The translations under genes and the position numbers were made by a program. Positions 1-64,000 of a stretch of DNA of 64,000 bases are shown piece by piece. The DNA comes from Promethearchaeota archaeon Loki_b31. GTDB lineage: Archaea > Asgardarchaeota > Lokiarchaeia > Sigyniarchaeales > SOKP01. Below the pieces are notes generated by a model. The model worked only from the letters and a program-made list of their open reading frames with translations, was not told where the DNA came from and made no database searches. Each line of letters begins with the position of its first letter. Within the stretch, counting starts at the first letter, position 1. The DNA lies in assembly GCA_005222975.1 (NCBI GenBank), contig NJBI01000007.1:1-64000 (forward strand). Reading direction: 5' to 3'.

Positions 1-463
1 TGGAAGATTAACAAGGCGTGGCTCAAAAAATGTCGTAAAAAAGGGAAGATACGCCAAAAGTGGACCTTACAAGACAACCAAGACGCTTTAGTTGATTTAT
101 TTCTCGAGGCGTAAAGAAAATTAACAAGGGTGTATCAAAAAGGTGAGAATAATGTCGGTTCAGAAAAGAATAAAAATTAATAGAAAAAAATTACTTCCTT
201 AGATACTGAATATAGAAAAAAGATAGCAAAGAAGAAATATAAAAATATTTTTTAAACTATTTAAACTACAACTATATCTCATTTTCTTTTCTTTTAGTTT
301 AAATATGAGATTATTTATATACTTTTGATATAGAAAAGTGCAAGAAATACGATACTGCTATTGACGACCCTTTCATTCATTATGGGCATTAAATAGTAAA
401 AAAAAATATAGAGGTAAGGTAAGATGGCACCTGGATGCGGTAATATTATACCCTAAATATTTC

Positions 464-499
464 TCCCGCTTAGGTTATTTTTTAACCTAAAATGCGGGA
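464..499. terminator. Bulged inverted repeat (hairpin), possible terminator/processing structure
   Basis: TCCCGC(464-469)+TTAGGTTA(470-477), T5 loop, TAACCTAA(483-490), AAT bulge, GCGGGA(494-499); followed by a T-rich stretch; lies just past the 3' end of the minus-strand gene at 578. Confidence 0.5.
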
Positions 500-577
500 A
501 AACCATATTTTTACTCTTTTTTTTGTAAGTATAATGCGAGATATCTAGCTCAACAAGAATAAATATTAATTTAGAAT

Positions 578-1873
578 TTAATAAAAGGAGTTACTTTTCT
601 TCTTTATACCTTCATAAGAGTCTTGATAATACAAAGTATTTGGTGGTACATCTTCCGTTACTAAGGTTTGTGCCCCTATTACAGAATTTTCGCCAATTTT
701 TTTACCACACATGATATTAGCATTAATTCCAGTCTGCACATTAGGTCCAATAATCGCCCCTAATTTTCTCCTCCCTGAATCTATTCTTTCTCCTTTAATT
801 TTAACCCAAACACTTTTATTATCAAATCGTAGGTTTGATGTTTTCGAACCTGCTCCAAGGTTTACATTTTCACAGATGATAGAATCTCCCACATAATTAA
901 AATGTGGAACATTTGAATTAGAAAAAATAATCGAATTTTTTACTTCACTTATACCAATATGACAATTATCTCCTACTGATGTATGAGGTCTTATGTATGC
1001 ATTAGGGCCAATTAAAGTATTTTCTCCAATAAAACACGGACCTTGAATGTAACTTCCCGATTTAACATTTGTATTTCTTCCAATATGAACGTTCCCGAAG
1101 ATGTGAACATTTTCTTCTACATTACCTAATATTTTTCTTTCTATTCGATCTAAAAGAAAGATATTTGCATCAAATAGTTGCCAGGGTAAGCCAATATCGC
1201 TCCAGAAATGATCTATTATAACATATCCTGTTATTTTTCCATTTAATTGATTTATTAAAATCTCCATTGAATCTGTAAATTCGTATTCGTTTCTAACAGA
1301 TTTTTTTGTTTTCTCAATTGCTTTAAATATCAAAGGATCAAAAATATAAATTCCAGCGTTAGCCAAATTTCCTACATTTAGATCTGCAGAAGGCTTTTCA
1401 ACAATTTTTTCTACAAAACCATCAAAATTTAGTGAAATTATTCCATAATCTTGAGGATTTTTTACTTCTATTAGCGAGATTAAACCTTCAATTTTATTCT
1501 CATTGAATTTCCGTAGTATTTCTTTAAATATTATTGGATCTACTAACAAATCGCCATATATCATTAAGAAAGGCTCGTCTTTAATAAAATCCTTGGCATA
1601 ACCAAAAGCATGTGCTGTACCTAAATATTCTTCTTGGGTTTTATATTCTATTTTAATTTGAAATTTATCAATTCCATTGCCAAAATATTTTCTAATTATA
1701 TCTTCTTTATAACCAACGATTAGTAATATTTCATCTATTCCGGCTTCTTTCAACCCTAAAATAGTATATTCGAGTAATGGTTTACCTGCGATTGGTATCA
1801 TAGGTTTTGGACGAGATGATGTAATTGGCATTAATCTCATTCCCTTTCCAGCAGCTAGTATAACCGATTTCAT
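578..1873 (-). CDS. Sugar nucleotidyltransferase with C-terminal left-handed beta-helix (GlmU/RfbA-like)
   Basis: N-term MKSVILAAGKGMRLMPITSSRPKPMIPIAGKPLLEY; C-term hexapeptide repeats. Confidence 0.9.
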   Translation of the reverse strand: MKSVILAAGKGMRLMPITSSRPKPMIPIAGKPLLEYTILGLKEAGIDEILLIVGYKEDIIRKYFGNGIDKFQIKIEYKTQEEYLGTAHAFGYAKDFIKDEPFLMIYGDLLVDPIIFKEILRKFNENKIEGLISLIEVKNPQDYGIISLNFDGFVEKIVEKPSADLNVGNLANAGIYIFDPLIFKAIEKTKKSVRNEYEFTDSMEILINQLNGKITGYVIIDHFWSDIGLPWQLFDANIFLLDRIERKILGNVEENVHIFGNVHIGRNTNVKSGSYIQGPCFIGENTLIGPNAYIRPHTSVGDNCHIGISEVKNSIIFSNSNVPHFNYVGDSIICENVNLGAGSKTSNLRFDNKSVWVKIKGERIDSGRRKLGAIIGPNVQTGINANIMCGKKIGENSVIGAQTLVTEDVPPNTLYYQDSYEGIKKKSNSFY

Positions 1874-1984
1874 AAATGATTAGAAATATTTATTATATTA
1901 AAATTTTCTTAAGAAATTTAACAAGAATCTTACTTAAACAACTATTAAATCTAGCAAAAACAGTTAATGTCTATTGAAAGCTTT

Positions 1985-3475
1985 TCACGCTTTTTCTACA
2001 CGAAATATATGGCTATTCCAACCCTCTAATTCGATATATAATCCATTTTCACGAAGATCTTTTCCTTCATAAATATATTGGTTCCTTGTAAGCAGATCTG
2101 TAAACTTCCAGTTAAAAAGTCCAAAATCTATATCTTCTATTATTAAATGCGCTTTGGAAGAAATTAAACTATAATTGACAACAATTAATAGCCGATCCTT
2201 ATCTGTCCACCACTGATACGAAATAATATTATTGAAAGAGTTATCACTTGAATCGACAGTTTTAACTTTACATAAGGACCATTTTCCATTGTCAAACTCT
2301 CTTCCGGGAATAATTTTCAACAAATTGTCATAGAATTCCATTAGAGCTACGTCATCTTCTTCTGTCGCCGCCCTTCCTAATTGAACAGGTAATTTTATTT
2401 CGTATCCTCGTGTTTGACCTTCAAAAATTAATCGAGCGCCGGGTAGTGTTGAGGTAATAACAACAGCAGCTTTTGAAGCTTCAGTTCCGAACACCGTTAT
2501 AGCTCTTGGTTCATCGTGATTCTCAATAAAGCGAAGCAATTTACTTTGGTAATCCCAATCTGCTTTAAGATGTTCGTTAACCCTCTGAGCACTATCATTA
2601 GCTAAGCGTTCGTATAGTTTCTTATCATAACAATAATCAAATCCTTGCTGCATCAATTCAAATTCCATATCCCAATACACTTCAGCTATAAACTTAAAAT
2701 CGGGGAATTCATTTTTTACAGCAACTATAATTTCTTCCCAAAATTCTTTTTCAAGAGCCTGATCTGCTTTTTCCTTCCATGTGCGGCTGAAAACGCTATT
2801 CGTCATTAACATTGCCATATCACATCTAACACCATCACATTGTTGGGCGATCGAAAGTAGCGTGCTAATGGCTTTTGAACGAGCTTCAGACGAAAACGCA
2901 TTGATTTGCACGGTGTCGGTCCAAGCAGGAAAATTCGGATCGCGACCATGAGCATAAACAATATCTCCTAAAGAGAAAAAGTCGTACGGTTTAGATATTA
3001 AATCATCTAAAGTTCCTTTTATAAAAACATCTGATTTTTCAAGCGTCCATAGATGATCTACTGAAACATGGTTGGGAACATAATCTAAAAGTAGCAATAT
3101 TCCATGGTCAACCAATTCTTTGCGGAAGGAATTTAAACCGTCTGAACCACCAAGGTGAGAACTAACATGATAATAATATACTGAATATGGCGAACCAATA
3201 ACATCATCGGTATTAAAATAGTGTAACGCCTTACGATATTCTTCTTGTAAGCCTTCATGGTTAATCGCAATTTCTCTTCCTATAGGGCTTCGTTCCCATA
3301 CTCCCATTAACCAAATAACATCATAAGGGGTTAATTCTTGGTCAATTAATTCAACAGGTAATGTATCTAACTTAATTGTATGACCATATATCTCAGATAA
3401 ATTGTTTAACCATGACCATGTGTTAATTTCGTAAATTTTAGGGTGTTTAGGCCATGCATTCTTTTTTATTGACAT
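1985..3475 (-). CDS. Alpha-amylase family (GH13) glycosidase
   Basis: DYVPNHVS, GVRCDMAML (nucleophile), FIAEVYWD (acid/base), FIENHDE (third Asp). Confidence 0.88.
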   Translation of the reverse strand: MSIKKNAWPKHPKIYEINTWSWLNNLSEIYGHTIKLDTLPVELIDQELTPYDVIWLMGVWERSPIGREIAINHEGLQEEYRKALHYFNTDDVIGSPYSVYYYHVSSHLGGSDGLNSFRKELVDHGILLLLDYVPNHVSVDHLWTLEKSDVFIKGTLDDLISKPYDFFSLGDIVYAHGRDPNFPAWTDTVQINAFSSEARSKAISTLLSIAQQCDGVRCDMAMLMTNSVFSRTWKEKADQALEKEFWEEIIVAVKNEFPDFKFIAEVYWDMEFELMQQGFDYCYDKKLYERLANDSAQRVNEHLKADWDYQSKLLRFIENHDEPRAITVFGTEASKAAVVITSTLPGARLIFEGQTRGYEIKLPVQLGRAATEEDDVALMEFYDNLLKIIPGREFDNGKWSLCKVKTVDSSDNSFNNIISYQWWTDKDRLLIVVNYSLISSKAHLIIEDIDFGLFNWKFTDLLTRNQYIYEGKDLRENGLYIELEGWNSHIFRVEKA

Positions 3476-3687
3476 GATTAATTTAGGTTCGATTAATTCT
3501 TAGTATTAATGAATATTAAATATGCCTCCTAATATAAAAAATAAATCCTATTTTAGTTTCAAATTTCGAACAGAAGCTAACGAGTAATTTATTGCTAAGT
3601 AATTTTTTGTCAACTTTTTTATAAATAAATATATATAAATTATTAGACAATCATAACTATAATAAAGAAAAAGAAAAGAAGTAAGTA

Positions 3688-4260
3688 TTGAAAATGAGTG
3701 AAGAGAAAGACGCAATAAGGAAGCTAATAATGTTGATTTCGGATTTACGTGCTAAAGACGAGGAGCGTTACGAAGCGCATGTTAATTTTATGAACGAAAC
3801 CATTAAGATGATTAGTGCAATTGAGTCTCAGATGAATAAACACTGGTCTACTGTGTTAGAATCCCTAAAGGAACTAAATACGGACATAAACAATAATTTA
3901 GACAGTTTACTTACAGGGATAAACCCTAAAGGGCTTAGAGAAACATCCAAATCGCTTCAAGAAATCATGGATACAATGAACAAGAGCGTTCAATCGATGA
4001 ATTTGGAAAAGGTTTTAAGCGAACTTAAAGTTTTAAAAGCCTCTACAGTACCAAGCCTACTCACAGCAGCAATTCCTGGGACGGTTTCTGTAGGACAACA
4101 ACCAGAACTAATTACAGCTAATCTTGATCTAAAACCTCCGACTGGTGCAGTAGCTTCACAAGAACCTGAAATATACGGATTTGTTCCCGGAAAAAAGAAG
4201 AAGAAAGAAGAAGAAGAGGAAGAACCTCATTTAATGAAACCATCAGATTTATTCAAATAA
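3688..4260 (+). CDS. Coiled-coil protein of unknown function with KKKKKEEEEEE tail
   Basis: Long ORF, heptad-rich, charged C-terminus. Confidence 0.6.
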   Translation: MKMSEEKDAIRKLIMLISDLRAKDEERYEAHVNFMNETIKMISAIESQMNKHWSTVLESLKELNTDINNNLDSLLTGINPKGLRETSKSLQEIMDTMNKSVQSMNLEKVLSELKVLKASTVPSLLTAAIPGTVSVGQQPELITANLDLKPPTGAVASQEPEIYGFVPGKKKKKEEEEEEPHLMKPSDLFK

Positions 4261-4277
4261 GTAATTACTTAATCAAT

Positions 4278-5588
4278 CTAATACTTATTTTTCAATCTTT
4301 CCATAAAAGGTTCTACACTTTTTTTGACTTGTTCTATGTTTTCGCCTATTTTTTTGAAATTAATAACTATTGATGGTATATTTAATTCAGTTTTCATTTT
4401 ATCCTTTAATGTATCGTATGTTTTTGATATTGAAGGGCACCCAAATACTTGGTTGAAGATTAAACCATCTATGTTCAATTTCTTTGCTGCTGCTAAATAT
4501 GAATTCGTCATATTTTCTTTATTGCATCCAATTCCTTTTGTTGATGAGTTCAATAGAAAACGAGAGTAATCTTCAATGGGATCGGAATTTTTTGATAAAG
4601 GGATTTCTTCCAATAAACCTAGTAAGTCCCAATCAGCATATATTATCCTTCCACCCAATTTATAAATAATTTCATGTACTTCTGGTTCCCACCCTTGGTA
4701 CATTGGGGCAAATAGCACCCTTGGCATGTGAGAAACATCCATTCCTATACCTTTTTTGATCCTCTCTCTCATTTCTTTAACTAATTGACTCATATTATTT
4801 AAGTATCTTTGAGCGTTAGAATTATAATCTTGAAATGTTATTGTTAGAAGCGCTAGAATTTCCGCAAAGGATGCAGGATTACAAGGATAGAAATTTGAAG
4901 TGCTGATCTCATAAAGAATTGTTTTATAAAATCGCTTTACCTGGTTTCCTATTCGGAATTGTTTTTGTAAGCTATTATCTGTGACAAAATTTCCAGTTAT
5001 ACCCTCTAAATCACTGATCCCCCTTTTTACACTATTTACCATCTGTTCTAGCGCCTTATTTTCATTTTCTGGGTTTTTAGGAGGAACCTCAATCGTTATT
5101 TGATTAGGAACTGTTGTTTTTAACGATTCAGAAAACTTATTCCATTCACCACAACGCATAGCGAAGTTAAGATTAGCGTCTAAGTTTTTTCCCTTTGATA
5201 AATGCATTCCATAAAGAGCGTTAATTCCATAACACAATTCAGAAGGAACGCCATTGTTAACACCTAATTCGTACATTTCATTATATTTACTATGAATAGA
5301 TGTAATAACATCTTCAAGAATTTTATCAACTATTTTTAATACATCAAATTGACGAGCGAAATCTAGAAATTTTGATGTTAAACTCCAACCTAACACACTA
5401 GTGGCGGAATTTAACATTATTAAGTACTTATTAACCTCAAACGATTCCATCCGAATTGGAAAAACTGGAATCCCTCCAACGGCAAAAGCTAAATCGGGGA
5501 ATCCTAAGGCAACTGAAATTAATTTTTTCTTTTCTTTAAACTTTTTCTTCTTTAGATACTCTCTGCCTGTTAAAAAATTATAAGCCAT
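4278..5588 (-). CDS. 2-hydroxyacyl-CoA dehydratase / benzoyl-CoA reductase subunit family (HgdB-like)
   Basis: Full-length similarity to the 11522..12877 product (FYPCNPASFAEILALL, FAPMYQGWEPEVHEIIYKLGGRIIYADWD, FGCPS). Confidence 0.82.
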   Translation of the reverse strand: MAYNFLTGREYLKKKKFKEKKKLISVALGFPDLAFAVGGIPVFPIRMESFEVNKYLIMLNSATSVLGWSLTSKFLDFARQFDVLKIVDKILEDVITSIHSKYNEMYELGVNNGVPSELCYGINALYGMHLSKGKNLDANLNFAMRCGEWNKFSESLKTTVPNQITIEVPPKNPENENKALEQMVNSVKRGISDLEGITGNFVTDNSLQKQFRIGNQVKRFYKTILYEISTSNFYPCNPASFAEILALLTITFQDYNSNAQRYLNNMSQLVKEMRERIKKGIGMDVSHMPRVLFAPMYQGWEPEVHEIIYKLGGRIIYADWDLLGLLEEIPLSKNSDPIEDYSRFLLNSSTKGIGCNKENMTNSYLAAAKKLNIDGLIFNQVFGCPSISKTYDTLKDKMKTELNIPSIVINFKKIGENIEQVKKSVEPFMERLKNKY

Positions 5589-5750
5589 TTTAAGAACAGA
5601 TGTGAAACTTACGACATCATCAGCGTATATACTCGTTTTAAAACCAACTCTAGTTGCTAATATAAATTGAGAATTTTCTACAACTATAATTTAAAATTAG
5701 TCATTTAATAGTAATAAAATTTATGAGCTAAATTATATGGGTTTATGATT

Positions 5751-5876
5751 TTATTTGAACATCTTCATAAAAACTCCAAGATGAGTTTTTATTTCTTCGA
5801 TTTTTTCGCCAATTTTATTAGATATAATTGTTAATGATGGTATTTCAAGTACTCAATATAATTTTTCTTTTAACAT
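5751..5876 (-). pseudogene. 3'-terminal remnant of an HgdB-like gene
   Basis: Minus translation MLKEKLY*VLEIPSLTIISNKIGEKIEEIKTHLGVFMKMFK* aligns with the C-terminus MLREKVRRELEIPTTAITFNKIGESIDQMKTRLGAFMEMFK* of the gene at 11522. Confidence 0.85.
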
Positions 5877-6063
5877 AACATACTACTCTTAGAAGTTTTA
5901 TTCTAATACTCGAGTATTATCTCGGATTTGAAAATTTTTATATTTCATGGTTTACTTCTTGAAATTCGAATTTTTCCGCAAACATAAGAGTTAAGCAAGA
6001 TTTAATTGTATATAAAATGTATTATAAACCAAGAAAATTAAAATGTGAAAAAATCTGATCAAG

Positions 6064-7050
6064 ATGACTAAGGAAAAAATAAAAATTTGTGTACTTGAGA
6101 AAAAACGAGGAAATTTTTCAATACAAGAGAAATTTGCTAAAAGCGAAAATATTATCGATACAACTAATCAAGAAGTAGAACATCATTTAAGTGCTTTAAA
6201 TGAAGCGGGTTATGATGTAAAAATATTAAAATGGAATGACAATATAATTTCTGATTTAAAAAGTCTTGACATTGATATCGTATTTAATGTATCCAGCATT
6301 GTTGAAACAGCTATTTTAGAAGAATTAGAGATACCTTATGTAGGGTCTGATATTTTTGGATGCGTTATAGCAACCGATAAGGTTCTTACTAAAGATTTGT
6401 GGCTTAAAAAAGGATTACCAACATCACCTTATATTTTAGCAAGATCAAAAGAGGATTGTGAAATTTTTAAGAAAAACAAGCGTTTTGATTATCCTTTATT
6501 TATAAAACCCTCTCAAGGGAGAGGAAGTTCTGGAATCGACGAATCCTCACTTATCTGTTCATATAACGAATTAATTAAAGGAGTTGAAAAAAGATTAAAC
6601 ACAATAAATCAACCTGTTCTTATTGAAAAATTTTTAAAAGGTAGGGAAATAACATGTGGAATTATTGGTAATGGAAATCAGATTAAAGCCTTACCTTTAT
6701 TAGAAATAATACACAAGGAAAAGGAAAAATTCTTGACATTTAATAAAAAAGAGTTAGATGACGATAAATTCCAATGCCCTGCAAAATTAACTCCGAAACA
6801 GTCTAAAGAATTACAGAAATTAGCTATTTCAGCATTTCAAGCGATAAATCTTAGAGATTATGGTCGTGTAGACATGATCTTATCAGAAGAAGGTCCTTTT
6901 TTATTAGAAATAAATTGTTTTGCAGGATTAATGTGTACACCAAAAGATAAACCTCATAGTTACATGGGCTTTATGGCAATTGCAGAAAACAAAAAAAGTA
7001 GTGAATTCTTAGATGAAATTATAAAAGAAGCATTAAAAAGAATTGGATAA
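6064..7050 (+). CDS. D-alanine--D-alanine ligase-like ATP-grasp enzyme
   Basis: KDLWLKKGLPTSPYI, YPLFIKPSQGRGSSGID, VLIEKFLKGREITCGIIG, LRDYGRVDMIL, PFLLEINCFAGL. Confidence 0.85.
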   Translation: MTKEKIKICVLEKKRGNFSIQEKFAKSENIIDTTNQEVEHHLSALNEAGYDVKILKWNDNIISDLKSLDIDIVFNVSSIVETAILEELEIPYVGSDIFGCVIATDKVLTKDLWLKKGLPTSPYILARSKEDCEIFKKNKRFDYPLFIKPSQGRGSSGIDESSLICSYNELIKGVEKRLNTINQPVLIEKFLKGREITCGIIGNGNQIKALPLLEIIHKEKEKFLTFNKKELDDDKFQCPAKLTPKQSKELQKLAISAFQAINLRDYGRVDMILSEEGPFLLEINCFAGLMCTPKDKPHSYMGFMAIAENKKSSEFLDEIIKEALKRIG

Positions 7051-7092
7051 CTTTCGTTCAAACTAAAAACAAATTGTATTATGTGAATTAAA

Positions 7093-8178
7093 ATGCCAAT
7101 ACTTGAAATAAATTTGAGAAAAATTAGACATAACGCAAAATTATTAAAGAATCTTTTAACTCAGCGAAATGTATCTATTATTGGAATTACAAAACTTGTC
7201 TTAGGAAACCCTACTATTGCAATGACGTTGGTTCAAGGAGGAATAGAGTATTTAGGAGATTCACGAATTAACAATATTATTAAAATGAAAAAAAATAATA
7301 TTAGAGCTCAATTTGTTTTAATTCGTATTCCAAGCATTACTGAAATTCCTCTTGTTGTTAAATACGCAAATTATAGCCTAAACTCAGAATTAAAGACCAT
7401 AAGAATGCTTTCAAATGAAGCCGTTAAACAAAAAAAGATACATAGTATAATTCTAATGGTAGATATGGGAGATTTAAGAGAAGGAATAAACATATTCAAT
7501 ATTGAATGTTTTGTCGAAGAGATTTTAAGACTAAAAAATATAAATTTAAGTGGAATTGGTACAAACTTCAAATGTTTTAGTGGTATCATCCCGACAGATG
7601 AAAATATGAATGAATTTTCTAAATTAGTATTTAGGATCAAAGATAAATTTGAATTGGAATTAGAATTTGTCTCAGGAGGAAATTCTGCAAATTTTAACTG
7701 GTTTAAATCGTGTAAAAACATTGGTGAAATAAATAATTTTAGAATTGGGGAAGCTATGTTTCTAGGAAAAGAAACAATAAATTATGAACCAATTCCAAAT
7801 CTTTATATAGACGCTTTTAAGTTAATAACAGAAATTGTTGAATTAAAACAAAGATCTGTAATCCCCAAAGGGATTATTGTATCAAATGCATTTGGGGAAA
7901 GTGTCCAAACTTACCATAAAAAAATTAACAACGGAAAAAAAAGCGATATAATTAGAACACAAGCACTTTTAAATATAGGTAGACAAGATATTGCAGTAAA
8001 TGGATTAAATCCGAAAGAAAGTATTAAAATTCTTGGAGCTTCAAGCGACTACTTAGTTGTAGATATAAGAGATAATCAATTTCAGATTGGACAAAAATTG
8101 CATTTTGATTTAAATTATGAAGCTCTTTTAAGAGCAATGACTAGTCCCTATATCCATAAGAAATTTATCGATATTTAA
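7093..8178 (+). CDS. PLP-dependent alanine/ornithine racemase family protein
   Basis: Fold-III racemase hallmarks: GITKLVLGNP (Lys), YLGDSRINNI, SLNSELKTIR, IILMVDMGDLREGI. Confidence 0.85.
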   Translation: MPILEINLRKIRHNAKLLKNLLTQRNVSIIGITKLVLGNPTIAMTLVQGGIEYLGDSRINNIIKMKKNNIRAQFVLIRIPSITEIPLVVKYANYSLNSELKTIRMLSNEAVKQKKIHSIILMVDMGDLREGINIFNIECFVEEILRLKNINLSGIGTNFKCFSGIIPTDENMNEFSKLVFRIKDKFELELEFVSGGNSANFNWFKSCKNIGEINNFRIGEAMFLGKETINYEPIPNLYIDAFKLITEIVELKQRSVIPKGIIVSNAFGESVQTYHKKINNGKKSDIIRTQALLNIGRQDIAVNGLNPKESIKILGASSDYLVVDIRDNQFQIGQKLHFDLNYEALLRAMTSPYIHKKFIDI

Positions 8179-8581
8179 ATTTACATGGGTTTATGATTTA
8201 ATTCTGAATGGTAACAAAACACATTTTAAAAGAAGAAAATGAAAATATGAATATTTTTTTTATTAGTAAGGATAATTTTTTTAATTTATTAAAAAAAGTT
8301 CTAAAAAACATCTACATAATTGTAGAATTAAAATTTGACTCTTAATCTACTTAAAAGACACAAAATTTTAAATAATATGATTGATATTATAAAGAATAGG
8401 AAATATTTTGCATTGAAACTTAAAACGGTTTAATTATATCAATATTAGAATATATTTTTATATCCACTAAATAAATTAGGGATATAATTAGAGTCAATGG
8501 TTATTTACTGTTATTATTCAATAAAATTTTAATAATCACTGTTCTACAATCCAGTAAGTTTCTTTATTACTTATTTCAATA

Positions 8582-10345
8582 TTGTTAAGGGTGATTAAGT
8601 CAATGAAGATGAATAACATTTATTTAGAGAGAAAAATAAATAAAAGAATTTTAACTGCATGTATAGGACAATGCGTTCATGTAGCTGGTACATATAATTT
8701 CATTCAAATTTCAAAACAGTTAGGTTATAATAATCTATTTTTAGGACCTGCTACCCCTATTTCAATTGTTATCGATCAAATTAAAAAGTATGACCCTAAC
8801 ATTGTAGGGCTAAGTTATCGTTTAACGGCAGACACTGTTAGACCTTTACTAAATGAATTTTTCAAAAATTTTATAAGATTAGAGAATAAACCAAAAAAAT
8901 TATTTTTTGCTGGAACACCTGAAGTAGTTGAGATTGCAAGAAAATATGAAGGGTTCGATGAATTTTTTGTTGGAGGGGAATCAAAATTTGAATTAATTTC
9001 TATCTTGAGAAATGAGAAAGTAAAATCAGAAAGTAAAACAGAAATCCCTATGGACATTATTTCTCGAATACGATGGAAGAAACCTTATCCTGTAATTAGA
9101 GCGCACTTTGGATTACTTAATTTCAATGAGACAATAGAAGGAATAAAAGAAATTGCTAAAGCTAAAGTCTTAGATGTTATTTCAATTGCGCCCGATCAAA
9201 ATACGCAAGAAAATTATTTCCACCCTGAAAATCAAGATAAAGAATTATCTGGAGCGGGCGGGGTTCCTTTGCGCACTCAGCAAGATTTCGAGAAGCTCCA
9301 TCAAGCAAGATTAACCGGAAACTATCCGATGTTAAGGATATATGCTGGAACACGCGATTTCATTAAATTAGGAAAATTGTATCGAGATACAATTCAAAAT
9401 GCTTGGGCGGCAATTCCTATTTTTTGGTTTAATCAAATGGATAGTAGGGGGCCTTTAACTTTAAAAGATTCGATTAAACAACATCTAAACGCAATAAAGT
9501 GGCACGGAAAGCACAATATTCCCGTTGAAATAAACGATCCACATCATTGGAGCCTTCGAGATTCTCCTGATGCTATAGCTGTTGCTGATATGTATTTATG
9601 TGGAATTATAGCCAAAAAATTAGGCGTCAAAAATTTTATAGCACAGTATATGTTTAATACACCTCCATCAAGTTCACTTGATATGGACTTAGCAAAAATT
9701 CTCGCTAAAGATGAGTTACTTCAAACGCTAGCCAATGAGAACTTTACGATAATTAAGCAAGTTCGGACGGGAATAGCAAGTTTCCCATTAGATTTGGATA
9801 AAGCAAAAGGACAGCTTGCTATTGCGACATTTGTTCAATTAGCTATTAGACCAGACATTGTTCATGTAGTTAGTTCTTCTGAAGCTAGTCATGCAGCTCG
9901 TCCAGAAAACATAATAGAAAGTTGTAAAATAGTGGATCAAGTTATAGATAAAATTTATTCCAGTAAAATTAACATTATAGATAAAAAAATTGAGGAAAGG
10001 AAAGAAGAATTAATAAGACAAGCCAAATGGATAGTTAATTTAATACCTCATTTAACAAAAAATGAAGATGAAACGAAAAGTCCATATACCAATTATGAAG
10101 TATTAAGTCGACTCGTAGAATATGGTATATTTGATGCCCCACATTTAAAAAACAATAAATTTGCGTTGGGTAAAATTAAAACCAAAGTAATTAACGGTGC
10201 TTGTTATTCGTGGAATGAATCTCAGCAAAAAATTTACGATGAAATTGAAAGAATAAAAGACATTATTTTTAATAGCCCATTTAAAAATTTTTCAGATTCA
10301 TTACAACAAAAAGAAAAATCCATCACAAAGGTGATGGATGAATGA
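8582..10345 (+). CDS. B12-binding domain fused to glutamate-mutase-epsilon-like catalytic barrel
   Basis: N-term B12 fold (GQCVHVAGTYN, GLSYRL, FAGTPE..GFDEFFVGGES); C-term VEYGIFDAPHLKNNKFALGKIKTKVINGACYSWNE resembles the MutE C-terminus. Confidence 0.7.
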   Translation: MLRVIKSMKMNNIYLERKINKRILTACIGQCVHVAGTYNFIQISKQLGYNNLFLGPATPISIVIDQIKKYDPNIVGLSYRLTADTVRPLLNEFFKNFIRLENKPKKLFFAGTPEVVEIARKYEGFDEFFVGGESKFELISILRNEKVKSESKTEIPMDIISRIRWKKPYPVIRAHFGLLNFNETIEGIKEIAKAKVLDVISIAPDQNTQENYFHPENQDKELSGAGGVPLRTQQDFEKLHQARLTGNYPMLRIYAGTRDFIKLGKLYRDTIQNAWAAIPIFWFNQMDSRGPLTLKDSIKQHLNAIKWHGKHNIPVEINDPHHWSLRDSPDAIAVADMYLCGIIAKKLGVKNFIAQYMFNTPPSSSLDMDLAKILAKDELLQTLANENFTIIKQVRTGIASFPLDLDKAKGQLAIATFVQLAIRPDIVHVVSSSEASHAARPENIIESCKIVDQVIDKIYSSKINIIDKKIEERKEELIRQAKWIVNLIPHLTKNEDETKSPYTNYEVLSRLVEYGIFDAPHLKNNKFALGKIKTKVINGACYSWNESQQKIYDEIERIKDIIFNSPFKNFSDSLQQKEKSITKVMDE

Positions 10346-11448
10346 GATTCTGCGTTATTGGAGCAGGAAACGGTGGCCGAGCGTTTGCGGCATATTTATC
10401 GTCAAAAGGATATCCTGTAAATCTATATAATCGCTCATATACCAGAATTTATGACATCAAAAAGAAAGGAGGAATAAAAGCAAAAGGGAAGTTAAAAGGC
10501 TTTTTCCCAATTGATCTGATTACACAAAATCTAAATTTGGCAGTTAAGGATGTAGATATTATTTTAATAGTAACTCCTGCTTCAGCACATATAAGTATTG
10601 CAAAAAACATTGCACATCTTTTAACAAACGATCAGATAATATTGTTGAATCCAGGTAGAACTTTTGGAGCTGTAGAGTTTAGAAGTATAATAGAAAAGGA
10701 AAGGGGGAATCTCCCTGTTTTTATTGCTGAAACCCAAACATTACTTTTTACATCAAGACAATTGAAAAAAAATGAGGTTCAAATTCTTACAATTAAGGAT
10801 TCTGTTGATTTTTCGGCTTTTCCAGAGAAGCATACGTTTTTCATTAGTGATACATTGAGAGATGTTTTTCCCCAAATGAATCCTAGTGATAATTATCTGC
10901 AAGTTACATTAAATAATATGGGGATGTTATTGCATCCAACTCTCTCATTATTGAATGCGAGTGCTATGGATTATGGAAGAAAGTTCAATTTTTATGCACA
11001 AGGGGCATCTATACATACTTGTGAAATTCTTGAGACTCTTCAAATGGAATTCAGAAAGATTTTTGAAAAGTTAAATTTAAAACAAATAAATTTTTGTGAA
11101 TGGGTGGAGAAATCTTATGGATTTAAAGCAAACAGTATCTATAAAGCTATTCAAAAAATAGAAGCATATAAAAATATTGTTGCTCCAAAAGAATTAATAA
11201 CTAGATATTTCACTGAAGATGTTCCAACTGGACTTGTACCTATGGCGTCATTAGGAGAATTCTTAGAAATTTCTACACCTATAATTGATTCAATCATAAA
11301 TTTATCTTCGATTTTATGTGGAACTGATTTTAAAAAAGAGGGAAGAAACATTATGAACTTAAAATTGGCTAACTATATAACAAAACAAATGAAAGGAGAA
11401 GATTTGTTTGGAATAAAAAAAAGTTCAGAAGCACAAATCAGTACTTAA
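10342..11448 (+). CDS. NAD/NADP octopine/opine dehydrogenase family protein
   Basis: MRFCVIGAGNGGRAFAAYLSSKGYPVNLYNRS Rossmann; NNMGMLLHPTLSLLNA catalytic His region; ATGA overlap with the upstream gene. Confidence 0.85.
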   Translation: MRFCVIGAGNGGRAFAAYLSSKGYPVNLYNRSYTRIYDIKKKGGIKAKGKLKGFFPIDLITQNLNLAVKDVDIILIVTPASAHISIAKNIAHLLTNDQIILLNPGRTFGAVEFRSIIEKERGNLPVFIAETQTLLFTSRQLKKNEVQILTIKDSVDFSAFPEKHTFFISDTLRDVFPQMNPSDNYLQVTLNNMGMLLHPTLSLLNASAMDYGRKFNFYAQGASIHTCEILETLQMEFRKIFEKLNLKQINFCEWVEKSYGFKANSIYKAIQKIEAYKNIVAPKELITRYFTEDVPTGLVPMASLGEFLEISTPIIDSIINLSSILCGTDFKKEGRNIMNLKLANYITKQMKGEDLFGIKKSSEAQIST

Positions 11449-11521
11449 ATTTGTTTTACTTTATATTAAACTTTAATTTCTTCCAAATTAAGGAGTTATA
11501 TCTAAAATCTTTATTTTTTAA

Positions 11522-12877
11522 TTATTTAAACATTTCCATAAAGGCCCCGAGCCTTGTCTTCATTTGATCGATGCTTTCTCCAATTTTATTAAAGGTAATT
11601 GCAGTTGTTGGTATTTCAAGCTCGCGTCTTACTTTCTCTCTCAGCATTGTATAACAATTTGAAACAGAATGACATCCAAATAATTGAAAAAATATAAGAC
11701 CATCGGCATTTAGTTTTTTTGCCACTCTCAAATATGAGTCAGTTAATGTGTCGTTATCACAGCCAATACCTGCTACTGTTGCATTCAAAAGAAACCGAGC
11801 GTATTCTTCGACAGGATTTAAATGACTATCCATGGGTATTTCATCTAAGAATCTTATTACTTCCCAGTCAGCATAAATCGCTCTCCCGCCTAGTTCATAT
11901 ATAATATTGTGGGTTTTTGGTTCCCATCCTCCGAATATGGGCGTTACAAAAATACGTGGCGTTTTAGACACATCCATTCCAACTCCCTTTCTTATTCTTT
12001 CCCGCATTTCGTCTACGAGTGAAATTAAATTATCCCTATATCGTATCGAATTAGAATTATAATCTTGAAATGTAATACTTAATAAAGCTAATATTTCACT
12101 AAATGTTGCTGGATTACACGGATAAAAATCAGAAGCACTAATCTCGTAGATTATTGTTTTATAAGAATTTTTTATTTGATTACCAATTTTAAATTGCTCT
12201 CTCAATTGATTATCCGTTATTGTATTGCCCGTTAAATTCTCAAATTCTCTTATGGCGCTCGATACATTATCAGTTAGAATTTCCAAAGCATTTCCAATAT
12301 TTCTGGGAGGAATATCAATCCATATTTGCTTTGGGTCTTGATTGATTGCTTTTAAGGATTCCATATATTTATTATACGCGCTACATCGAATTGTAACGTT
12401 GAGACAGGCATCTAAATTACGACCTTTGGAAACATGCGCACCAACTAAACTTTTCAACCCAAAACAGAAGTCACTTGAAATTCCATTCTCAATTCCAAGA
12501 TCGTACATATCGTTGTATTTTTTGTTAATCGTGTCAATTACATCCTCAATTATTTCGTCAACAATTTTACTGATTTCAGATATTCCAAGTTTTTTAACAA
12601 AACTTAAGAAATTAGAAACATTATTCCAGCCAAAAAAACTAGACGCCGAACCTAAGTAAGCGAGGTAATTACTTATTTCAAAAGTGTGCATCCTTATCGG
12701 AAACACAGGTACAGCACCTGCCGCGAAGGCTAAGTCTGAAAAAGGTAAAGAGATACCTACTAATTTCTTTTTCTCTCGGAACTTTTTCCTTTTTAGGTAA
12801 TTACGACCTGCCAAAAGATTGTAAGCAATTCTTAGTACAGAGCTAAAAGTTATTATTTCGTCAGCAATTAAACTCAT
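11522..12877 (-). CDS. 2-hydroxyacyl-CoA dehydratase subunit (HgdB-like)
   Basis: Family motifs YPCNPATFSEILALL, GIGCDN, FFQLFGCHS; 4-nt overlap with the upstream partner subunit. Confidence 0.85.
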   Translation of the reverse strand: MSLIADEIITFSSVLRIAYNLLAGRNYLKRKKFREKKKLVGISLPFSDLAFAAGAVPVFPIRMHTFEISNYLAYLGSASSFFGWNNVSNFLSFVKKLGISEISKIVDEIIEDVIDTINKKYNDMYDLGIENGISSDFCFGLKSLVGAHVSKGRNLDACLNVTIRCSAYNKYMESLKAINQDPKQIWIDIPPRNIGNALEILTDNVSSAIREFENLTGNTITDNQLREQFKIGNQIKNSYKTIIYEISASDFYPCNPATFSEILALLSITFQDYNSNSIRYRDNLISLVDEMRERIRKGVGMDVSKTPRIFVTPIFGGWEPKTHNIIYELGGRAIYADWEVIRFLDEIPMDSHLNPVEEYARFLLNATVAGIGCDNDTLTDSYLRVAKKLNADGLIFFQLFGCHSVSNCYTMLREKVRRELEIPTTAITFNKIGESIDQMKTRLGAFMEMFK

Positions 12878-14013
12878 TTCATCATCTCCAAATACGCTTC
12901 TATTCTTGTTGAGAGCTGCCCTCGATTAGCTCGAGAATAATCTCTCTCTAAATTCAATATTTGTATTCCTTTTTCTTGTAACTCATTTTTCAAGAAAGAA
13001 GCCATTAACGATATGTGGTCGCAAAATTTAATAATATGGTTGAATACGCCTAATTTTTTTCCAGTTTTTTTTATGTAGTTCTTAGAATAATTTTCAATCG
13101 AAGATACTTTTTGTTGCAAGAAATTAGGTACTGAATGGTCTCCATACTTGTTATTTTTAAATCTCAGCACCAATAAATCTAAAGGATCTTTGTTTGAATT
13201 TATCGAGTCATCATCTATAACTTGTGAATAATAGTGATTTCCAATCCATGTATCGAAATAAACAATATTTCCCCCTCCTTCTTCGATTAAATCTACTAAG
13301 TTATCGTTAATGAAGATCGAACATCCCGTAAATAAAATATCTTTAGATAAACCAAGGTTTTGAGGTGGACTGGTTTTAACTTCTTCAATGTACTTTTCTA
13401 AATCAGGTAGGAATGTTGGACCATACAATATTGCTTTTTGAATTATTTTTAATTTTTCTGAGCCCAAAATCTCTAAATCATTAACTTGCGATAATTTTTT
13501 TTTAAAATCATTATACTTCTTAATACTCTCAGATAATTTTTCGTCAGAAATTTTTTCTCCTATAATATCTTCAAGCTGCTCCTTTAAATTTTGTAGTTCT
13601 AACTTGAAATATTTTAAACTACTTTCATCCGTCATATACGGTACATAAAAATTCAAACGAGAGATGTTAAAATATTTAGTAATTATTTCTGAAGCACAAA
13701 CATCTGATACGCAGTGGTTTGAAACAATAAAATAATCCACCAAATCTAAAAATCTGAAGTCATTTGGTTTAGTAGAAAATAATCCAATACATGATTGAGC
13801 AAATGCACATGTAGAAGGAGGTAAAAAATCGTGACTAGCTTCCATCAACTCGTCATTCCCTCCAAACATCATCCTTAAAGGAAAGAAACCCGCTGCATCT
13901 ATCAACTCTTCGGGGATATTATCGTGAGCCAAAAAAGCAATAATTTTAACGCCTTCTTGCTTTTTTTCTTTAAGAAATAACGAAAACTCTGGGAGAAGAA
14001 TGGTATCGGCCAT
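12874..14013 (-). CDS. 2-hydroxyacyl-CoA dehydratase subunit (HgdA-like)
   Basis: DNIPEELIDAAGFFPLRM, PSTCAFAQSCIG, TGCSIFINDN. Confidence 0.85.
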   Translation of the reverse strand: MADTILLPEFSLFLKEKKQEGVKIIAFLAHDNIPEELIDAAGFFPLRMMFGGNDELMEASHDFLPPSTCAFAQSCIGLFSTKPNDFRFLDLVDYFIVSNHCVSDVCASEIITKYFNISRLNFYVPYMTDESSLKYFKLELQNLKEQLEDIIGEKISDEKLSESIKKYNDFKKKLSQVNDLEILGSEKLKIIQKAILYGPTFLPDLEKYIEEVKTSPPQNLGLSKDILFTGCSIFINDNLVDLIEEGGGNIVYFDTWIGNHYYSQVIDDDSINSNKDPLDLLVLRFKNNKYGDHSVPNFLQQKVSSIENYSKNYIKKTGKKLGVFNHIIKFCDHISLMASFLKNELQEKGIQILNLERDYSRANRGQLSTRIEAYLEMMK

Positions 14014-14122
14014 ATTATCAGCTTTAGTAGTATTAAATTATCTATCTGAAAAGACTTAATTCCTTATAAAAGTTTACCGATTTAAAATATAGATAAAAAT
14101 ATTAAAATTAAATGAAATTAAT

Positions 14123-14911
14123 TTAATTAGAATTGTTTTCTTGAGCTATTAATGCTGCACCAATAGCCCCCGTTAGTTGAGGAAATTTAGGTGTTTCGAT
14201 TTCATATCCAAGTTCGTCTTCTAAATATTTTTTTACACCCGGGTTATTAGCGACTCCACCACAGAAAATTAATTTAGGTCCAACTCCAATACGTTTTGCC
14301 ATTCCAGCAACTCTTCTCGCAATTGATTTATGTATGCCACTTGCAATCTCTTCTTTAGAGGCTCCTCTCGCGAATAAACTTATTACTTCGCTCTCAGCGA
14401 AGACTGTACACGTGGAACTTATTGAGGCTGACTTGTTTGTTTTTAAGGCCAAGTTTCCAAATTGATCAATAGGAACTTCCAACGCGTGAGCCATGACTTC
14501 CAAAAATCGACCCGTTCCTGCTGCGCATTTGTCATTCATTTGAAAGTCAATAACATTCCCCGTTTTCGTAGATATTACAATTGCTTTACTATCTTGACCC
14601 CCAATATCTATTACGGAATGAGCATCTGGAAAGAAATATTGCACGCCCTTAGCGTGAGCTGTAATTTCAGTCACTCGATCGTCTGCTATGTCTATTGTGT
14701 TTCGACCATAACCAGTACTCATAACAAAAACATCCGCTCTTTTCAGATTATTTTTTCCTAGCATGTTATTAAATAAGTTATGACCTATTTTTTTAAAGTC
14801 GTAAGTAGAGCGTTCTGTGCGATGATCAATCAGTTTTCCATCGTTTAAAAGCACTATCTTTGTTGCTAAGGAACCAATATCTATACCAATAAAATTCTTC
14901 AATTTAATCAT
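14123..14911 (-). CDS. Acyl-CoA dehydratase activase (HgdC-like, ATPase with [4Fe-4S])
   Basis: FIGIDIGSLATK, SVIDIGGQDSKAI, NDKCAAGTGRFLEVMA, SSTCTVFAESEVISL. Confidence 0.95.
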   Translation of the reverse strand: MIKLKNFIGIDIGSLATKIVLLNDGKLIDHRTERSTYDFKKIGHNLFNNMLGKNNLKRADVFVMSTGYGRNTIDIADDRVTEITAHAKGVQYFFPDAHSVIDIGGQDSKAIVISTKTGNVIDFQMNDKCAAGTGRFLEVMAHALEVPIDQFGNLALKTNKSASISSTCTVFAESEVISLFARGASKEEIASGIHKSIARRVAGMAKRIGVGPKLIFCGGVANNPGVKKYLEDELGYEIETPKFPQLTGAIGAALIAQENNSN

Positions 14912-14980
14912 TTAAAAATATAATTTTATAATTAAAATTTTTTAAAAAATTTTAAATTTTCGATAAAACCAAATAATTTT

Positions 14981-15700
14981 TTAACCTAATAGAAGAATTG
15001 AAACTATTATAGTTAGACCAAAAGCGGCTAGCATTTTAAGAACATTTTTCCATAATGATTCTCTCGAAATGAAACCTACAAAAATGCCTAGAAGAACAAT
15101 GAATATAAAAATAATTAAAAAAGAAAAGATGAAAAAATTAATCCCTGCCCTTACAGTAAAAAAAAATGGAATTAATGGGACGATTCCACCTAAAAGCGGC
15201 GCACCCCCATTTACTAGCGATACAATTATACTTGCCAATCTTTCTGCCTTTTCTTGTAATGTCTTTACTTTCCTTCTCTTCTTATTTGATTTTTTTAGAT
15301 TTAGTTTTTTTCTTTTATTTTTATCATTAAAATTAACCGTCAACATTGCTTTCTCGATTTCTTTGTCTTCTAATAACTCATCCTCTTCTTTTTCTTCCTC
15401 TTTCTTCCTTATTACCATAGCCTTATCTAACTCTGCTTTCAATCTCTTCTGTTCTGCTTTTTCAGATATGTATGAACCACTTAATCCCGATATGAACATT
15501 GAAATTGATGTTGCGAACCCCGTTAATATTACAATATGGCTATCTACAGTTTGTTGTCCGTCTTTAAATATTAATATAAAAAATCCTAATAAAATGCCTA
15601 AAATAGTTAACATTCCGTCGTAAAAGTTATTTACAAAATAACGGCGGGCAATGGATCCAAAATCAGTAATTTTCGCGTATGTTTTGATTTTTTTTATCAT
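14981..15700 (-). CDS. VIT1/CCC1-like membrane protein
   Basis: FVNNFYDGMLTILGILLGF, GLSGSYISEKAEQKR; 2+3 hydrophobic segments around an acidic loop. Confidence 0.65.
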   Translation of the reverse strand: MIKKIKTYAKITDFGSIARRYFVNNFYDGMLTILGILLGFFILIFKDGQQTVDSHIVILTGFATSISMFISGLSGSYISEKAEQKRLKAELDKAMVIRKKEEEKEEDELLEDKEIEKAMLTVNFNDKNKRKKLNLKKSNKKRRKVKTLQEKAERLASIIVSLVNGGAPLLGGIVPLIPFFFTVRAGINFFIFSFLIIFIFIVLLGIFVGFISRESLWKNVLKMLAAFGLTIIVSILLLG

Positions 15701-15831
15701 TTTGTATTAATTAACTTTAGTAAGATTAAATAGAATTTTTATGATCCTTATATCTAAATAATAATTTTATTTAAGTTTTTTTCAAATTATTTCTTCTATT
15801 CGTAACAATTTTATTTTAATTGAAGGGTAAA

Positions 15832-16347
15832 TTAAGTAGGAATTACTAATTGTAGCAATAGAGAAACAAGTAAAGTCGTAATACCCGCTGTAACTAAATG
15901 AATTGCGTACTTGGCATGTCCCCCGCCAGAGATTTTTCCTAAAAATACACCTAAATAAATCAATATAGCTATTAAAACTCCATAAGCAACTAAAAAATGA
16001 AATATGGATAATGAATCTCCAAAGAAAAACGGAATCAAAGGAAGGATCGATCCTAAAACAGGAGCTCCCCCGTCGACTGAAGATGCGATAATGGTGGCAA
16101 ATCTTTCTGATTGTTCGATTATTGATTTATGATTATTTTTTTTTTTTTTCTTTAGATTACCCTTTAGAGAAATTTTCTTATTATTATTATTATTATTTAA
16201 TTTTATGGGAGTTACCATTGCTTTTTGAATCTCTTGATCTTCTAAAATTTCTTTCTCATCGTTATTTAAGCCATTTTTCTCTTTACTATTCGGTTTTTCT
16301 TCCTTTTCTTCTTCAAAAATTGCCATTTCATTTTTTAGATCAATCAT
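15832..16347 (-). pseudogene. 3' part of a frameshift-split VIT1/CCC1-like gene
   Basis: Homologous to the C-terminal two-thirds of 14981..15700; ATG lies in an A10 run. Confidence 0.7.
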
Positions 16348-16622
16348 TTTTTTTTTCTTTCGGCTTCTTCAGAGAGAAAGGCGCCCCATAAGCCACTAAT
16401 ACCAATTGCTAAAGCAGTGGAAAAACCAGTTATTATAATAATAGTTGAACTCAAAAATTGAGCTGGACTTGAAAGAAATATGATGAAACTTCCGCTAATT
16501 ATTCCCGCACAAGTTAAAGCTCCGTCAAAGCAGTTATTAAAAAATTTACGGCGAACAATTATTCCTAAATTAGACAGTTCAGAATATTTGCGCCATTTCT
16601 TGATTAAATCTTTTAAACCCAT
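16344..16622 (-). pseudogene. 5' part of a frameshift-split VIT1/CCC1-like gene
   Basis: RRKFFNNCFDGALTCAGIISGSF..GAFLSEEAERKKK matches the N-terminus of the 14981..15700 product; ends at TGA after A10. Confidence 0.7.
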
Positions 16623-16826
16623 TTTTTTTAAAAAGCACCTTTTTTCGCATTTTGTACAAACAATAAATCTCTTATGTTAAATGACATATTTTTTAATTTT
16701 AAGGGGGAATCTATTATAATCCTTATAAGTACTTGATGCTATTAATCTTTTTGAATTAAATTTCAGTAAAAACTGATGATTTTTATTTATCTAATCATAT
16801 AATATTCATAGAATATTAAAAATATA

Positions 16827-17483
16827 GTGATTTATAAAATGTCATCTAATAGGAAAATTAAAGAAGAAATAATTGCCTTACTCATAGATCATGTTCGGAT
16901 TATTTACTCTATTATTAGCGACATGGGCGTGTATTACACCACCTGGGCAGAAGACTTTGAGGCAAATAAAAAAAGTTTAGAAAAGAAAAAAAGTAAAATG
17001 CAATTATCAGAAGAAGAAGGTGACGAGCTAAAAATTCGCTTAATACAGAACTTTTCAGAGGCAGAAGCTTTTAATCTCGGAGATTACGTAGCACTAGTGT
17101 TGAAGATGGATAATGTTATTAATTATCCCCTCGAATTTGTCGATATGTTAACAAAAATTCGCTTAACTGGTAAAAGTGCAGATGAGATTAAGAAGAAATA
17201 CCACAAGTTAATAAACCAAATTATGGAAATGGCTGGTATCTTGAAAACTGCGATAAAAAACTTAAGGGATAATCCGGATAAAGTCTTTGATAACACGACT
17301 ACAATTCATGAACTTGAATCTGAAATTGACAAAACTTACAGGCAATTTCTTGAGTTTTTATATTCTAATGTTGAAGACATAAGAACTTTACTACGTATCA
17401 GGGATAGTATTGTGCTACTGGAGCAGATGGCGGACCGTATCCACGACATTTCAGACCTTATGAGAATTTTAATTTATAGTTAA
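16827..17483 (+). CDS. DUF47/PhoU-like protein
   Basis: Helical ORF with ..LESEIDKTYRQFLEFL...LLEQMADRIHDISDLM. Confidence 0.7.
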   Translation: MIYKMSSNRKIKEEIIALLIDHVRIIYSIISDMGVYYTTWAEDFEANKKSLEKKKSKMQLSEEEGDELKIRLIQNFSEAEAFNLGDYVALVLKMDNVINYPLEFVDMLTKIRLTGKSADEIKKKYHKLINQIMEMAGILKTAIKNLRDNPDKVFDNTTTIHELESEIDKTYRQFLEFLYSNVEDIRTLLRIRDSIVLLEQMADRIHDISDLMRILIYS

Positions 17484-20400
17484 TTTAATAAATTAATTGC
17501 TTGATAAATTAATTTTCTTAATTGATCTTTACTTATATTAATATTGATATAAATACTTAATATTTTTTTAGAAATTTTAGTAGGACTTGGAGTTTCATTA
17601 CGATTGAGTGGTTCTGAAATATATTGAATTATATGTATAAGCATTTTTAAGTATTGAATTATGGGATATGTAAAGTTTTGATCTTGTAAAGATATTCTTA
17701 ATCTTAAAAACTCGGGAATATCAACAGATACTAAATCTTTAAGAATTTGATCATTATCAAAATAAAAATTGTTATCTTTAAGGATTTTTAATATTCGGTT
17801 ATAAATTATTTCTCTTAAGTCGGCAGGAAAAATTGAAATAACCCAATTTCCATTTTTGTTTTTAACAATAATCTGATTAAATTTTTTAATATTTTTATAC
17901 CAAAGATCGAAATCAAGCTTCTGACTAATCATATATATTTTAATATGTTTTTTAATAGTTTCAGGTTTAGGATTGATACCATATTTTAATTTTATATAAT
18001 TTCTAATCAGTTCTAAATTACCTAATATTGTAAATAGTTTTTTAAAAATAATAGCGAATTTTTCTTGATATGGAAATTGTTTAAATGTTAAAGAATCTTG
18101 GATTGCATTCTCAATAGTAGAATCATTAATAAGATATCCATATTTAAGACAAGTTTTTAAAATAAATTGTTCAAACTCTTTTGAATACAATAATACTTTT
18201 TTATCGTTTTTTATCATATAATCATTAACATCGGCAAATACTTTTTTAGATTTTATTTCATTAGATAAGCTTATTAAAATTATACCAATATAATTTCTTC
18301 TGTAAATCCATTTTTTAGGTTTAATAATTTCAATAAACTTTCTAATGTGGTTTTTTTTTGAAATTTTAACATAATATTTAACATCCGTTCTTTTATCTTC
18401 ATATATTTTAGTTGTCTCAATATTTAAAATATTACACATATTTTTAAAATCTTCTACTAAAGGTTTTGAGGAATTAGTGAAATCAATTTGAATATGCTTA
18501 GCTCGTTTTAAAACATAAATAGAACCATCTGTATCAAATAGACCTCTTAAACAACAAATTACTAAATTACGAGAATTTATGATTATTTTAGGTACAGACA
18601 CTTGATGTAAAACTTTATTTCCTTCAATTAACCCAAAAGACTCAAGCTCTTCAACAATTTCCTTTCCATAAATTATAAGTTGTATGCCTTTTGATACTTT
18701 TGAAGGAATGTAAGAAGGAGTTTTATGAAATATCTTTGTCATTAATTTTGAAACATAATCAACATAATCTGATTCATCAATTCGATTAAGAGTGATTGTT
18801 AAACCTATGTTAAAATTTAGATTGCCATCACCTAATATAATACCACACATTTCTGATAAAATCCCGTTCATTATAAGTCCTAATTTTTTATACGGATTTC
18901 TTTTTTTTAAAGGATGTATATTAAAATGTAAACGTATTTGGTCAATATGATGATGTCCTAAACCAGTTAAATTTTGAATGTCTACTAGTTTATCATATTC
19001 TTCGAATAGAATTAAATATATTGCTAAAATATATTTTTTGATCAATAGATCTTGCTTGCTTGTAAGATCGAGTAATAAAGATTTGTTATTTAAATTTTGA
19101 TAAACATTATTTATGATAATATCAAAAAACTCTTCTTTAGGATGGTTTAAACGAAAATTAAAAATGACTATTTTATTATTTTTTAGTATTGTATAAATAT
19201 TATTAAAAATCTTTTCTCTACAACTAACCCAATTATTAGCCATAAAGAATTTTACATATAAATTTTGACTTCCTATTAATTGAATTATTGTTTTTCTTAC
19301 TCTTTCTTGATTAAAATATTCAATTTTTTCTAATATCTCCTTATTAGAATATTTTTTCTTTCCCATTTTATGATAGTATTTTAATTGTTCAATGACGATT
19401 TTTTTCAATTCCTTAAATTTATCCGTGTTGGCAATTAATTTCTTCTTTTTAACTTGATTTTTAGTAGGGGTTTTCTCATTTTCTACAGCTTCAATAAGAT
19501 TAGAGATTTCTGAAGACCATTTAATCTGGATTTTTCCATTTTCTTGTTCTTTTCTTAACTCTTTATATTTCTGCGAAATGTGTTTAAAAAATTTGCTACG
19601 CACTCGAATAACGAAAAACCTGTTCATAAGTTCCCACAAATGATTATAAAAATAATCTTTAAAAGTCCGAATATTTGCTAATAATTCTAAATGGATCGGT
19701 CCTAAACCCTGTAGTCTTTCTGTTAAGGATTTTAATCTATTCTTTTCTATTTCAGTAAGTTTTTCGTATTGAGACTTTTCATATAATTCCAAAAACTTTC
19801 GAGTCAAATCCTTGAACTTGTTATAACTCTCAAGGGCTTTTTTTAACTCGGATTTAAGCTCAGCGTTGCATTCTTCCTCAGAAGACTCTTTTATCCATTG
19901 TTTAAGGGTTGTTTTCCAACTCTCTTCTTCAATTTCTTTTATTTTTTCACTTTCACTTTTAGAATTTTTAATCTTTTCCGATCCTAATTCTCGTTGCTCT
20001 AACCATTGGCTATAACCATTTGTTTTTTTTTTAGAATATATAGGTCTTCTGCCCGTTTCTAGGCGATATAACTCTTGAAGATGTTCGGTTTCCTCTTCGT
20101 CCGATTCTTCACTTACTAGCTTTGTACTTTCCTCAAGGAAATCTTTATTAGCTTCGGATTCGCTTTCGATAGCATCTAATTCTGGTTTACAAACTTCTAA
20201 ATTTTCTTTATTCTCAACATTTTTATTTGAATCTTGTTCGTTAATCTCTAAATCGTGTTTTTTAAGCTTTTCATTCACAATCGATTCTTGATCTTTTTCA
20301 ATTATTTTTTCTAATTTCTCTTCAAACTTAGTTGTTTCTATGGCTTCCTCTACTCTCGCATCTATCTCTTCTTGCGATTCCCCTTGTTGAACCAATTTCT

Positions 20401-21565
20401 CTTCTAATTCAACAGCCTGCTCTACTAGATCTACCCTATCCAGATTTTCTTTTAGATCCTCTTCGCTCGCTTCGTCTTCGTGATCAACTAGCTTTAATTT
20501 CTCTTGTTGTAGCTCTTCGTATAATTTTTCTGCGTTTTTAAGCGTTTCGTACATCTCTTCCGCTTCGTGCATTACTTCTTCTATTTCTTCAAGGGGTTTT
20601 CCTTCTCGATCTAATTTATCGCGAATTTCCCATAAATATTCAAATTCCTCTGTACTAGTAATTTTCTTAGATGCATCCTCTTCTTCGAGTTCATCGCTCT
20701 TATTACCACTTTCTTGGTCACCCTTTAATTCCTCTGTTACTTCTTGCCTAAGTTCTTCTGTTTCTTGTTCCTCTATACTATTTTGATCGTTTACTACCTC
20801 TTTTTCCTTTAATTTTTCATAATATTGCTCAGCATAATACGCCGCATTTTCTTGTTCAGCTTGTGGTTCAACGTTCTCGTCTTCAGCTTTTAATTCTCTG
20901 GCATGTTCGGCTAATTCTTCAACATCCTTTATGAATTCAATCTCATCGGTATTTACAATCGGTTCCGTATCGTCTTGATATTCTTCTGGGCGAATCTCGA
21001 TTTCTTCTTCTTGTTCTTGGTGTTCCATATGATCTTCTATTTCACTAGTTAAAACTGTAGAAGTTGATTGAGAATCAATATTTTCGTTGTAATATTCCAC
21101 AGGCTCTTCCTCTTGGTGTTCCTCGTTTCGAATGTCATTATTGTCCTTCTCATTTTTTTCTCCCTCACCATGCAAATCTTCGCTCCAATTAATCTCGTCC
21201 CATATAGTTTTTTCACGCTCACCTTGCTTGTCTTCGCTCCAATCAATATCATCCCATATAGTTTTTTCTCGCTCACCATGTTTATCTTCGCTCCAATCAA
21301 TATCATCCCATATAGTTTTTTCTCGCTCACCATGTTTATCTTCGCTCCAATCAATATCGTCCCATATACTCTCTTCTTTTTCTTCTGGTAATTCTTGATC
21401 TAAATCACCTTCAAATTCCCCACTTTTAATTTGATCGTCTTCAAAATCTTTTTCTTCCTCTAATTCAGAGTCATCATTAATGTCATCTTCTTTTTTCTCT
21501 TCATCTTCTCCTTTCTGTTCGTCTAAATATCCCTTATCATCTTCAACTTCGCTTCCAAAATCCAT
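17480..21565 (-). CDS. Giant acidic/coiled-coil protein with C-terminal LAGLIDADG-type domain
   Basis: 4x IWDDIDWSEDKHGEREKT-type repeat; MCGIILGDGNLNF and CLRGLFDTDGSIYV match LAGLIDADG motifs P1/P2. Confidence 0.75.
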   Translation of the reverse strand: MDFGSEVEDDKGYLDEQKGEDEEKKEDDINDDSELEEEKDFEDDQIKSGEFEGDLDQELPEEKEESIWDDIDWSEDKHGEREKTIWDDIDWSEDKHGEREKTIWDDIDWSEDKQGEREKTIWDEINWSEDLHGEGEKNEKDNNDIRNEEHQEEEPVEYYNENIDSQSTSTVLTSEIEDHMEHQEQEEEIEIRPEEYQDDTEPIVNTDEIEFIKDVEELAEHARELKAEDENVEPQAEQENAAYYAEQYYEKLKEKEVVNDQNSIEEQETEELRQEVTEELKGDQESGNKSDELEEEDASKKITSTEEFEYLWEIRDKLDREGKPLEEIEEVMHEAEEMYETLKNAEKLYEELQQEKLKLVDHEDEASEEDLKENLDRVDLVEQAVELEEKLVQQGESQEEIDARVEEAIETTKFEEKLEKIIEKDQESIVNEKLKKHDLEINEQDSNKNVENKENLEVCKPELDAIESESEANKDFLEESTKLVSEESDEEETEHLQELYRLETGRRPIYSKKKTNGYSQWLEQRELGSEKIKNSKSESEKIKEIEEESWKTTLKQWIKESSEEECNAELKSELKKALESYNKFKDLTRKFLELYEKSQYEKLTEIEKNRLKSLTERLQGLGPIHLELLANIRTFKDYFYNHLWELMNRFFVIRVRSKFFKHISQKYKELRKEQENGKIQIKWSSEISNLIEAVENEKTPTKNQVKKKKLIANTDKFKELKKIVIEQLKYYHKMGKKKYSNKEILEKIEYFNQERVRKTIIQLIGSQNLYVKFFMANNWVSCREKIFNNIYTILKNNKIVIFNFRLNHPKEEFFDIIINNVYQNLNNKSLLLDLTSKQDLLIKKYILAIYLILFEEYDKLVDIQNLTGLGHHHIDQIRLHFNIHPLKKRNPYKKLGLIMNGILSEMCGIILGDGNLNFNIGLTITLNRIDESDYVDYVSKLMTKIFHKTPSYIPSKVSKGIQLIIYGKEIVEELESFGLIEGNKVLHQVSVPKIIINSRNLVICCLRGLFDTDGSIYVLKRAKHIQIDFTNSSKPLVEDFKNMCNILNIETTKIYEDKRTDVKYYVKISKKNHIRKFIEIIKPKKWIYRRNYIGIILISLSNEIKSKKVFADVNDYMIKNDKKVLLYSKEFEQFILKTCLKYGYLINDSTIENAIQDSLTFKQFPYQEKFAIIFKKLFTILGNLELIRNYIKLKYGINPKPETIKKHIKIYMISQKLDFDLWYKNIKKFNQIIVKNKNGNWVISIFPADLREIIYNRILKILKDNNFYFDNDQILKDLVSVDIPEFLRLRISLQDQNFTYPIIQYLKMLIHIIQYISEPLNRNETPSPTKISKKILSIYININISKDQLRKLIYQAINLLN
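21165..21380 (-). repeat. Four 54-bp tandem repeats inside a CDS
   Basis: CGCTCC anchor at 21181, 21235, 21289, 21343 (54-nt spacing); encodes IWDDIDWSEDKxGEREKT; outer limits approximate. Confidence 0.85.
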
Positions 21566-21622
21566 TTTTATTTTAAGACCTCTATGTTTTACTTACACAA
21601 ATTATACACAAGGATTACTTCG

Positions 21623-23587
21623 TTAAATGTTATCGTCTGCCGTTTTCATTAAATAGCGCTCCGCGTTTGTTATAACTAAAGCGTGTCTTTCCCAAAGAGT
21701 TAGAAGCATTTCTCTTTCCCTCATATTTCCTGTGAAGATTTGATTGGCTGGATATCCTAATTGGAATAAGATTTTATTCCTTGCGGAATCAATTGCAACG
21801 TCAAGGAGTAAATGAGGATGTTGATCTGCAAAAATGATTCCTATGCCTTTAGCTCTCCATTCGTTAACATTTCTTGAAAAATGAGAGTTAGTTTTATTTT
21901 TCATTATAAATTCCGGAGATTCGGGATGTTTATCGTTTGATTTACCAACAATTCGATGTGCCTCGTCCATTGCGATGAGATATTTTAATTTATTGTTTTT
22001 TTCCTTATCTATAGAAATTAGAATCTCAATCATATTAAGAATCAACATACCTAACAAATGTTGTTCGTCCTCTAGACATTTAGTTAAGTCAAGTAAGACT
22101 GTTTCCCCTTCCTTCCATTTTATAAACCATTCTGGAATATCGCTTGATTCACCCTCAAGTAGGTTAAGCGTAGCTTCAAGATCAGGTCTATAAAACATTT
22201 CACTAATCCTGCGCTTGAACGCAGTACGAATGTGTTGTTTAAATTCAGGTTCCCACGATTTTGCTTTCATATAATCGTCAACGCAACTAAAAAATTCTCT
22301 GACTTCTTTAGGAAATTCTTTATGTTTGGAATAACAGATTTGAAATGTTTCAGAAAATATCCCTGGTCCCATATGTTTTAATCCTAAACAAGCCGCAAAA
22401 ACGTTACTAGTCTCTTTAATTGAGATCATTGTTCTATTAAAAGGTATAATATATGGCACTCTAAATTTTTCAGAGGGGAACTTATAAACGTGAGCCATAG
22501 GATAATCGTCCTCTAAGTATGGCTTCGCTAAGTTTAGGATTAATATTCCAACATCTGGTCTTTTATTATGTAAGTCGTTTAATATCATTTTTATCAATGT
22601 TGATTTTCCTGTTCCAGTTTTCCCAAAAATATTCAAATGGGTCGTGAGACCGTCTATTTCAATTAATCCTAAATCAGTACTTAAGACTCCATCTTTCAAT
22701 TTTTCTCCGATATAAATGAAATTAGGATCGTTTTTAGAAATCGGTAAATTGATTGAATTTCTGTTTTCTAGTATAGGAGGATTTAACAAAGGCATTTCAC
22801 GTGGGATATCGAAGTCGATCTCATCAGATCTCATAAATTTAGGCATTACCTCTCTGGGAAAATCTTGACCTGGACCAAGTCCATAATCAGATCTCTTTGG
22901 AAATACATTGCAGGTTAATAGATCAATCCAATTAATTGGAGAGAGCGACTTATATTCTGCTTTAATATATGGTGGTATGGACATATCGGAAATAAAATAT
23001 CGAAGTACTGCATTAATTGAAGATTCTTGCTTATCGAAATTCGTAAAATAATTTGGGTTAGGATTTAAAGAAATGAAAATTCTCAACATATAACTCAATG
23101 GATCTGGTTGTATATGTAAATCATCCCTTTTCCATAAAATAAATATATTTGCATCTATTTTTCTTTGAGGTGTCTTATAATAATTGATTATCTTCCTAAG
23201 AAACTGAAATTTTATTGGAGGATGTTGGGGAATAATTATTTCATAAAGTCGTCTATTTATCTCTAAATATTTCGAATAGAGAGGATACACGCTCACTTTT
23301 CCATCTAATCCTTTATATTTCTCTTGTAGATTCATCAATAAGGCCTCACCTAATTCTTCAGCCAATTCGGCGGTTTTAGCATACAAGAAGAAATCCCATG
23401 AAAAACCCTTATTTACATTAAATTCCACTCCATAAGTTAAATTATCTCCAAAGGGATCATATAACCACGAAGTACGCAATAATTTGTTATGTCTTATTTT
23501 AGGATCTCCCGTTACATCATCACATACACAGGGCAATACTTGTGTTATTTTAATTCTTGAATTGTATCCTACTATTTCCATTTCCAT
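21623..23587 (-). CDS. HerA/VirB4-like P-loop ATPase (DUF87-type)
   Basis: HLNIFGKTGTGKSTLIKMIL Walker A; KYLIAMDEAHRIVG Walker B; FADQHPHLL. Confidence 0.82.
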   Translation of the reverse strand: MEMEIVGYNSRIKITQVLPCVCDDVTGDPKIRHNKLLRTSWLYDPFGDNLTYGVEFNVNKGFSWDFFLYAKTAELAEELGEALLMNLQEKYKGLDGKVSVYPLYSKYLEINRRLYEIIIPQHPPIKFQFLRKIINYYKTPQRKIDANIFILWKRDDLHIQPDPLSYMLRIFISLNPNPNYFTNFDKQESSINAVLRYFISDMSIPPYIKAEYKSLSPINWIDLLTCNVFPKRSDYGLGPGQDFPREVMPKFMRSDEIDFDIPREMPLLNPPILENRNSINLPISKNDPNFIYIGEKLKDGVLSTDLGLIEIDGLTTHLNIFGKTGTGKSTLIKMILNDLHNKRPDVGILILNLAKPYLEDDYPMAHVYKFPSEKFRVPYIIPFNRTMISIKETSNVFAACLGLKHMGPGIFSETFQICYSKHKEFPKEVREFFSCVDDYMKAKSWEPEFKQHIRTAFKRRISEMFYRPDLEATLNLLEGESSDIPEWFIKWKEGETVLLDLTKCLEDEQHLLGMLILNMIEILISIDKEKNNKLKYLIAMDEAHRIVGKSNDKHPESPEFIMKNKTNSHFSRNVNEWRAKGIGIIFADQHPHLLLDVAIDSARNKILFQLGYPANQIFTGNMREREMLLTLWERHALVITNAERYLMKTADDNI

Positions 23588-23610
23588 TTATAAATTTCCT
23601 CCTTTTAATT

Positions 23611-23901
23611 TTACCACTGAGCTTCTCTCCTAGATTTTGCGGGTTTAACACGTCGTCGAGTTAACTTTTTTATATTCCCTCTTTCAGAGCCAATTGAACT
23701 TCTCTTGCCTAAAAATTGTTGAATAAATGCCCTTAATATACTAATAAGCAGAATTTTTAATCCTTTGCTTTTGAAAGGTCTTCCTCCAAAGAATAGCAAA
23801 AGAGCTCCCACTACCAATCCAAATAAACCGATAAGTGAGCCTAAAGCTATTAGGAACTCAAAACCAGCCACCCCACTTGAAAAATACGTGTCAACATCCA
23901 T
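23611..23901 (-). CDS. Small membrane protein with basic C-terminus
   Basis: FLIALGSLIGLFGLVVGALLLFF hydrophobic segment; RRRVKPAKSRR tail; immediately upstream of the ATPase. Confidence 0.55.
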   Translation of the reverse strand: MDVDTYFSSGVAGFEFLIALGSLIGLFGLVVGALLLFFGGRPFKSKGLKILLISILRAFIQQFLGKRSSIGSERGNIKKLTRRRVKPAKSRREAQW

Positions 23902-23992
23902 TTTTTTTTACTAACTTTTAATTAATTATTTTTTCTAATAATATTATAAATTCGTTATTTATAAAAGGAAAAAGAAGACGATAAAATTAAAA

Positions 23993-24252
23993 ATGAGTCG
24001 ATCTGGTAATAGGTCTAAAACGACAAGCAAGAAGTATGTGAACCAATCGAACAGAATTCCAAACGCAAAGACAATGTATAAGAACCCCAGAATCCAAGAA
24101 TCTTATTGGGGTTCATAATTGGGACGATTCTCCTAATTTGGGGCGGTAATCGGTATCGATATAAGATGATTGGCGTTATTGTCGCGTCCTTCGTACTTTT
24201 GGCTGTGTGCGGGCTTAACACTGGGATTAAATACTTCAGGATTTTTAGATAA
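23993..24252 (+). pseudogene. Apparent small 2-TM protein gene interrupted by a -1 frameshift
   Basis: Frame A MSRSGNRSKTTSKKYVNQSNRIPNAKTMYKNP..., frame B ...NPRILLGFIIGTILLIWGGNRYRYKMIGVIVASFVLLAVCGLNTGIKYFRIFR*; join at the CCCC run 24085-24088. Confidence 0.45.
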
Positions 24253-24546
24253 AAAAAAAGAGTTTAGAAAATTGCTAATCTGATCATAACGAGAAGGCTG
24301 TTCAAAATATTTCTCCTAGATGTAATGAGAGTTTTGCTATATCAATAAATAAAATTCACCCTATATAACATTAAATTCGTTCTTTTTTAAACCAAACATC
24401 ATATTCTTTCTTAAAATTGAAACAACTCAATACTTTTTTAGCAAAATCCTCAAAACCATAAAAAATATGGAAAAATTTATACCTTTATTTATATTATTCT
24501 ATTTAAAATAACTTTAATTGAGTTAAAATATATACAAGTACAATTT

Positions 24547-24918
24547 GTGAATACTATGAAAGGGAAAATGAAATTTTATTTATTGTTAGGATTTTTCCAA
24601 TTAGTGCTTATATTGATTGTGTTTTTTAGTATAGATGGAATTATCACTATGGTTGCAGCACAAACAGAGAGTTATGATTACTTTAATTCTCCAACAGCGG
24701 CGATTTTAGCTATTTCAGCAGCAATATCATTTTCAGCAGCAGTAATAGGAAGTGCAATCGCTTTAAAAACAGTAGGTACAGCAGCAATATCCGCTCTATC
24801 CGAAAGAGAAGAAAGTTTTTTTAAAGCATTTTTAGTCGTTGCTTTTTGTGAGGCATTAGCAATATATGGTTTAATAATAGCGATCCTTTTCTTGACAAAA
24901 ATTCCTAACCCAGCATAA
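24547..24918 (+). CDS. A/V-type ATP synthase proteolipid subunit K (c)
   Basis: Two-TM hairpin plus leader; AAISFSAAVIGSAIALKTVGTAA and AFCEALAIYGLIIAILFL with ion-binding Glu. Confidence 0.9.
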   Translation: MNTMKGKMKFYLLLGFFQLVLILIVFFSIDGIITMVAAQTESYDYFNSPTAAILAISAAISFSAAVIGSAIALKTVGTAAISALSEREESFFKAFLVVAFCEALAIYGLIIAILFLTKIPNPA

Positions 24919-24959
24919 TCTAGATTTTCATTTAAAATCGTTAAGAAGGTGTTTTTTTT

Positions 24960-26021
24960 ACGAGTGAAATTATTCCGTCCTACGCTTATACATATATTAA
25001 AATCGATTATTTAAAACCATTAATAATTGATGATGACACTTTACTAAAACTTAAAAGAATCTACGATATTGATGATTTCATGGAATCTATTAGACTTTAT
25101 TATCCTAATTTAGATTTTAAAGAAAATACTATTGAAGATATTGAAGTTGCTCTTAAAAATAATTACATTAAGCTAATTGGTAAAATTTTACATTATTCAC
25201 CCCAAAACATGAGAATATTCTTAAGAAATTATCTCATGAAATTTGAAATACAAAATCTCAAACAAATAATCATCAGTTTAATTTTAGGAATTAATCAAGA
25301 AGAAAAAAGAAAACACATTAATTTTTTAGTTGAAGAATATTTAGATAACACGGAATTCATTGAAGATTTGCTTAAATTTACTTCTTTAGATGAAATACAA
25401 TTATTTCTTAAAAGAACTAAATACAATATAGCTATTAGAGAAGGTATTCTTTACTATAAGAAAAATAAAGAAATTTTTATTCTGGAAGCTTTTTTAGATC
25501 AATTATATTATAAGCAACTTATAATACAACTGGAAAATTTAAATAGAAAAGAGAAAACAATGATATCGTTGTTTGTGAAATACAAAACTGAAATTTATAA
25601 TATAAATGTGATTTATAGGGGAATAAAAAATAAAATTGAACCAAAATTATTATCTCAATTTCTTGTAAATAATTATTTATTCCTAGATGAAAGTAAATTA
25701 GAACATTTGTTAAATCTTGATAATATTGATGAATTTATATCAGTTATTAAAGAATATTTGAAGAATATTAAGGAAATAAAACCATTTTTTATCAAGCTAA
25801 AAATTAATCAAAAGCACTTAATTAGGTCAATTGAACAATTTTATATAACTTATTATTTTAAGAAATTTAAGATTAAAATTGACGACATTGATTTTTTCAC
25901 CATTTACAAAATTTTAGAAATACTTATAAAAAAAGAAAAAGAAATACGATTTGATATTTTACCAAAAGTAATTAAAATCCTTCACTATAAGTTTAAAGCA
26001 TTAAAAACGCAGAAATTTTAA
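24960..26021 (+). CDS. A/V-type ATP synthase subunit C, apparent ACG start (first ATG at 25080)
   Basis: In-frame upstream SEIIPSYAYTYIKIDYLKPLIIDDDTLLKLKRIYDIDDF resembles the subunit C N-terminus; no ATG/GTG/TTG in frame upstream to the TAA; AAGGTG 8 nt before ACG. Confidence 0.7.
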   Translation, partial: TSEIIPSYAYTYIKIDYLKPLIIDDDTLLKLKRIYDIDDFMESIRLYYPNLDFKENTIEDIEVALKNNYIKLIGKILHYSPQNMRIFLRNYLMKFEIQNLKQIIISLILGINQEEKRKHINFLVEEYLDNTEFIEDLLKFTSLDEIQLFLKRTKYNIAIREGILYYKKNKEIFILEAFLDQLYYKQLIIQLENLNRKEKTMISLFVKYKTEIYNINVIYRGIKNKIEPKLLSQFLVNNYLFLDESKLEHLLNLDNIDEFISVIKEYLKNIKEIKPFFIKLKINQKHLIRSIEQFYITYYFKKFKIKIDDIDFFTIYKILEILIKKEKEIRFDILPKVIKILHYKFKALKTQKF

Positions 26022-26073
26022 AGTTAATTATGAAATAAAATATTTAATATTAAATAATACGGGAGTAGTAATA

Positions 26074-26385
26074 ATGCCAATTTTTAAATGGGTTGAAGAA
26101 ATCGAAAATATTTATGAAAATTTGATTGAAAACGCCAAAAAAGAAAGTTTAGAAGACATTGAGAAACTAAACGCTTCACTTGAAAAGGATATAGAAAAAA
26201 AAAATCATAATAATCAGGAAATTATTAATTCTGCCTTAAAAACACTTTCAAAAGAAGTTAATGAAAAATCGTTAAAATTTGGAGAGTCAATATCGAAATT
26301 ATGTAACAAAATAGAAAAAAATTATTATGAAAATAAGGAAGGACTAATGAATTTAATATTTGAGAAATTAGGATTTGATTTTTAA
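26074..26385 (+). CDS. A/V-type ATP synthase subunit H (peripheral stalk)
   Basis: Position and coiled-coil composition. Confidence 0.75.
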   Translation: MPIFKWVEEIENIYENLIENAKKESLEDIEKLNASLEKDIEKKNHNNQEIINSALKTLSKEVNEKSLKFGESISKLCNKIEKNYYENKEGLMNLIFEKLGFDF

Positions 26386-26702
26386 TGCCAGATAAAAAAA
26401 TACATGTATTAGGCTACGACGAAATAGTTTTATTGTTTGGTCTTTTAGGTATTGAAGGAACGATAATTAAACATAATGAAGATTTTTTAAAAATTTTTAA
26501 AAATTTAATAAAAAAAACTTCTGTTGCTCTGATAATTATATACATGGATTTATCAGACGAAAATCTCGAATTTATAACAGATTTTAAAATAAATAATAGA
26601 ACGCCATTTGTATATTTATTACCAGATTTTTTTCAACAAGATATAAAGAATCAAGATAAGATATTCAACAAAATTCACGAATTAATAGAAGAAATTATAT
26701 AA
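26385..26702 (+). CDS. A/V-type ATP synthase subunit F
   Basis: IHVLGYDEIVLLFGLLGIEGTII; operon position. Confidence 0.8.
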   Translation: MPDKKIHVLGYDEIVLLFGLLGIEGTIIKHNEDFLKIFKNLIKKTSVALIIIYMDLSDENLEFITDFKINNRTPFVYLLPDFFQQDIKNQDKIFNKIHELIEEII

Positions 26703-26736
26703 CAAGAGATGATCGGCCATTAGTGAAGGAAACGAC

Positions 26737-27441
26737 GTGAAAGAGAGATTTGGAAAACTAAGTTTGTATTTAATAAATCAAGCTGAAAATGAGATAAAGA
26801 AGATCAATCAACAATCCCTTTTTCAAATGGCAGAAGTTAGAAAAAAAGCTAGGGAAAGAACTTCAGAAAGCTCTTTAAAATTGAAAGCGCATTTTAACGA
26901 AACATACAATAAACTATTAAATAATTCTCTATCTTCTTATCTCTTGAAAATTAAAGAAGAAGTATTGAAATCAAAAAACAAGTTAATGTTAGAACTTATT
27001 TCAGATTTAAAAGACTTAATAAAAGACAAAATAAAAAATAATTATTCGAGCTACATTATCCTTTTACTAAAAAATCTTGAAAATATCAAGCATTTTGTAG
27101 ATAAACCACCGGAGATTATCATTCACTTAAATTCAATAGATTTTAAATATTTCAGCAATAATATGGAAAAGATTGAAAGTATATTAAGAAATAAAGTAAA
27201 TTTAATCAAGTCAAAAGAAGAATTTACGGGAGGTTTTAAGTGTGTAATTATGACCGGACATTTATCTTACGATTATACGATTAAAAATCAATTAAAGAAG
27301 AGCACATCGATTATAGAAATTGAGTTTTCAAAGATTTTTTCTGACTCCGAGCCTGATATTAAAGCTCTAGAAAATAATTATATACAATTTATCAAAAATC
27401 AAAAATTAGCTGTAAACGAATATTTAAAGAAATATGAATGA
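26737..27441 (+). CDS. A/V-type ATP synthase subunit E
   Basis: Coiled-coil N-terminus, EFTGGFKCV C-terminal region; operon position. Confidence 0.8.
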   Translation: MKERFGKLSLYLINQAENEIKKINQQSLFQMAEVRKKARERTSESSLKLKAHFNETYNKLLNNSLSSYLLKIKEEVLKSKNKLMLELISDLKDLIKDKIKNNYSSYIILLLKNLENIKHFVDKPPEIIIHLNSIDFKYFSNNMEKIESILRNKVNLIKSKEEFTGGFKCVIMTGHLSYDYTIKNQLKKSTSIIEIEFSKIFSDSEPDIKALENNYIQFIKNQKLAVNEYLKKYE

Positions 27442-29275
27442 AACTAACGAAAAAATTAAGTCCGGATATATCTCATCTATAAACGGTTCCTTAATAGAAA
27501 TAAAAGGCTTAGAAAACTATGTACGGCTAAATGATTTAATTAAGGAGTCTAAACATAAAATTTTAGGTGAAGTAATCCAAATTTATTCAGATCATGTTAC
27601 TGTTCAATGTTTTGAAAATACTTCTAATTTAAAATTAAATGAAGAGGTTATTAGTTTACAAGAACCCTTATCAATGGAATTAGGTCCTGGTTTATTAGGA
27701 AATATCTTTGATGGTATTCAAAGACCATTGGAAGCAACCTTTTTGAGTTCTGAAGGCGGAGGGTTTTTAAAGAGAGGCGTTGATTTACCCGCTTTATCAA
27801 GAACGAAAGATTGGCATTTTAAACCAGTAAAAAAGATAAATGATTATGTAAGTACGGGGTATGTGGTTGGAACCGTTCAGGAAACAGAATTTATTGAACA
27901 TAAAATTATGATTCCATTAGGAATTTCCGGAAAAATAACTTATATTGCAAAGGAAGGAGAATATACAGTCAGTGATGAAATTTACCGCTTAAAAAATGGT
28001 TCCAAAGAAAAATCGTTTAATATGATTCAAAAATGGCCAATCACCAAAAATAGGCCTTATAAAGAGCGAGGCTTTCCTAATGAACCACTAATTACGGGTA
28101 TGAGGGTAATCGATCTATTATTTCCAATAGTAAAGGGAGGGACAGTTGCCGTTCCGGGAGGTTTTGGAACGGGCAAAACGGTAATCCAACAATCCCTAGC
28201 AAAATGGTGTAACGCAGATATAATTATTTTTGTTGGATGCGGGGAGCGTGGGAATGAGATTGCAGATGTCTTAAAACAGTTTTCTGAAATAACAGATCCA
28301 AAAAGTGGACGCCCGTTATTAGAACGAATTGTTATCTTAGCTAATACATCTAATATGCCCGTATCTGCGCGAGAAGCAAGTATATTTTCTGGAGTTACAA
28401 TTGGGGAATATTATAGAGATATGGGGTATGATGTTGCAGTTTTAGCAGACAGTACTTCAAGATGGGCAGAATCATTACGGGAAATATCAGGGTTATTAGA
28501 AGAAATGCCAGCCGAAGAAGGATATCCCGCTTATTTACCCTCTAAAATTTCTAGTTTTTATGAAAGAGCCGGTGTTGTTAAGATATTGGGAGAAAAAGAT
28601 TCTGGAAAAGAGAAATTCGGGTCTATAACAATTATTGGTTCAGTATCACCGCCTTCAGGAGATTTCAGTGAGCCTGTTACTTCAACTACAAAGCGTTTTG
28701 TTCAAGCTTTTTGGGCATTAGATGCGAGTTTAGCATATTCTAAACATTATCCTGCGATTAATTGGTTAAATTCATATTCAAAATATCCTGAATTCATCTC
28801 AGATTGGTGGTTTGAAAGAGATATTTATTGGCCTGAGATAGATATAGATTGGTACGAGTGTAGAAAACAAATAAATAGCCTCCTATCTCAAGAAAACGAA
28901 CTAAAAAATGTCACCCAATTAGTTGGTGAAGAAAACTTACCAGAAAATCAACAATTTATCCTATTCATTTCAAAATTGATTAGAAATGGTTTATTAATTC
29001 AAAATGCCTTTGATTCTATAGATTGTTTTACAGATGTTAAAAAATTAATTGGACTAGTAAAACTCATTCTATTACTATTTAAAGAGGGCAAACAACTCTT
29101 AAAGCAAGGTTTTCTAATTGAAGATATCAAAGAACTCGATGTTGTAAATGATATTCTTAGGATTTGCCGTTCTGTTCCTAATAATAACTTTGATCAAATA
29201 GAAAAATTAAGAAAGAAAATGCTAAACGAAATAGAGTCATTAAAATTAACATATGGTGTTTTTAGGAAAAAATGA
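27434..29275 (+). CDS. A/V-type ATP synthase catalytic subunit A (copy 1, canonical)
   Basis: [46 protein letters not shown]. Confidence 0.97.
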
Positions 29276-30663
29276 GCGTAATTTATAGAAAAATAAAACA
29301 AATTGTTGGACCTTTAATAATTATAGATAATAGACACGATGTACAATATGGTGAAATCGTTAAAATCCATTCTGATGATGGAAAAGAACGCACAGGTCAA
29401 GTCGTAAAAATGGATGAAAAGATAATAACAATTGAAGTATTTGAAGATACAGCTGGAATTTCTTCAGAAAATTCTACAATTACTTTTACTGAAGATTCTT
29501 TTAAGATAAAAATTTCAAGTGATATGATTGGAAGGGTTTTTAACTCCTTAGGAAAACCTATTGATATTAATACGAAACAAGTGTTAGATTCAGACATTTT
29601 TACCGAAATCGAACGAGATATAAACGGTTTACCAATTAATCCTTTTGCAAGAGAATATCCAACGCAAGTCATCCAAACGGGAATATCGGTAATAGACGGT
29701 CTTTTTACCTTAATAAGAGGACAAAAACTCCCAATATTTAGTGGTCAAGGATTACCCCATAATCTATTAGCTGCTCAAATTGTTACTCAAGCAAAAGTTT
29801 TGACAGAAGAACCATTCTTAATAATTTTTTGTGGAATTGGAATTATCCAAGATGAAGCGATTTTTTTTATGAATCGTTTTAAAGAAAGTGGAAACATACA
29901 AAATATCATTTCTTTTATCAATTTTGCCGACGATCCAATAATGGAAAGACTAATAATTCCGCGAGTAGCATTAACTACTGCTGAATATTTTGCATTTGAA
30001 AAAGATATGCATGTTCTCGTTGTTTTAATAGACATGACAAATTATGCTGAAGCTTTAAGAGAACTAAGCGCCGCCAAAGAAGAAATTCCTAGCAGAAAGG
30101 GGTATCCGGGTTATTTATACACTGATTTCGCATCGCTCTATGAAAGAACTGGTAAAATTAAAGGTAAAAAAGGGACAATAACCCAATTACCGATTTTGAC
30201 GATGCCTAACGACGATATTTCTCATCCAATTCCAGATACAACAGGGTACATAACTGAAGGTCAGTTAGTTCTAAATCGTAACTTGGATAAAAAGGGAATA
30301 TATCCCCCTTTTGAAGTTTTAGCGTCTATATCACGACTTATGAAAGATTCAATAGGTAAAAATACTACTAGGGAAGACCATGCTGATGTTAACTCTCAGC
30401 TATTAGCATCGTATTCAGCTGCACTTGAAGTTAGAGATCTTATATCGATTGTAGGGGAAGATGGATTAAACTTAAATCAAAAAGCGTTACTAAGATTTGG
30501 TAACTTTTTCGAACAAAAATTTTTAAATCAAGGGTACACAGAGGAAAGGGATTTTTCAACGACTCTTAATATTGCATGGCAAGCTTTATCTAATTTGCCC
30601 AAAAATCAATTATTTAGAATACAGGACGATTTTGTAGATAAGTACTACATTGAAGAGGTGTAA
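29272..30663 (+). CDS. A/V-type ATP synthase subunit B
   Basis: [59 protein letters not shown]. Confidence 0.97.
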
Positions 30664-30708
30664 GTATCAATTAGTTTTAGAGAGTTTAAGCCCACAAAAA
30701 CAAATTTA

Positions 30709-31308
30709 ATGAGTCTACAGAAAAGGTTAACTTTTGCTGTTAAAGGCGAAAATTTTCTAAAATTTAAATTAGAACAAATAATATTTGAGATAAAAAAAAA
30801 TTGGGGTAATTATTTAAAACAACGTGAAATCTTTTTAAAATTATATAAAGACACTATGATTAAACTTAATCAAACTTATAAAGAAATGGGTAAACGAGAA
30901 TTTAATTCGATTAGTAAATTAAGTAAAATCCAATATAATCCAAAGATTGCTGTAAACTTTATAAAAAGGATTGGAACATTAGTGCCAATAATAGATTATG
31001 AACTGATACGGGAAGAATTGCTTCCAGCTTACTCTTTTGAAAATACATCTCATTATCTTGATGATTTGATTATTCTTTTAATAAAATTTTTTCAAAGCCT
31101 CATAATTGTTGCACAGTCTGAAGACCTATTGTTGAAACTCTCTCAAACTTTTAAAAAAATAAATCGTAGGATAAATGGTCTGAAGAATGTAATAATTCCT
31201 GAACTACAAATAGACATTAAAAAAATTAAAGCTGTATTAGAAGAAATTGAAAGAGAAAATTATGTTCGTTTGAAAAATACAAAAAATTTGATTATAAAAA
31301 ATGCTTAA
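30709..31308 (+). CDS. A/V-type ATP synthase subunit D
   Basis: Size, coiled coil, RRINGLKNVIIPEL motif, operon position. Confidence 0.88.
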   Translation: MSLQKRLTFAVKGENFLKFKLEQIIFEIKKNWGNYLKQREIFLKLYKDTMIKLNQTYKEMGKREFNSISKLSKIQYNPKIAVNFIKRIGTLVPIIDYELIREELLPAYSFENTSHYLDDLIILLIKFFQSLIIVAQSEDLLLKLSQTFKKINRRINGLKNVIIPELQIDIKKIKAVLEEIERENYVRLKNTKNLIIKNA

Positions 31309-33612
31309 GTGAGAAAAAAAAAAATGACAAAGAAAAGCTCAATGGAGTTATTTAAGGTAAATATTAATCATAATTACAAGGATCTTCTACTACAACACCT
31401 ATCCCAACTTAATCTAGTTCACATTAAAACGAAACCTGAAATAAGCGACATTATTAAAAAAGATAAAGTTTTATTTGATAGAATTAAGAAATTAAGCCAA
31501 AATTTAGAAACCTTATTCAAAAACCTTAATATTACTGAATCTGACTTCCAAAAATTAATATTTGAAAAAGAAGAGAGAAAAGCATTTGAAGCTAAAGATA
31601 TAGACGATTTGTTAAATCAAATATTGAGTGAAATTAATTTTTATTCAAACCGTGTTAATGAGTTAAAAAAATATATGATCACTATCAAAGTGGAATTGGA
31701 TAAAATAAATTTGATTCATGGAAGTTACATTTTTTTGGAAAAATATGAGTTAACGCGAGATAAATTATCGAAATTTAATCGTTTAGAATTTAAAGCCTTT
31801 ACAACCTTCTCAAAGAACCTCGAAAATATAGAGAATCTTTTTGAATTTTCTCATTTTCCGAATTTTTTTCAGTATGATTTTTTAAGCGATGAAAGAATTG
31901 CCTTTTTCGTTATCTATCCAAAGGAACAAGAAGAGGCATTTAGAGAGAGATTACGTTTCATTCATGCCGAGGAAATACCGATTCTTAAAAAATATTTGCT
32001 CTCAAATGGGATAAACTTTCCTCGTATAGCAGATGAAATTAAGTTTATTGTGACATCTTTAAATAAATATCAAAAGGAATTAGAACGATTAAGAGACGAT
32101 AACATACTTCTATTTGCTGCTACGAATGAGATCACGCAAAATATAGAAGAATATGATTGGGCTTCGCATCAATTCGAAGAATTATCTTTAAATCGATTAA
32201 GTTTGAGTTTTTACGTTCCACAAGAAAAAAAACAAGAAATACAAAAGGGGTTGATTGAAAAGTTCCAAGATCAAATAACGATTGAATCAATCGCTATTAC
32301 AAAAAATAAATCTGTTAGCCTAAAAGAAGATAAAAACCATATACATTCAGGAAAATTACCAGATTCCAAAAGAAAAGATTCTTCATTAAAGGAAGAACCG
32401 ACGAATAATAATAAGGAAATTAAAAAGGATTTAAGAAGTACAGCTCCTACAATTATGAAGAATAATTTCTTTGTAAGGCCCTTTGAAACTATTACTAAAA
32501 TGTACGGTGTTCCTGCTTATTCAGAAATTGATCCCACTCCCTTTTTGGCAATAACATTTCCACTTTTGTTTGGATTGATGTTTGGGGATATAGGGCACGG
32601 AATAATATTAATTATCTCAGGTTTGATTGGAGTATTTGTCTTTAGGAACAAAAAAAGTACAGATTTTATAAATTTTTGCTGGATCATTTTGTATTGTGGA
32701 ATCGGTTCTATACTAGTTGGGATTTTATATGGCGAATTTTTTGGGATGCATAACATTGAATTATTTGGAATGGTTTTTTTACACTTAGAACCTGTTACCA
32801 TTCCAATATTTAATATTACTTTACACAATCCATTAAATAATATAATGGTCGTTTTTAAGTTTGCTATATTAATTGGAGTAATACATATTAATTTGGGCTG
32901 GTTCATACAATTTTTGAATTATTGGAAACAGCATAGAAAATATTTAGGTTTTACTGACTCTTTAATTAAAATATGGTTATTAACTGGAGGAACTATTTTA
33001 ATTTTTACTTTTGGTTTTGATATCTATAGATGGATGGAACCTCCTTACCCAATTTTGTTGCCCTTGCTCCCAGGTATATTATTAATACTCTTAAAACCTT
33101 TTGGGAAACTTTTCCATGTTTCTTATTTGAAAGAAGAGACAATTGGAGGTCTTATAGGGGAAGGTACAATGGAGTCATTTGAAACATTATTGTCGATAAT
33201 GAGCAATGTAGCATCTTATATAAGATTACTAGCGTTAGCTTTAGCACATATCTCTTTAATGGTCGCAATTATATCAATGGGGAATTTATTTCAAGGTGAT
33301 GGGATTATTAACGAGATAATTAATATAATAGTATTGATATTTGGTAATATGTTTGTTATTTTACTAGAAGGATTACTTGTTTTTATAAATACCATCAGGC
33401 TCCATTTTTATGAATTTTTCTTCAAATTCTATCAAGGAACTGGAGTTACATATATTCCTTTTTATTTAGACGATAAATATTCTATTATTTCCTTTAAATT
33501 ATACGCCATAAAAGATGTTATTTCCGAAGAAATAGATAAAGAGATTGAATCGAAGAAAGCCCATGAGGATATAATTAAGGCAGAAAAATATATTTCTAAA
33601 AAATATTTATAA
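31309..33612 (+). CDS. A/V-type ATP synthase subunit I (a)
   Basis: ITFPLLFGLMFGDIGHGI, NVASYIRLLALALAHISLM. Confidence 0.95.
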   Translation: MRKKKMTKKSSMELFKVNINHNYKDLLLQHLSQLNLVHIKTKPEISDIIKKDKVLFDRIKKLSQNLETLFKNLNITESDFQKLIFEKEERKAFEAKDIDDLLNQILSEINFYSNRVNELKKYMITIKVELDKINLIHGSYIFLEKYELTRDKLSKFNRLEFKAFTTFSKNLENIENLFEFSHFPNFFQYDFLSDERIAFFVIYPKEQEEAFRERLRFIHAEEIPILKKYLLSNGINFPRIADEIKFIVTSLNKYQKELERLRDDNILLFAATNEITQNIEEYDWASHQFEELSLNRLSLSFYVPQEKKQEIQKGLIEKFQDQITIESIAITKNKSVSLKEDKNHIHSGKLPDSKRKDSSLKEEPTNNNKEIKKDLRSTAPTIMKNNFFVRPFETITKMYGVPAYSEIDPTPFLAITFPLLFGLMFGDIGHGIILIISGLIGVFVFRNKKSTDFINFCWIILYCGIGSILVGILYGEFFGMHNIELFGMVFLHLEPVTIPIFNITLHNPLNNIMVVFKFAILIGVIHINLGWFIQFLNYWKQHRKYLGFTDSLIKIWLLTGGTILIFTFGFDIYRWMEPPYPILLPLLPGILLILLKPFGKLFHVSYLKEETIGGLIGEGTMESFETLLSIMSNVASYIRLLALALAHISLMVAIISMGNLFQGDGIINEIINIIVLIFGNMFVILLEGLLVFINTIRLHFYEFFFKFYQGTGVTYIPFYLDDKYSIISFKLYAIKDVISEEIDKEIESKKAHEDIIKAEKYISKKYL

Positions 33613-33631
33613 AGTAGATTTATTGTAAAAT

Positions 33632-34159
33632 ATGAAAACCGAAAATAAGAAAGAAAGCTCATCCAAGAAAAATAATTTTCTCAAAATATTACTACTAATT
33701 ATTTATCTAATTGTTTTAATCTTTTTATATATTATATTGATGGAATTTGGAATAAATCCACTTCTTATTATTTTAATACTAGGATTCGTGTTGTTGCTGT
33801 TTGTAGGATCCTTATTTAGGAAAAAAAAGCAAAAATCAATTTATTCGAAAATGTTTCCTGATAAAAAAAAAAGAAGAAGTCAAGATTTTCATCGAAAATT
33901 AGAATTGAAGATAGAAAGGACACCTGAGAAACCAGCTCAAAAAGATTTTAAAGAAGTGAATCTAAACTTTAAGTATCGCAAATCCCTTATTAATAAATGC
34001 GAAAATTGCGGGATGATCATAACAAGCTACAGTAAAAATTGCCCTACATGTGGTCAAGCACTTGGAATGAAAGAAATTGTTAAGAAATGTAAAAATTGCG
34101 GAATGTTAATTACAAAGTCTGTGAAAGTATGTCCAATTTGTAGAAAGCGAACAATATAA
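33632..34159 (+). CDS. Membrane protein with tandem zinc ribbons
   Basis: Two N-terminal TM segments; KCENCGMIITSYSKNCPTCG and KCKNCGMLITKSVKVCPICR. Confidence 0.7.
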   Translation: MKTENKKESSSKKNNFLKILLLIIYLIVLIFLYIILMEFGINPLLIILILGFVLLLFVGSLFRKKKQKSIYSKMFPDKKKRRSQDFHRKLELKIERTPEKPAQKDFKEVNLNFKYRKSLINKCENCGMIITSYSKNCPTCGQALGMKEIVKKCKNCGMLITKSVKVCPICRKRTI

Positions 34160-34201
34160 TAAAAAACAAAATGTTAACTTACATGGTAGGATTAGTAAAA
34201 A

Positions 34202-36031
34202 ATGGTCACAGAAACAAATAATTCTAATTTGGGTTTTATATCTGCTGTTAATGGATCATTAGTGGAGGTTAAAGGATTAGAAAATCAGGTTCGGCTTCAT
34301 GATTTAATTAAGATTAGTAACTATAACATTATTTGTCAGGTAATTCAAATCTACTCGGATCATGTAATAGCCCAATCTTTTGAAAGTACTAATAGTATAA
34401 AATTAAACGATAAAGCAATTAATCTTAACGAACCTTTATCGATGGAGTTAGCACCAGGTTTATTAGCAAATGTTTTTGATGGAATTCAGAGACCTTTAGA
34501 TCTTACTTTCAGCCACTTTAAAGAAGGAAGATTAAGAAGAGGCCTTGAATTTCCTTCTTTATCAAGGACAAAAAAATGGCATTTTATTCCATCGAGAAAA
34601 ATAAATGGTTCTTTAAGTACTGGAGATGAAATTGGGACCGTTCAAGAAACATCCTTTTTTAAACATAAAATAATGATTCCTCCTGAAAATTCTGGTATTT
34701 TATCGTTTATTGTTGACGAAGGTGATTATACAATTATCGATGAGATATATACCTTAAGAAAGGAGAATGTAGATAAATCTTTTAGTATGTTACAAAAATG
34801 GCCAGTCACTATGAGCAAACCTTATAGCGAAAAAAATCAACCTAGCGAACCTTTACTAACTGGCTTGCGTATTGTAGATCTATTGTTTCCTGTAGCAAAA
34901 GGTGGTACTTTTGCGGTTCCAGGAGGGTTTGGAACTGGTAAAACAATTATTTCACAACATATAGCTAAATTTTGTAACGCAGATGTCGTTCTATATATAG
35001 GATGCGGGGAGCCTGGCAATGAGATTGCAAATTTTCTAAAACAATTCGCGGAAACTATTGATCCTAAAACGGGAAGACCTTTATTAGAACATATTGTTCT
35101 TATTGCCAACACTTCAAATATGCCCGTGTCTGCTCGCGAAGCAAGTCTTTTTTCAGGTATTACAATCGCAGAATATTATAGAGATATGGGGTACGATGTT
35201 GCCGTTGTAGCAGATAGTATTTCAAGATGGGCAGAATCTTTAAGAGAGATTTCAGGGCTATTAGAGGAAATGCCTGCTGAAGAAGGTTATCCTGCGTATT
35301 TGCCATCGAAACTATCAAGTTTTTTTGAGCGAGCTGGTGTTATTACAACTTTAGGATGTGATGCTTATGGTAGAAAAAAAAAAGGATCCATAACAATCAT
35401 AGGATCGATATCTCCACCAGCGGGAGATTTTAGCGAACCGGTTACCGCAGCTACTAAACGTGTTGTTCAGGGGATTTGGGCTTTAGATCCTAAATTAGCA
35501 TATCTAAAACATTATCCTGCAATTAGTTGGATCAGTTCATACTCCAATTATCCTGAGTATGTAGCAGAATGGTGGCGCGAGAGAGACATTGTTTGGCCTG
35601 AGATAAATTTAAACTGGTTTGAGTGTAGAAAACAAGTAAATGAGATTTTAGCAAAAGAAAACGAGTTGAAATATCTTATCCAGCTACTAGGACTAAAAAA
35701 TTTAGCTGAAGATCAAAGGTTAGAAATTTTTACGGCAAATCTAATAAGAAATGCAATTTTAATTCAAAATGCTTTCAACGTAGTAGATAGTTATACGAGT
35801 AGTAGAAAATTGTTAGGGTTAGTAAAGGTAATACTTTTATTATATAATAAAAGTAGATCACTCGTAAAACGAGGTTTTCTAATTGATGAGAAGAAGTGCG
35901 ATGAAGTTCTCATTGAGGTTATGAAAATTAGTCATTATGTTCCTAATGAAAATTTTGAACAAATTGAAGAGCTAAGGGATAAAATTAATAATGAATCTTT
36001 AGGTTTAGTTTTTAATGTTCATCGAAGATAG
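34202..36031 (+). CDS. Second A/V-type ATP synthase A subunit (divergent paralog)
   Basis: [10 protein letters not shown] but GCGEPGNE and [16 protein letters not shown]; full-length paralog of 27434..29275. Confidence 0.93.
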   Translation: MVTETNNSNLGFISAVNGSLVEVKGLENQVRLHDLIKISNYNIICQVIQIYSDHVIAQSFESTNSIKLNDKAINLNEPLSMELAPGLLANVFDGIQRPLDLTFSHFKEGRLRRGLEFPSLSRTKKWHFIPSRKINGSLSTGDEIGTVQETSFFKHKIMIPPENSGILSFIVDEGDYTIIDEIYTLRKENVDKSFSMLQKWPVTMSKPYSEKNQPSEPLLTGLRIVDLLFPVAKGGTFAVPGGFGTGKTIISQHIAKFCNADVVLYIGCGEPGNEIANFLKQFAETIDPKTGRPLLEHIVLIANTSNMPVSAREASLFSGITIAEYYRDMGYDVAVVADSISRWAESLREISGLLEEMPAEEGYPAYLPSKLSSFFERAGVITTLGCDAYGRKKKGSITIIGSISPPAGDFSEPVTAATKRVVQGIWALDPKLAYLKHYPAISWISSYSNYPEYVAEWWRERDIVWPEINLNWFECRKQVNEILAKENELKYLIQLLGLKNLAEDQRLEIFTANLIRNAILIQNAFNVVDSYTSSRKLLGLVKVILLLYNKSRSLVKRGFLIDEKKCDEVLIEVMKISHYVPNENFEQIEELRDKINNESLGLVFNVHRR

Positions 36032-36067
36032 TAAACCTATCATCAATTTTTAAGGTTTATCTGCGTC

Positions 36068-36670
36068 TCAGGGTTTGAACCATTCAAAGAAGTAATAACT
36101 CATTGTTAGTGGATTGGCGATTACAAATTTCTTCCTTACAGAGGTCGCTAACCTTCCAGCTCGAACCATATCAATCGCAGTTATTTTTGCATCATGAGGT
36201 AATACATGAGCAATAAATGCTGAATGCTCTAACCCCGGTCCTTTTTTATACACTACAAAATCAGCGCCAAATTTTAGCCCTGGACGAGGAATGTATCCCT
36301 TTTTCCTTAAATCTTGATAAATAATATATTTTTCTTCAAATTTATGATGTATTTTTTTTCCTATTTCGTGAAATTCTTTGGGAGAAAGGTACTTATCGCT
36401 CTTAGCGTCAAATATAGTAATTTTTTCTTTTTCTAACAAGTAAAGTGCTTCAATTAGGGATAATTCCGATGGTTTAGAGAAATATTCTAAACGGGGTTTA
36501 CTAATCCCGAGAGGAGACCCAAAAAACTTTTGTTTAACGTACAAATAGGAAGCAAACAAAGGATTAAACACAATTACGCGATTATTAATAAATTTAGTTG
36601 GAATCTTTTCTGGGATATCGTCGTCGTTTATATCCTCTAGCGAAATGGGAGGCTCTTTTTCTTTACTCAT
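36068..36670 (-). CDS. endA: tRNA-splicing endonuclease
   Basis: FGADFVVYKKGPGLEHSAFIAHVLP..RAGRLATSVRKKFVIA (Tyr/His/Lys triad). Confidence 0.93.
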   Translation of the reverse strand: MSKEKEPPISLEDINDDDIPEKIPTKFINNRVIVFNPLFASYLYVKQKFFGSPLGISKPRLEYFSKPSELSLIEALYLLEKEKITIFDAKSDKYLSPKEFHEIGKKIHHKFEEKYIIYQDLRKKGYIPRPGLKFGADFVVYKKGPGLEHSAFIAHVLPHDAKITAIDMVRAGRLATSVRKKFVIANPLTMSYYFFEWFKP

Positions 36671-36795
36671 CTAATTAGATGTATAACCGATAATTTAATA
36701 ATTCTTCCAATTTAACGAACAATAGATATAATTATATAAATTTTTAAAACAATTGTTTTAATAGAATAATTTAAATCATTCAATCAAAATTAAAT

Positions 36796-37704
36796 TTGGT
36801 ATTAAGAGAATCTTCTGCCGCGGGAATTTATTATCCACGATCCAAATCGGATTTAATTAAAATGTTAGAAGAATCCTTTTTAGATAAAGAATTTGGACCA
36901 AGTGAAAAATTCGACTCTTTAAACCAAAAAACAAGAACAATATTTGGTGGATTATCTCCACACGGGGGTTATGTTTATTCTGGTAGCTGTGCGGCGCATA
37001 CATATTTACATTTGTTTAAGGAAAAAATCCCCGATACTGTTGTAATATTAGCCACTGAAGATTTAGGATATAACAACATTGCTTTATTAGAAGTAGGCGA
37101 ATGGGAAACTCCGTTAGGTAACCTAGAGGTTGATAGTGATTTGTCTCAAAAATTGCTAAAAACGAGTAGCATGGTTAAAGGAGATGATTCTGCTTTTGTT
37201 GGATTTCCCTTTGGAAGAGAGTATTATATTGATGTACAATTGCCGTTTATTAAATATTGTGCGTTAAAGAGAGAGATAAAAATCTTGCCAATTATTATTT
37301 CTATAATGGATTATGATAAATTAGATAAATTATCCAAAGATATCGCGAGAGTAGTCCAATCCTTAAACAAAGATATAGTATTTATAGGTTCTACAGATAT
37401 GAGTCATATTATTTGTAAAGATGAATTTACTGCTGGATTTAAAGTGCAAGAAATGCTCTTAGCAGATAAATCTGTAATCAAATCGTTTACAAAATTTAAC
37501 CCAAAGAAGACTTTTTTTGATGCGTCAAGATTTTCTATAAAAGGGCCACAAATTCTTACCACATTAATGCTAATATGTAAAAGGATGGGTGCAAACGAAT
37601 GTAGAGCATTAAATTATTACACTAGTTATGACAAGGGTGGAGGATCTGGTCCATGTAAATATAATGCAGGATATTTTTCGGGGATAATTATAAAAGATAT
37701 TTAA
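36796..37704 (+). CDS. MEMO1-family protein, divergent active site
   Basis: SPHGGYVYSGSCAAHTY, WETPLGNLEVD, STDMSH; TTG start. Confidence 0.88.
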   Translation: MVLRESSAAGIYYPRSKSDLIKMLEESFLDKEFGPSEKFDSLNQKTRTIFGGLSPHGGYVYSGSCAAHTYLHLFKEKIPDTVVILATEDLGYNNIALLEVGEWETPLGNLEVDSDLSQKLLKTSSMVKGDDSAFVGFPFGREYYIDVQLPFIKYCALKREIKILPIIISIMDYDKLDKLSKDIARVVQSLNKDIVFIGSTDMSHIICKDEFTAGFKVQEMLLADKSVIKSFTKFNPKKTFFDASRFSIKGPQILTTLMLICKRMGANECRALNYYTSYDKGGGSGPCKYNAGYFSGIIIKDI

Positions 37705-37735
37705 TAGAAAAATAACAATAATTATTTAGAAGAAG

Positions 37736-38626
37736 GTGACAAAATTGGTTATAAGAAAAGCATCACATGCGGGAAGTTGGTACCCTGGTAAAAAAGAGGA
37801 TTTAATAAAAAACCTAGAATATGCTTTTTCTGAAAAAGAGTTTGGGCCAGGAAAATTACCTGAAACGCTAAATCAAGATAGTAGGAATATTATTGGAGGT
37901 GTATCTCCTCATGCGGGATATACTTTTTCTGGAAGATGTGCTGCCTTTACGTATTTAAACTTATTTAAAGAAAGAATCCCGGATACAGTTATCGTATTAG
38001 GGACTGATCATGTTGGCTATGGAAAGGTGGCCCTATTAGGAGATGGAGCTTGGGAAACGCCTTTAGGAAACTTACAAATTGACGATGAATTATCTAAAAA
38101 GATTTTAGATACAAGTGAAATTATTGTTGAAGATCGTTCTGCCTTCACCGGCTTCATGGAACAAGAACACAATATTGAAATACAATTACCTTTCATTAAA
38201 TATTGTGCTAAAGATAAAGATGTAAAAATAGTAACACTAAAAATAGGAATTAGAAGGGATTATAGCGTATTTGAAAAAATAGCATCTGATATTTCTGCAG
38301 CAATTAAGGCGTTAAATAAAGATATTGTTCTTGTAGCATCGTCTGATATGTCACATAAAGAGGTTTTTGATAAAAATCAATTAAGTGAGTTTAAGAAATT
38401 TGATCAAGATGTTATTGATGCTTTTGTAGAATTTAATCCTAAAAAAACTCTTTCAGCTGCTTCAAAAACAACCGTATGCGGAGCCCAAACAATAACGACT
38501 TTAATGTTAATTTGTGAAAAATTAAACGCAACTAAAGGTGAATTGTTAAAATATTATACTAGTAGCGATATTAGGGGAGGATATGGATATTGTGTTGGTT
38601 ATTTTTCGGGGATTATAGTAAAATAA
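37736..38626 (+). CDS. MEMO1-family protein
   Basis: SPHAGYTFSGRCAA, LGTDHVGYG, SSDMSH, VCGAQT; real start may be TTG at 37745. Confidence 0.9.
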   Translation: MTKLVIRKASHAGSWYPGKKEDLIKNLEYAFSEKEFGPGKLPETLNQDSRNIIGGVSPHAGYTFSGRCAAFTYLNLFKERIPDTVIVLGTDHVGYGKVALLGDGAWETPLGNLQIDDELSKKILDTSEIIVEDRSAFTGFMEQEHNIEIQLPFIKYCAKDKDVKIVTLKIGIRRDYSVFEKIASDISAAIKALNKDIVLVASSDMSHKEVFDKNQLSEFKKFDQDVIDAFVEFNPKKTLSAASKTTVCGAQTITTLMLICEKLNATKGELLKYYTSSDIRGGYGYCVGYFSGIIVK

Positions 38627-38662
38627 TATAAAAATAAAAAAACTAAAATTGAAGAAAAAATT

Positions 38663-39784
38663 TTGAGAAATATGTCAGAGGAAAACGAGGAGAAAGTTGA
38701 AGACTTCATCTCTCTTTGGAAAAAAAAACACACAACAGAAAATCAATCTTCTGTAATTGGAGAGTCACTAAAAAAAATTGAATCATTACAAAAAGAAAAC
38801 GAAGATTTAAGAAAAAAAATTGCTGCTAATATTAATTTGATAACCCGGTCTGAGGAAATCCTTAAAAATGTTGTTGCTGAAAAAGAAAAATTAAAAGTAG
38901 AGAAAGAAGAGGCGGTAACTGAAATAAGCATAAAAGTGAACGAATTAAAGGTCGAAAATTCAGAGCTTAGTAGTAAAGTAAAAAGTATGATAAAACTCTT
39001 GCTAGAAAAGGACGAAGAAATTAAAGCCAAAGATAGTCTAATATCTGATCTGCAAAAAACGAGAATTTCTACTTCAGTACCAACAACTCCAGTAAATAAC
39101 GCGTTGGTTGAGGAGCTGCAATCTGATTTAAATAAAAGAAAATCTAATGTAACAAATCTAGAGTCAAAAATTTTATTATTATCGGAAGAGATTAACTCCC
39201 TAAATAGACAATTAATTGAAAAAATGAAAGGCGAGCCTGTAGATTTCGTAATTCAAGCAGAACCTCCTAAACCTCCAGAACCTCCCGTTATCAAACCACT
39301 CCCTCCTGAACCGTCGTTAAAGCCGCTTGAAGCATTATGTAAAGATCTGCAATCTGATTTAACCAAATATAAACGAGTGATTGAAAAATTAACCAAAGAG
39401 AAATCGCAACTTAAGAATGCTTTAGAAGAAAAAGGATTCCAATTTAGCTCTCAAGATTTGGAATCATTGAAAGAAGAAAATGTATCCCTTAAAAAAGATC
39501 TTGAAAAATTACAAAGTTCTCTTGTGGTTGAGAGAATAGAAGCAACGCAGGTTGCCACCCAAAAAGTCGAACAAAAAATAAAAGACCTTGAAAGTAAAAT
39601 ACAAGAAAGGGAAGCTATAATAGTAGACTTAAAGTTATCACAAATGGCCCCAACTACGGTTTCTGCTGGTTCAATGACAGAATTAGTCGAAAATCTACAG
39701 AAAAATATAAACAAATTAAAATCAATTATTACTGAGAAAGATATAATAATTTCAGAATTAAATAAACAAGTTAATCAAATGTAG
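38663..39784 (+). CDS. Coiled-coil protein with proline-rich linker
   Basis: Heptads; PPKPPEPPVIKPLPPEP linker; repeated LQxxLxKxKxxIxxL modules. Confidence 0.65.
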   Translation: MRNMSEENEEKVEDFISLWKKKHTTENQSSVIGESLKKIESLQKENEDLRKKIAANINLITRSEEILKNVVAEKEKLKVEKEEAVTEISIKVNELKVENSELSSKVKSMIKLLLEKDEEIKAKDSLISDLQKTRISTSVPTTPVNNALVEELQSDLNKRKSNVTNLESKILLLSEEINSLNRQLIEKMKGEPVDFVIQAEPPKPPEPPVIKPLPPEPSLKPLEALCKDLQSDLTKYKRVIEKLTKEKSQLKNALEEKGFQFSSQDLESLKEENVSLKKDLEKLQSSLVVERIEATQVATQKVEQKIKDLESKIQEREAIIVDLKLSQMAPTTVSAGSMTELVENLQKNINKLKSIITEKDIIISELNKQVNQM

Positions 39785-39906
39785 TTAATTGATTTTTTGC
39801 AAATTTATTAAGTCTTGTCTCATTTTTAAGAATGAAGTTCTTTCTTAAATAGATTTTATTTTAAACCATAACCAAAAGTTTCAAATATTATAATTAAGTA
39901 AGTTCT

Positions 39907-40917
39907 TTGTGCGATAAGAAATTAAATGAAGAAAAGATGGCTATTCTTAAGAAAAATTCGTTATCATTTTTATTCATTGGACACATAGCTATCGACAGTA
40001 TTATTCGATTTAAACAAAAACGAAAACCATCTTTAGGTGGAAGTGTTACTTTTGGCTCGTTAGGGCTTAGAAAATATACAAAGTCAACAAAGATTGGTAT
40101 TATCTCAAATTTAGGAATTATAAATTTTGATAAATCGTTGTTAAAACATTTTGATAACAAGTCTATAGATATTAGCGGTGTGAAATCGTTTGAGACCGAG
40201 AATACTAATTTTGTATTAGATTATTCAAATCATTCAAGAACACTAACCCTCAAATCTAGAAGTCCTAATCTAAGATTTGAAGATATCCCTGAATTTTATA
40301 AAACCAACCTTCCGAATATTATCGTGTTAGTTCCTTTATGTAATGAAGTTTCTTATGAATATGTATCAAAAATATTAGTAGAATTTCCAAATGCTTTTAT
40401 TGGAATTGATTTACAAGGATTTATTAGAAATATTGATGATGATGGGAAAATATCTTACATCTCAGATGAAGCAATTATTGCTAACATGAAAAAAATAATT
40501 AGCTTAATAGGTGATCGATTAATTCTAAAAGGGTCTGAGATTGAAATGAAATTATTATCTGGTGAAGCAGACCTACAAAAAGTAATGGAATTCTTTAAGA
40601 AATTTGAAAATAAGGCTATATTCATCATGACACTGGGAGAAGGAGGATCAATGATATTAAAGAATGGAGAAAAACTGTTAAAAATCCCAGCTTTTAAACC
40701 AAAAACTGTTGTGGATGAAACTGGAGCAGGGGATGTATATTTAGCAGTTTTTGTATATGAACTAATCAATTCTGATAAGTCATGGAATGCGGTTGAAAGT
40801 GCAGGATACATCGCATCAGCGGCAGCATCTTTTTTAATTGAAAAGAAAGGTCCTACGGGGTTTGAAACAAAAAATAAAGTTTTAAAAAGAATAGAAAGTA
40901 AAAATTATGTCAATTAA
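39907..40917 (+). CDS. PfkB-family carbohydrate kinase
   Basis: LGGSVTFGSLGLRKYTKSTKIGIIS; VVDETGAGDVYLAVF. Confidence 0.9.
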   Translation: MCDKKLNEEKMAILKKNSLSFLFIGHIAIDSIIRFKQKRKPSLGGSVTFGSLGLRKYTKSTKIGIISNLGIINFDKSLLKHFDNKSIDISGVKSFETENTNFVLDYSNHSRTLTLKSRSPNLRFEDIPEFYKTNLPNIIVLVPLCNEVSYEYVSKILVEFPNAFIGIDLQGFIRNIDDDGKISYISDEAIIANMKKIISLIGDRLILKGSEIEMKLLSGEADLQKVMEFFKKFENKAIFIMTLGEGGSMILKNGEKLLKIPAFKPKTVVDETGAGDVYLAVFVYELINSDKSWNAVESAGYIASAAASFLIEKKGPTGFETKNKVLKRIESKNYVN

Positions 40918-40937
40918 TTACCTTTAAGGATCATACT

Positions 40938-41531
40938 ATGCATATAAATACTCATTTGGGAATAGGGATAATATTAGCCTCAATTTTGAACTATTTTTTC
41001 AATTTTTCTTTGTTTGAATATTTCCTCATCCTTTTACTTTCTTTTATCTGTGATTTCGATGTCTTTTTTTCTCAATTTGCTAAAAATCATAATCACAGAA
41101 TGCTTATTTCACATTCAATAATACCTAGTCTCTTTATCATAGTAATTGGAGTAATTACTAATTGGCCCGCCTTGTACTTCAGTGGTATCGCATATTCTAT
41201 GCATATCGTTATAGATACTTTTGATTGGGGCACTAATTTTTTCTACTTTCAAAAAAAACAAGTTGGATTAAAACTATTAATATCAAAAGAAGAATTTAAC
41301 AATCTTCCTAAATACTTGGCTAAATATAAAAAACCCGAAACCTTTTTTGATGAAAAATATTATAGTAGTAAGATTTGTTTAGGAATTGAAGTTATTTTAT
41401 TTGTACTTATGGTAATATTCATGATTATTTTTGCGTTTCAATATATTTTTCTTATATTCATTTATTTTATTTTTTTATGTTTCCATTTGTATAGACACTT
41501 TCGATTAAAAAGAATTGAATCTTCAGATTAA
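40938..41531 (+). CDS. YdjM-type membrane-bound metal-dependent hydrolase
   Basis: MHINTHLGIG, CDFDVFFSQ, NHRMLISHS, HIVIDTFDWG. Confidence 0.75.
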   Translation: MHINTHLGIGIILASILNYFFNFSLFEYFLILLLSFICDFDVFFSQFAKNHNHRMLISHSIIPSLFIIVIGVITNWPALYFSGIAYSMHIVIDTFDWGTNFFYFQKKQVGLKLLISKEEFNNLPKYLAKYKKPETFFDEKYYSSKICLGIEVILFVLMVIFMIIFAFQYIFLIFIYFIFLCFHLYRHFRLKRIESSD

Positions 41532-41677
41532 TTTTAGCCAGAAAATAATCGATTCCTATACCTTATAAATTAAATGAAAAAAATTTAAGAGTTAAATGTT
41601 AGTTTTAAATTATATCCCACAAAGTGGATGCAAATTAAACTAATTACTTAAAAAAATTAATATAAATGTGATCTTAT

Positions 41678-42115
41678 ATGTCTGAAGGAATGAAAACCAA
41701 AGTTGGATTGTCTTTAGAACAAGAAATGATATTTTCGTGCGACCTTGGGGATATGGAAGTAAAAGATTGCTATGTGGACGATACACATAAGGATGAAGTT
41801 GACATGCTTGGTCCTAACCCTACAAGAATGTTAGGATTAGCCTTATTAGGTTGTTTGAGTGCTAGTTTTATCTTTTGTTTAAAAAAAAGAAATCTTACTT
41901 TAGACGATTTGAAAGCTGAAGCAGAACTAACAATTGCTCGAAACAAAAAAGGTTTCTGGAGAGTTAAAAAGATCGATGTCGAAATTGATATTAAAATTAG
42001 TGATCCTGACACTCGTAAAAGAGCAGATCAATGTAGAAAGATGTTCGAAGAATACTGCGTTGTAACTCAAGCCGTTCGAGAAGGTATTGATGTTGAAGTG
42101 AATGTTAATTATTAA
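41678..42115 (+). CDS. OsmC-like protein
   Basis: GPNPTRMLGLALLGCLSASFIFCLKKRNLTLDDL. Confidence 0.75.
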   Translation: MSEGMKTKVGLSLEQEMIFSCDLGDMEVKDCYVDDTHKDEVDMLGPNPTRMLGLALLGCLSASFIFCLKKRNLTLDDLKAEAELTIARNKKGFWRVKKIDVEIDIKISDPDTRKRADQCRKMFEEYCVVTQAVREGIDVEVNVNY

Positions 42116-42193
42116 TTCTTTTTATTATTTCTTTTATAACTTTTTTAATTTGTGTATAAATTAGTTTCTTGAATAATAAATTAAGTACATAAT

Positions 42194-43207
42194 TTAATCG
42201 GTTATACCACCATCAGTTATTGAGAATACAGCTTCTCCTTCGGGTAAATGGGGGGCATCAACCATTTTTGCTACTCTCTGTTCTCCTTTTCCCTTTCTTA
42301 AATAAATTCTTATCGTAGCACCGTGGGCCATTATATGCCCTCCCGTATGAGTTGTTGGGTTTCCATAGAATACATCTGGTTTCGAAGAAACTTGGTTTGT
42401 AATCATTATTGCCAACTCGTCAAATATTTCTGTTAACCTTAATAAATCATGTATGTGAGTGTTGAGTATTTGTTGTCGATTTGCCAAAGTGCCCCTCCCT
42501 ACATATTCGCTTCGAAAGTGCCCAATTATTGAATCTATAATTATTAGTTTGATATTCCTTTCTTTAATTATCTTTGAAGCTTCTTGTGCTAGCAGGACTT
42601 GGTGATCAGAATTATAAGCTCTCCCAACAGTAATATTCCGTAAAACTTGATTATGATCTAAATCTTTAGCTTCGGCCATTTGGACTATTCTTTCTGGTCT
42701 AAAAGTTCCTTCCGAATCGATATAAAGGGCATTACCTTCTAAACCTCCTTCTTCGTAGGGTAGTTGAACATTTACACAGAGTTGGTGCGCTATTTGGGTT
42801 TTTCCCGTCCTATATTCACCATAAAACTCAGTTAAAGAACCCGGTTCAATCCCTCCTGCTAATAATTCGTCTAATGTATGACTACTTGTTGTTAACCGAT
42901 TCAAATGCTTTCTTTTTTCCCATATAATATCAGCGCTTTTAAATCCCATTTTTTCAATGTCTTGAGCAGCTTTAACAATTTTTTGAGCTGTTTTTTCTCC
43001 AATTCCCGCTTTCTCCATTAATTTAGAAATTGGATAAATTGCAAGATATTTGATCGAGACAATTCCTGCGTCCTTTAACTTTTTTATCGTAACATCTCCT
43101 ACTCCCGGTAAATCCTTTAGTTCGTATTTTACCTCCGTTTTTATTGCGTCTTCACTGTTATTTTCTTCTAAATCAACTTTTTTTTTTGCCATGATTTTAC
43201 CAAACAC
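42194..43207 (-). CDS. radA: DNA repair and recombination protein RadA
   Basis: HhH DLPGVGDVTIKKLKDAGI; GGIEPGSLTEFYGEYRTGKTQIAHQLCV; LIIIDSIIGHFR. Confidence 0.97.
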   Translation of the reverse strand: MFGKIMAKKKVDLEENNSEDAIKTEVKYELKDLPGVGDVTIKKLKDAGIVSIKYLAIYPISKLMEKAGIGEKTAQKIVKAAQDIEKMGFKSADIIWEKRKHLNRLTTSSHTLDELLAGGIEPGSLTEFYGEYRTGKTQIAHQLCVNVQLPYEEGGLEGNALYIDSEGTFRPERIVQMAEAKDLDHNQVLRNITVGRAYNSDHQVLLAQEASKIIKERNIKLIIIDSIIGHFRSEYVGRGTLANRQQILNTHIHDLLRLTEIFDELAIMITNQVSSKPDVFYGNPTTHTGGHIMAHGATIRIYLRKGKGEQRVAKMVDAPHLPEGEAVFSITDGGITD

Positions 43208-43293
43208 AAAATTAGTGTAATTTTAATTGTACTGTCAATAATTTATTGTTTAATAAATATAAAAATAATAACAAAAAAATAAAAAATATAAAG

Positions 43294-43983
43294 TTATTTC
43301 TTTTTCTGAACTTCCTTGCCGCTCTTAGTTATTAGTAGTAGTAGAACAAATAATAGCACACTCATAAGAAATGTCAACATTGCCATCGCTCCCGGCAACC
43401 AAACGTAGCTTAAATAGAGAAAAGGTGGGATAAATAAACCAATTATGATAATAAAAACTGGCAAAGGCACATCCTCACCCTTTAGATCTACGAATAATGG
43501 AACAATTACTAAACCAATCAAAACAGATGCTGTAACTCTAAAAGCAAACAACATGGTGGAGTTTACCCAACCTTCAATTGCAAAAGCACTTGTGTAAGTG
43601 TCTGGTAAATAAAAAAACCAATATAGAGTAGTGTTAGTTTGCATTGTATCAAGAGATACTGGTAAAATCGCAGTAAGAATTAATTGTATTATAATTGCTA
43701 AAACTAAGTATAAAACAACATCATTAATTTCCTTTTTCTCTTTTGTTACGCCATATAAATCTCGTAATAAACAGAAAATCCAAAGAATAAATAATAATAA
43801 ATATACGCCAAGAACATCAAATTGAAGAAACCATAAGACATTAATGGGTATTAGAGCCACGATGTACGCTAGATAACCATATCTTTCGTTCCTCTTGAAT
43901 AGATCAAAAAATAAAAAAACACCATATATTACGAAAAGAGTTGCTACAATTATTATAGCATTTATTAGTTCAAATTCAGCCAC
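43294..43983 (-). CDS. Multi-pass membrane protein of unknown function
   Basis: About 7 hydrophobic segments. Confidence 0.6.
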   Translation of the reverse strand: MAEFELINAIIIVATLFVIYGVFLFFDLFKRNERYGYLAYIVALIPINVLWFLQFDVLGVYLLLFILWIFCLLRDLYGVTKEKKEINDVVLYLVLAIIIQLILTAILPVSLDTMQTNTTLYWFFYLPDTYTSAFAIEGWVNSTMLFAFRVTASVLIGLVIVPLFVDLKGEDVPLPVFIIIIGLFIPPFLYLSYVWLPGAMAMLTFLMSVLLFVLLLLITKSGKEVQKKK

Positions 43984-44113
43984 TATAAAAACTTCCTTTT
44001 AATTAATTATTTTAATTTTATTAATAATAATATAACGACATGTTATTTTAAATATAATTCCATTAGAAAGGATTTAAGTTTTAAAATAGTTTATTTTTTC
44101 TCCTTCTAATTAA

Positions 44114-45499
44114 TTATAGTTTCGAAATTATTTTAGATAAATCGTTTATCATTTTTACTGATTTGCTCTTATCTTCTGACTCTGCTGATAACAAGATTGC
44201 ATTTCTGTTTAAAGCTACTTTAATGTTTACGTACACGCCTTCACCAATTATTTTTAACTCATTTATGATATCTTGGTACTTTAATTCGTGTTCATCGACG
44301 AATTCAATTAACCTATTATGAATTGTTTCTATGATTTCTGCTGAAACGGGTATTGTTTTATTAACTTTTATCCCATTAGGAAAACCAATTGTAAGGGAAC
44401 TAATTAAATCTTTTTGCTCTGCCATTATTTCAAGAATTTTAAGTAAGATATAATTAGCATCTGAAAAAGGTGCATAATGTGGAAAATAAAATTTCAAAGA
44501 TTCAGAGGCGGCAAGACAAGCTCTCTCTTGTCTAATTTGCCTTGAAAGCTCTCCGGGATAATTCTCTACAAGTTTAGTTGGATGTCCACTTTCTTCTATA
44601 TAACTTTTAACGACGGGAGAAATCGAGGGAGTTAGAATAACCGTACTATTTCTAGATTTTTGAATTCTCTTATCAAATGCGATAAATAACATTAACAAAT
44701 TTTCATAGCTAATTTCTAATCCATTTTCATCCACTACTAATATCCTTGATCCATCGACGTCAAAACACACACCTAAATGGCTATTTGAGGCTTTTACGAT
44801 GTCCGCAGTATTTTTTATGGTATTTATACTTGGTACGGGTACTAAAGATCTTTCCCGGTAATGAGTGTTTAGCGCAATTACTTCAACTCCTATCTCGTTA
44901 ATTAATATTGGAGTAATATTTCCAGTTGGACTAAATGAGCAATCAACTACTATCTTTAAACGCGCTTCTTTTATTATTTTTTTATTAACAAATTGTTCTA
45001 ATGATTTAATGTACACATCTTGAGTTTGAGGGATCGCAATTATGCGCCCTATCCTTCGTGGTTCTGCCCGCCTAATTTGCGCGGGGAAATTACGGTATGA
45101 ATCAATGATTTTTTTTATTTCGACAAGGGATAACTCAATTCCTCCAGCGTCTACAAATCTAATACCCACATCTTCGCTATATAGATGTCCTCCTGAAAAA
45201 TATGCCCCTCCACTTGCGCCAAATCTTCTAATCGTAAATTCTAATAAAGGAAATGTGCAATTGGACAGATTTAAAACATTTACTCCCGTACTCATAACAC
45301 CCGAAGTATAAGCTCTTTTTAACATGCGGCTGTCGTTATGGTAATCGCGTCCAATTACGATTGTTTCATCTAATTGAAATGAACTTCCATGAATAGATCC
45401 AATAGAGCTGGCTATTTCAGGAGTAAATATATAGTTTGCTCTTCCTACAATTCGTCCGTTTTTGTTCAATTCATCTAGATTTTGGACGCGCGCACACAT
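44114..45499 (-). CDS. Phosphohexomutase-family (PGM/PMM-like) protein with degenerate catalytic motifs
   Basis: SGGAYFSGGHLYSEDVGIRF; CFDVDGSRILVVDENG; family-wide collinearity. Confidence 0.8.
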   Translation of the reverse strand: MCARVQNLDELNKNGRIVGRANYIFTPEIASSIGSIHGSSFQLDETIVIGRDYHNDSRMLKRAYTSGVMSTGVNVLNLSNCTFPLLEFTIRRFGASGGAYFSGGHLYSEDVGIRFVDAGGIELSLVEIKKIIDSYRNFPAQIRRAEPRRIGRIIAIPQTQDVYIKSLEQFVNKKIIKEARLKIVVDCSFSPTGNITPILINEIGVEVIALNTHYRERSLVPVPSINTIKNTADIVKASNSHLGVCFDVDGSRILVVDENGLEISYENLLMLFIAFDKRIQKSRNSTVILTPSISPVVKSYIEESGHPTKLVENYPGELSRQIRQERACLAASESLKFYFPHYAPFSDANYILLKILEIMAEQKDLISSLTIGFPNGIKVNKTIPVSAEIIETIHNRLIEFVDEHELKYQDIINELKIIGEGVYVNIKVALNRNAILLSAESEDKSKSVKMINDLSKIISKL

Positions 45500-45756
45500 T
45501 TCACATCATTATAATTTCGTATTAAAAAAACTAATTAAAAAACTAATTAATATAGCTAGTTTTGATTTAATAACTTTAACTGTTAAAAATTAGGAATGAT
45601 TTATGTTATTAAATATTATCAAAAAATTAGTAATTTCGAAATAGTTAAACGCGATAATCACTCTCTTTTAGAATGAAATCTTTTAAAAACTGTTCATTAG
45701 ATAATTAATATTAACAAAAAATAAAAAAAATTCTAAGGCAAAAAAGGGAAATACCT

Positions 45757-48700
45757 ATGAAAATTTCGAGAGATGCAAGAAATAGACATGTATTTGATGA
45801 ATTCAAATTTTCTGAAAATGGAAGTATTGAATTTGATGGTGATATACATTTAGTTAGATTATTTGTGCAGAAATTGAATCAAAAGAAAGACTTAGTGAAT
45901 TATCCAGAAATGGCAATCCGAATAGGAGAATTTAACGGGATGGCATTAATATATGAAATTAAAAAATATTTGCTTGATTTGTACAAAGAAGAAACAAAGA
46001 ATCCATCTTTAAACCGTGAACTTTTTGATTACTTGAAAAAAAGAATAGGGCCTCCTAAACTTAATAGTGCAATTTACTCATTAATCGATGAATTTCCTCC
46101 CGAAAGTATCTATCATCAAGAGAAAGTTGATATCGATCAATTCTTGAAAGAAAAAATCGATGGTGTTGAAAATGAAATCCAATTTGTCGAGGAATTTTTA
46201 AATCTTTGGCTTGGAAATATAAACCCTTCTTTCTCACCATACATTGAACTATTTGATGATGGTTTGCTAGAAAAGAGGACGGTATACAGGGAAATAATTA
46301 ACGAAACAAAGGAATTTTTCAATGGTAAATCTAAATTTGGTCCAAATAATCAAAATTTAATTGAAATGTTAAATGAGCCTACACTCAAATATCCACATTC
46401 AATTCGCGAACAATTAGAATATATACATGAACATTGGGGCGAAAAATTAGGGAAATATTTGTTTAGAATCTTGGTCGCCATCGATATTATACGAGAAGAA
46501 GAGATGTTAAGAGGATTAGGACCTGGTAAGTCAAAAGCTTATGAATACGACATAATGGAACTTGAAAATTACACTCGCGATAAAGAATGGATGCCTAAAG
46601 TTGTGATGATTGCTAAGAATGTTTATGTTTGGATGGACCAACTTTCAAAAAAGTATCAAAGATCTATAACAAAGCTATACGAAATACCAAATGAAGAATT
46701 AGATCAATTAAAGGAATGGGGGTTTACAGGACTTTGGCTTATTGGACTATGGGAAAGAAGTCAGGCATCAAAAACAATTAAACGTTGGTGTGGCAATCCA
46801 GAAGCAGAAGCTAGCGCTTATTCAACATACGATTATGCAATCGCGCATGACTTAGGTGGTTATGAATCCTATAAAAATTTAAGAGATAGAGCAATGGCGA
46901 GGGGTATTCGTCTTGCTTGTGATATGGTTCCAAACCATACGGGCATCGTTTCAAAATGGATAATAGAACATCCTGATTGGTACATTTCTTTACACTATCC
47001 TCCATTTCCTTCTTATAGTTTTTCAGGAGAAAATTTATCTGGTGATCCTAATAAAGGGATATTTTTAGAAGACAAATATTTTTCTAGAACTGATGCTGCG
47101 GTTACATTTAAACATGTAGACTTTAAAACGGGAGAAGATAAATATATTTACCACGGAAATGATGGAACTAGTTTTCCATGGAATGATACTGCTCAATTAA
47201 ACTTTTTAAAGCCTGAAGTGAGAGAGGCTGTTATACAAACTATACTTCATGTTTCCAGAATGTTTCCAATTATTCGTTTTGATGCTGCTATGACACTTAC
47301 GAGAAAGCATTATCAACGATTATGGTTTCCAGAACCGGGAACTGGAGGAGCTATTCCTTCAAGAGCTGAACAAGGTATATCAAAAGAAGATTTCTATAAA
47401 GAAATGCCGAAGGAGTTTTGGCGTGAAGTTGTAGATAGGATCAATAAAGAAAATCCAGACACTTTACTTTTAGCAGAAGCATTTTGGTTGCTTGAAGGAT
47501 TCTTTGTGAGAACTCTAGGAATGCATCGTGTATATAATTCTGCCTTTATGAATATGCTTCGCGACGAAGATAACGCTATGTACCGATTAGTCTTAAAAAA
47601 CACTTTAGAATTTGATCCTGAAATTCTTAAACGATTTGTTAATTTCATGAATAATCCAGATGAAGAAACTGCTATTAAACAATTTGGAGATGGAGGTAAA
47701 TATTTCGGCGTTTGCTTAATGCTCATAACTATGCCTGGCTTACCCATGTTTGGACACGGTCAAATAGAAGGATTTCATGAAAAATACGGCATGGAATATA
47801 GACGTGCTTACTGGGATGAAACGGTTAATTCGGGCTTACTTCAACGGCACGAAGACATAATTTTTCCTATAATGAAGAAACGCTACATTTTTGCTAGTGT
47901 GAATAATTTTTTATTATATGATTTTTGGAGTGGTAATGTGGTTAATGAAGATGTATTTGCTTACTCAAACAGAGTTAATAATGAACGAGCTTTGGTTATT
48001 TATCATAATAAGTTCGCTGAAACAAAAGGTTTTATTAGAAATTCTGTTGGATTTGCTGATAAGCTAACAGAAGATAAAGTTATAATTCAAAAAACTTTAA
48101 TAGACGGTTTAGGTTTACCTAAAGAGGAATATTGCATCTTTAAAGATTATTTAACTGGGTTAGAATATATTAGACGAAATAGAGACCTACACGAACAAGG
48201 AATGTATTTAGAGCTTCAAGCATATCAATTGTTTTTATTTATGGATTTCCAAACAGTCCAAGATAATGAATTTTTTCATTATGCTCAATTGCATGATTTA
48301 TTAGGGGGAAAAGGAGTTTATAATATTAATGAAACTCTGCACGAGATAATCTATCAACCATTACACGAGAAATTTAGAGAAATAGTTAATACACCTAATT
48401 TTAAAAATTTATTAAACCCTAAAAAAGCAGAACAGGTAGTAGAAGCTATTAGCGATAAATTAAATCCATTTTTAAAAGAAGTTAAAAACTACTCTTCGAG
48501 TAAAAAAGATGTTACAAGAGTTAAAAAAGAAATAGTTGAAAAATTAAAAGTAATATCAAGATTGGAACAAAATTTAAAGCATATAAAAAATAACCAGGAA
48601 TTAACACATATTTATGAGAAAATACTTCCTAATTCTAAATTTGAATGGGGGATACTCTTATCTTGGCTATTTATTCACCAATTAGGAAGGGTAGTTTCAG

Positions 48701-49167
48701 ATAAGAATTATGAACTGCAAAGTCGTAGTTGGTTTGACGAATGGAGGCTCTCCAAATATATTAAAAATATCCTAGAAGAGTTATCCATAAAAGAAGAAGA
48801 GAAAACGCAAGATGGAATTTCTATTATTAAACTAATGGTAACTCTACAAAACTGGTCTGCTTCAAATAAATATACCGAAACAAACTTATATTCCATCTTT
48901 CAATCATTTTTCAGCGAGCCTGAAGTACAACAATATTTAAATGTCAATAGATATCACAATCTTTTATGGTTTAGCGCAGAATTGTTCGACACATTCGTCA
49001 GATGGATGTTTTTAATTGCTGTAATAGATAGGCTAGCCCAATCTAAAGAAAGTGCGGTTAATGAAATAAAAGCGTTACTAGAAGACTATCAAAAACTTAT
49101 AAAAATCGCGAAAACCTCGAAATATCAAGTTAATAAGTTTCTAGAATGTCTACAAAGTTTATCATAG
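45757..49167 (+). CDS. Large alpha-amylase family (GH13) protein with N- and C-terminal extensions
   Basis: DMVPNHTG, PIIRFDAAMTL, LLAEAFWLLEG, NNPDEE. Confidence 0.88.
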   Translation: MKISRDARNRHVFDEFKFSENGSIEFDGDIHLVRLFVQKLNQKKDLVNYPEMAIRIGEFNGMALIYEIKKYLLDLYKEETKNPSLNRELFDYLKKRIGPPKLNSAIYSLIDEFPPESIYHQEKVDIDQFLKEKIDGVENEIQFVEEFLNLWLGNINPSFSPYIELFDDGLLEKRTVYREIINETKEFFNGKSKFGPNNQNLIEMLNEPTLKYPHSIREQLEYIHEHWGEKLGKYLFRILVAIDIIREEEMLRGLGPGKSKAYEYDIMELENYTRDKEWMPKVVMIAKNVYVWMDQLSKKYQRSITKLYEIPNEELDQLKEWGFTGLWLIGLWERSQASKTIKRWCGNPEAEASAYSTYDYAIAHDLGGYESYKNLRDRAMARGIRLACDMVPNHTGIVSKWIIEHPDWYISLHYPPFPSYSFSGENLSGDPNKGIFLEDKYFSRTDAAVTFKHVDFKTGEDKYIYHGNDGTSFPWNDTAQLNFLKPEVREAVIQTILHVSRMFPIIRFDAAMTLTRKHYQRLWFPEPGTGGAIPSRAEQGISKEDFYKEMPKEFWREVVDRINKENPDTLLLAEAFWLLEGFFVRTLGMHRVYNSAFMNMLRDEDNAMYRLVLKNTLEFDPEILKRFVNFMNNPDEETAIKQFGDGGKYFGVCLMLITMPGLPMFGHGQIEGFHEKYGMEYRRAYWDETVNSGLLQRHEDIIFPIMKKRYIFASVNNFLLYDFWSGNVVNEDVFAYSNRVNNERALVIYHNKFAETKGFIRNSVGFADKLTEDKVIIQKTLIDGLGLPKEEYCIFKDYLTGLEYIRRNRDLHEQGMYLELQAYQLFLFMDFQTVQDNEFFHYAQLHDLLGGKGVYNINETLHEIIYQPLHEKFREIVNTPNFKNLLNPKKAEQVVEAISDKLNPFLKEVKNYSSSKKDVTRVKKEIVEKLKVISRLEQNLKHIKNNQELTHIYEKILPNSKFEWGILLSWLFIHQLGRVVSDKNYELQSRSWFDEWRLSKYIKNILEELSIKEEEKTQDGISIIKLMVTLQNWSASNKYTETNLYSIFQSFFSEPEVQQYLNVNRYHNLLWFSAELFDTFVRWMFLIAVIDRLAQSKESAVNEIKALLEDYQKLIKIAKTSKYQVNKFLECLQSLS

Positions 49168-49189
49168 AAGTCTTTACTTTATGTATAAT

Positions 49190-49642
49190 CTAGAAAGGAG
49201 TAAATAGATAAAAACCTTCAGTAAACCACACTCCAAGGAAAAAATATATGCTTACATATATAATTACCATTATTACTCTTTCACTTATCATCACAATAAT
49301 AGCTACTACTAAAGAACCCCAATATTCTTTCTCATAAAAAGAATGCACGATAAAAATTCCAATTATTACATTTATTATGAAAATTAATAAACCAATTATT
49401 AGATAAATTGAAGTTATCTCATCCATAGTCAAACTTAATCCAATAAAGAGAGGAGGTGCGATGAAAATAATTAACAAGCTTATAACAACTAAGAAGATTA
49501 TCCATACTAAATTAACTAGAAACCCCCTTCTAAAAGAGCTTTCCCATTTTAGCTTTATCGCAAGCCAGTTAGTATACAGTGCTCTTAAAATTAATATTAT
49601 TATTAAAATTACGATATCTACAAGAATACTAATAGGGTCCAT
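49190..49642 (-). CDS. Small multi-pass membrane protein
   Basis: 4 hydrophobic segments; similar layout to 49695..50156. Confidence 0.55.
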   Translation of the reverse strand: MDPISILVDIVILIIILILRALYTNWLAIKLKWESSFRRGFLVNLVWIIFLVVISLLIIFIAPPLFIGLSLTMDEITSIYLIIGLLIFIINVIIGIFIVHSFYEKEYWGSLVVAIIVMISERVIMVIIYVSIYFFLGVWFTEGFYLFTPF

Positions 49643-49694
49643 AATCTCATACCTTTATTGATTTTTAATTTTGCTTAATTTTAATTATTTGTAG

Positions 49695-50156
49695 TTAATT
49701 GAATTGAAAAACATAAAATGAAATAATTTCCTCTGTTGTTAAAATAAGAATAATGCTTAATACATTAGCCACTATAATTCGAATGAAAACCTGGATCGAA
49801 ATTACAGCTAAAGTTATAAAAATCGAGTCTTTATGACCACTTTTGTAAAAAACCTTGATTAGCAGTGCGATAACTATAAAATTTATAATTAACACCACTA
49901 CCGAAATGATAACGTTAACAAATGCAATTAAGTTCAAATCTGCGCCAATAGAATTTAAATAATTCAATATCAAACCGATCAAAAAACTTAAAACAAAGAA
50001 CATAATTAAAAACCAGATCACATTAACTAATATTGCAGTTTTATATGGTTTACGATACTCGAATTTGTCTGTAAAAAATTTAGTTAAAAAAATACCTCCA
50101 AAAAGGATTATATAACCAAAAATAGCATTTATAGTAATAAAAATTATATCTGACAT
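49695..50156 (-). CDS. Small multi-pass membrane protein
   Basis: 4 hydrophobic segments. Confidence 0.55.
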   Translation of the reverse strand: MSDIIFITINAIFGYIILFGGIFLTKFFTDKFEYRKPYKTAILVNVIWFLIMFFVLSFLIGLILNYLNSIGADLNLIAFVNVIISVVVLIINFIVIALLIKVFYKSGHKDSIFITLAVISIQVFIRIIVANVLSIILILTTEEIISFYVFQFN

Positions 50157-50334
50157 AAATTTATGAATGACTTGTATGAGTTATTTGAATTCTCTTCTTT
50201 AAGTAAATATAAAATCATTTATAAAGATTTCCTTAATCAAATCACGAAAAAAAACCCATTAAATTCCCCATAACCTTTTAATGAATTATTTTTGAGTTAT
50301 AATTCTTATTAAATAAAAATAGGCATACTTTTAA

Positions 50335-50400
50335 TTATACATTAATACCAAGATCAAGTGTTTTATCTCGGATTTGATTGTCATCACTTATTTTGCTATT
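50335..50400 (-). pseudogene. 3'-terminal remnant of the nucleotidyltransferase gene at 51663
   Basis: NSKISDDNQIRDKTLDLGINV* vs NSKISDDNQIRDKTLDLGTNI*; nucleotide similarity over about 70 nt. Confidence 0.88.
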
Positions 50401-50425
50401 AGTACCTTGAACAGATTACTATTTT

Positions 50426-51625
50426 TTATAACGATAAAATAATTCTATTTTGAGCTTTTAACATATCCTCCATAATTAGTTCCATAGCGTCTTTAATATC
50501 TGGCACACTATCTGGAATACTTCTCTTAGCATTGATACTTGCCATTAACACTTCGTTTAGTCCTCGTAGAATCATATCTGGGGAATACCAAGGTCTTTTA
50601 GAGGCCCACCATTGCTGACACGAATGGATCCCTCGATCTAATAAATTTCTCGCATTGTCAAAAATTGATTTTTTTTCATCATCCATGCTATTTCGATATT
50701 TATACGATAAATGGATTAAAGTCAGAGCATACATAAAAAACCGGTGTTGTTCAAAGTGAATTTCATTATTAGGATCAAACCAAAGAGGAAAAGGAACATC
50801 ATGAGCTAAATCATAAGGCATAGTTGACCAAGAAGATGCTCGTGGATTCTGTATATTGATTTTAGGGAACTTATCTATGATTTCTGAAACATTACATAAC
50901 TTAACATCATTGCGATGAGGAAGAGCATCAAAAAGGGGTATTAAAAAGTTTTTTATAGCATGTTTTACATGGTGTCCAAAAGTTTCTCCATCCATTGCTA
51001 GAATAACATAATAATCCTCTGAAGTATGTTTGTAATATAATCGATTTATAAACTCATCAACAGTATTAATTTTATCAAATGCACAATCAATAGAGATATA
51101 ATCATCTCTAAATATTAAATTTAAATTGTTAGGATGCTGTGATATAAAAGTTGTAGGAAATTCGGGTAAAATATTTGCTATACCACTCATAATGATCCAA
51201 TCATAACCCATTTCTTCTACAACCGAAAATACCTCTTCAGAAACAGCCATTTCAGGAGGAAAAAAACCTCTCGGTTTAAATAATTCTCCAAAAAATTTTT
51301 GATTCGTTTCATAATTTAATTCAATTTGTCGTCTAATTTCTGGCGATGGAATAAGCGGTAATAGAGGATGGAATTTTCCAGAACCAGTAAATTCTACTTG
51401 ACCTCTAGATGCAAGTGTTGTTAGCTCTTCTATGATATCCATATATCCAAAATCATTTAATTGTTCAGTCAAAGTACCATTAATATTCAAAGTTATTTTC
51501 GCATAGGGATGATTTCTTAAAGCTTCAATTATTGGTCTGTAAGATTCATTTGCAATTTGTTTGATTACAAAGGGTATTTGCACTGGTGGTTGATAAATAT
51601 GAAATAAAAACGCAAAATAAATAAT
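50426..51625 (-). CDS. GH57 glycoside hydrolase, apparent ATT start (track start is GTG 51583)
   Basis: Upstream in-frame IYFAFLFHIYQPPVQIPF completes the GH57 N-terminal HxHQP-type strand; GFFPPEMAVSEEV; GGGAG 8 nt upstream of ATT 51625. Confidence 0.78.
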   Translation of the reverse strand: MIYFAFLFHIYQPPVQIPFVIKQIANESYRPIIEALRNHPYAKITLNINGTLTEQLNDFGYMDIIEELTTLASRGQVEFTGSGKFHPLLPLIPSPEIRRQIELNYETNQKFFGELFKPRGFFPPEMAVSEEVFSVVEEMGYDWIIMSGIANILPEFPTTFISQHPNNLNLIFRDDYISIDCAFDKINTVDEFINRLYYKHTSEDYYVILAMDGETFGHHVKHAIKNFLIPLFDALPHRNDVKLCNVSEIIDKFPKINIQNPRASSWSTMPYDLAHDVPFPLWFDPNNEIHFEQHRFFMYALTLIHLSYKYRNSMDDEKKSIFDNARNLLDRGIHSCQQWWASKRPWYSPDMILRGLNEVLMASINAKRSIPDSVPDIKDAMELIMEDMLKAQNRIILSL

Positions 51626-51662
51626 AAATTAATCTCCCTTTTTTTATTTTTATTTAGTTTAA

Positions 51663-52811
51663 TTATATATTAGTACCAAGATCAAGAGTTTTATCTCGGA
51701 TTTGATTATCATCACTAATTTTGCTATTTGGGGCAACTATCGCGTTATGGAGAACAACATTATCGCCTATGTCACAATTATTACAAACGATCGAACTATC
51801 AATATGACAACCAGCTCCGATATTTACATTGTCCCAGATAACGCTTTTCTCGATTACCGTATCCTCTCCGATTTGGACATGGGCTCCAATTGAACATAAC
51901 GGTTTTATTTTTACTCGATTATGTAATTCTACAAATTCCCCAAAACAAGACGGTTTTTCGATAGATACATTTTGTCCCGAATTAATAACGCCCACTACAT
52001 AAATTCCATCGTATTCCTCACCATTTGGGGTGATCGGCCACGAATATTTACGTAATAAGTCCCAATTTGCCCACAGATAAGTTTGAGCGTTTCCACAGTC
52101 AAGCCAATAATAATTTTTAACAAATCCATATAAATCGTAATTATTATCGAGGAGATAAGGGAAAACTTCCCCCCCAAAATCCATTAAGCCCGTTTCTTGT
52201 AAGATACTACCAATCTCTTTATTAAAACAATAAATTCCTGTATTTATTATGTTTGTATGTAAAAATAAATCGGTTCTTTGAGCCATACTACTTAAATACA
52301 GTTCCATAGGAGCAGGTTTTTCTAAGAAGAGATAAATTTTTCTATTTTGATCGAGAAGCACAACTCCATATTGACTCGTATGACTTTCGCTGGTTTTCAT
52401 GGAAATAGTAGCAGTTCCCATTTTTTCCGAGTGGAAATCCATAAACGCCTTCATTGGGAGATTTGTTACGATATCTGCCATGCTAACAACAATCTTTTCG
52501 GAATCAATATTATCAGTTAATAATCGGTAAGCGTCGGCCGTACCCTTACTCTCTTGAATTACGCATTCAAGTTCAACATCTCCCAACTTATCGGGGGTCC
52601 ATATTTTTTCTACATATTCTTTTAATTCTTGACCCATATAAGCTAAAGCAAGAATTATGTGCTTAATATCCGCAAATATTAAGTGAGCAATAGAATAATC
52701 CACCATAGCTTTATTAGTTACTTTTACAAGCGGTTTTGGAATGAGTGATGTTAAAGGCATCAACCTCGACCCCTTTCCTCCAGCTAATATTATGGCAGAC
52801 CATTCTCGCAT
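51663..52811 (-). CDS. Sugar nucleotidyltransferase with C-terminal beta-helix (GlgC/ManC-like)
   Basis: SAIILAGGKGSRLMPLTSLIPKPLVKVTNKAMVDYSI; hexapeptide C-term. Confidence 0.9.
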   Translation of the reverse strand: MREWSAIILAGGKGSRLMPLTSLIPKPLVKVTNKAMVDYSIAHLIFADIKHIILALAYMGQELKEYVEKIWTPDKLGDVELECVIQESKGTADAYRLLTDNIDSEKIVVSMADIVTNLPMKAFMDFHSEKMGTATISMKTSESHTSQYGVVLLDQNRKIYLFLEKPAPMELYLSSMAQRTDLFLHTNIINTGIYCFNKEIGSILQETGLMDFGGEVFPYLLDNNYDLYGFVKNYYWLDCGNAQTYLWANWDLLRKYSWPITPNGEEYDGIYVVGVINSGQNVSIEKPSCFGEFVELHNRVKIKPLCSIGAHVQIGEDTVIEKSVIWDNVNIGAGCHIDSSIVCNNCDIGDNVVLHNAIVAPNSKISDDNQIRDKTLDLGTNI

Positions 52812-52959
52812 GTTGAATCTCTCACAAAATTACTCATTCATTATATGTTGAGTAATAGATATAAATCTAGTTTTAATTGAAATTTAAATATTGAGATTAT
52901 TTACAAAAATGAATATTTGAGTTACTAAAGCAAAAGACAAGAATATGAAATATAGATTA

Positions 52960-54210
52960 TTATTGGTTTAGATATTTGTCTAACGATTTCCTAACTTCTG
53001 CTGCCGCTATATGGGGTAATTTTCTTGCAACTCTCATGTCATCTGCCATTTCTGCCCCACCAATAATTTCGTGTGGAATTATGTCAACAAACATATGGAA
53101 ATCCGCATCATAACCATACGGACAACAGTTAAATAAAATATTTCGGTTCTTATCAATTGAAGTATCATCTAAAGCTTGGAAGACCATCTTAATCGCGTTT
53201 GCAAAATCGTTGATTTGGTTTATTTTCAATTGAGTAAACCGTCTAATATGCTCGTGTGGATACGCGCGAATGTGATAATTTCTTACAGGACTTCCCGTTG
53301 TATAAAAAGTCCAAAATTCAGTCTTTAAAATTATCCGATCACTATCCCCATGAGTGGTTTGACATAAACGACAATCATCCCCCATTTCTTTAAATGCTTC
53401 GAGGTATCCTTCTAATCGACTTCCATGACCATCCATGTTTAAATCGATATATACCTGACCGTGAATACGAGGTTGAGAACCACCAACCTTAGTTCCTATG
53501 TTAAAAAACGGTGAAACGGGAATATCGTAATAGTCTTTCTCAATAGCTTCTTGGACACAATAGAGAATTGCCGCTTTCATAGATAAAAAAATACCAGCTA
53601 AAACATCTTCTGGAATTAAATTAAAACACAAGGCAGGATAAAAATGCCTTGAGAGCGTAACTAAATTAATGCCCCGTGAGAGCTTCAAATGAGAAGGCAT
53701 ATTGTCCTTAATCTCTTTTTCAATATCAGAATCCACTATTCGTGCCATAGAAGGGTATCTATTTATTAATGTCAGTGCTTTGCAGGAATCAGGAATTCGT
53801 TCTATTTGATGCGGTGTTTCTAAAAAAGGATCGTCTCTCTTTTTTTCGTCTTCAGTAATAATTATTGTAAAGCCATCACCAATCTGTTTCCCCCAATCAT
53901 CGTATATTGGTTTTCCCTCTGTTACCGATGTAAAAACATCCTTATACTTGGATTTTATTTTCCTTGAACAATCATAAAATTGGTTTTTCTCTTCTTCAGT
54001 TTTAAAACCTTTAGGTCTTTTTCCACGAATAGGGCTTAAATAAGCGTAATGACCGTAGTATCTTATTCGTTCTTTTCTAAGGCCAAAATCCTTAGTTTGA
54101 ATGATAACTGTAGATAAAGGGTCCCATCTCTTAATTGGTACATCATAGCTGGTTTTACCTTTAAAATTTTCCTTATTTATTATGCCCCATTCCATAAAAT
54201 CGGGAAACAT
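52960..54210 (-). CDS. Galactose-1-phosphate uridylyltransferase-like (HIT superfamily)
   Basis: VGGSQPRIHGQVYIDL; ALTLINRYPSMARI. Confidence 0.8.
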   Translation of the reverse strand: MFPDFMEWGIINKENFKGKTSYDVPIKRWDPLSTVIIQTKDFGLRKERIRYYGHYAYLSPIRGKRPKGFKTEEEKNQFYDCSRKIKSKYKDVFTSVTEGKPIYDDWGKQIGDGFTIIITEDEKKRDDPFLETPHQIERIPDSCKALTLINRYPSMARIVDSDIEKEIKDNMPSHLKLSRGINLVTLSRHFYPALCFNLIPEDVLAGIFLSMKAAILYCVQEAIEKDYYDIPVSPFFNIGTKVGGSQPRIHGQVYIDLNMDGHGSRLEGYLEAFKEMGDDCRLCQTTHGDSDRIILKTEFWTFYTTGSPVRNYHIRAYPHEHIRRFTQLKINQINDFANAIKMVFQALDDTSIDKNRNILFNCCPYGYDADFHMFVDIIPHEIIGGAEMADDMRVARKLPHIAAAEVRKSLDKYLNQ

Positions 54211-54562
54211 TCTTTTGATTGAAATTATATCAACACCTATAGTTTCTTGATCACATTTTGACTAGATTATACTATTATTAAATATTTAATTTATAACTTC
54301 ATAGTAATTTATCACTTTATTCGCGTATTAATTCATCAAAATTAATTAATCAAAAACATATTTATATAAATTACAATAATGTTGAGTAAATGTTAAAATT
54401 TGTTCAATCTAACAATACTCATTTATTATACAAAAATGTACTGAATCTATTATATTTTAATTCATTTTCAAACCAGTAAATCAAAAAAAGAAAAAAAAAT
54501 TAAGAACTCTATTCTGCCAATGGTTAAATTAAATATTTTACGATACAAGTTATTAAATGTTG

Positions 54563-54853
54563 TTAGTGTTCTAACCTCTTTATAATTTTGTAAGTTTTAA
54601 ATTCGCGTACCGGCTCAGATTTCTCATTTATACTTTCTATTGGCACGCGTACAAAATTTTCATCGTCAAAATCATCAATTTCAGCCTCATTATATTTAGC
54701 CATATTGTTAGCCATTTTAAGTTCTTTTAAAAGGAAATCTCGGACGGCACACCTAATCAATTCTGAGCGGCTGGGATACAATCCATTTTCCCCTATTAAT
54801 TTATTTATAGCACCTATATAACTTTCAGGTACATTAACGGTTACAATCTTCAT
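54563..54853 (-). CDS. CopG/RHH-family transcriptional regulator
   Basis: MKIVTVNVPESYIGAINKLIGENGLYPSRSELIRCAVRDFLLKEL. Confidence 0.88.
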   Translation of the reverse strand: MKIVTVNVPESYIGAINKLIGENGLYPSRSELIRCAVRDFLLKELKMANNMAKYNEAEIDDFDDENFVRVPIESINEKSEPVREFKTYKIIKRLEH

Positions 54854-55404
54854 CTAATCGCCTTAACCTAAATTTTTTTAGATTTTACTTTATATAATTA
54901 TTTATTGCAAACTGATATATAAACATTGTTTTTTAGTGGGTTAATATATTTTCATAAATATTATTTTTACCTGATTATAGATTAAAGAGAAAATCACCAC
55001 TAATCTCCCGTTTTAGGCGTAAATGTAGAAGAAAACTGATAATTCTCAATTTTAATACTTTTTATGAAAATATTTTTGAAAATTTTTTAAAGTATCTGAA
55101 AATTTTTTATAAAAATTAAAAGTAAGTAAAAATAAAAAATAGATAATTTTTAAATTTGAAAAAAAAATTACATATCTTTTTTTTCACAAGAATATTTGGA
55201 AATCATTAAACGATTCTAATGTATGCGCAAAATCTTAAAAAATTAATTGAAATGCATGTATTTAATATAAAATCTCTAAAATTTAAAAAATTGTTTTCTA
55301 AAACATTAAATCTAAACCAAAAATTGGTTTTTAATTAAATTGTTACAGTGCTTTTCTATTTTTGAAAATTAGTGAAGCTAATTATTTTTAGTACAATACA
55401 AAAC

Positions 55405-56430
55405 TTAATACTCTTCTTCGAAACTAACAACATTAATTAACCTTTCGCGCCCCTTAGCCATACGAGTAATATTTTCTACTACTTCATTCCACCTTAATAG
55501 ATCACTGAAAGGAGAGTATCCTCTATGCGGAGATAAGATAATGTTATCAAGTGAATGAAAAGGGAATTTATATGGGCGCTTAACACCGTTTTTATCCGGA
55601 TTTGGATGATAATCGTACCAGACATCTATAGCTGCACCCGAAATTATTCTATTTTTCAAAGCATTGTAAAGATCTTTTTGGTTAATAATGTCTCCTCTCG
55701 CAACATTGACAATCAGTCCATTTGGTCCTAATAAACTTATCTCTTTGGCTTTTATTAATCCAGATGTTAAAGAAGTTACTGGAACAGCTATTATTAAAAT
55801 ATCTATTTCTTTCAAAAATTCATAAAGTTGGTTATTTTTATATCTCTTTGCTAGAGTTGGTAAATCATCCTTTTGTTTATTCCAATTATTTCTTAAGATG
55901 TGGAACTTCACATCAAAACCCGAGAGAAATCGATGTACCTTCTGATTAATCGCACCATAACCTAAAAGTCCTACTTCCCTAAATCGTAGGGGAATTGACG
56001 ACGCATCATCATCACCAGTCCGCCATCTTCCCTTTTTCATCCAATTATGATGGGGGACTGTTTTATTCATAAGAGTTAAAAGTAAAGCAACAGCATGTTG
56101 AGCGACTAAATAGGAATTTCCATGACCATTAATCAGTGATATCTTTCTTGTTTTATTTAAGCCAATAAATAAATCTAAAAGATGGCTTACACCAGCACCG
56201 GGATTAATGAATACTTTTAGATTAGTTGCGTGATTTAAAATGCTTTTCGAAGGTCTCCATCCAATTAAAACTTCCGCATCTGGAACTATTTTTTCTAAAT
56301 ATTCTTCGGAAGTGTTTTCAGGAAATATAATCTTTACATTTGAAAGGTTTTTTAAATTCTCTGTTAAGTAATTTTGAACTTCTTCAGATACACTAGAAAT
56401 AAAACAGACAGTGATATTATTTGCATTCAA
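55405..56430 (-). CDS. D-isomer-specific 2-hydroxyacid dehydrogenase family
   Basis: VGLLGYGAINQKVHRFL, IVNVARGDIINQ, ILSPHRGY. Confidence 0.9.
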   Translation of the reverse strand: MNANNITVCFISSVSEEVQNYLTENLKNLSNVKIIFPENTSEEYLEKIVPDAEVLIGWRPSKSILNHATNLKVFINPGAGVSHLLDLFIGLNKTRKISLINGHGNSYLVAQHAVALLLTLMNKTVPHHNWMKKGRWRTGDDDASSIPLRFREVGLLGYGAINQKVHRFLSGFDVKFHILRNNWNKQKDDLPTLAKRYKNNQLYEFLKEIDILIIAVPVTSLTSGLIKAKEISLLGPNGLIVNVARGDIINQKDLYNALKNRIISGAAIDVWYDYHPNPDKNGVKRPYKFPFHSLDNIILSPHRGYSPFSDLLRWNEVVENITRMAKGRERLINVVSFEEEY

Positions 56431-56565
56431 TTTATCTTCACATTAATCTTAAATTAATGATGTGCTATAACTACTAGTGAAATGACTATGTTTTAAATAA
56501 ATTTTTATATTCATTTCGTTGATATATTTATAAAAGAATTTAATCAAAATAGGTAAGTTTAGAAA

Positions 56566-57990
56566 TTGTCTGAAACAAAATTGTTTGAAATCTTTATAAA
56601 TAGCCTTAACTTCGATGTGAGCGAATATTTAGTCGAAGAACTCACAGAACTTCAAAAAAAAATCGTTGACGATGCAACATTCATTCTAAAAGAAAACATC
56701 GTAGGAGAAGTGAAATCATTTGGAGGTTCTGTTAAAAAAAATGAGGAAAAGTTCAAGGAATTAATGAAACAAGCTGAACTAGAACTAGAGAAAAATAAGT
56801 ACAAAGATATTAAGAAGAATTTAAAGGATTATCTTAAAAAACTACCAGAATTAATTATTAAAACCTGTATTACAATTATTCCAGTGAAAGAATTGCCATG
56901 GGGCGAAGTCGTTTTTCGAACTATTCCACGGATTACATTCGACGATAAAGTCCACCTCTTAGATAACGCAATTGCCTATTATGGTGAAATTAATTGTTTC
57001 ATTGGTAGAACAACTATCTTTGGAAAGATGAAAGATCCTTCTAATGAACCACTCTTTGCCCCTTTTATGGGAAATCTTGATTTAGGAGGATTTAAGTTAG
57101 AAGAGTCTCAAGATAAGCCTAAATCTCAAGTGTTTTCTTATGTAAACGCTATAATTAATTCATTAGATTCCGCAATAACTAAAAGCCAATTAGTTAAGTA
57201 TCACGAAGGATACCAAAGACACGGCGATCCGATTGCAGATGCACTAATGAAAGACGATGAATTGCTTAATTCCATGGGAAAAATTACTACTGCTTTAGAA
57301 TCAGAAAGAAGTAAGTCAGACATCGCAGTATGCAGCATTGCTGTTCCTTTACCCTCCGATAAAAGAAGTTTAATTATTACTACTGAAGAAGGTCAGGGAG
57401 ATAGTCGATTTGGTAATTGTTTCGAAGCTTTGTTAAAATTTTCTGCTGCGTGTTGTCAAATGCCTTCACCACGCCAAGAAGCTCCGCCTCAAACAGGTTC
57501 TACTCCTGAACAAACAGGAGGACCGATTAGAACTCCTGGAGGCCAAGAATTAAAAGTTTGGACGGCAGAAGACCTCGCTAATGAAGCTCAAAAAAGGTTA
57601 GCGGCGCAACCAAATATCCCTTCCTGGTCAGAAGAAGAATTAACCAAATTTTCTGAAAGTCGCGGATCCGGAATTCCTGAAGGCATGGAAGTTTGGAAAG
57701 AAGATGAGTTGCTGGAGTTAGCCGAAAAAAGGCGAAGCGGAGGATTGAATATACCTGAATGGCAACCCGATCAGGATATGACAGAATGTTCTAACTGTGG
57801 ATATAGTTTGAGACCTGGTTGGGCGAAATGTCCTGTTTGCGATACTCCTGTTGGAGAAAAACCTACTGAAGAAGTTAAAGAGGAAACAGAGGAAACAGAA
57901 GAGCCAGAGGAATTATCTGATGAAAATCAAAACGAAGATAAAAATCAAGAACCAGAGAGTAAGGAAGAAGAAGAAGATATTGATCTATAA
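56566..57990 (+). CDS. Unknown protein with W-x-EEL repeats and C-terminal zinc ribbon
   Basis: VWTAEDL / SWSEEEL / VWKEDEL / EWQPDQD repeats; CSNCGYSLRPGWAKCPVCD. Confidence 0.65.
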   Translation: MSETKLFEIFINSLNFDVSEYLVEELTELQKKIVDDATFILKENIVGEVKSFGGSVKKNEEKFKELMKQAELELEKNKYKDIKKNLKDYLKKLPELIIKTCITIIPVKELPWGEVVFRTIPRITFDDKVHLLDNAIAYYGEINCFIGRTTIFGKMKDPSNEPLFAPFMGNLDLGGFKLEESQDKPKSQVFSYVNAIINSLDSAITKSQLVKYHEGYQRHGDPIADALMKDDELLNSMGKITTALESERSKSDIAVCSIAVPLPSDKRSLIITTEEGQGDSRFGNCFEALLKFSAACCQMPSPRQEAPPQTGSTPEQTGGPIRTPGGQELKVWTAEDLANEAQKRLAAQPNIPSWSEEELTKFSESRGSGIPEGMEVWKEDELLELAEKRRSGGLNIPEWQPDQDMTECSNCGYSLRPGWAKCPVCDTPVGEKPTEEVKEETEETEEPEELSDENQNEDKNQEPESKEEEEDIDL

Positions 57991-58165
57991 ATATCTTTTT
58001 TAAATTTTATAAATTTGTATAAAATACTTTTTTTCTGTCTATTTATTAAGGGCTCAAAAGGATAAAGTTTATAAGAAAGTATATCCACCTAATTCCAAAC
58101 TTTTTTTAAGCATTTTTTATTAACTTAATTAATTTAATCCTTAAATAAATGATTAGGAAGATTTT

Positions 58166-59209
58166 TTGCTATCTAAAATATTTTTGTTAAAACGGAAAAA
58201 TTCTCATGATCTAAACCGTTTCGATATTTATAGCTATCCAGAAGATATCGTGAAAAAAGGTAACAAAGATATCGTTTCAAAAATCATCTATGGTCACGAT
58301 CACGGCTCTCTAATAGAACCTTGTAGTGAAAGCATTAAAAAATTAGATGATTCTAATGTTATAAACAACAGTTCTAATCTGTTTGAAATTGGTAGCCCTA
58401 TTCCGCAAATTATTGGCGACCAGAACATATATACTATTTGCATTAATTCAAAAATGCTAATTGGATTAATATTTGAAAAAGAAGATAACCCTTTTGATTA
58501 CAAAGAAATTTTTGAAGATTTGTCAAATGAGTTATTAAATACGGAGAAAAGTTGCTCATTCGAAGATGAGATGGAAATTGAGAATTTTTTGATAACACTA
58601 TTCATCGATATAAAAAGATACGGAGACGAAATTCTTGAAAAAGTTACAGAAACTTCCTTCCGACCGGCAGGATTATTTACAAAAGTATTCCTATTTGGAA
58701 TTGACGAAGTAGGAAAAAGTTCCTTAACAAGGAGGTTAAAAACCGGTCAATTTAACGATAATTTTTTTACTCCAACAAGAAAGTTCAATATAGAATACCT
58801 TCAAAAAAAGGAAGGGGGGATGTCTTTGTGGGATATGCCTGGACAAGCTTTATTCAGAAAAAAATGGCTAATTGGCCTACAAGACTCAAATATCATCGTT
58901 TACATGATAGATATAGCAAATCAATTACGATTTGAGGAGTCTAAAAAAGAATTTTGGGACATTATAACGCGAAATGGTATAAAAGACATCCCACTCTTGA
59001 TTTTAGGTAATAAAGTTGATTTAATTAATAACCTTAATCACGACAAGAAAGAACCGCTTGAGAGGACAAAGAAAGAAATTATTGAATTTTTTAAGTTTGA
59101 TAAATTAGCTAATAGAAAGTGGGAATTTTTATTTACTTCTGTTAAAACTAATTATAATATTGAAAAATTAATAAATTCAATTTTCACCTTAATTTCAACT
59201 ATTAATTAA
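58166..59209 (+). CDS. Arf/Ras-like small GTPase with N-terminal longin-like domain
   Basis: FLFGIDEVGKSSL, WDMPGQ, LGNKVDL; about 155-aa N-terminal extension. Confidence 0.85.
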   Translation: MLSKIFLLKRKNSHDLNRFDIYSYPEDIVKKGNKDIVSKIIYGHDHGSLIEPCSESIKKLDDSNVINNSSNLFEIGSPIPQIIGDQNIYTICINSKMLIGLIFEKEDNPFDYKEIFEDLSNELLNTEKSCSFEDEMEIENFLITLFIDIKRYGDEILEKVTETSFRPAGLFTKVFLFGIDEVGKSSLTRRLKTGQFNDNFFTPTRKFNIEYLQKKEGGMSLWDMPGQALFRKKWLIGLQDSNIIVYMIDIANQLRFEESKKEFWDIITRNGIKDIPLLILGNKVDLINNLNHDKKEPLERTKKEIIEFFKFDKLANRKWEFLFTSVKTNYNIEKLINSIFTLISTIN

Positions 59210-59344
59210 TAGTACTAATATAATTAATCTAATTGTATCATCAATAAATTTATAACTTAACCAAATAAATTTCTATTATATTAAATATATAAGATATTGT
59301 AATTTTAGATCTTAAATTATTGAATATATCGAGTAAGTAAAATT

Positions 59345-59941
59345 ATGTTCAAACGACTAAAAAAAGAGTTCCAAATTAATATTGAAGAAAAAGAGGGACA
59401 GTTATTTTTGGGCGAAAAAAATAAAGACATGCGCCTAGTAATGCTACGTCCAAACGAAATCATGGAATTCTGTGAATTCGCCGGATCAAATGCGGATGAC
59501 ATTCTAATTTGGACCGGAAAGACTTTAGGTAAAATATTTATAGGAAAGTTCTTCCATAATAAAGATTGGACCAACGAATTAATGGCTACTAAAAAAGAAG
59601 TAGTTTTTGGCACTCTTGAAGTATTGATGCTCATGGGATATGGTGGTTTAGCTTGTATGTTTAAAAAAGATCATGTTATTATAAACGCGTACGAATCTTT
59701 AGCCGTTCAAGAAAAAGAAAATATTATGGCGAAAAATTTGTGTCTACTTTATCTCGGAATATTCAATGGCATTTTTGAAGAGTTAGGTATCGATGTCGAT
59801 GGCAAAGAAGTAGAATGTGTTCTGACTGGGGGAAAAAAATGTTCTTTTAAATTCGATATGCTCACAGAAGAAATAGAGGCCCGCTTAGTAGATGAAGATC
59901 TTTCTGATACGAAGGTATCAGACTTTTTAACCTCTCTGTAA
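59345..59941 (+). CDS. V4R-domain protein
   Basis: VECVLTGGKKCSFKF terminal motif; alpha/beta layout typical of V4R. Confidence 0.65.
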   Translation: MFKRLKKEFQINIEEKEGQLFLGEKNKDMRLVMLRPNEIMEFCEFAGSNADDILIWTGKTLGKIFIGKFFHNKDWTNELMATKKEVVFGTLEVLMLMGYGGLACMFKKDHVIINAYESLAVQEKENIMAKNLCLLYLGIFNGIFEELGIDVDGKEVECVLTGGKKCSFKFDMLTEEIEARLVDEDLSDTKVSDFLTSL

Positions 59942-60192
59942 TAAAATAACTTTTTAACCTCAATTACTTTCCTTATTTGAAACGAATTAACTCACTAAAT
60001 GGAATTTCACACTAATTTTTTGAAATTAATTAACCAATTTCTATTTTACAATCTTCTAAATACCTTTAAATTCACTAAATTATTCTCTCAATAGAAAATA
60101 TAAATTTTAAAATAATATCAAATATAATTCTAGATATCATTAGAATAAGTAATAATTATTCAAAAAAAAAAAAAAAAAACTTGCAAAAATAA

Positions 60193-62553
60193 GTGAAAAA
60201 TATGAGTAGGAAAGGCGCAAAATTAAAGATTGATAGCTACTCAGGTCCATTCGGGCAAATCAAAGGATTTGAATTGACTACGGGCAGAGTATCTTACGGT
60301 GATGAGACAGAGTGGGAGCCAGAAGGCCCTCATATGAAGCCCCACATTCCCACGCTTAGAAGCTGGTTCTTTAAACTTATGGAAAGGTATAAACCTTTTT
60401 ATATGCCGATTTGCGACATGTGTTGCTTATGCACATTCGGTAAGTGTAATCTTTCCAAGGGCAGAACTGGTGCGTGCGGAATCAACATGGAAGGAGCATG
60501 TGCAAAGATTGTAGAAATTGCGTGCTGCATTGGCGCTAGTTGCCATTCTGCACACGGAGACCATCTACTTCATTGGCTAAAAGAAAAGTTTGGTAACGTT
60601 CCTATAGATTTCGGGAACAATATCGCAATTGAAATGCCTATGACCCGATTAATCGTCGGAATGAAGCCAGAAACTTTAGAAGACTTAGAAGAGGCTATGA
60701 AATGGGTTCAATTTAATATTACACATCTTCTAGCATCGGGACACACAGGTCAAGAAGCTTCTTACTTAGACTACGAAGCAAAATCTTTTCTAGCTGGTCT
60801 TTGCGACCATGTAGGAATGGAAATAAGTGATGCCGTTCAAATTGCTGCTTATGGATTTCCCTGTGGAGACCCTGATGTCCCAATCGTCGAATTAGGCATG
60901 GGTACAATGGATTTCGAAAATAAGGCAACTATCTTGTTGATTGGGCACAATGTAGCTCCAGGGATTGAATTAGTTGATTATCTGAGAGAAAAAGGTTTAG
61001 AAGATAAAGTGGATGTAGGAGCAATTTGTTGCACAGCGCTCGATTTAACAAGGTATTACAGTGGTGCAAAAATAGTCGGTTCGCTTTCCCGTCAGATGCA
61101 TTACATCCGTTCGGGTTTAGCCGATGTTGTTGTTGTAGACGAACAATGCGTACATCTTCGCGCTTTTGAGCAAGCAAAACTTGTTGGCGCTCCCTTCATT
61201 GCTACGAATGAAAAGATAATGGCAGGGTTACCGGACAGAACTGATGACCCCGCAGAAGAAATTATTGACGATTTAGTTAGTGGTAAAGCGGATGGCGTAT
61301 TAATTTTAGACCCAATAAAGGCAGGAAAAGTTATTGCTGAAGTTGCAGTTAAAATAAAGCCTATAAGAAATGGTAGAAGCGCGGTTCCAGACGAAGACGG
61401 TTGTATAACTATGGCGATGAATTGCAATGGGTGCGGTAACTGTCAACGAAATTGTCCCAACGATTTACCCATAGTAGAAGGCGTACGATTAGCTAAAGAA
61501 GGAGATTTTTCTGTATTAGCAGAGCAATGTTATGATGCATGCTTGGATTGTGGCCGATGCGAGGCTGACTGTATGAAAAACGTATCACCTCTCACTCTTA
61601 TAATGTATGCTGGACGGGATAGAATCAGAAATGAGAAATACAATTGTCGATCTGGGAGAGGACCGATTCAAGATACTGAAATCCGTAATGTTGGTGCTCC
61701 AATAGTGCTTGGTGAAATTCCCGGAATCGTTGCTATTATTGGTTGTGCAAATTACGGTAAAGAAATTCAGGAATTGTATTTGCTTGCTGAAGAATTCTGT
61801 GTGAGGAACTATATAGTAGTTGTTTCTGGGTGTGCTGCGATGGACATAGGGCTCGTTAAAAACGAAGAAGGCCAAACTTTATATGACAGATTCCCAGGCG
61901 ATTTCGATCGTGGCGGTCTAGTAAACGTAGGAAGTTGCGTTTCGAACCCTCACATAACAGGAGCGACAGTTAAAGTAGCTAGTATATTCGCACGTCGTCC
62001 AATTAGAGGTAACTTTGAAGAAATTGCTGATTACGTCTTAAATAGAGTTGGAGCTGTCGGAGTAGCTTGGGGTGCAATGAGTCAGAAAGCCGCAAGTATT
62101 GCAAGTAGTGCTAATGGGATTGGAGTTCCCGCAATTGTTGGCCCTCACGCAGCGGAATATCGTCGTATGTATATAGGACGATCTGACGACGAAGATACTT
62201 GGAAAGTGTATAATGCAAGAGATGGTACTGGCGACCATTTAATTGGACCAGGACCAGAACATTTGCTCACACCAGCAGAAACCATAGAACAAGCAATTTG
62301 CTTAGTTGCAAAATTAGCGATACGACCCGCAGACAACTCAAAAGGAAGGATGATTAAACTATCTCATTGGATTGACCTTGAACGAAAATACAAGGGCGTT
62401 CAATTTCCAAACGATTTAGAAAGATTCATTCGAGTTGAAGCTGACATTCCAATTAGTATGAAAACAGAAATTCAAGAGTTTCTTAAGGCAAAAGGTTGGC
62501 AACCAAAAGAGATCATTGATCCTACCTTACTTAAGCGATTATGTAGAGAGTAA
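60193..62553 (+). CDS. cdhA: CO dehydrogenase/acetyl-CoA synthase complex alpha subunit
   Basis: MCCLCTFGKCNL, ACCIGASCHSAHGDHLLHW, CNGCGNCQRNCP, CYDACLDCGRCEADC; ATG alternative at 60202. Confidence 0.95.
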   Translation: MKNMSRKGAKLKIDSYSGPFGQIKGFELTTGRVSYGDETEWEPEGPHMKPHIPTLRSWFFKLMERYKPFYMPICDMCCLCTFGKCNLSKGRTGACGINMEGACAKIVEIACCIGASCHSAHGDHLLHWLKEKFGNVPIDFGNNIAIEMPMTRLIVGMKPETLEDLEEAMKWVQFNITHLLASGHTGQEASYLDYEAKSFLAGLCDHVGMEISDAVQIAAYGFPCGDPDVPIVELGMGTMDFENKATILLIGHNVAPGIELVDYLREKGLEDKVDVGAICCTALDLTRYYSGAKIVGSLSRQMHYIRSGLADVVVVDEQCVHLRAFEQAKLVGAPFIATNEKIMAGLPDRTDDPAEEIIDDLVSGKADGVLILDPIKAGKVIAEVAVKIKPIRNGRSAVPDEDGCITMAMNCNGCGNCQRNCPNDLPIVEGVRLAKEGDFSVLAEQCYDACLDCGRCEADCMKNVSPLTLIMYAGRDRIRNEKYNCRSGRGPIQDTEIRNVGAPIVLGEIPGIVAIIGCANYGKEIQELYLLAEEFCVRNYIVVVSGCAAMDIGLVKNEEGQTLYDRFPGDFDRGGLVNVGSCVSNPHITGATVKVASIFARRPIRGNFEEIADYVLNRVGAVGVAWGAMSQKAASIASSANGIGVPAIVGPHAAEYRRMYIGRSDDEDTWKVYNARDGTGDHLIGPGPEHLLTPAETIEQAICLVAKLAIRPADNSKGRMIKLSHWIDLERKYKGVQFPNDLERFIRVEADIPISMKTEIQEFLKAKGWQPKEIIDPTLLKRLCRE

Positions 62554-62690
62554 TTGAATTTTTATTTTTTTTTATCTTTTTTTTAATTTATTAAAAATTT
62601 AGAACAAAGAATTTAAAATTACATATTAATTTTTATTGATTAATTAAATTATATATCGAATCTAATTGATTGATATCAGGCTTAAAAAAT

Positions 62691-62915
62691 ATGGTTGATA
62701 AACAGTTATTAAAACTTTCAAAATTATGCGAGCATTGGGCAAATCACAACGATTCTCATAAAGAAAGTTTTGTAAAATGGCGAGACGTCGCAAAGGAAAA
62801 AAGTCTAACTTCAGTTGTGGAAAATTTAAACAACGCGATTGAAATGATGGATAAATGCACCGAATACTTGCTTTCGGCAAAAGAGTTTATTCGCTTGAAT
62901 GGCTTGAATGAATAA
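62691..62915 (+). CDS. Small helical His-containing protein downstream of cdhA
   Basis: MVDKQLLKLSKLCEHWANHNDSHKESFVKWRDVAKEKSL...; ATG 62691 preferred over track TTG 62670. Confidence 0.6.
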   Translation: MVDKQLLKLSKLCEHWANHNDSHKESFVKWRDVAKEKSLTSVVENLNNAIEMMDKCTEYLLSAKEFIRLNGLNE

Positions 62916-63012
62916 AGAAAAGAATTTTAAATTTCTAAATTTTTTTGTTTTAACAAACTTAAGGAATTCGGTATTTAATCGTTAGAATTATTAGAATTAA
63001 AAAGAAAAATAA

Positions 63013-64000
63013 TTAAAGGAATAAATTAATTAGAGGTAATAGTTGTTGCTTGAAGTAATCGATTTTTTCGTAAAGAAGCTCGACATTTTCGGATAAGATC
63101 CATAAATAAACGGGGATGTTCAATTCTGAATATTCAAATAGTTTTTCTCCTCGAATAGTAAACCCATTTAGTGGAAAATCGAGTGTTATCGAAGGCTCTC
63201 TAATTAATCCAATTGAATTGTGGAAGTTTGAGAGAGTTTGCATAATTAAAGCGGTATTATTTAACAATGCCGTGTCAGTCTCTGAGTCTGTGAAGTTTCC
63301 AAAAATTAATCCATCCATGGAAATCAAACTTGCAGCTTTACCTTCAATTGTATGGATGAAATCTTCGAGGATGTTTTCGATAATTTCAGATGTTTCGGAG
63401 ACCTTTTTTAACGCCTCACTGAACATTTGCATTATCGTTTCTTTCTGAAATATTGTTGTATCGGAATAGCTAATAGGCATTTTCTCAAATTCCCCAGCAA
63501 TGTGATTGAATTTAGATTTTATAGTAGATACGTTATTCTGCCATTCGAGCGAGGTGCGAACATCCTGATCGCTTTTTGAAAGTACAATTAAAATTGGGGG
63601 AGACTCATTTAATTGTTTTAAAGCTTTCAATACTTGACGGAAATAATTCGCAGATTCTGTAAATCGTTCAGTCTCTTGGGTGTCGACAACGTACAAAATT
63701 AAATCAGCCTCAGTAAAAAATAATTCAGGTTTATTAAAGTATAGTTTCTCTCTATACTGAACTTGACCACCTAAATCCCATGAGAGTATTGGATAACCGA
63801 AAAAATCTAATTTTACGCGTTTGACCCCCCTTGTTGGTAACAAAGCCTTAATTATAGAATACTTATCCTGAAGCACTGCCAAAATACTGGTCTTCCCACC
63901 ATTATCGAGTCCAATCATTAATAGCTTTTTATGAGTTCTTAACTTTTCACTAATCGCTTTCTCTAATACTTGAGCTATCTTGACCCATTTTGTAAGAATA
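63013..64000 (-). CDS. Arf/Rag-like small GTPase with C-terminal regulatory domain (5' end outside window)
   Basis: GLDNGGKTS, WDLGGQVQYR, LSKSDQD; in-frame upstream ILTKWVKIAQVLEKAISEKLRTHKKLL runs to the edge. Confidence 0.85.
   Translation of the reverse strand, partial: ILTKWVKIAQVLEKAISEKLRTHKKLLMIGLDNGGKTSILAVLQDKYSIIKALLPTRGVKRVKLDFFGYPILSWDLGGQVQYREKLYFNKPELFFTEADLILYVVDTQETERFTESANYFRQVLKALKQLNESPPILIVLSKSDQDVRTSLEWQNNVSTIKSKFNHIAGEFEKMPISYSDTTIFQKETIMQMFSEALKKVSETSEIIENILEDFIHTIEGKAASLISMDGLIFGNFTDSETDTALLNNTALIMQTLSNFHNSIGLIREPSITLDFPLNGFTIRGEKLFEYSELNIPVYLWILSENVELLYEKIDYFKQQLLPLINLFL

What the first reader, a model, noticed from the sequence alone, without database searches (positions are those of the whole stretch)
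6064..14911. Candidate uncharacterised amino-acid/B12/2-hydroxyacyl-CoA pathway
Seen: consecutive genes for a Ddl-like ATP-grasp ligase, Orr-type PLP racemase, B12-domain + MutE-like fusion, opine-dehydrogenase-like enzyme (ATGA-coupled to the mutase), then, convergently, HgdB, HgdA (4-nt overlap) and the HgdC activase. Known: Orr + B12 aminomutase is clostridial ornithine fermentation; MutE and HgdABC belong to two alternative glutamate fermentations. I do not recognise the combination with an opine-type dehydrogenase and a Ddl-like ligase. Inference: racemisation, carbon-skeleton or amino-group rearrangement, oxidation, then radical dehydration of a CoA thioester. An alternative is biosynthesis of an opine/D-amino-acid product.
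Basis: partly seen in the sequence, partly recalled or inferred. Interest (0 to 1): 0.75.

Follow-up and report, generated by a model that had tools for sequence, protein, structure and literature searches.

The report
B12 mutase–opine dehydrogenase gene pair
Two neighbouring genes, for an uncharacterised vitamin-B12-dependent rearranging enzyme and an opine-type dehydrogenase, stay together from Asgard archaea to heat-loving bacteria and are often joined by a bond-forming ligase; in many bacteria they sit behind an osmotic-stress RNA switch, so they probably make an unknown protective small molecule.

Summary
The genes are as described, but a second HgdB-like gene (4278-5588) was missed, and they are not one seven-gene pathway. 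The conserved core is Mut (8582-10345, fused B12 domain + MutE-like barrel) with Odh (10342-11448, CENDH-type opine dehydrogenase): adjacent in 108 of 119 loci from Asgards, Thermotogota, Bacillota and others. A Ddl-like ATP-grasp ligase (30 loci) or an AsnB-like amidotransferase (19) lies close by, never both. The window's Ddl belongs to a clade that in one Bacillota genome sits in a riboswitch-Odh-Mut-Ddl operon; Orr travels with this Ddl. HgdABC adjacency is confined to close relatives.

Mut's closest solved fold is glutamate mutase E, but all three claw arginines are replaced (H175, Q209, Y254) across about 150 sequences, so it is not a known-type glutamate mutase. In 22 bacterial genomes a c-di-AMP riboswitch precedes the pair. 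I infer biosynthesis of an amidated or peptidic amino-acid-derived osmolyte. Module: near certain. Osmolyte role: about 50%. Substrate and product: unknown. The Asgard genomes tested lack c-di-AMP cyclase, so the role there rests on homology.

The parts
8582..10345 (+). Mut: fused cobalamin-binding domain (about residues 20-140, motif C31-x-H33-x-x-G36, S78..L81) plus MutE-like TIM barrel (about 160-560); member of an uncharacterised AdoCbl mutase family
10342..11448 (+). Odh: CENDH-type opine dehydrogenase, ATGA-coupled to Mut; H198, R288 and D293 conserved in register with Arthrobacter CENDH
   Evidence: profile search hits 1bg6 E 2e-112 over the full length; adjacent to Mut in 108 of 119 loci
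6064..7050 (+). Ddl-like ATP-grasp ligase, outside the canonical D-Ala-D-Ala ligase clade; probable third member of the pathway
   Evidence: tree places it with the Ddl of the Bacillota riboswitch-Odh-Mut-Ddl operon L318/L321
7093..8178 (+). Orr-like PLP racemase, partner of the Ddl-like ligase; link to Mut-Odh is indirect
   Evidence: Ddl-Orr adjacent in five Asgard genomes with no Mut-Odh beside them; Orr-like gene also in two MutL-fused Mut loci (L087, L091)
11522..12877 (-). HgdB-like HGD-D protein; neighbouring module, not part of the Mut-Odh unit
12874..14013 (-). HgdA-like HGD-D protein; neighbouring module
14123..14911 (-). HgdC-type acyl-CoA dehydratase activase; neighbouring module
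   Evidence: TIGR00241 284 bits

Best explanation
Mut and Odh are two enzymes of one biosynthetic pathway. Mut, an AdoCbl-dependent carbon-skeleton mutase of the glutamate-mutase fold but with a different substrate pocket, rearranges an amino acid or an N-substituted amino acid by a radical mechanism (inferred from fold, motif and homology). Odh makes or reduces a secondary-amine (opine-like) linkage with NAD(P)H, after or before Mut; the order is not known. A separate ATP-dependent ligase finishes the molecule by amide-bond formation: a Ddl-like ATP-grasp enzyme here, in Thermotogota and in some Bacillota, an AsnB-like amidotransferase in others. In the window, Orr probably supplies a D-amino acid to the Ddl-like ligase (inferred). 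The product is most likely an organic osmolyte, by analogy with the known neutral amides and peptides of that class, because in many Bacillota the operon is controlled by a c-di-AMP riboswitch. Shown: conservation, coupling, ligase alternation, riboswitch, fold, loss of the arginine claw. Inferred: chemistry, direction, osmolyte role.
For: Mut-Odh adjacent in 39/41 Asgard, 33/33 Thermotogota, 8/8 Thermoanaerobacterales and 13/16 other Bacillota loci, with gene order reversed between lineages yet adjacency kept. Frequent 4-bp overlaps. Ddl-like in 30 loci, AsnB-like in 19, none with both (one-sided Fisher p 0.002, not corrected for ancestry). c-di-AMP riboswitch RF00379 (79-117 bits, cut-off 38) upstream of the pair in 22 genomes, although the genomes counted carry only 1-5 copies; in the Tissierellia genome it is the only one. 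Promoter, aptamer, terminator, Odh order in L127 and L152. Other targets in genome G245: TrkH/TrkA K+ uptake and cell-wall hydrolases. [quoted passage not shown] neutral amide/peptide osmolytes are known (PMC1224877). AF2 pLDDT 89; best PDB fold glutamate mutase E, E 1.4e-17. MutL reactivase fused to or beside Mut in several lineages, CobA-type adenosyltransferase next to a MutL-fused Mut.
Against: No riboswitch in the window or the nine Thermotogota loci tested, and the Asgard genomes tested lack the c-di-AMP cyclase, so the osmotic link is shown only in bacteria. c-di-AMP riboswitches also control cell-wall genes. The MutL-fused relatives sit with Opp transporters, D-glutamate cyclase-like, gamma-glutamyltransferase and deacylase genes, which looks catabolic. 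About 60% of loci have no recognised ligase nearby. The window's Ddl-Orr pair also occurs without Mut-Odh beside it. No substrate is identified.
Confidence: 0.5

Rival explanations
1. Catabolic module: Mut and Odh degrade an imported D-amino acid, gamma-glutamyl compound or opine; the mutase rearranges, Odh oxidises with NAD+, products enter fermentation.
For: MutL-fused Mut operons in Chloroflexota, Atribacterota and others carry Opp-type ABC transporters, a D-glutamate cyclase-like gene, gamma-glutamyltransferase, C26 gamma-glutamyl hydrolase, amidohydrolase/deacylase and an Orr-like racemase. Most active-site positions are shared with the unfused family.
Against: In the unfused family, to which the window belongs, transporters are not a recurrent neighbour; ATP-consuming ligases are. 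A c-di-AMP riboswitch on a catabolic operon would be unusual. Several pocket positions (198, 276, 282, 359) differ between the two forms, so substrates may differ.
Confidence: 0.2
2. Cell-envelope precursor: the module makes an unusual D-amino-acid or opine building block for peptidoglycan or another wall polymer, hence Ddl-like ligase, racemase and c-di-AMP control.
For: Ddl-like ligase and Orr-like racemase; c-di-AMP riboswitches also control wall hydrolases in the same genomes.
Against: The pair is widespread in Asgard archaea, which have no peptidoglycan (established knowledge); AsnB-like ligase replaces Ddl in many loci; the ligases are outside the canonical Ddl clade.
Confidence: 0.12
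3. One reading: racemisation, B12 rearrangement, oxidation, then radical dehydration of a CoA thioester by HgdABC.
For: Physical proximity in the window and its close relatives.
Against: HgdABC absent beside Mut-Odh elsewhere; no CoA-transferase or 2-hydroxyacid dehydrogenase was recognised among the genes of the 6.1-14.9 kb region; clusters are convergent.
Confidence: 0.05
4. Opine metallophore or signalling molecule: Odh makes an opine as in staphylopine-type pathways, with the mutase altering the amino-acid part.
For: Odh is a true opine-dehydrogenase relative; Opp-type transporters, the family that includes metallophore importers, accompany the MutL-fused form.
Against: No nicotianamine-synthase-like enzyme or metal regulator was seen as a recurrent neighbour; the riboswitch is c-di-AMP, not metal-responsive.
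Confidence: 0.07

Closest known systems
AdoCbl-dependent glutamate mutase MutS/MutE (GlmS/GlmE), Clostridium cochlearium
   Same: TIM barrel and B12 domain, closest solved fold, end-to-end profile alignment, conserved E330 equivalent (E434), MutL reactivase association in several lineages
   Different: Single fused chain; claw R66/R100/R149 replaced by H175/Q209/Y254; E171 replaced by Ala; Y177 by Trp; K326 by Val; D of DxHxxG usually Cys; partner is an opine dehydrogenase
N-(1-D-carboxylethyl)-L-norvaline dehydrogenase (CENDH, PDB 1bg6) and octopine dehydrogenase
   Same: Full-length homology, E 2e-112 to CENDH; conserved H198, R288, D293
   Different: Nearly always paired with a B12 mutase; substrate unknown
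Clostridial ornithine fermentation (Orr, OraSE, Ord, OrtAB)
   Same: PLP racemase and B12 mutase in one neighbourhood; window Orr 37-43% identical to Orr genes of such clusters
   Different: Mut is not OraE (no PLP domain), no OraS/Ord/OrtAB, racemase score below the Orr cut-off
[quoted passage not shown]
   Same: Amino-acid mutase under a c-di-AMP OFF riboswitch (PMC9337991)
   Different: B12 enzyme with opine dehydrogenase and ligase; product unknown
Pyrrolysine biosynthesis PylB-PylC-PylD (from memory, not tested)
   Same: Same division of labour: radical mutase, ATP-grasp ligase, Rossmann dehydrogenase
   Different: PylB is a radical SAM enzyme; no sequence relation was tested

Membership tests
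AdoCbl-dependent mutases, glutamate-mutase fold group | B12-binding domain with cobalt-ligand His motif xxHxxG, plus TIM barrel | tested here: met
   H33 and G36 invariant in about 150 sequences; PF02310 51 bits in L127; AF2/Foldseek
Glutamate mutase (methylaspartate mutase E) | arginine claw R66, R100, R149 | tested here: not met
   H175, Q209, Y254 at the aligned positions, (nearly) invariant across the family; roles from PMC9545868
Glutamate mutase (methylaspartate mutase E) | NCBIfam TIGR01503 cut-off 390 bits | tested here: not met
   21.5 bits
Glutamate mutase system | MutL/GlmL reactivase in the genome | tested here: not met
   no PF13941 match in G000; present beside or fused to Mut in some bacteria
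CENDH-type opine dehydrogenases | Rossmann domain plus Octopine_DH helical domain with conserved His and Asp | tested here: met
   opine formation itself not testable here
Ornithine racemase Orr | NF040742 cut-off and linkage to OraSE | tested here: not met
   363 bits against 480; no OraSE nearby
D-Ala-D-Ala ligase Ddl | placement with canonical Ddl and model cut-off | tested here: not met
   150.7 bits against 243; outside canonical clade
2-hydroxyacyl-CoA dehydratase HgdABC | two HGD-D proteins plus activase | tested here: met
   substrate not testable
c-di-AMP riboswitch regulon | RF00379 aptamer upstream of the operon | tested here: met
   met in 22 bacterial genomes; not met in the window itself, and no DAC in the Asgard genomes tested
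Osmolyte biosynthesis | product accumulates with salt | not testable with these tools
   needs metabolite NMR

The most novel reading that the evidence does not exclude
A new class of AdoCbl carbon-skeleton mutase acts with an opine dehydrogenase and an interchangeable amide ligase to make an undescribed compatible solute, shared by Asgard archaea, Thermotogota and many Bacillota and controlled by c-di-AMP in the latter.
Probability: 0.4. Interest if true: 0.88.

Novelty: new variant of a known kind. Interest (0 to 1): 0.75.

Why it matters
Few AdoCbl mutase families are known. A further one with an intact cofactor site but a remodelled substrate pocket, strongly matched in 48 of 98 Asgard-phylum, 62 of 101 Thermotogota and 47 of 250 Bacillota genomes sampled, would be a sizeable gap in B12 biochemistry. 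If the product is an osmolyte it would explain a c-di-AMP riboswitch target that I could not find described in the open papers searched, link B12 to osmotic adaptation, and give Asgard archaea a testable stress metabolite. Cultured Thermoanaerobacter, Thermotogota and Prometheoarchaeum carry the pair.

Tried and rejected
Ornithine fermentation frame: rejected. Classical glutamate mutase: rejected by pocket residues. The first tree of ligases suggested the window's Ddl was unrelated to the module; adding the Bacillota L321 ligase changed this. Cobalamin riboswitch on the pair: none found. PduO-type adenosyltransferase absent in the Asgard genomes tested, uninformative because CobA-type was not searched there. 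Literature searches for mutase plus opine dehydrogenase, and for Asgard plus methylaspartate mutase, returned no papers. Swithers 2012 and Nelson 2013, which may bear on this, are not held. G001's MutL-fused gene in a Lokiarchaeota bin is 92-93% identical to Atribacteria and is probably a mis-binned contig, so it was not counted as Asgard.
Full report
Observation. One HgdB-like paralogue at 4278-5588 was missed. The mutase really is a fusion: the N-terminal part is a cobalamin-binding domain (its Thermoanaerobacter orthologue scores 51 bits against PF02310) and the rest is homologous to MutE end to end (hhalign E 1.5e-6 over 386 columns).

Which genes belong together. In 119 loci of the unfused Mut family, Odh is the immediate neighbour in 108 and lies within four genes in 110. 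The order is Mut-Odh in Lokiarchaea and mostly Odh-Mut in bacteria and some other Asgards, so adjacency has survived rearrangement. HgdABC is found beside the pair only in the window's close relatives. Ddl and Orr are beside it, within Asgards, only in closely related genomes, and Ddl-Orr also occurs as its own pair in five other Asgard genomes. In bacteria, however, Ddl-like ATP-grasp ligases recur beside Odh-Mut: 19 of 33 Thermotogota loci, often overlapping by 4 bp, and several Bacillota. In one Bacillota genome a c-di-AMP riboswitch, Odh, Mut and a Ddl 51% identical to the window's follow each other, and that Ddl falls in the window's clade with 100/99 support. Where no Ddl is present an AsnB-like amidotransferase often is; the two never co-occur (30 against 19 loci, p 0.002 without correction for ancestry).

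The mutase. AlphaFold gives pLDDT 89 and the best PDB match is the glutamate mutase E subunit, E 1.4e-17, query TM 0.55, followed by ornithine and lysine aminomutases. The cobalt-ligand motif (H33, G36) is invariant. The three arginines that hold glutamate (R66, R100, R149; PMC9545868) align with H175, Q209 and Y254, and E171 with alanine; these replacements are invariant or nearly so in about 150 sequences including the MutL-fused relatives. Invariant arginines R173 and R252 lie two residues earlier on the same strands, which may mean a deeper-seated or larger substrate (inference from sequence; coordinates were not inspected).

Distribution. Strong matches (E below 1e-100) in 48 of 98 Asgard-phylum genomes and 62 of 101 genomes of the Mesoaciditoga phylum; 47 of 250 of the Fervidicola phylum at 1e-60. 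A second form is fused to MutL in Atribacterota, Chloroflexota, Acetothermia and others, beside a more distant Octopine_DH protein, Opp-type transporters and genes for D-glutamate or gamma-glutamyl compounds.

Regulation. RF00379 lies directly upstream of the pair in all eight Thermoanaerobacterales loci, in T. thermocopriae, Fervidicola and a Tissierellia genome, in one Chloroflexota MAG directly upstream of Mut and in further Bacillota: 22 genomes. The genomes counted carry 1-5 copies, one carries only this one. A promoter-like site, the aptamer and a terminator-like hairpin precede Odh in L127 and L152. In genome G245 the other four copies precede TrkH/TrkA and cell-wall hydrolases. c-di-AMP riboswitches act as OFF switches and one controls an aminomutase gene for a known osmolyte (PMC9337991). 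None was found in the window or in nine Thermotogota loci, and no c-di-AMP cyclase in the five Asgard genomes tested. Other Bacillota Odh-Mut loci without a detected riboswitch also exist.

Mechanism proposed. Radical carbon-skeleton rearrangement by Mut, reductive secondary-amine formation (or its reverse) by Odh, amide or peptide capping by the ligase, giving a neutral or zwitterionic solute. The first two steps rest on family chemistry, the third on family and linkage, the role on the riboswitch. The order of steps, the substrate and the product are unknown. Catabolism and wall synthesis remain possible.

Limits. Counts treat related genomes as independent. Neighbour calls used simple ORF picking and BLAST. 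Full-text search covers open papers only, so earlier notice of this operon in subscription literature is possible.

Noticed in passing
window 4278-5588 (-): Third HGD-D protein, paralogue of the HgdB-like gene at 11522, not in the finding; the convergent Hgd cluster may have two B-type subunits.
   Followed up: partly
window 27434-29275 and 34202-36031: Two similar A/V-type ATPase A-subunit-like genes flank one ATPase cluster (named from sequence, not searched).
   Followed up: no
window 17480-21565 (-): 1361-residue ORF with acidic N-terminal tandem repeats (IWDDIDWSEDKHGEREKT) and a region that reads like a LAGLIDADG-type endonuclease domain.
   Followed up: no
window 36796-37704 and 37736-38626: Two tandem MEMO-like (AmmeMemoRadiSam B-type) genes, apparently a duplication; named from sequence only.
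   Followed up: no
L047 / L074 (JAGXNU010000199.1): MutL-fused Mut in a Lokiarchaeota bin is 92-93% identical to Atribacteria sequences; probable contamination of that MAG.
   Followed up: partly
L190, L191: Two c-di-AMP aptamers in tandem upstream of Odh-Mut.
   Followed up: no
L283, L286-L289: Ddl-Orr forms a compact two-gene unit in Asgard genomes of another family, without Mut-Odh nearby; its product is also unknown.
   Followed up: partly
L123: Marine archaeon with ATP-grasp, Odh, Mut, ATP-grasp and a C26 hydrolase in one overlapping operon.
   Followed up: no

What the first reader, a model, noticed from the sequence alone, without database searches (positions are those of the whole stretch)
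34202..36031. Second ATPase A subunit with GER to GEP catalytic-site change
Seen: copy 1 has GCGERGNE and ADSTSRW; copy 2, 3 kb downstream after subunit I, has GCGEPGNE (codon cct) and ADSISRW, with P-loop GGFGTGKT intact. Known: the Glu-Arg of GER is near-invariant in rotary ATPase catalytic subunits. Inference: copy 2 may bind nucleotide but turn over poorly, giving a regulatory or mixed A3B3 hexamer. No second B subunit is in the window.
Basis: partly seen in the sequence, partly recalled or inferred. Interest (0 to 1): 0.7.

Follow-up and report, generated by a model that had tools for sequence, protein, structure and literature searches.

The report
Second ATPase subunit lacking catalytic arginine
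A family of Lokiarchaeia (Asgard archaea) carries, at the end of its ATP synthase operon, a second copy of the ATP-burning subunit in which one essential arginine has become a proline in all 37 genomes that have the copy, so it probably sits in the rotary motor as a conserved non-working subunit that slows or regulates it.

Summary
Window 34202-36031 encodes a 609-aa second subunit A (A', 63% identical to A at 27434-29275) with GCGEPGNE in place of GCGERGNE. It is neither an error nor decay. A' occurs in 37 of 65 genomes of one Lokiarchaeia family and in no other of 228 Asgard genomes. All 37 copies have Pro there (four Pro codons, at least 16 synonymous and 0 amino-acid changes). All 56 A copies of the family, 19 A from other Asgards and 75 GER motifs from other phyla have Arg. 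P-loop Lys, catalytic Glu, Walker-B Asp and the ADSxSR Arg are kept. Arg to Pro is the only change fixed throughout A' at a known catalytic residue; an Ile to Leu (L316) is also fixed. A' is under purifying selection (dN/dS mostly 0.1-0.2) and ends a conserved K-C-H-F-E-A-B-D-I-Zn-ribbon-A' cluster. The genome has one B. In homologues this Arg holds the gamma-phosphate; E. coli betaR182Q loses about 2000-fold ATPase activity, synthesis and Pi binding, but not MgADP binding. Most likely A' is a pseudo-catalytic subunit that replaces some A beside the shared B and brakes the motor. Ring assembly and regulation are inferred. ADSISRW is lineage-specific (21 of 37). No prior description was found.

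The parts
34202..36031 (+). A': second subunit A of the A/V-type ATPase, 609 aa, pseudo-catalytic
   Evidence: Pfam ATP-synt_ab domains and NCBIfam subfamily NF003220 above cut-off; AF2 model pTM 0.87, best PDB matches are V/A-ATPase A subunits, TM 0.85-0.92
35012..35014 (+). Codon CCT for Pro271, replacing the gamma-phosphate-binding Arg of the GER motif
   Evidence: 37/37 Pro in A', 56/56 Arg in family A; at least 16 synonymous changes, no nonsynonymous
34922..34945 (+). A' P-loop GGFGTGKT (residues 241-248), intact
   Evidence: Lys 37/37, Thr 35/37 (Ser in 2)
27434..29275 (+). A: canonical catalytic subunit A, GER intact (Arg272)
29272..30663 (+). B: only non-catalytic subunit B of the genome; arginine-finger candidate Arg355 kept
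   Evidence: Arg355 72/72
30709..31308 (+). D: central rotor subunit
   Evidence: Position and length; conserved order in relatives; name by homology and operon context
31309..33612 (+). I: membrane stator subunit (a/I)
33632..34159 (+). Z: 175-aa protein, hydrophobic N-terminal segment plus double zinc ribbon; present also where A' is absent
24547..24918 (+). K: membrane ring (c/K) subunit
   Evidence: Pfam ATP-synt_C
25080..26021 (+). C: AC39-type subunit
   Evidence: Pfam vATP-synt_AC39
26074..27441 (+). Peripheral-stalk and rotor-tip genes H/G, F, E (26074-26385, 26385-26702, 26737-27441)
   Evidence: Order and length; conserved in relatives; no Pfam hit over cut-off for H and E

Best explanation
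A' is a pseudo-catalytic subunit A of the A/V-type ATPase. It arose by duplication of subunit A inside one Lokiarchaeia family and was fixed by replacing the gamma-phosphate-binding arginine of GER with proline while nucleotide-binding motifs were kept (shown by sequence) and assembly surfaces were kept (inferred from conservation). It is probably expressed with the operon and takes the place of A in a fraction of A3B3 rings, pairing with the one B subunit (inferred). An A'-B site should bind MgADP but not hold Pi or close tightly on ATP, so a ring with one or more A' would turn very slowly or stall in both directions (inferred from mutants of the same arginine). The A':A ratio would thus set the share of working motors, a built-in brake that saves ATP or ion gradient at low energy (inferred).
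For: One Pro at this site in all 37 A' against Arg in 56/56 family A, 19/19 other Asgard A and 75/75 GER motifs in loci of other phyla. Selection for Pro: at least 16 synonymous and 0 nonsynonymous changes over a clade of total length 8.15 substitutions per site. A' dN/dS is mostly 0.1-0.2 (0.28 in one shallow pair), A mostly 0.07-0.16. Other catalytic residues kept: Lys248, Thr/Ser249, Glu271, Asp339, Arg343 (A numbering). 110 of 129 columns invariant in A stay at least 94% conserved in A', including 21 of 21 in the bulge domain. No new fixed basic residue in A' and no B column that clearly separates carriers from non-carriers, so no compensation is seen. Gene order ...A-B-D-I-Z-A' recurs across genera g1, g6, g8 and g9. 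One B per genome in nearly all. Role of the Arg: E. hirae A-Arg262 contacts the gamma-phosphate with Lys238 and the B Arg finger in the tight state (PMC5095293); in Thermus A/R258 helps zip the open site (PMC8904598); E. coli betaR182Q: 0.020 against 42.0 units ATPase, no ATP synthesis, no Pi binding, MgADP binding not dependent on it (PMC3268026). A' folds like A in prediction.
Against: No expression, assembly or activity data. Conservation of surfaces does not prove that A' enters the same ring. A' is absent from many relatives, in a good number with the operon end assembled, so it is dispensable. Alanine mutants at other catalytic residues of F1 still rotate, 1000-10000 times slower (PMC5380711), so A' need not be fully dead. 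The C-terminal domain, which touches the rotor, has drifted most in A' (55% mean identity against 66% in A). The residue-number equivalences across A, V and F types rest on motif alignment.
Confidence: 0.5

Rival explanations
1. A' forms its own ring (A'3B3 or A'3B3DF) that sits on the membrane part as a locked or very slow motor, so that two kinds of complex exist rather than mixed rings.
For: Same operon and one shared B; A' kept as a full-length subunit with all domains.
Against: A and A' are close in sequence (63%) with no sign of separate B or D partners; nothing known here would keep them from mixing.
Confidence: 0.15
2. A' is catalytically competent but altered: the Pro changes the arm helix so that another group takes over, giving slow turnover, a changed ATP/ADP preference or a bias to one direction.
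For: Every other catalytic residue is kept in nearly all copies, as expected if the site still works; Pro, not a random residue, is held fixed.
Against: No compensating basic residue fixed in A' or B. Both Lys and Gln at the E. coli position abolish synthesis and Pi binding (PMC3268026).
Confidence: 0.17
3. A' works outside the ring, for example as an assembly factor, an ADP sensor or a protein that titrates B or D.
For: In G029 A' lies far from the ATPase operon, on a long branch. The C-terminal domain drifts faster than in A.
Against: All four Pfam domains of subunit A are kept, the bulge domain fully at invariant columns; end-of-operon position in nearly all carriers.
Confidence: 0.12
4. 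A' is a decaying duplicate or a sequencing error.
For: Patchy presence in the family; dN/dS somewhat higher than A in several pairs.
Against: 37 of 37 with Pro and open frames, four Pro codons, constraint across genera; many separate genome assemblies.
Confidence: 0.02

Closest known systems
A/V-type ATPase catalytic subunit A (Thermus, Enterococcus hirae, Pyrococcus)
   Same: Fold, domains, P-loop, catalytic Glu, Walker-B Asp, operon setting
   Different: GER arginine replaced by proline in all A'; encoded beside a normal A and with no B of its own
Non-catalytic subunits of rotary ATPases (F1 alpha, V1/A1 B)
   Same: Works like them in the proposed model: a duplicated catalytic subunit that lost hydrolysis; the loss of catalysis in one paralogue before LUCA is described in PMC10656485
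   Different: Not a member: it is a recent paralogue of A, keeps the P-loop and Glu, and would fill an A place, not a B place
F1 catalytic-arginine mutants (E. [quoted passage not shown]
   Same: Same catalytic position changed in the mutants; predicted loss of Pi binding and tight ATP site (PMC3268026). Pseudo-active ring sites can act allosterically (PMC10624635)
   Different: A' is natural, conserved and carries Pro; the mutants are laboratory forms

Membership tests
A/V-type ATPase subunit A (by descent) | Full-length homology with all four subunit-A domains, including the bulge (Xtn) domain | tested here: met
   Pfam PF02874, PF16886, PF00006, PF22919 over cut-off; NF003220 688 bits against cut-off 470
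A/V-type ATPase subunit A (by descent) | Equivalog score TIGR01043 | tested here: not met
   A' 682 and the normal A 756 bits, cut-off 972: the model misses the canonical copy too, so this does not separate them
Catalytic subunit A (by function) | P-loop GxxxxGK[TS] | tested here: met
   37/37
Catalytic subunit A (by function) | Catalytic Glu of GER | tested here: met
   37/37
Catalytic subunit A (by function) | Arg of GER that binds the gamma-phosphate | tested here: not met
   Pro in 37/37; hence not filed as a catalytic A subunit
Catalytic subunit A (by function) | ATP hydrolysis and synthesis | not testable with these tools
   Needs purified protein
Non-catalytic subunit B | Subunit-B sequence with degenerate P-loop | tested here: not met
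   A' scores 123 bits to PRK04196 subunit B (cut-off 349) and keeps the P-loop
Ring-incorporated pseudo-catalytic subunit | Presence in the A3B3 ring beside B | not testable with these tools
   Inferred only from kept domains and operon position
Pseudogene | Frame loss or relaxed constraint | tested here: not met
   Open frames in the full-length copies, dN/dS mostly 0.1-0.2

The most novel reading that the evidence does not exclude
A natural rotary ATP synthase with three kinds of ring subunit (A, A', B), in which a conserved pseudo-catalytic A' is mixed into the ring to set its working fraction: a young repeat, inside one archaeal family, of the ancient event that made the non-catalytic subunits of all rotary ATPases.
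Probability: 0.4. Interest if true: 0.85.

Novelty: new variant of a known kind. Interest (0 to 1): 0.66.

Why it matters
Rotary ATPases are thought to need three equal catalytic sites. A conserved, operon-encoded subunit that lacks a key catalytic arginine but keeps everything else at the site suggests a way of regulating the enzyme by subunit exchange that I did not find described in the papers searched. It also offers a young model of how non-catalytic ring subunits arise, in the archaeal phylum closest to eukaryotes, with species with and without the subunit in one family for comparison.

Tried and rejected
ADSISRW as a second catalytic change: rejected, lineage-specific (21/37) and found once in an outgroup A. 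Compensating basic residue in A' or B: none fixed. A second B elsewhere in the genome: none. The zinc-ribbon gene Z as a partner specific to A': rejected, Z is present in family genomes without A'. GEP outside the family: 2 further hits to the 6-residue pattern in 228 Asgard genomes are other reading frames, not subunit A. Correlation with other ion pumps: membrane pyrophosphatase is in 53 of 65 family genomes and complex-I-type antiporter subunits in 4 of 65, with no evident split between carriers and non-carriers, so no link is seen. AF2 model: gives the subunit-A fold but is unsure at the GEP arm (pLDDT under 50 at 269-276), so it says nothing on the site. Duplication at the base of the family: an AU test rejects one clade of all family A (p 0.008), but not when the early-branching G060 is left out (p 0.065); one origin of A' is not rejected (p 0.54) and is recovered with bootstrap 100 in the larger, simpler-model tree. 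Codon bias and start-site context of A' gave no clue to its expression level.

Full report
What was checked. The window lies in a 3.5-Mb Lokiarchaeia MAG (G000; 92% complete, 6% contaminated). The class is inferred from the record titles of the nearest named relatives, such as L034, 'Candidatus Lokiarchaeota archaeon isolate CSMAG_2743'. It holds an A/V-type ATPase operon in the order K-C-H-F-E-A-B-D-I-Z-A'. A (27434-29275) and A' (34202-36031) are 63% identical over 612 aligned columns. The Pro codon cct is at 35012-35014. PF00006 finds only A, B and A' in the whole genome.

Spread and conservation. The pattern for CGEPGNE hits 37 of 83 class genomes, once each, all in family f1 (genera g1, g5, g6, g7, g8, g9), with no hits for the reversed control. 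Over 228 Asgard genomes the shorter GEPGNE pattern adds only two hits, which are other reading frames. All 37 A' have Pro; all 56 family A, 19 other Asgard A and 75 motifs in loci of other phyla have Arg. All four Pro codons occur (17 CCT, 12 CCA, 5 CCG, 3 CCC), with at least 16 synonymous and no amino-acid changes in a clade of total length 8.15 substitutions per site. This removes error and drift as explanations.

How A' differs from A. Arg272Pro and Ile317Leu are fixed in all 37 A'; Asn277 and Leu435 (A' numbering) are near-fixed. The P-loop, Glu271, Asp339 and Arg343 stay. Of 129 columns invariant in A, 110 stay at least 94% conserved in A'; the bulge domain keeps 21 of 21. The C-terminal domain has drifted most. 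dN/dS by NG86 is mostly 0.1-0.2 in A' and 0.07-0.16 in A: constrained, in several pairs a little less than A. B shows no column that clearly marks carriers and keeps Arg355, the arginine-finger candidate by motif, in 72 of 72.

History. In the tree of 112 A and A' proteins all A' form one clade (bootstrap 100). A slower model with 48 rows leaves the g6 A copy beside A' and does not reject one A' clade (p 0.54). In g6 (G028) A and A' are unusually alike over the first 400 or so columns, which could be gene conversion or slow change; A' keeps its Pro even there. Several genomes without A', including six of the same genus, have I-Z followed directly by the tRNA endonuclease gene, a clean absence. 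Loss, or transfer of the operon end between genera, is likely; I did not separate them.

Mechanism. Shown: a conserved subunit-A paralogue without the GER arginine, in the ATPase gene cluster, with one B in the genome. From papers: this Arg contacts the gamma-phosphate in the tight E. hirae site (PMC5095293), moves in as the Thermus site zips (PMC8904598), and in E. coli its change to Gln cuts ATPase from 42.0 to 0.020 units, abolishes synthesis and Pi binding, while MgADP binding does not depend on it (PMC3268026). Inferred: A' enters the ring, binds MgADP, cannot hold Pi or close on ATP, and slows or stalls rotation. Because the motor works its three sites in turn, one dead site should limit the whole ring; this last step is general knowledge of the binding-change mechanism, not tested here. 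F1 rings with alanine at other catalytic residues still turn 1000-10000 times slower (PMC5380711), so a strong brake is more likely than a full lock.

Known or new. In the held library no paper found by my searches describes this paralogue; a large ATP synthase phylogeny, searched for key terms, examined Walker A motifs and gave no Lokiarchaeia paralogue in the passages shown (PMC10656485). Absence from this library is not proof of novelty. I file A' as a subunit-A paralogue by descent, not as a catalytic A subunit, since a defining residue was tested and not met.

Noticed in passing
L150, L151, L167, L168, L230, L231 (genomes G033, G035, G044, G052, G070, G084): Subunit A ORFs of 1124-1175 aa whose match breaks at the P-loop (query residue about 247-260), as expected of an intein at the known VMA site; not confirmed with an intein model. 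None is in an A' copy.
   Followed up: partly
L208 and L209 (G076, single contig): The ATPase operon is split: E-A-B-D near 2.19 Mb and I-Z-A' near 3.06 Mb of one 3.3-Mb contig. Real rearrangement or assembly error not separated.
   Followed up: no
L232:1157-3061 (G029): A' lies away from the ATPase operon, on its own contig, with CCGEPGNE and the longest A' branch.
   Followed up: partly
L130 (G028), L205 (G058): A and A' of genus g6 are unusually alike over the first 400 or so columns in G028 (often 80-90% in 60-column steps), possible gene conversion that spared the Pro.
   Followed up: partly
window 17480-21565 (-): 1361-aa ORF with an acidic N-terminal repeat region (WDDIDWSEDKHGEREKT units) and a LAGLIDADG domain, next to a HerA-like ATPase gene (21623-23587).
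   Followed up: partly
window 36796-38626 (+): Two adjacent Memo-like genes follow A' and the tRNA endonuclease gene in the window genome and a few close relatives; most relatives show one.
   Followed up: partly
window 4278-5588, 11522-14013, 14123-14911 (-): Three 2-hydroxyglutaryl-CoA dehydratase D-component genes and a BadF-type activator close together.
   Followed up: no
family f1 genomes: Membrane pyrophosphatase in 53 of 65 genomes, complex-I-type antiporter subunits in only 4 of 65.
   Followed up: partly
L152 (G017): Divergent ATPase operon with another gene order that branches outside the class; may be contamination of that MAG.
   Followed up: no
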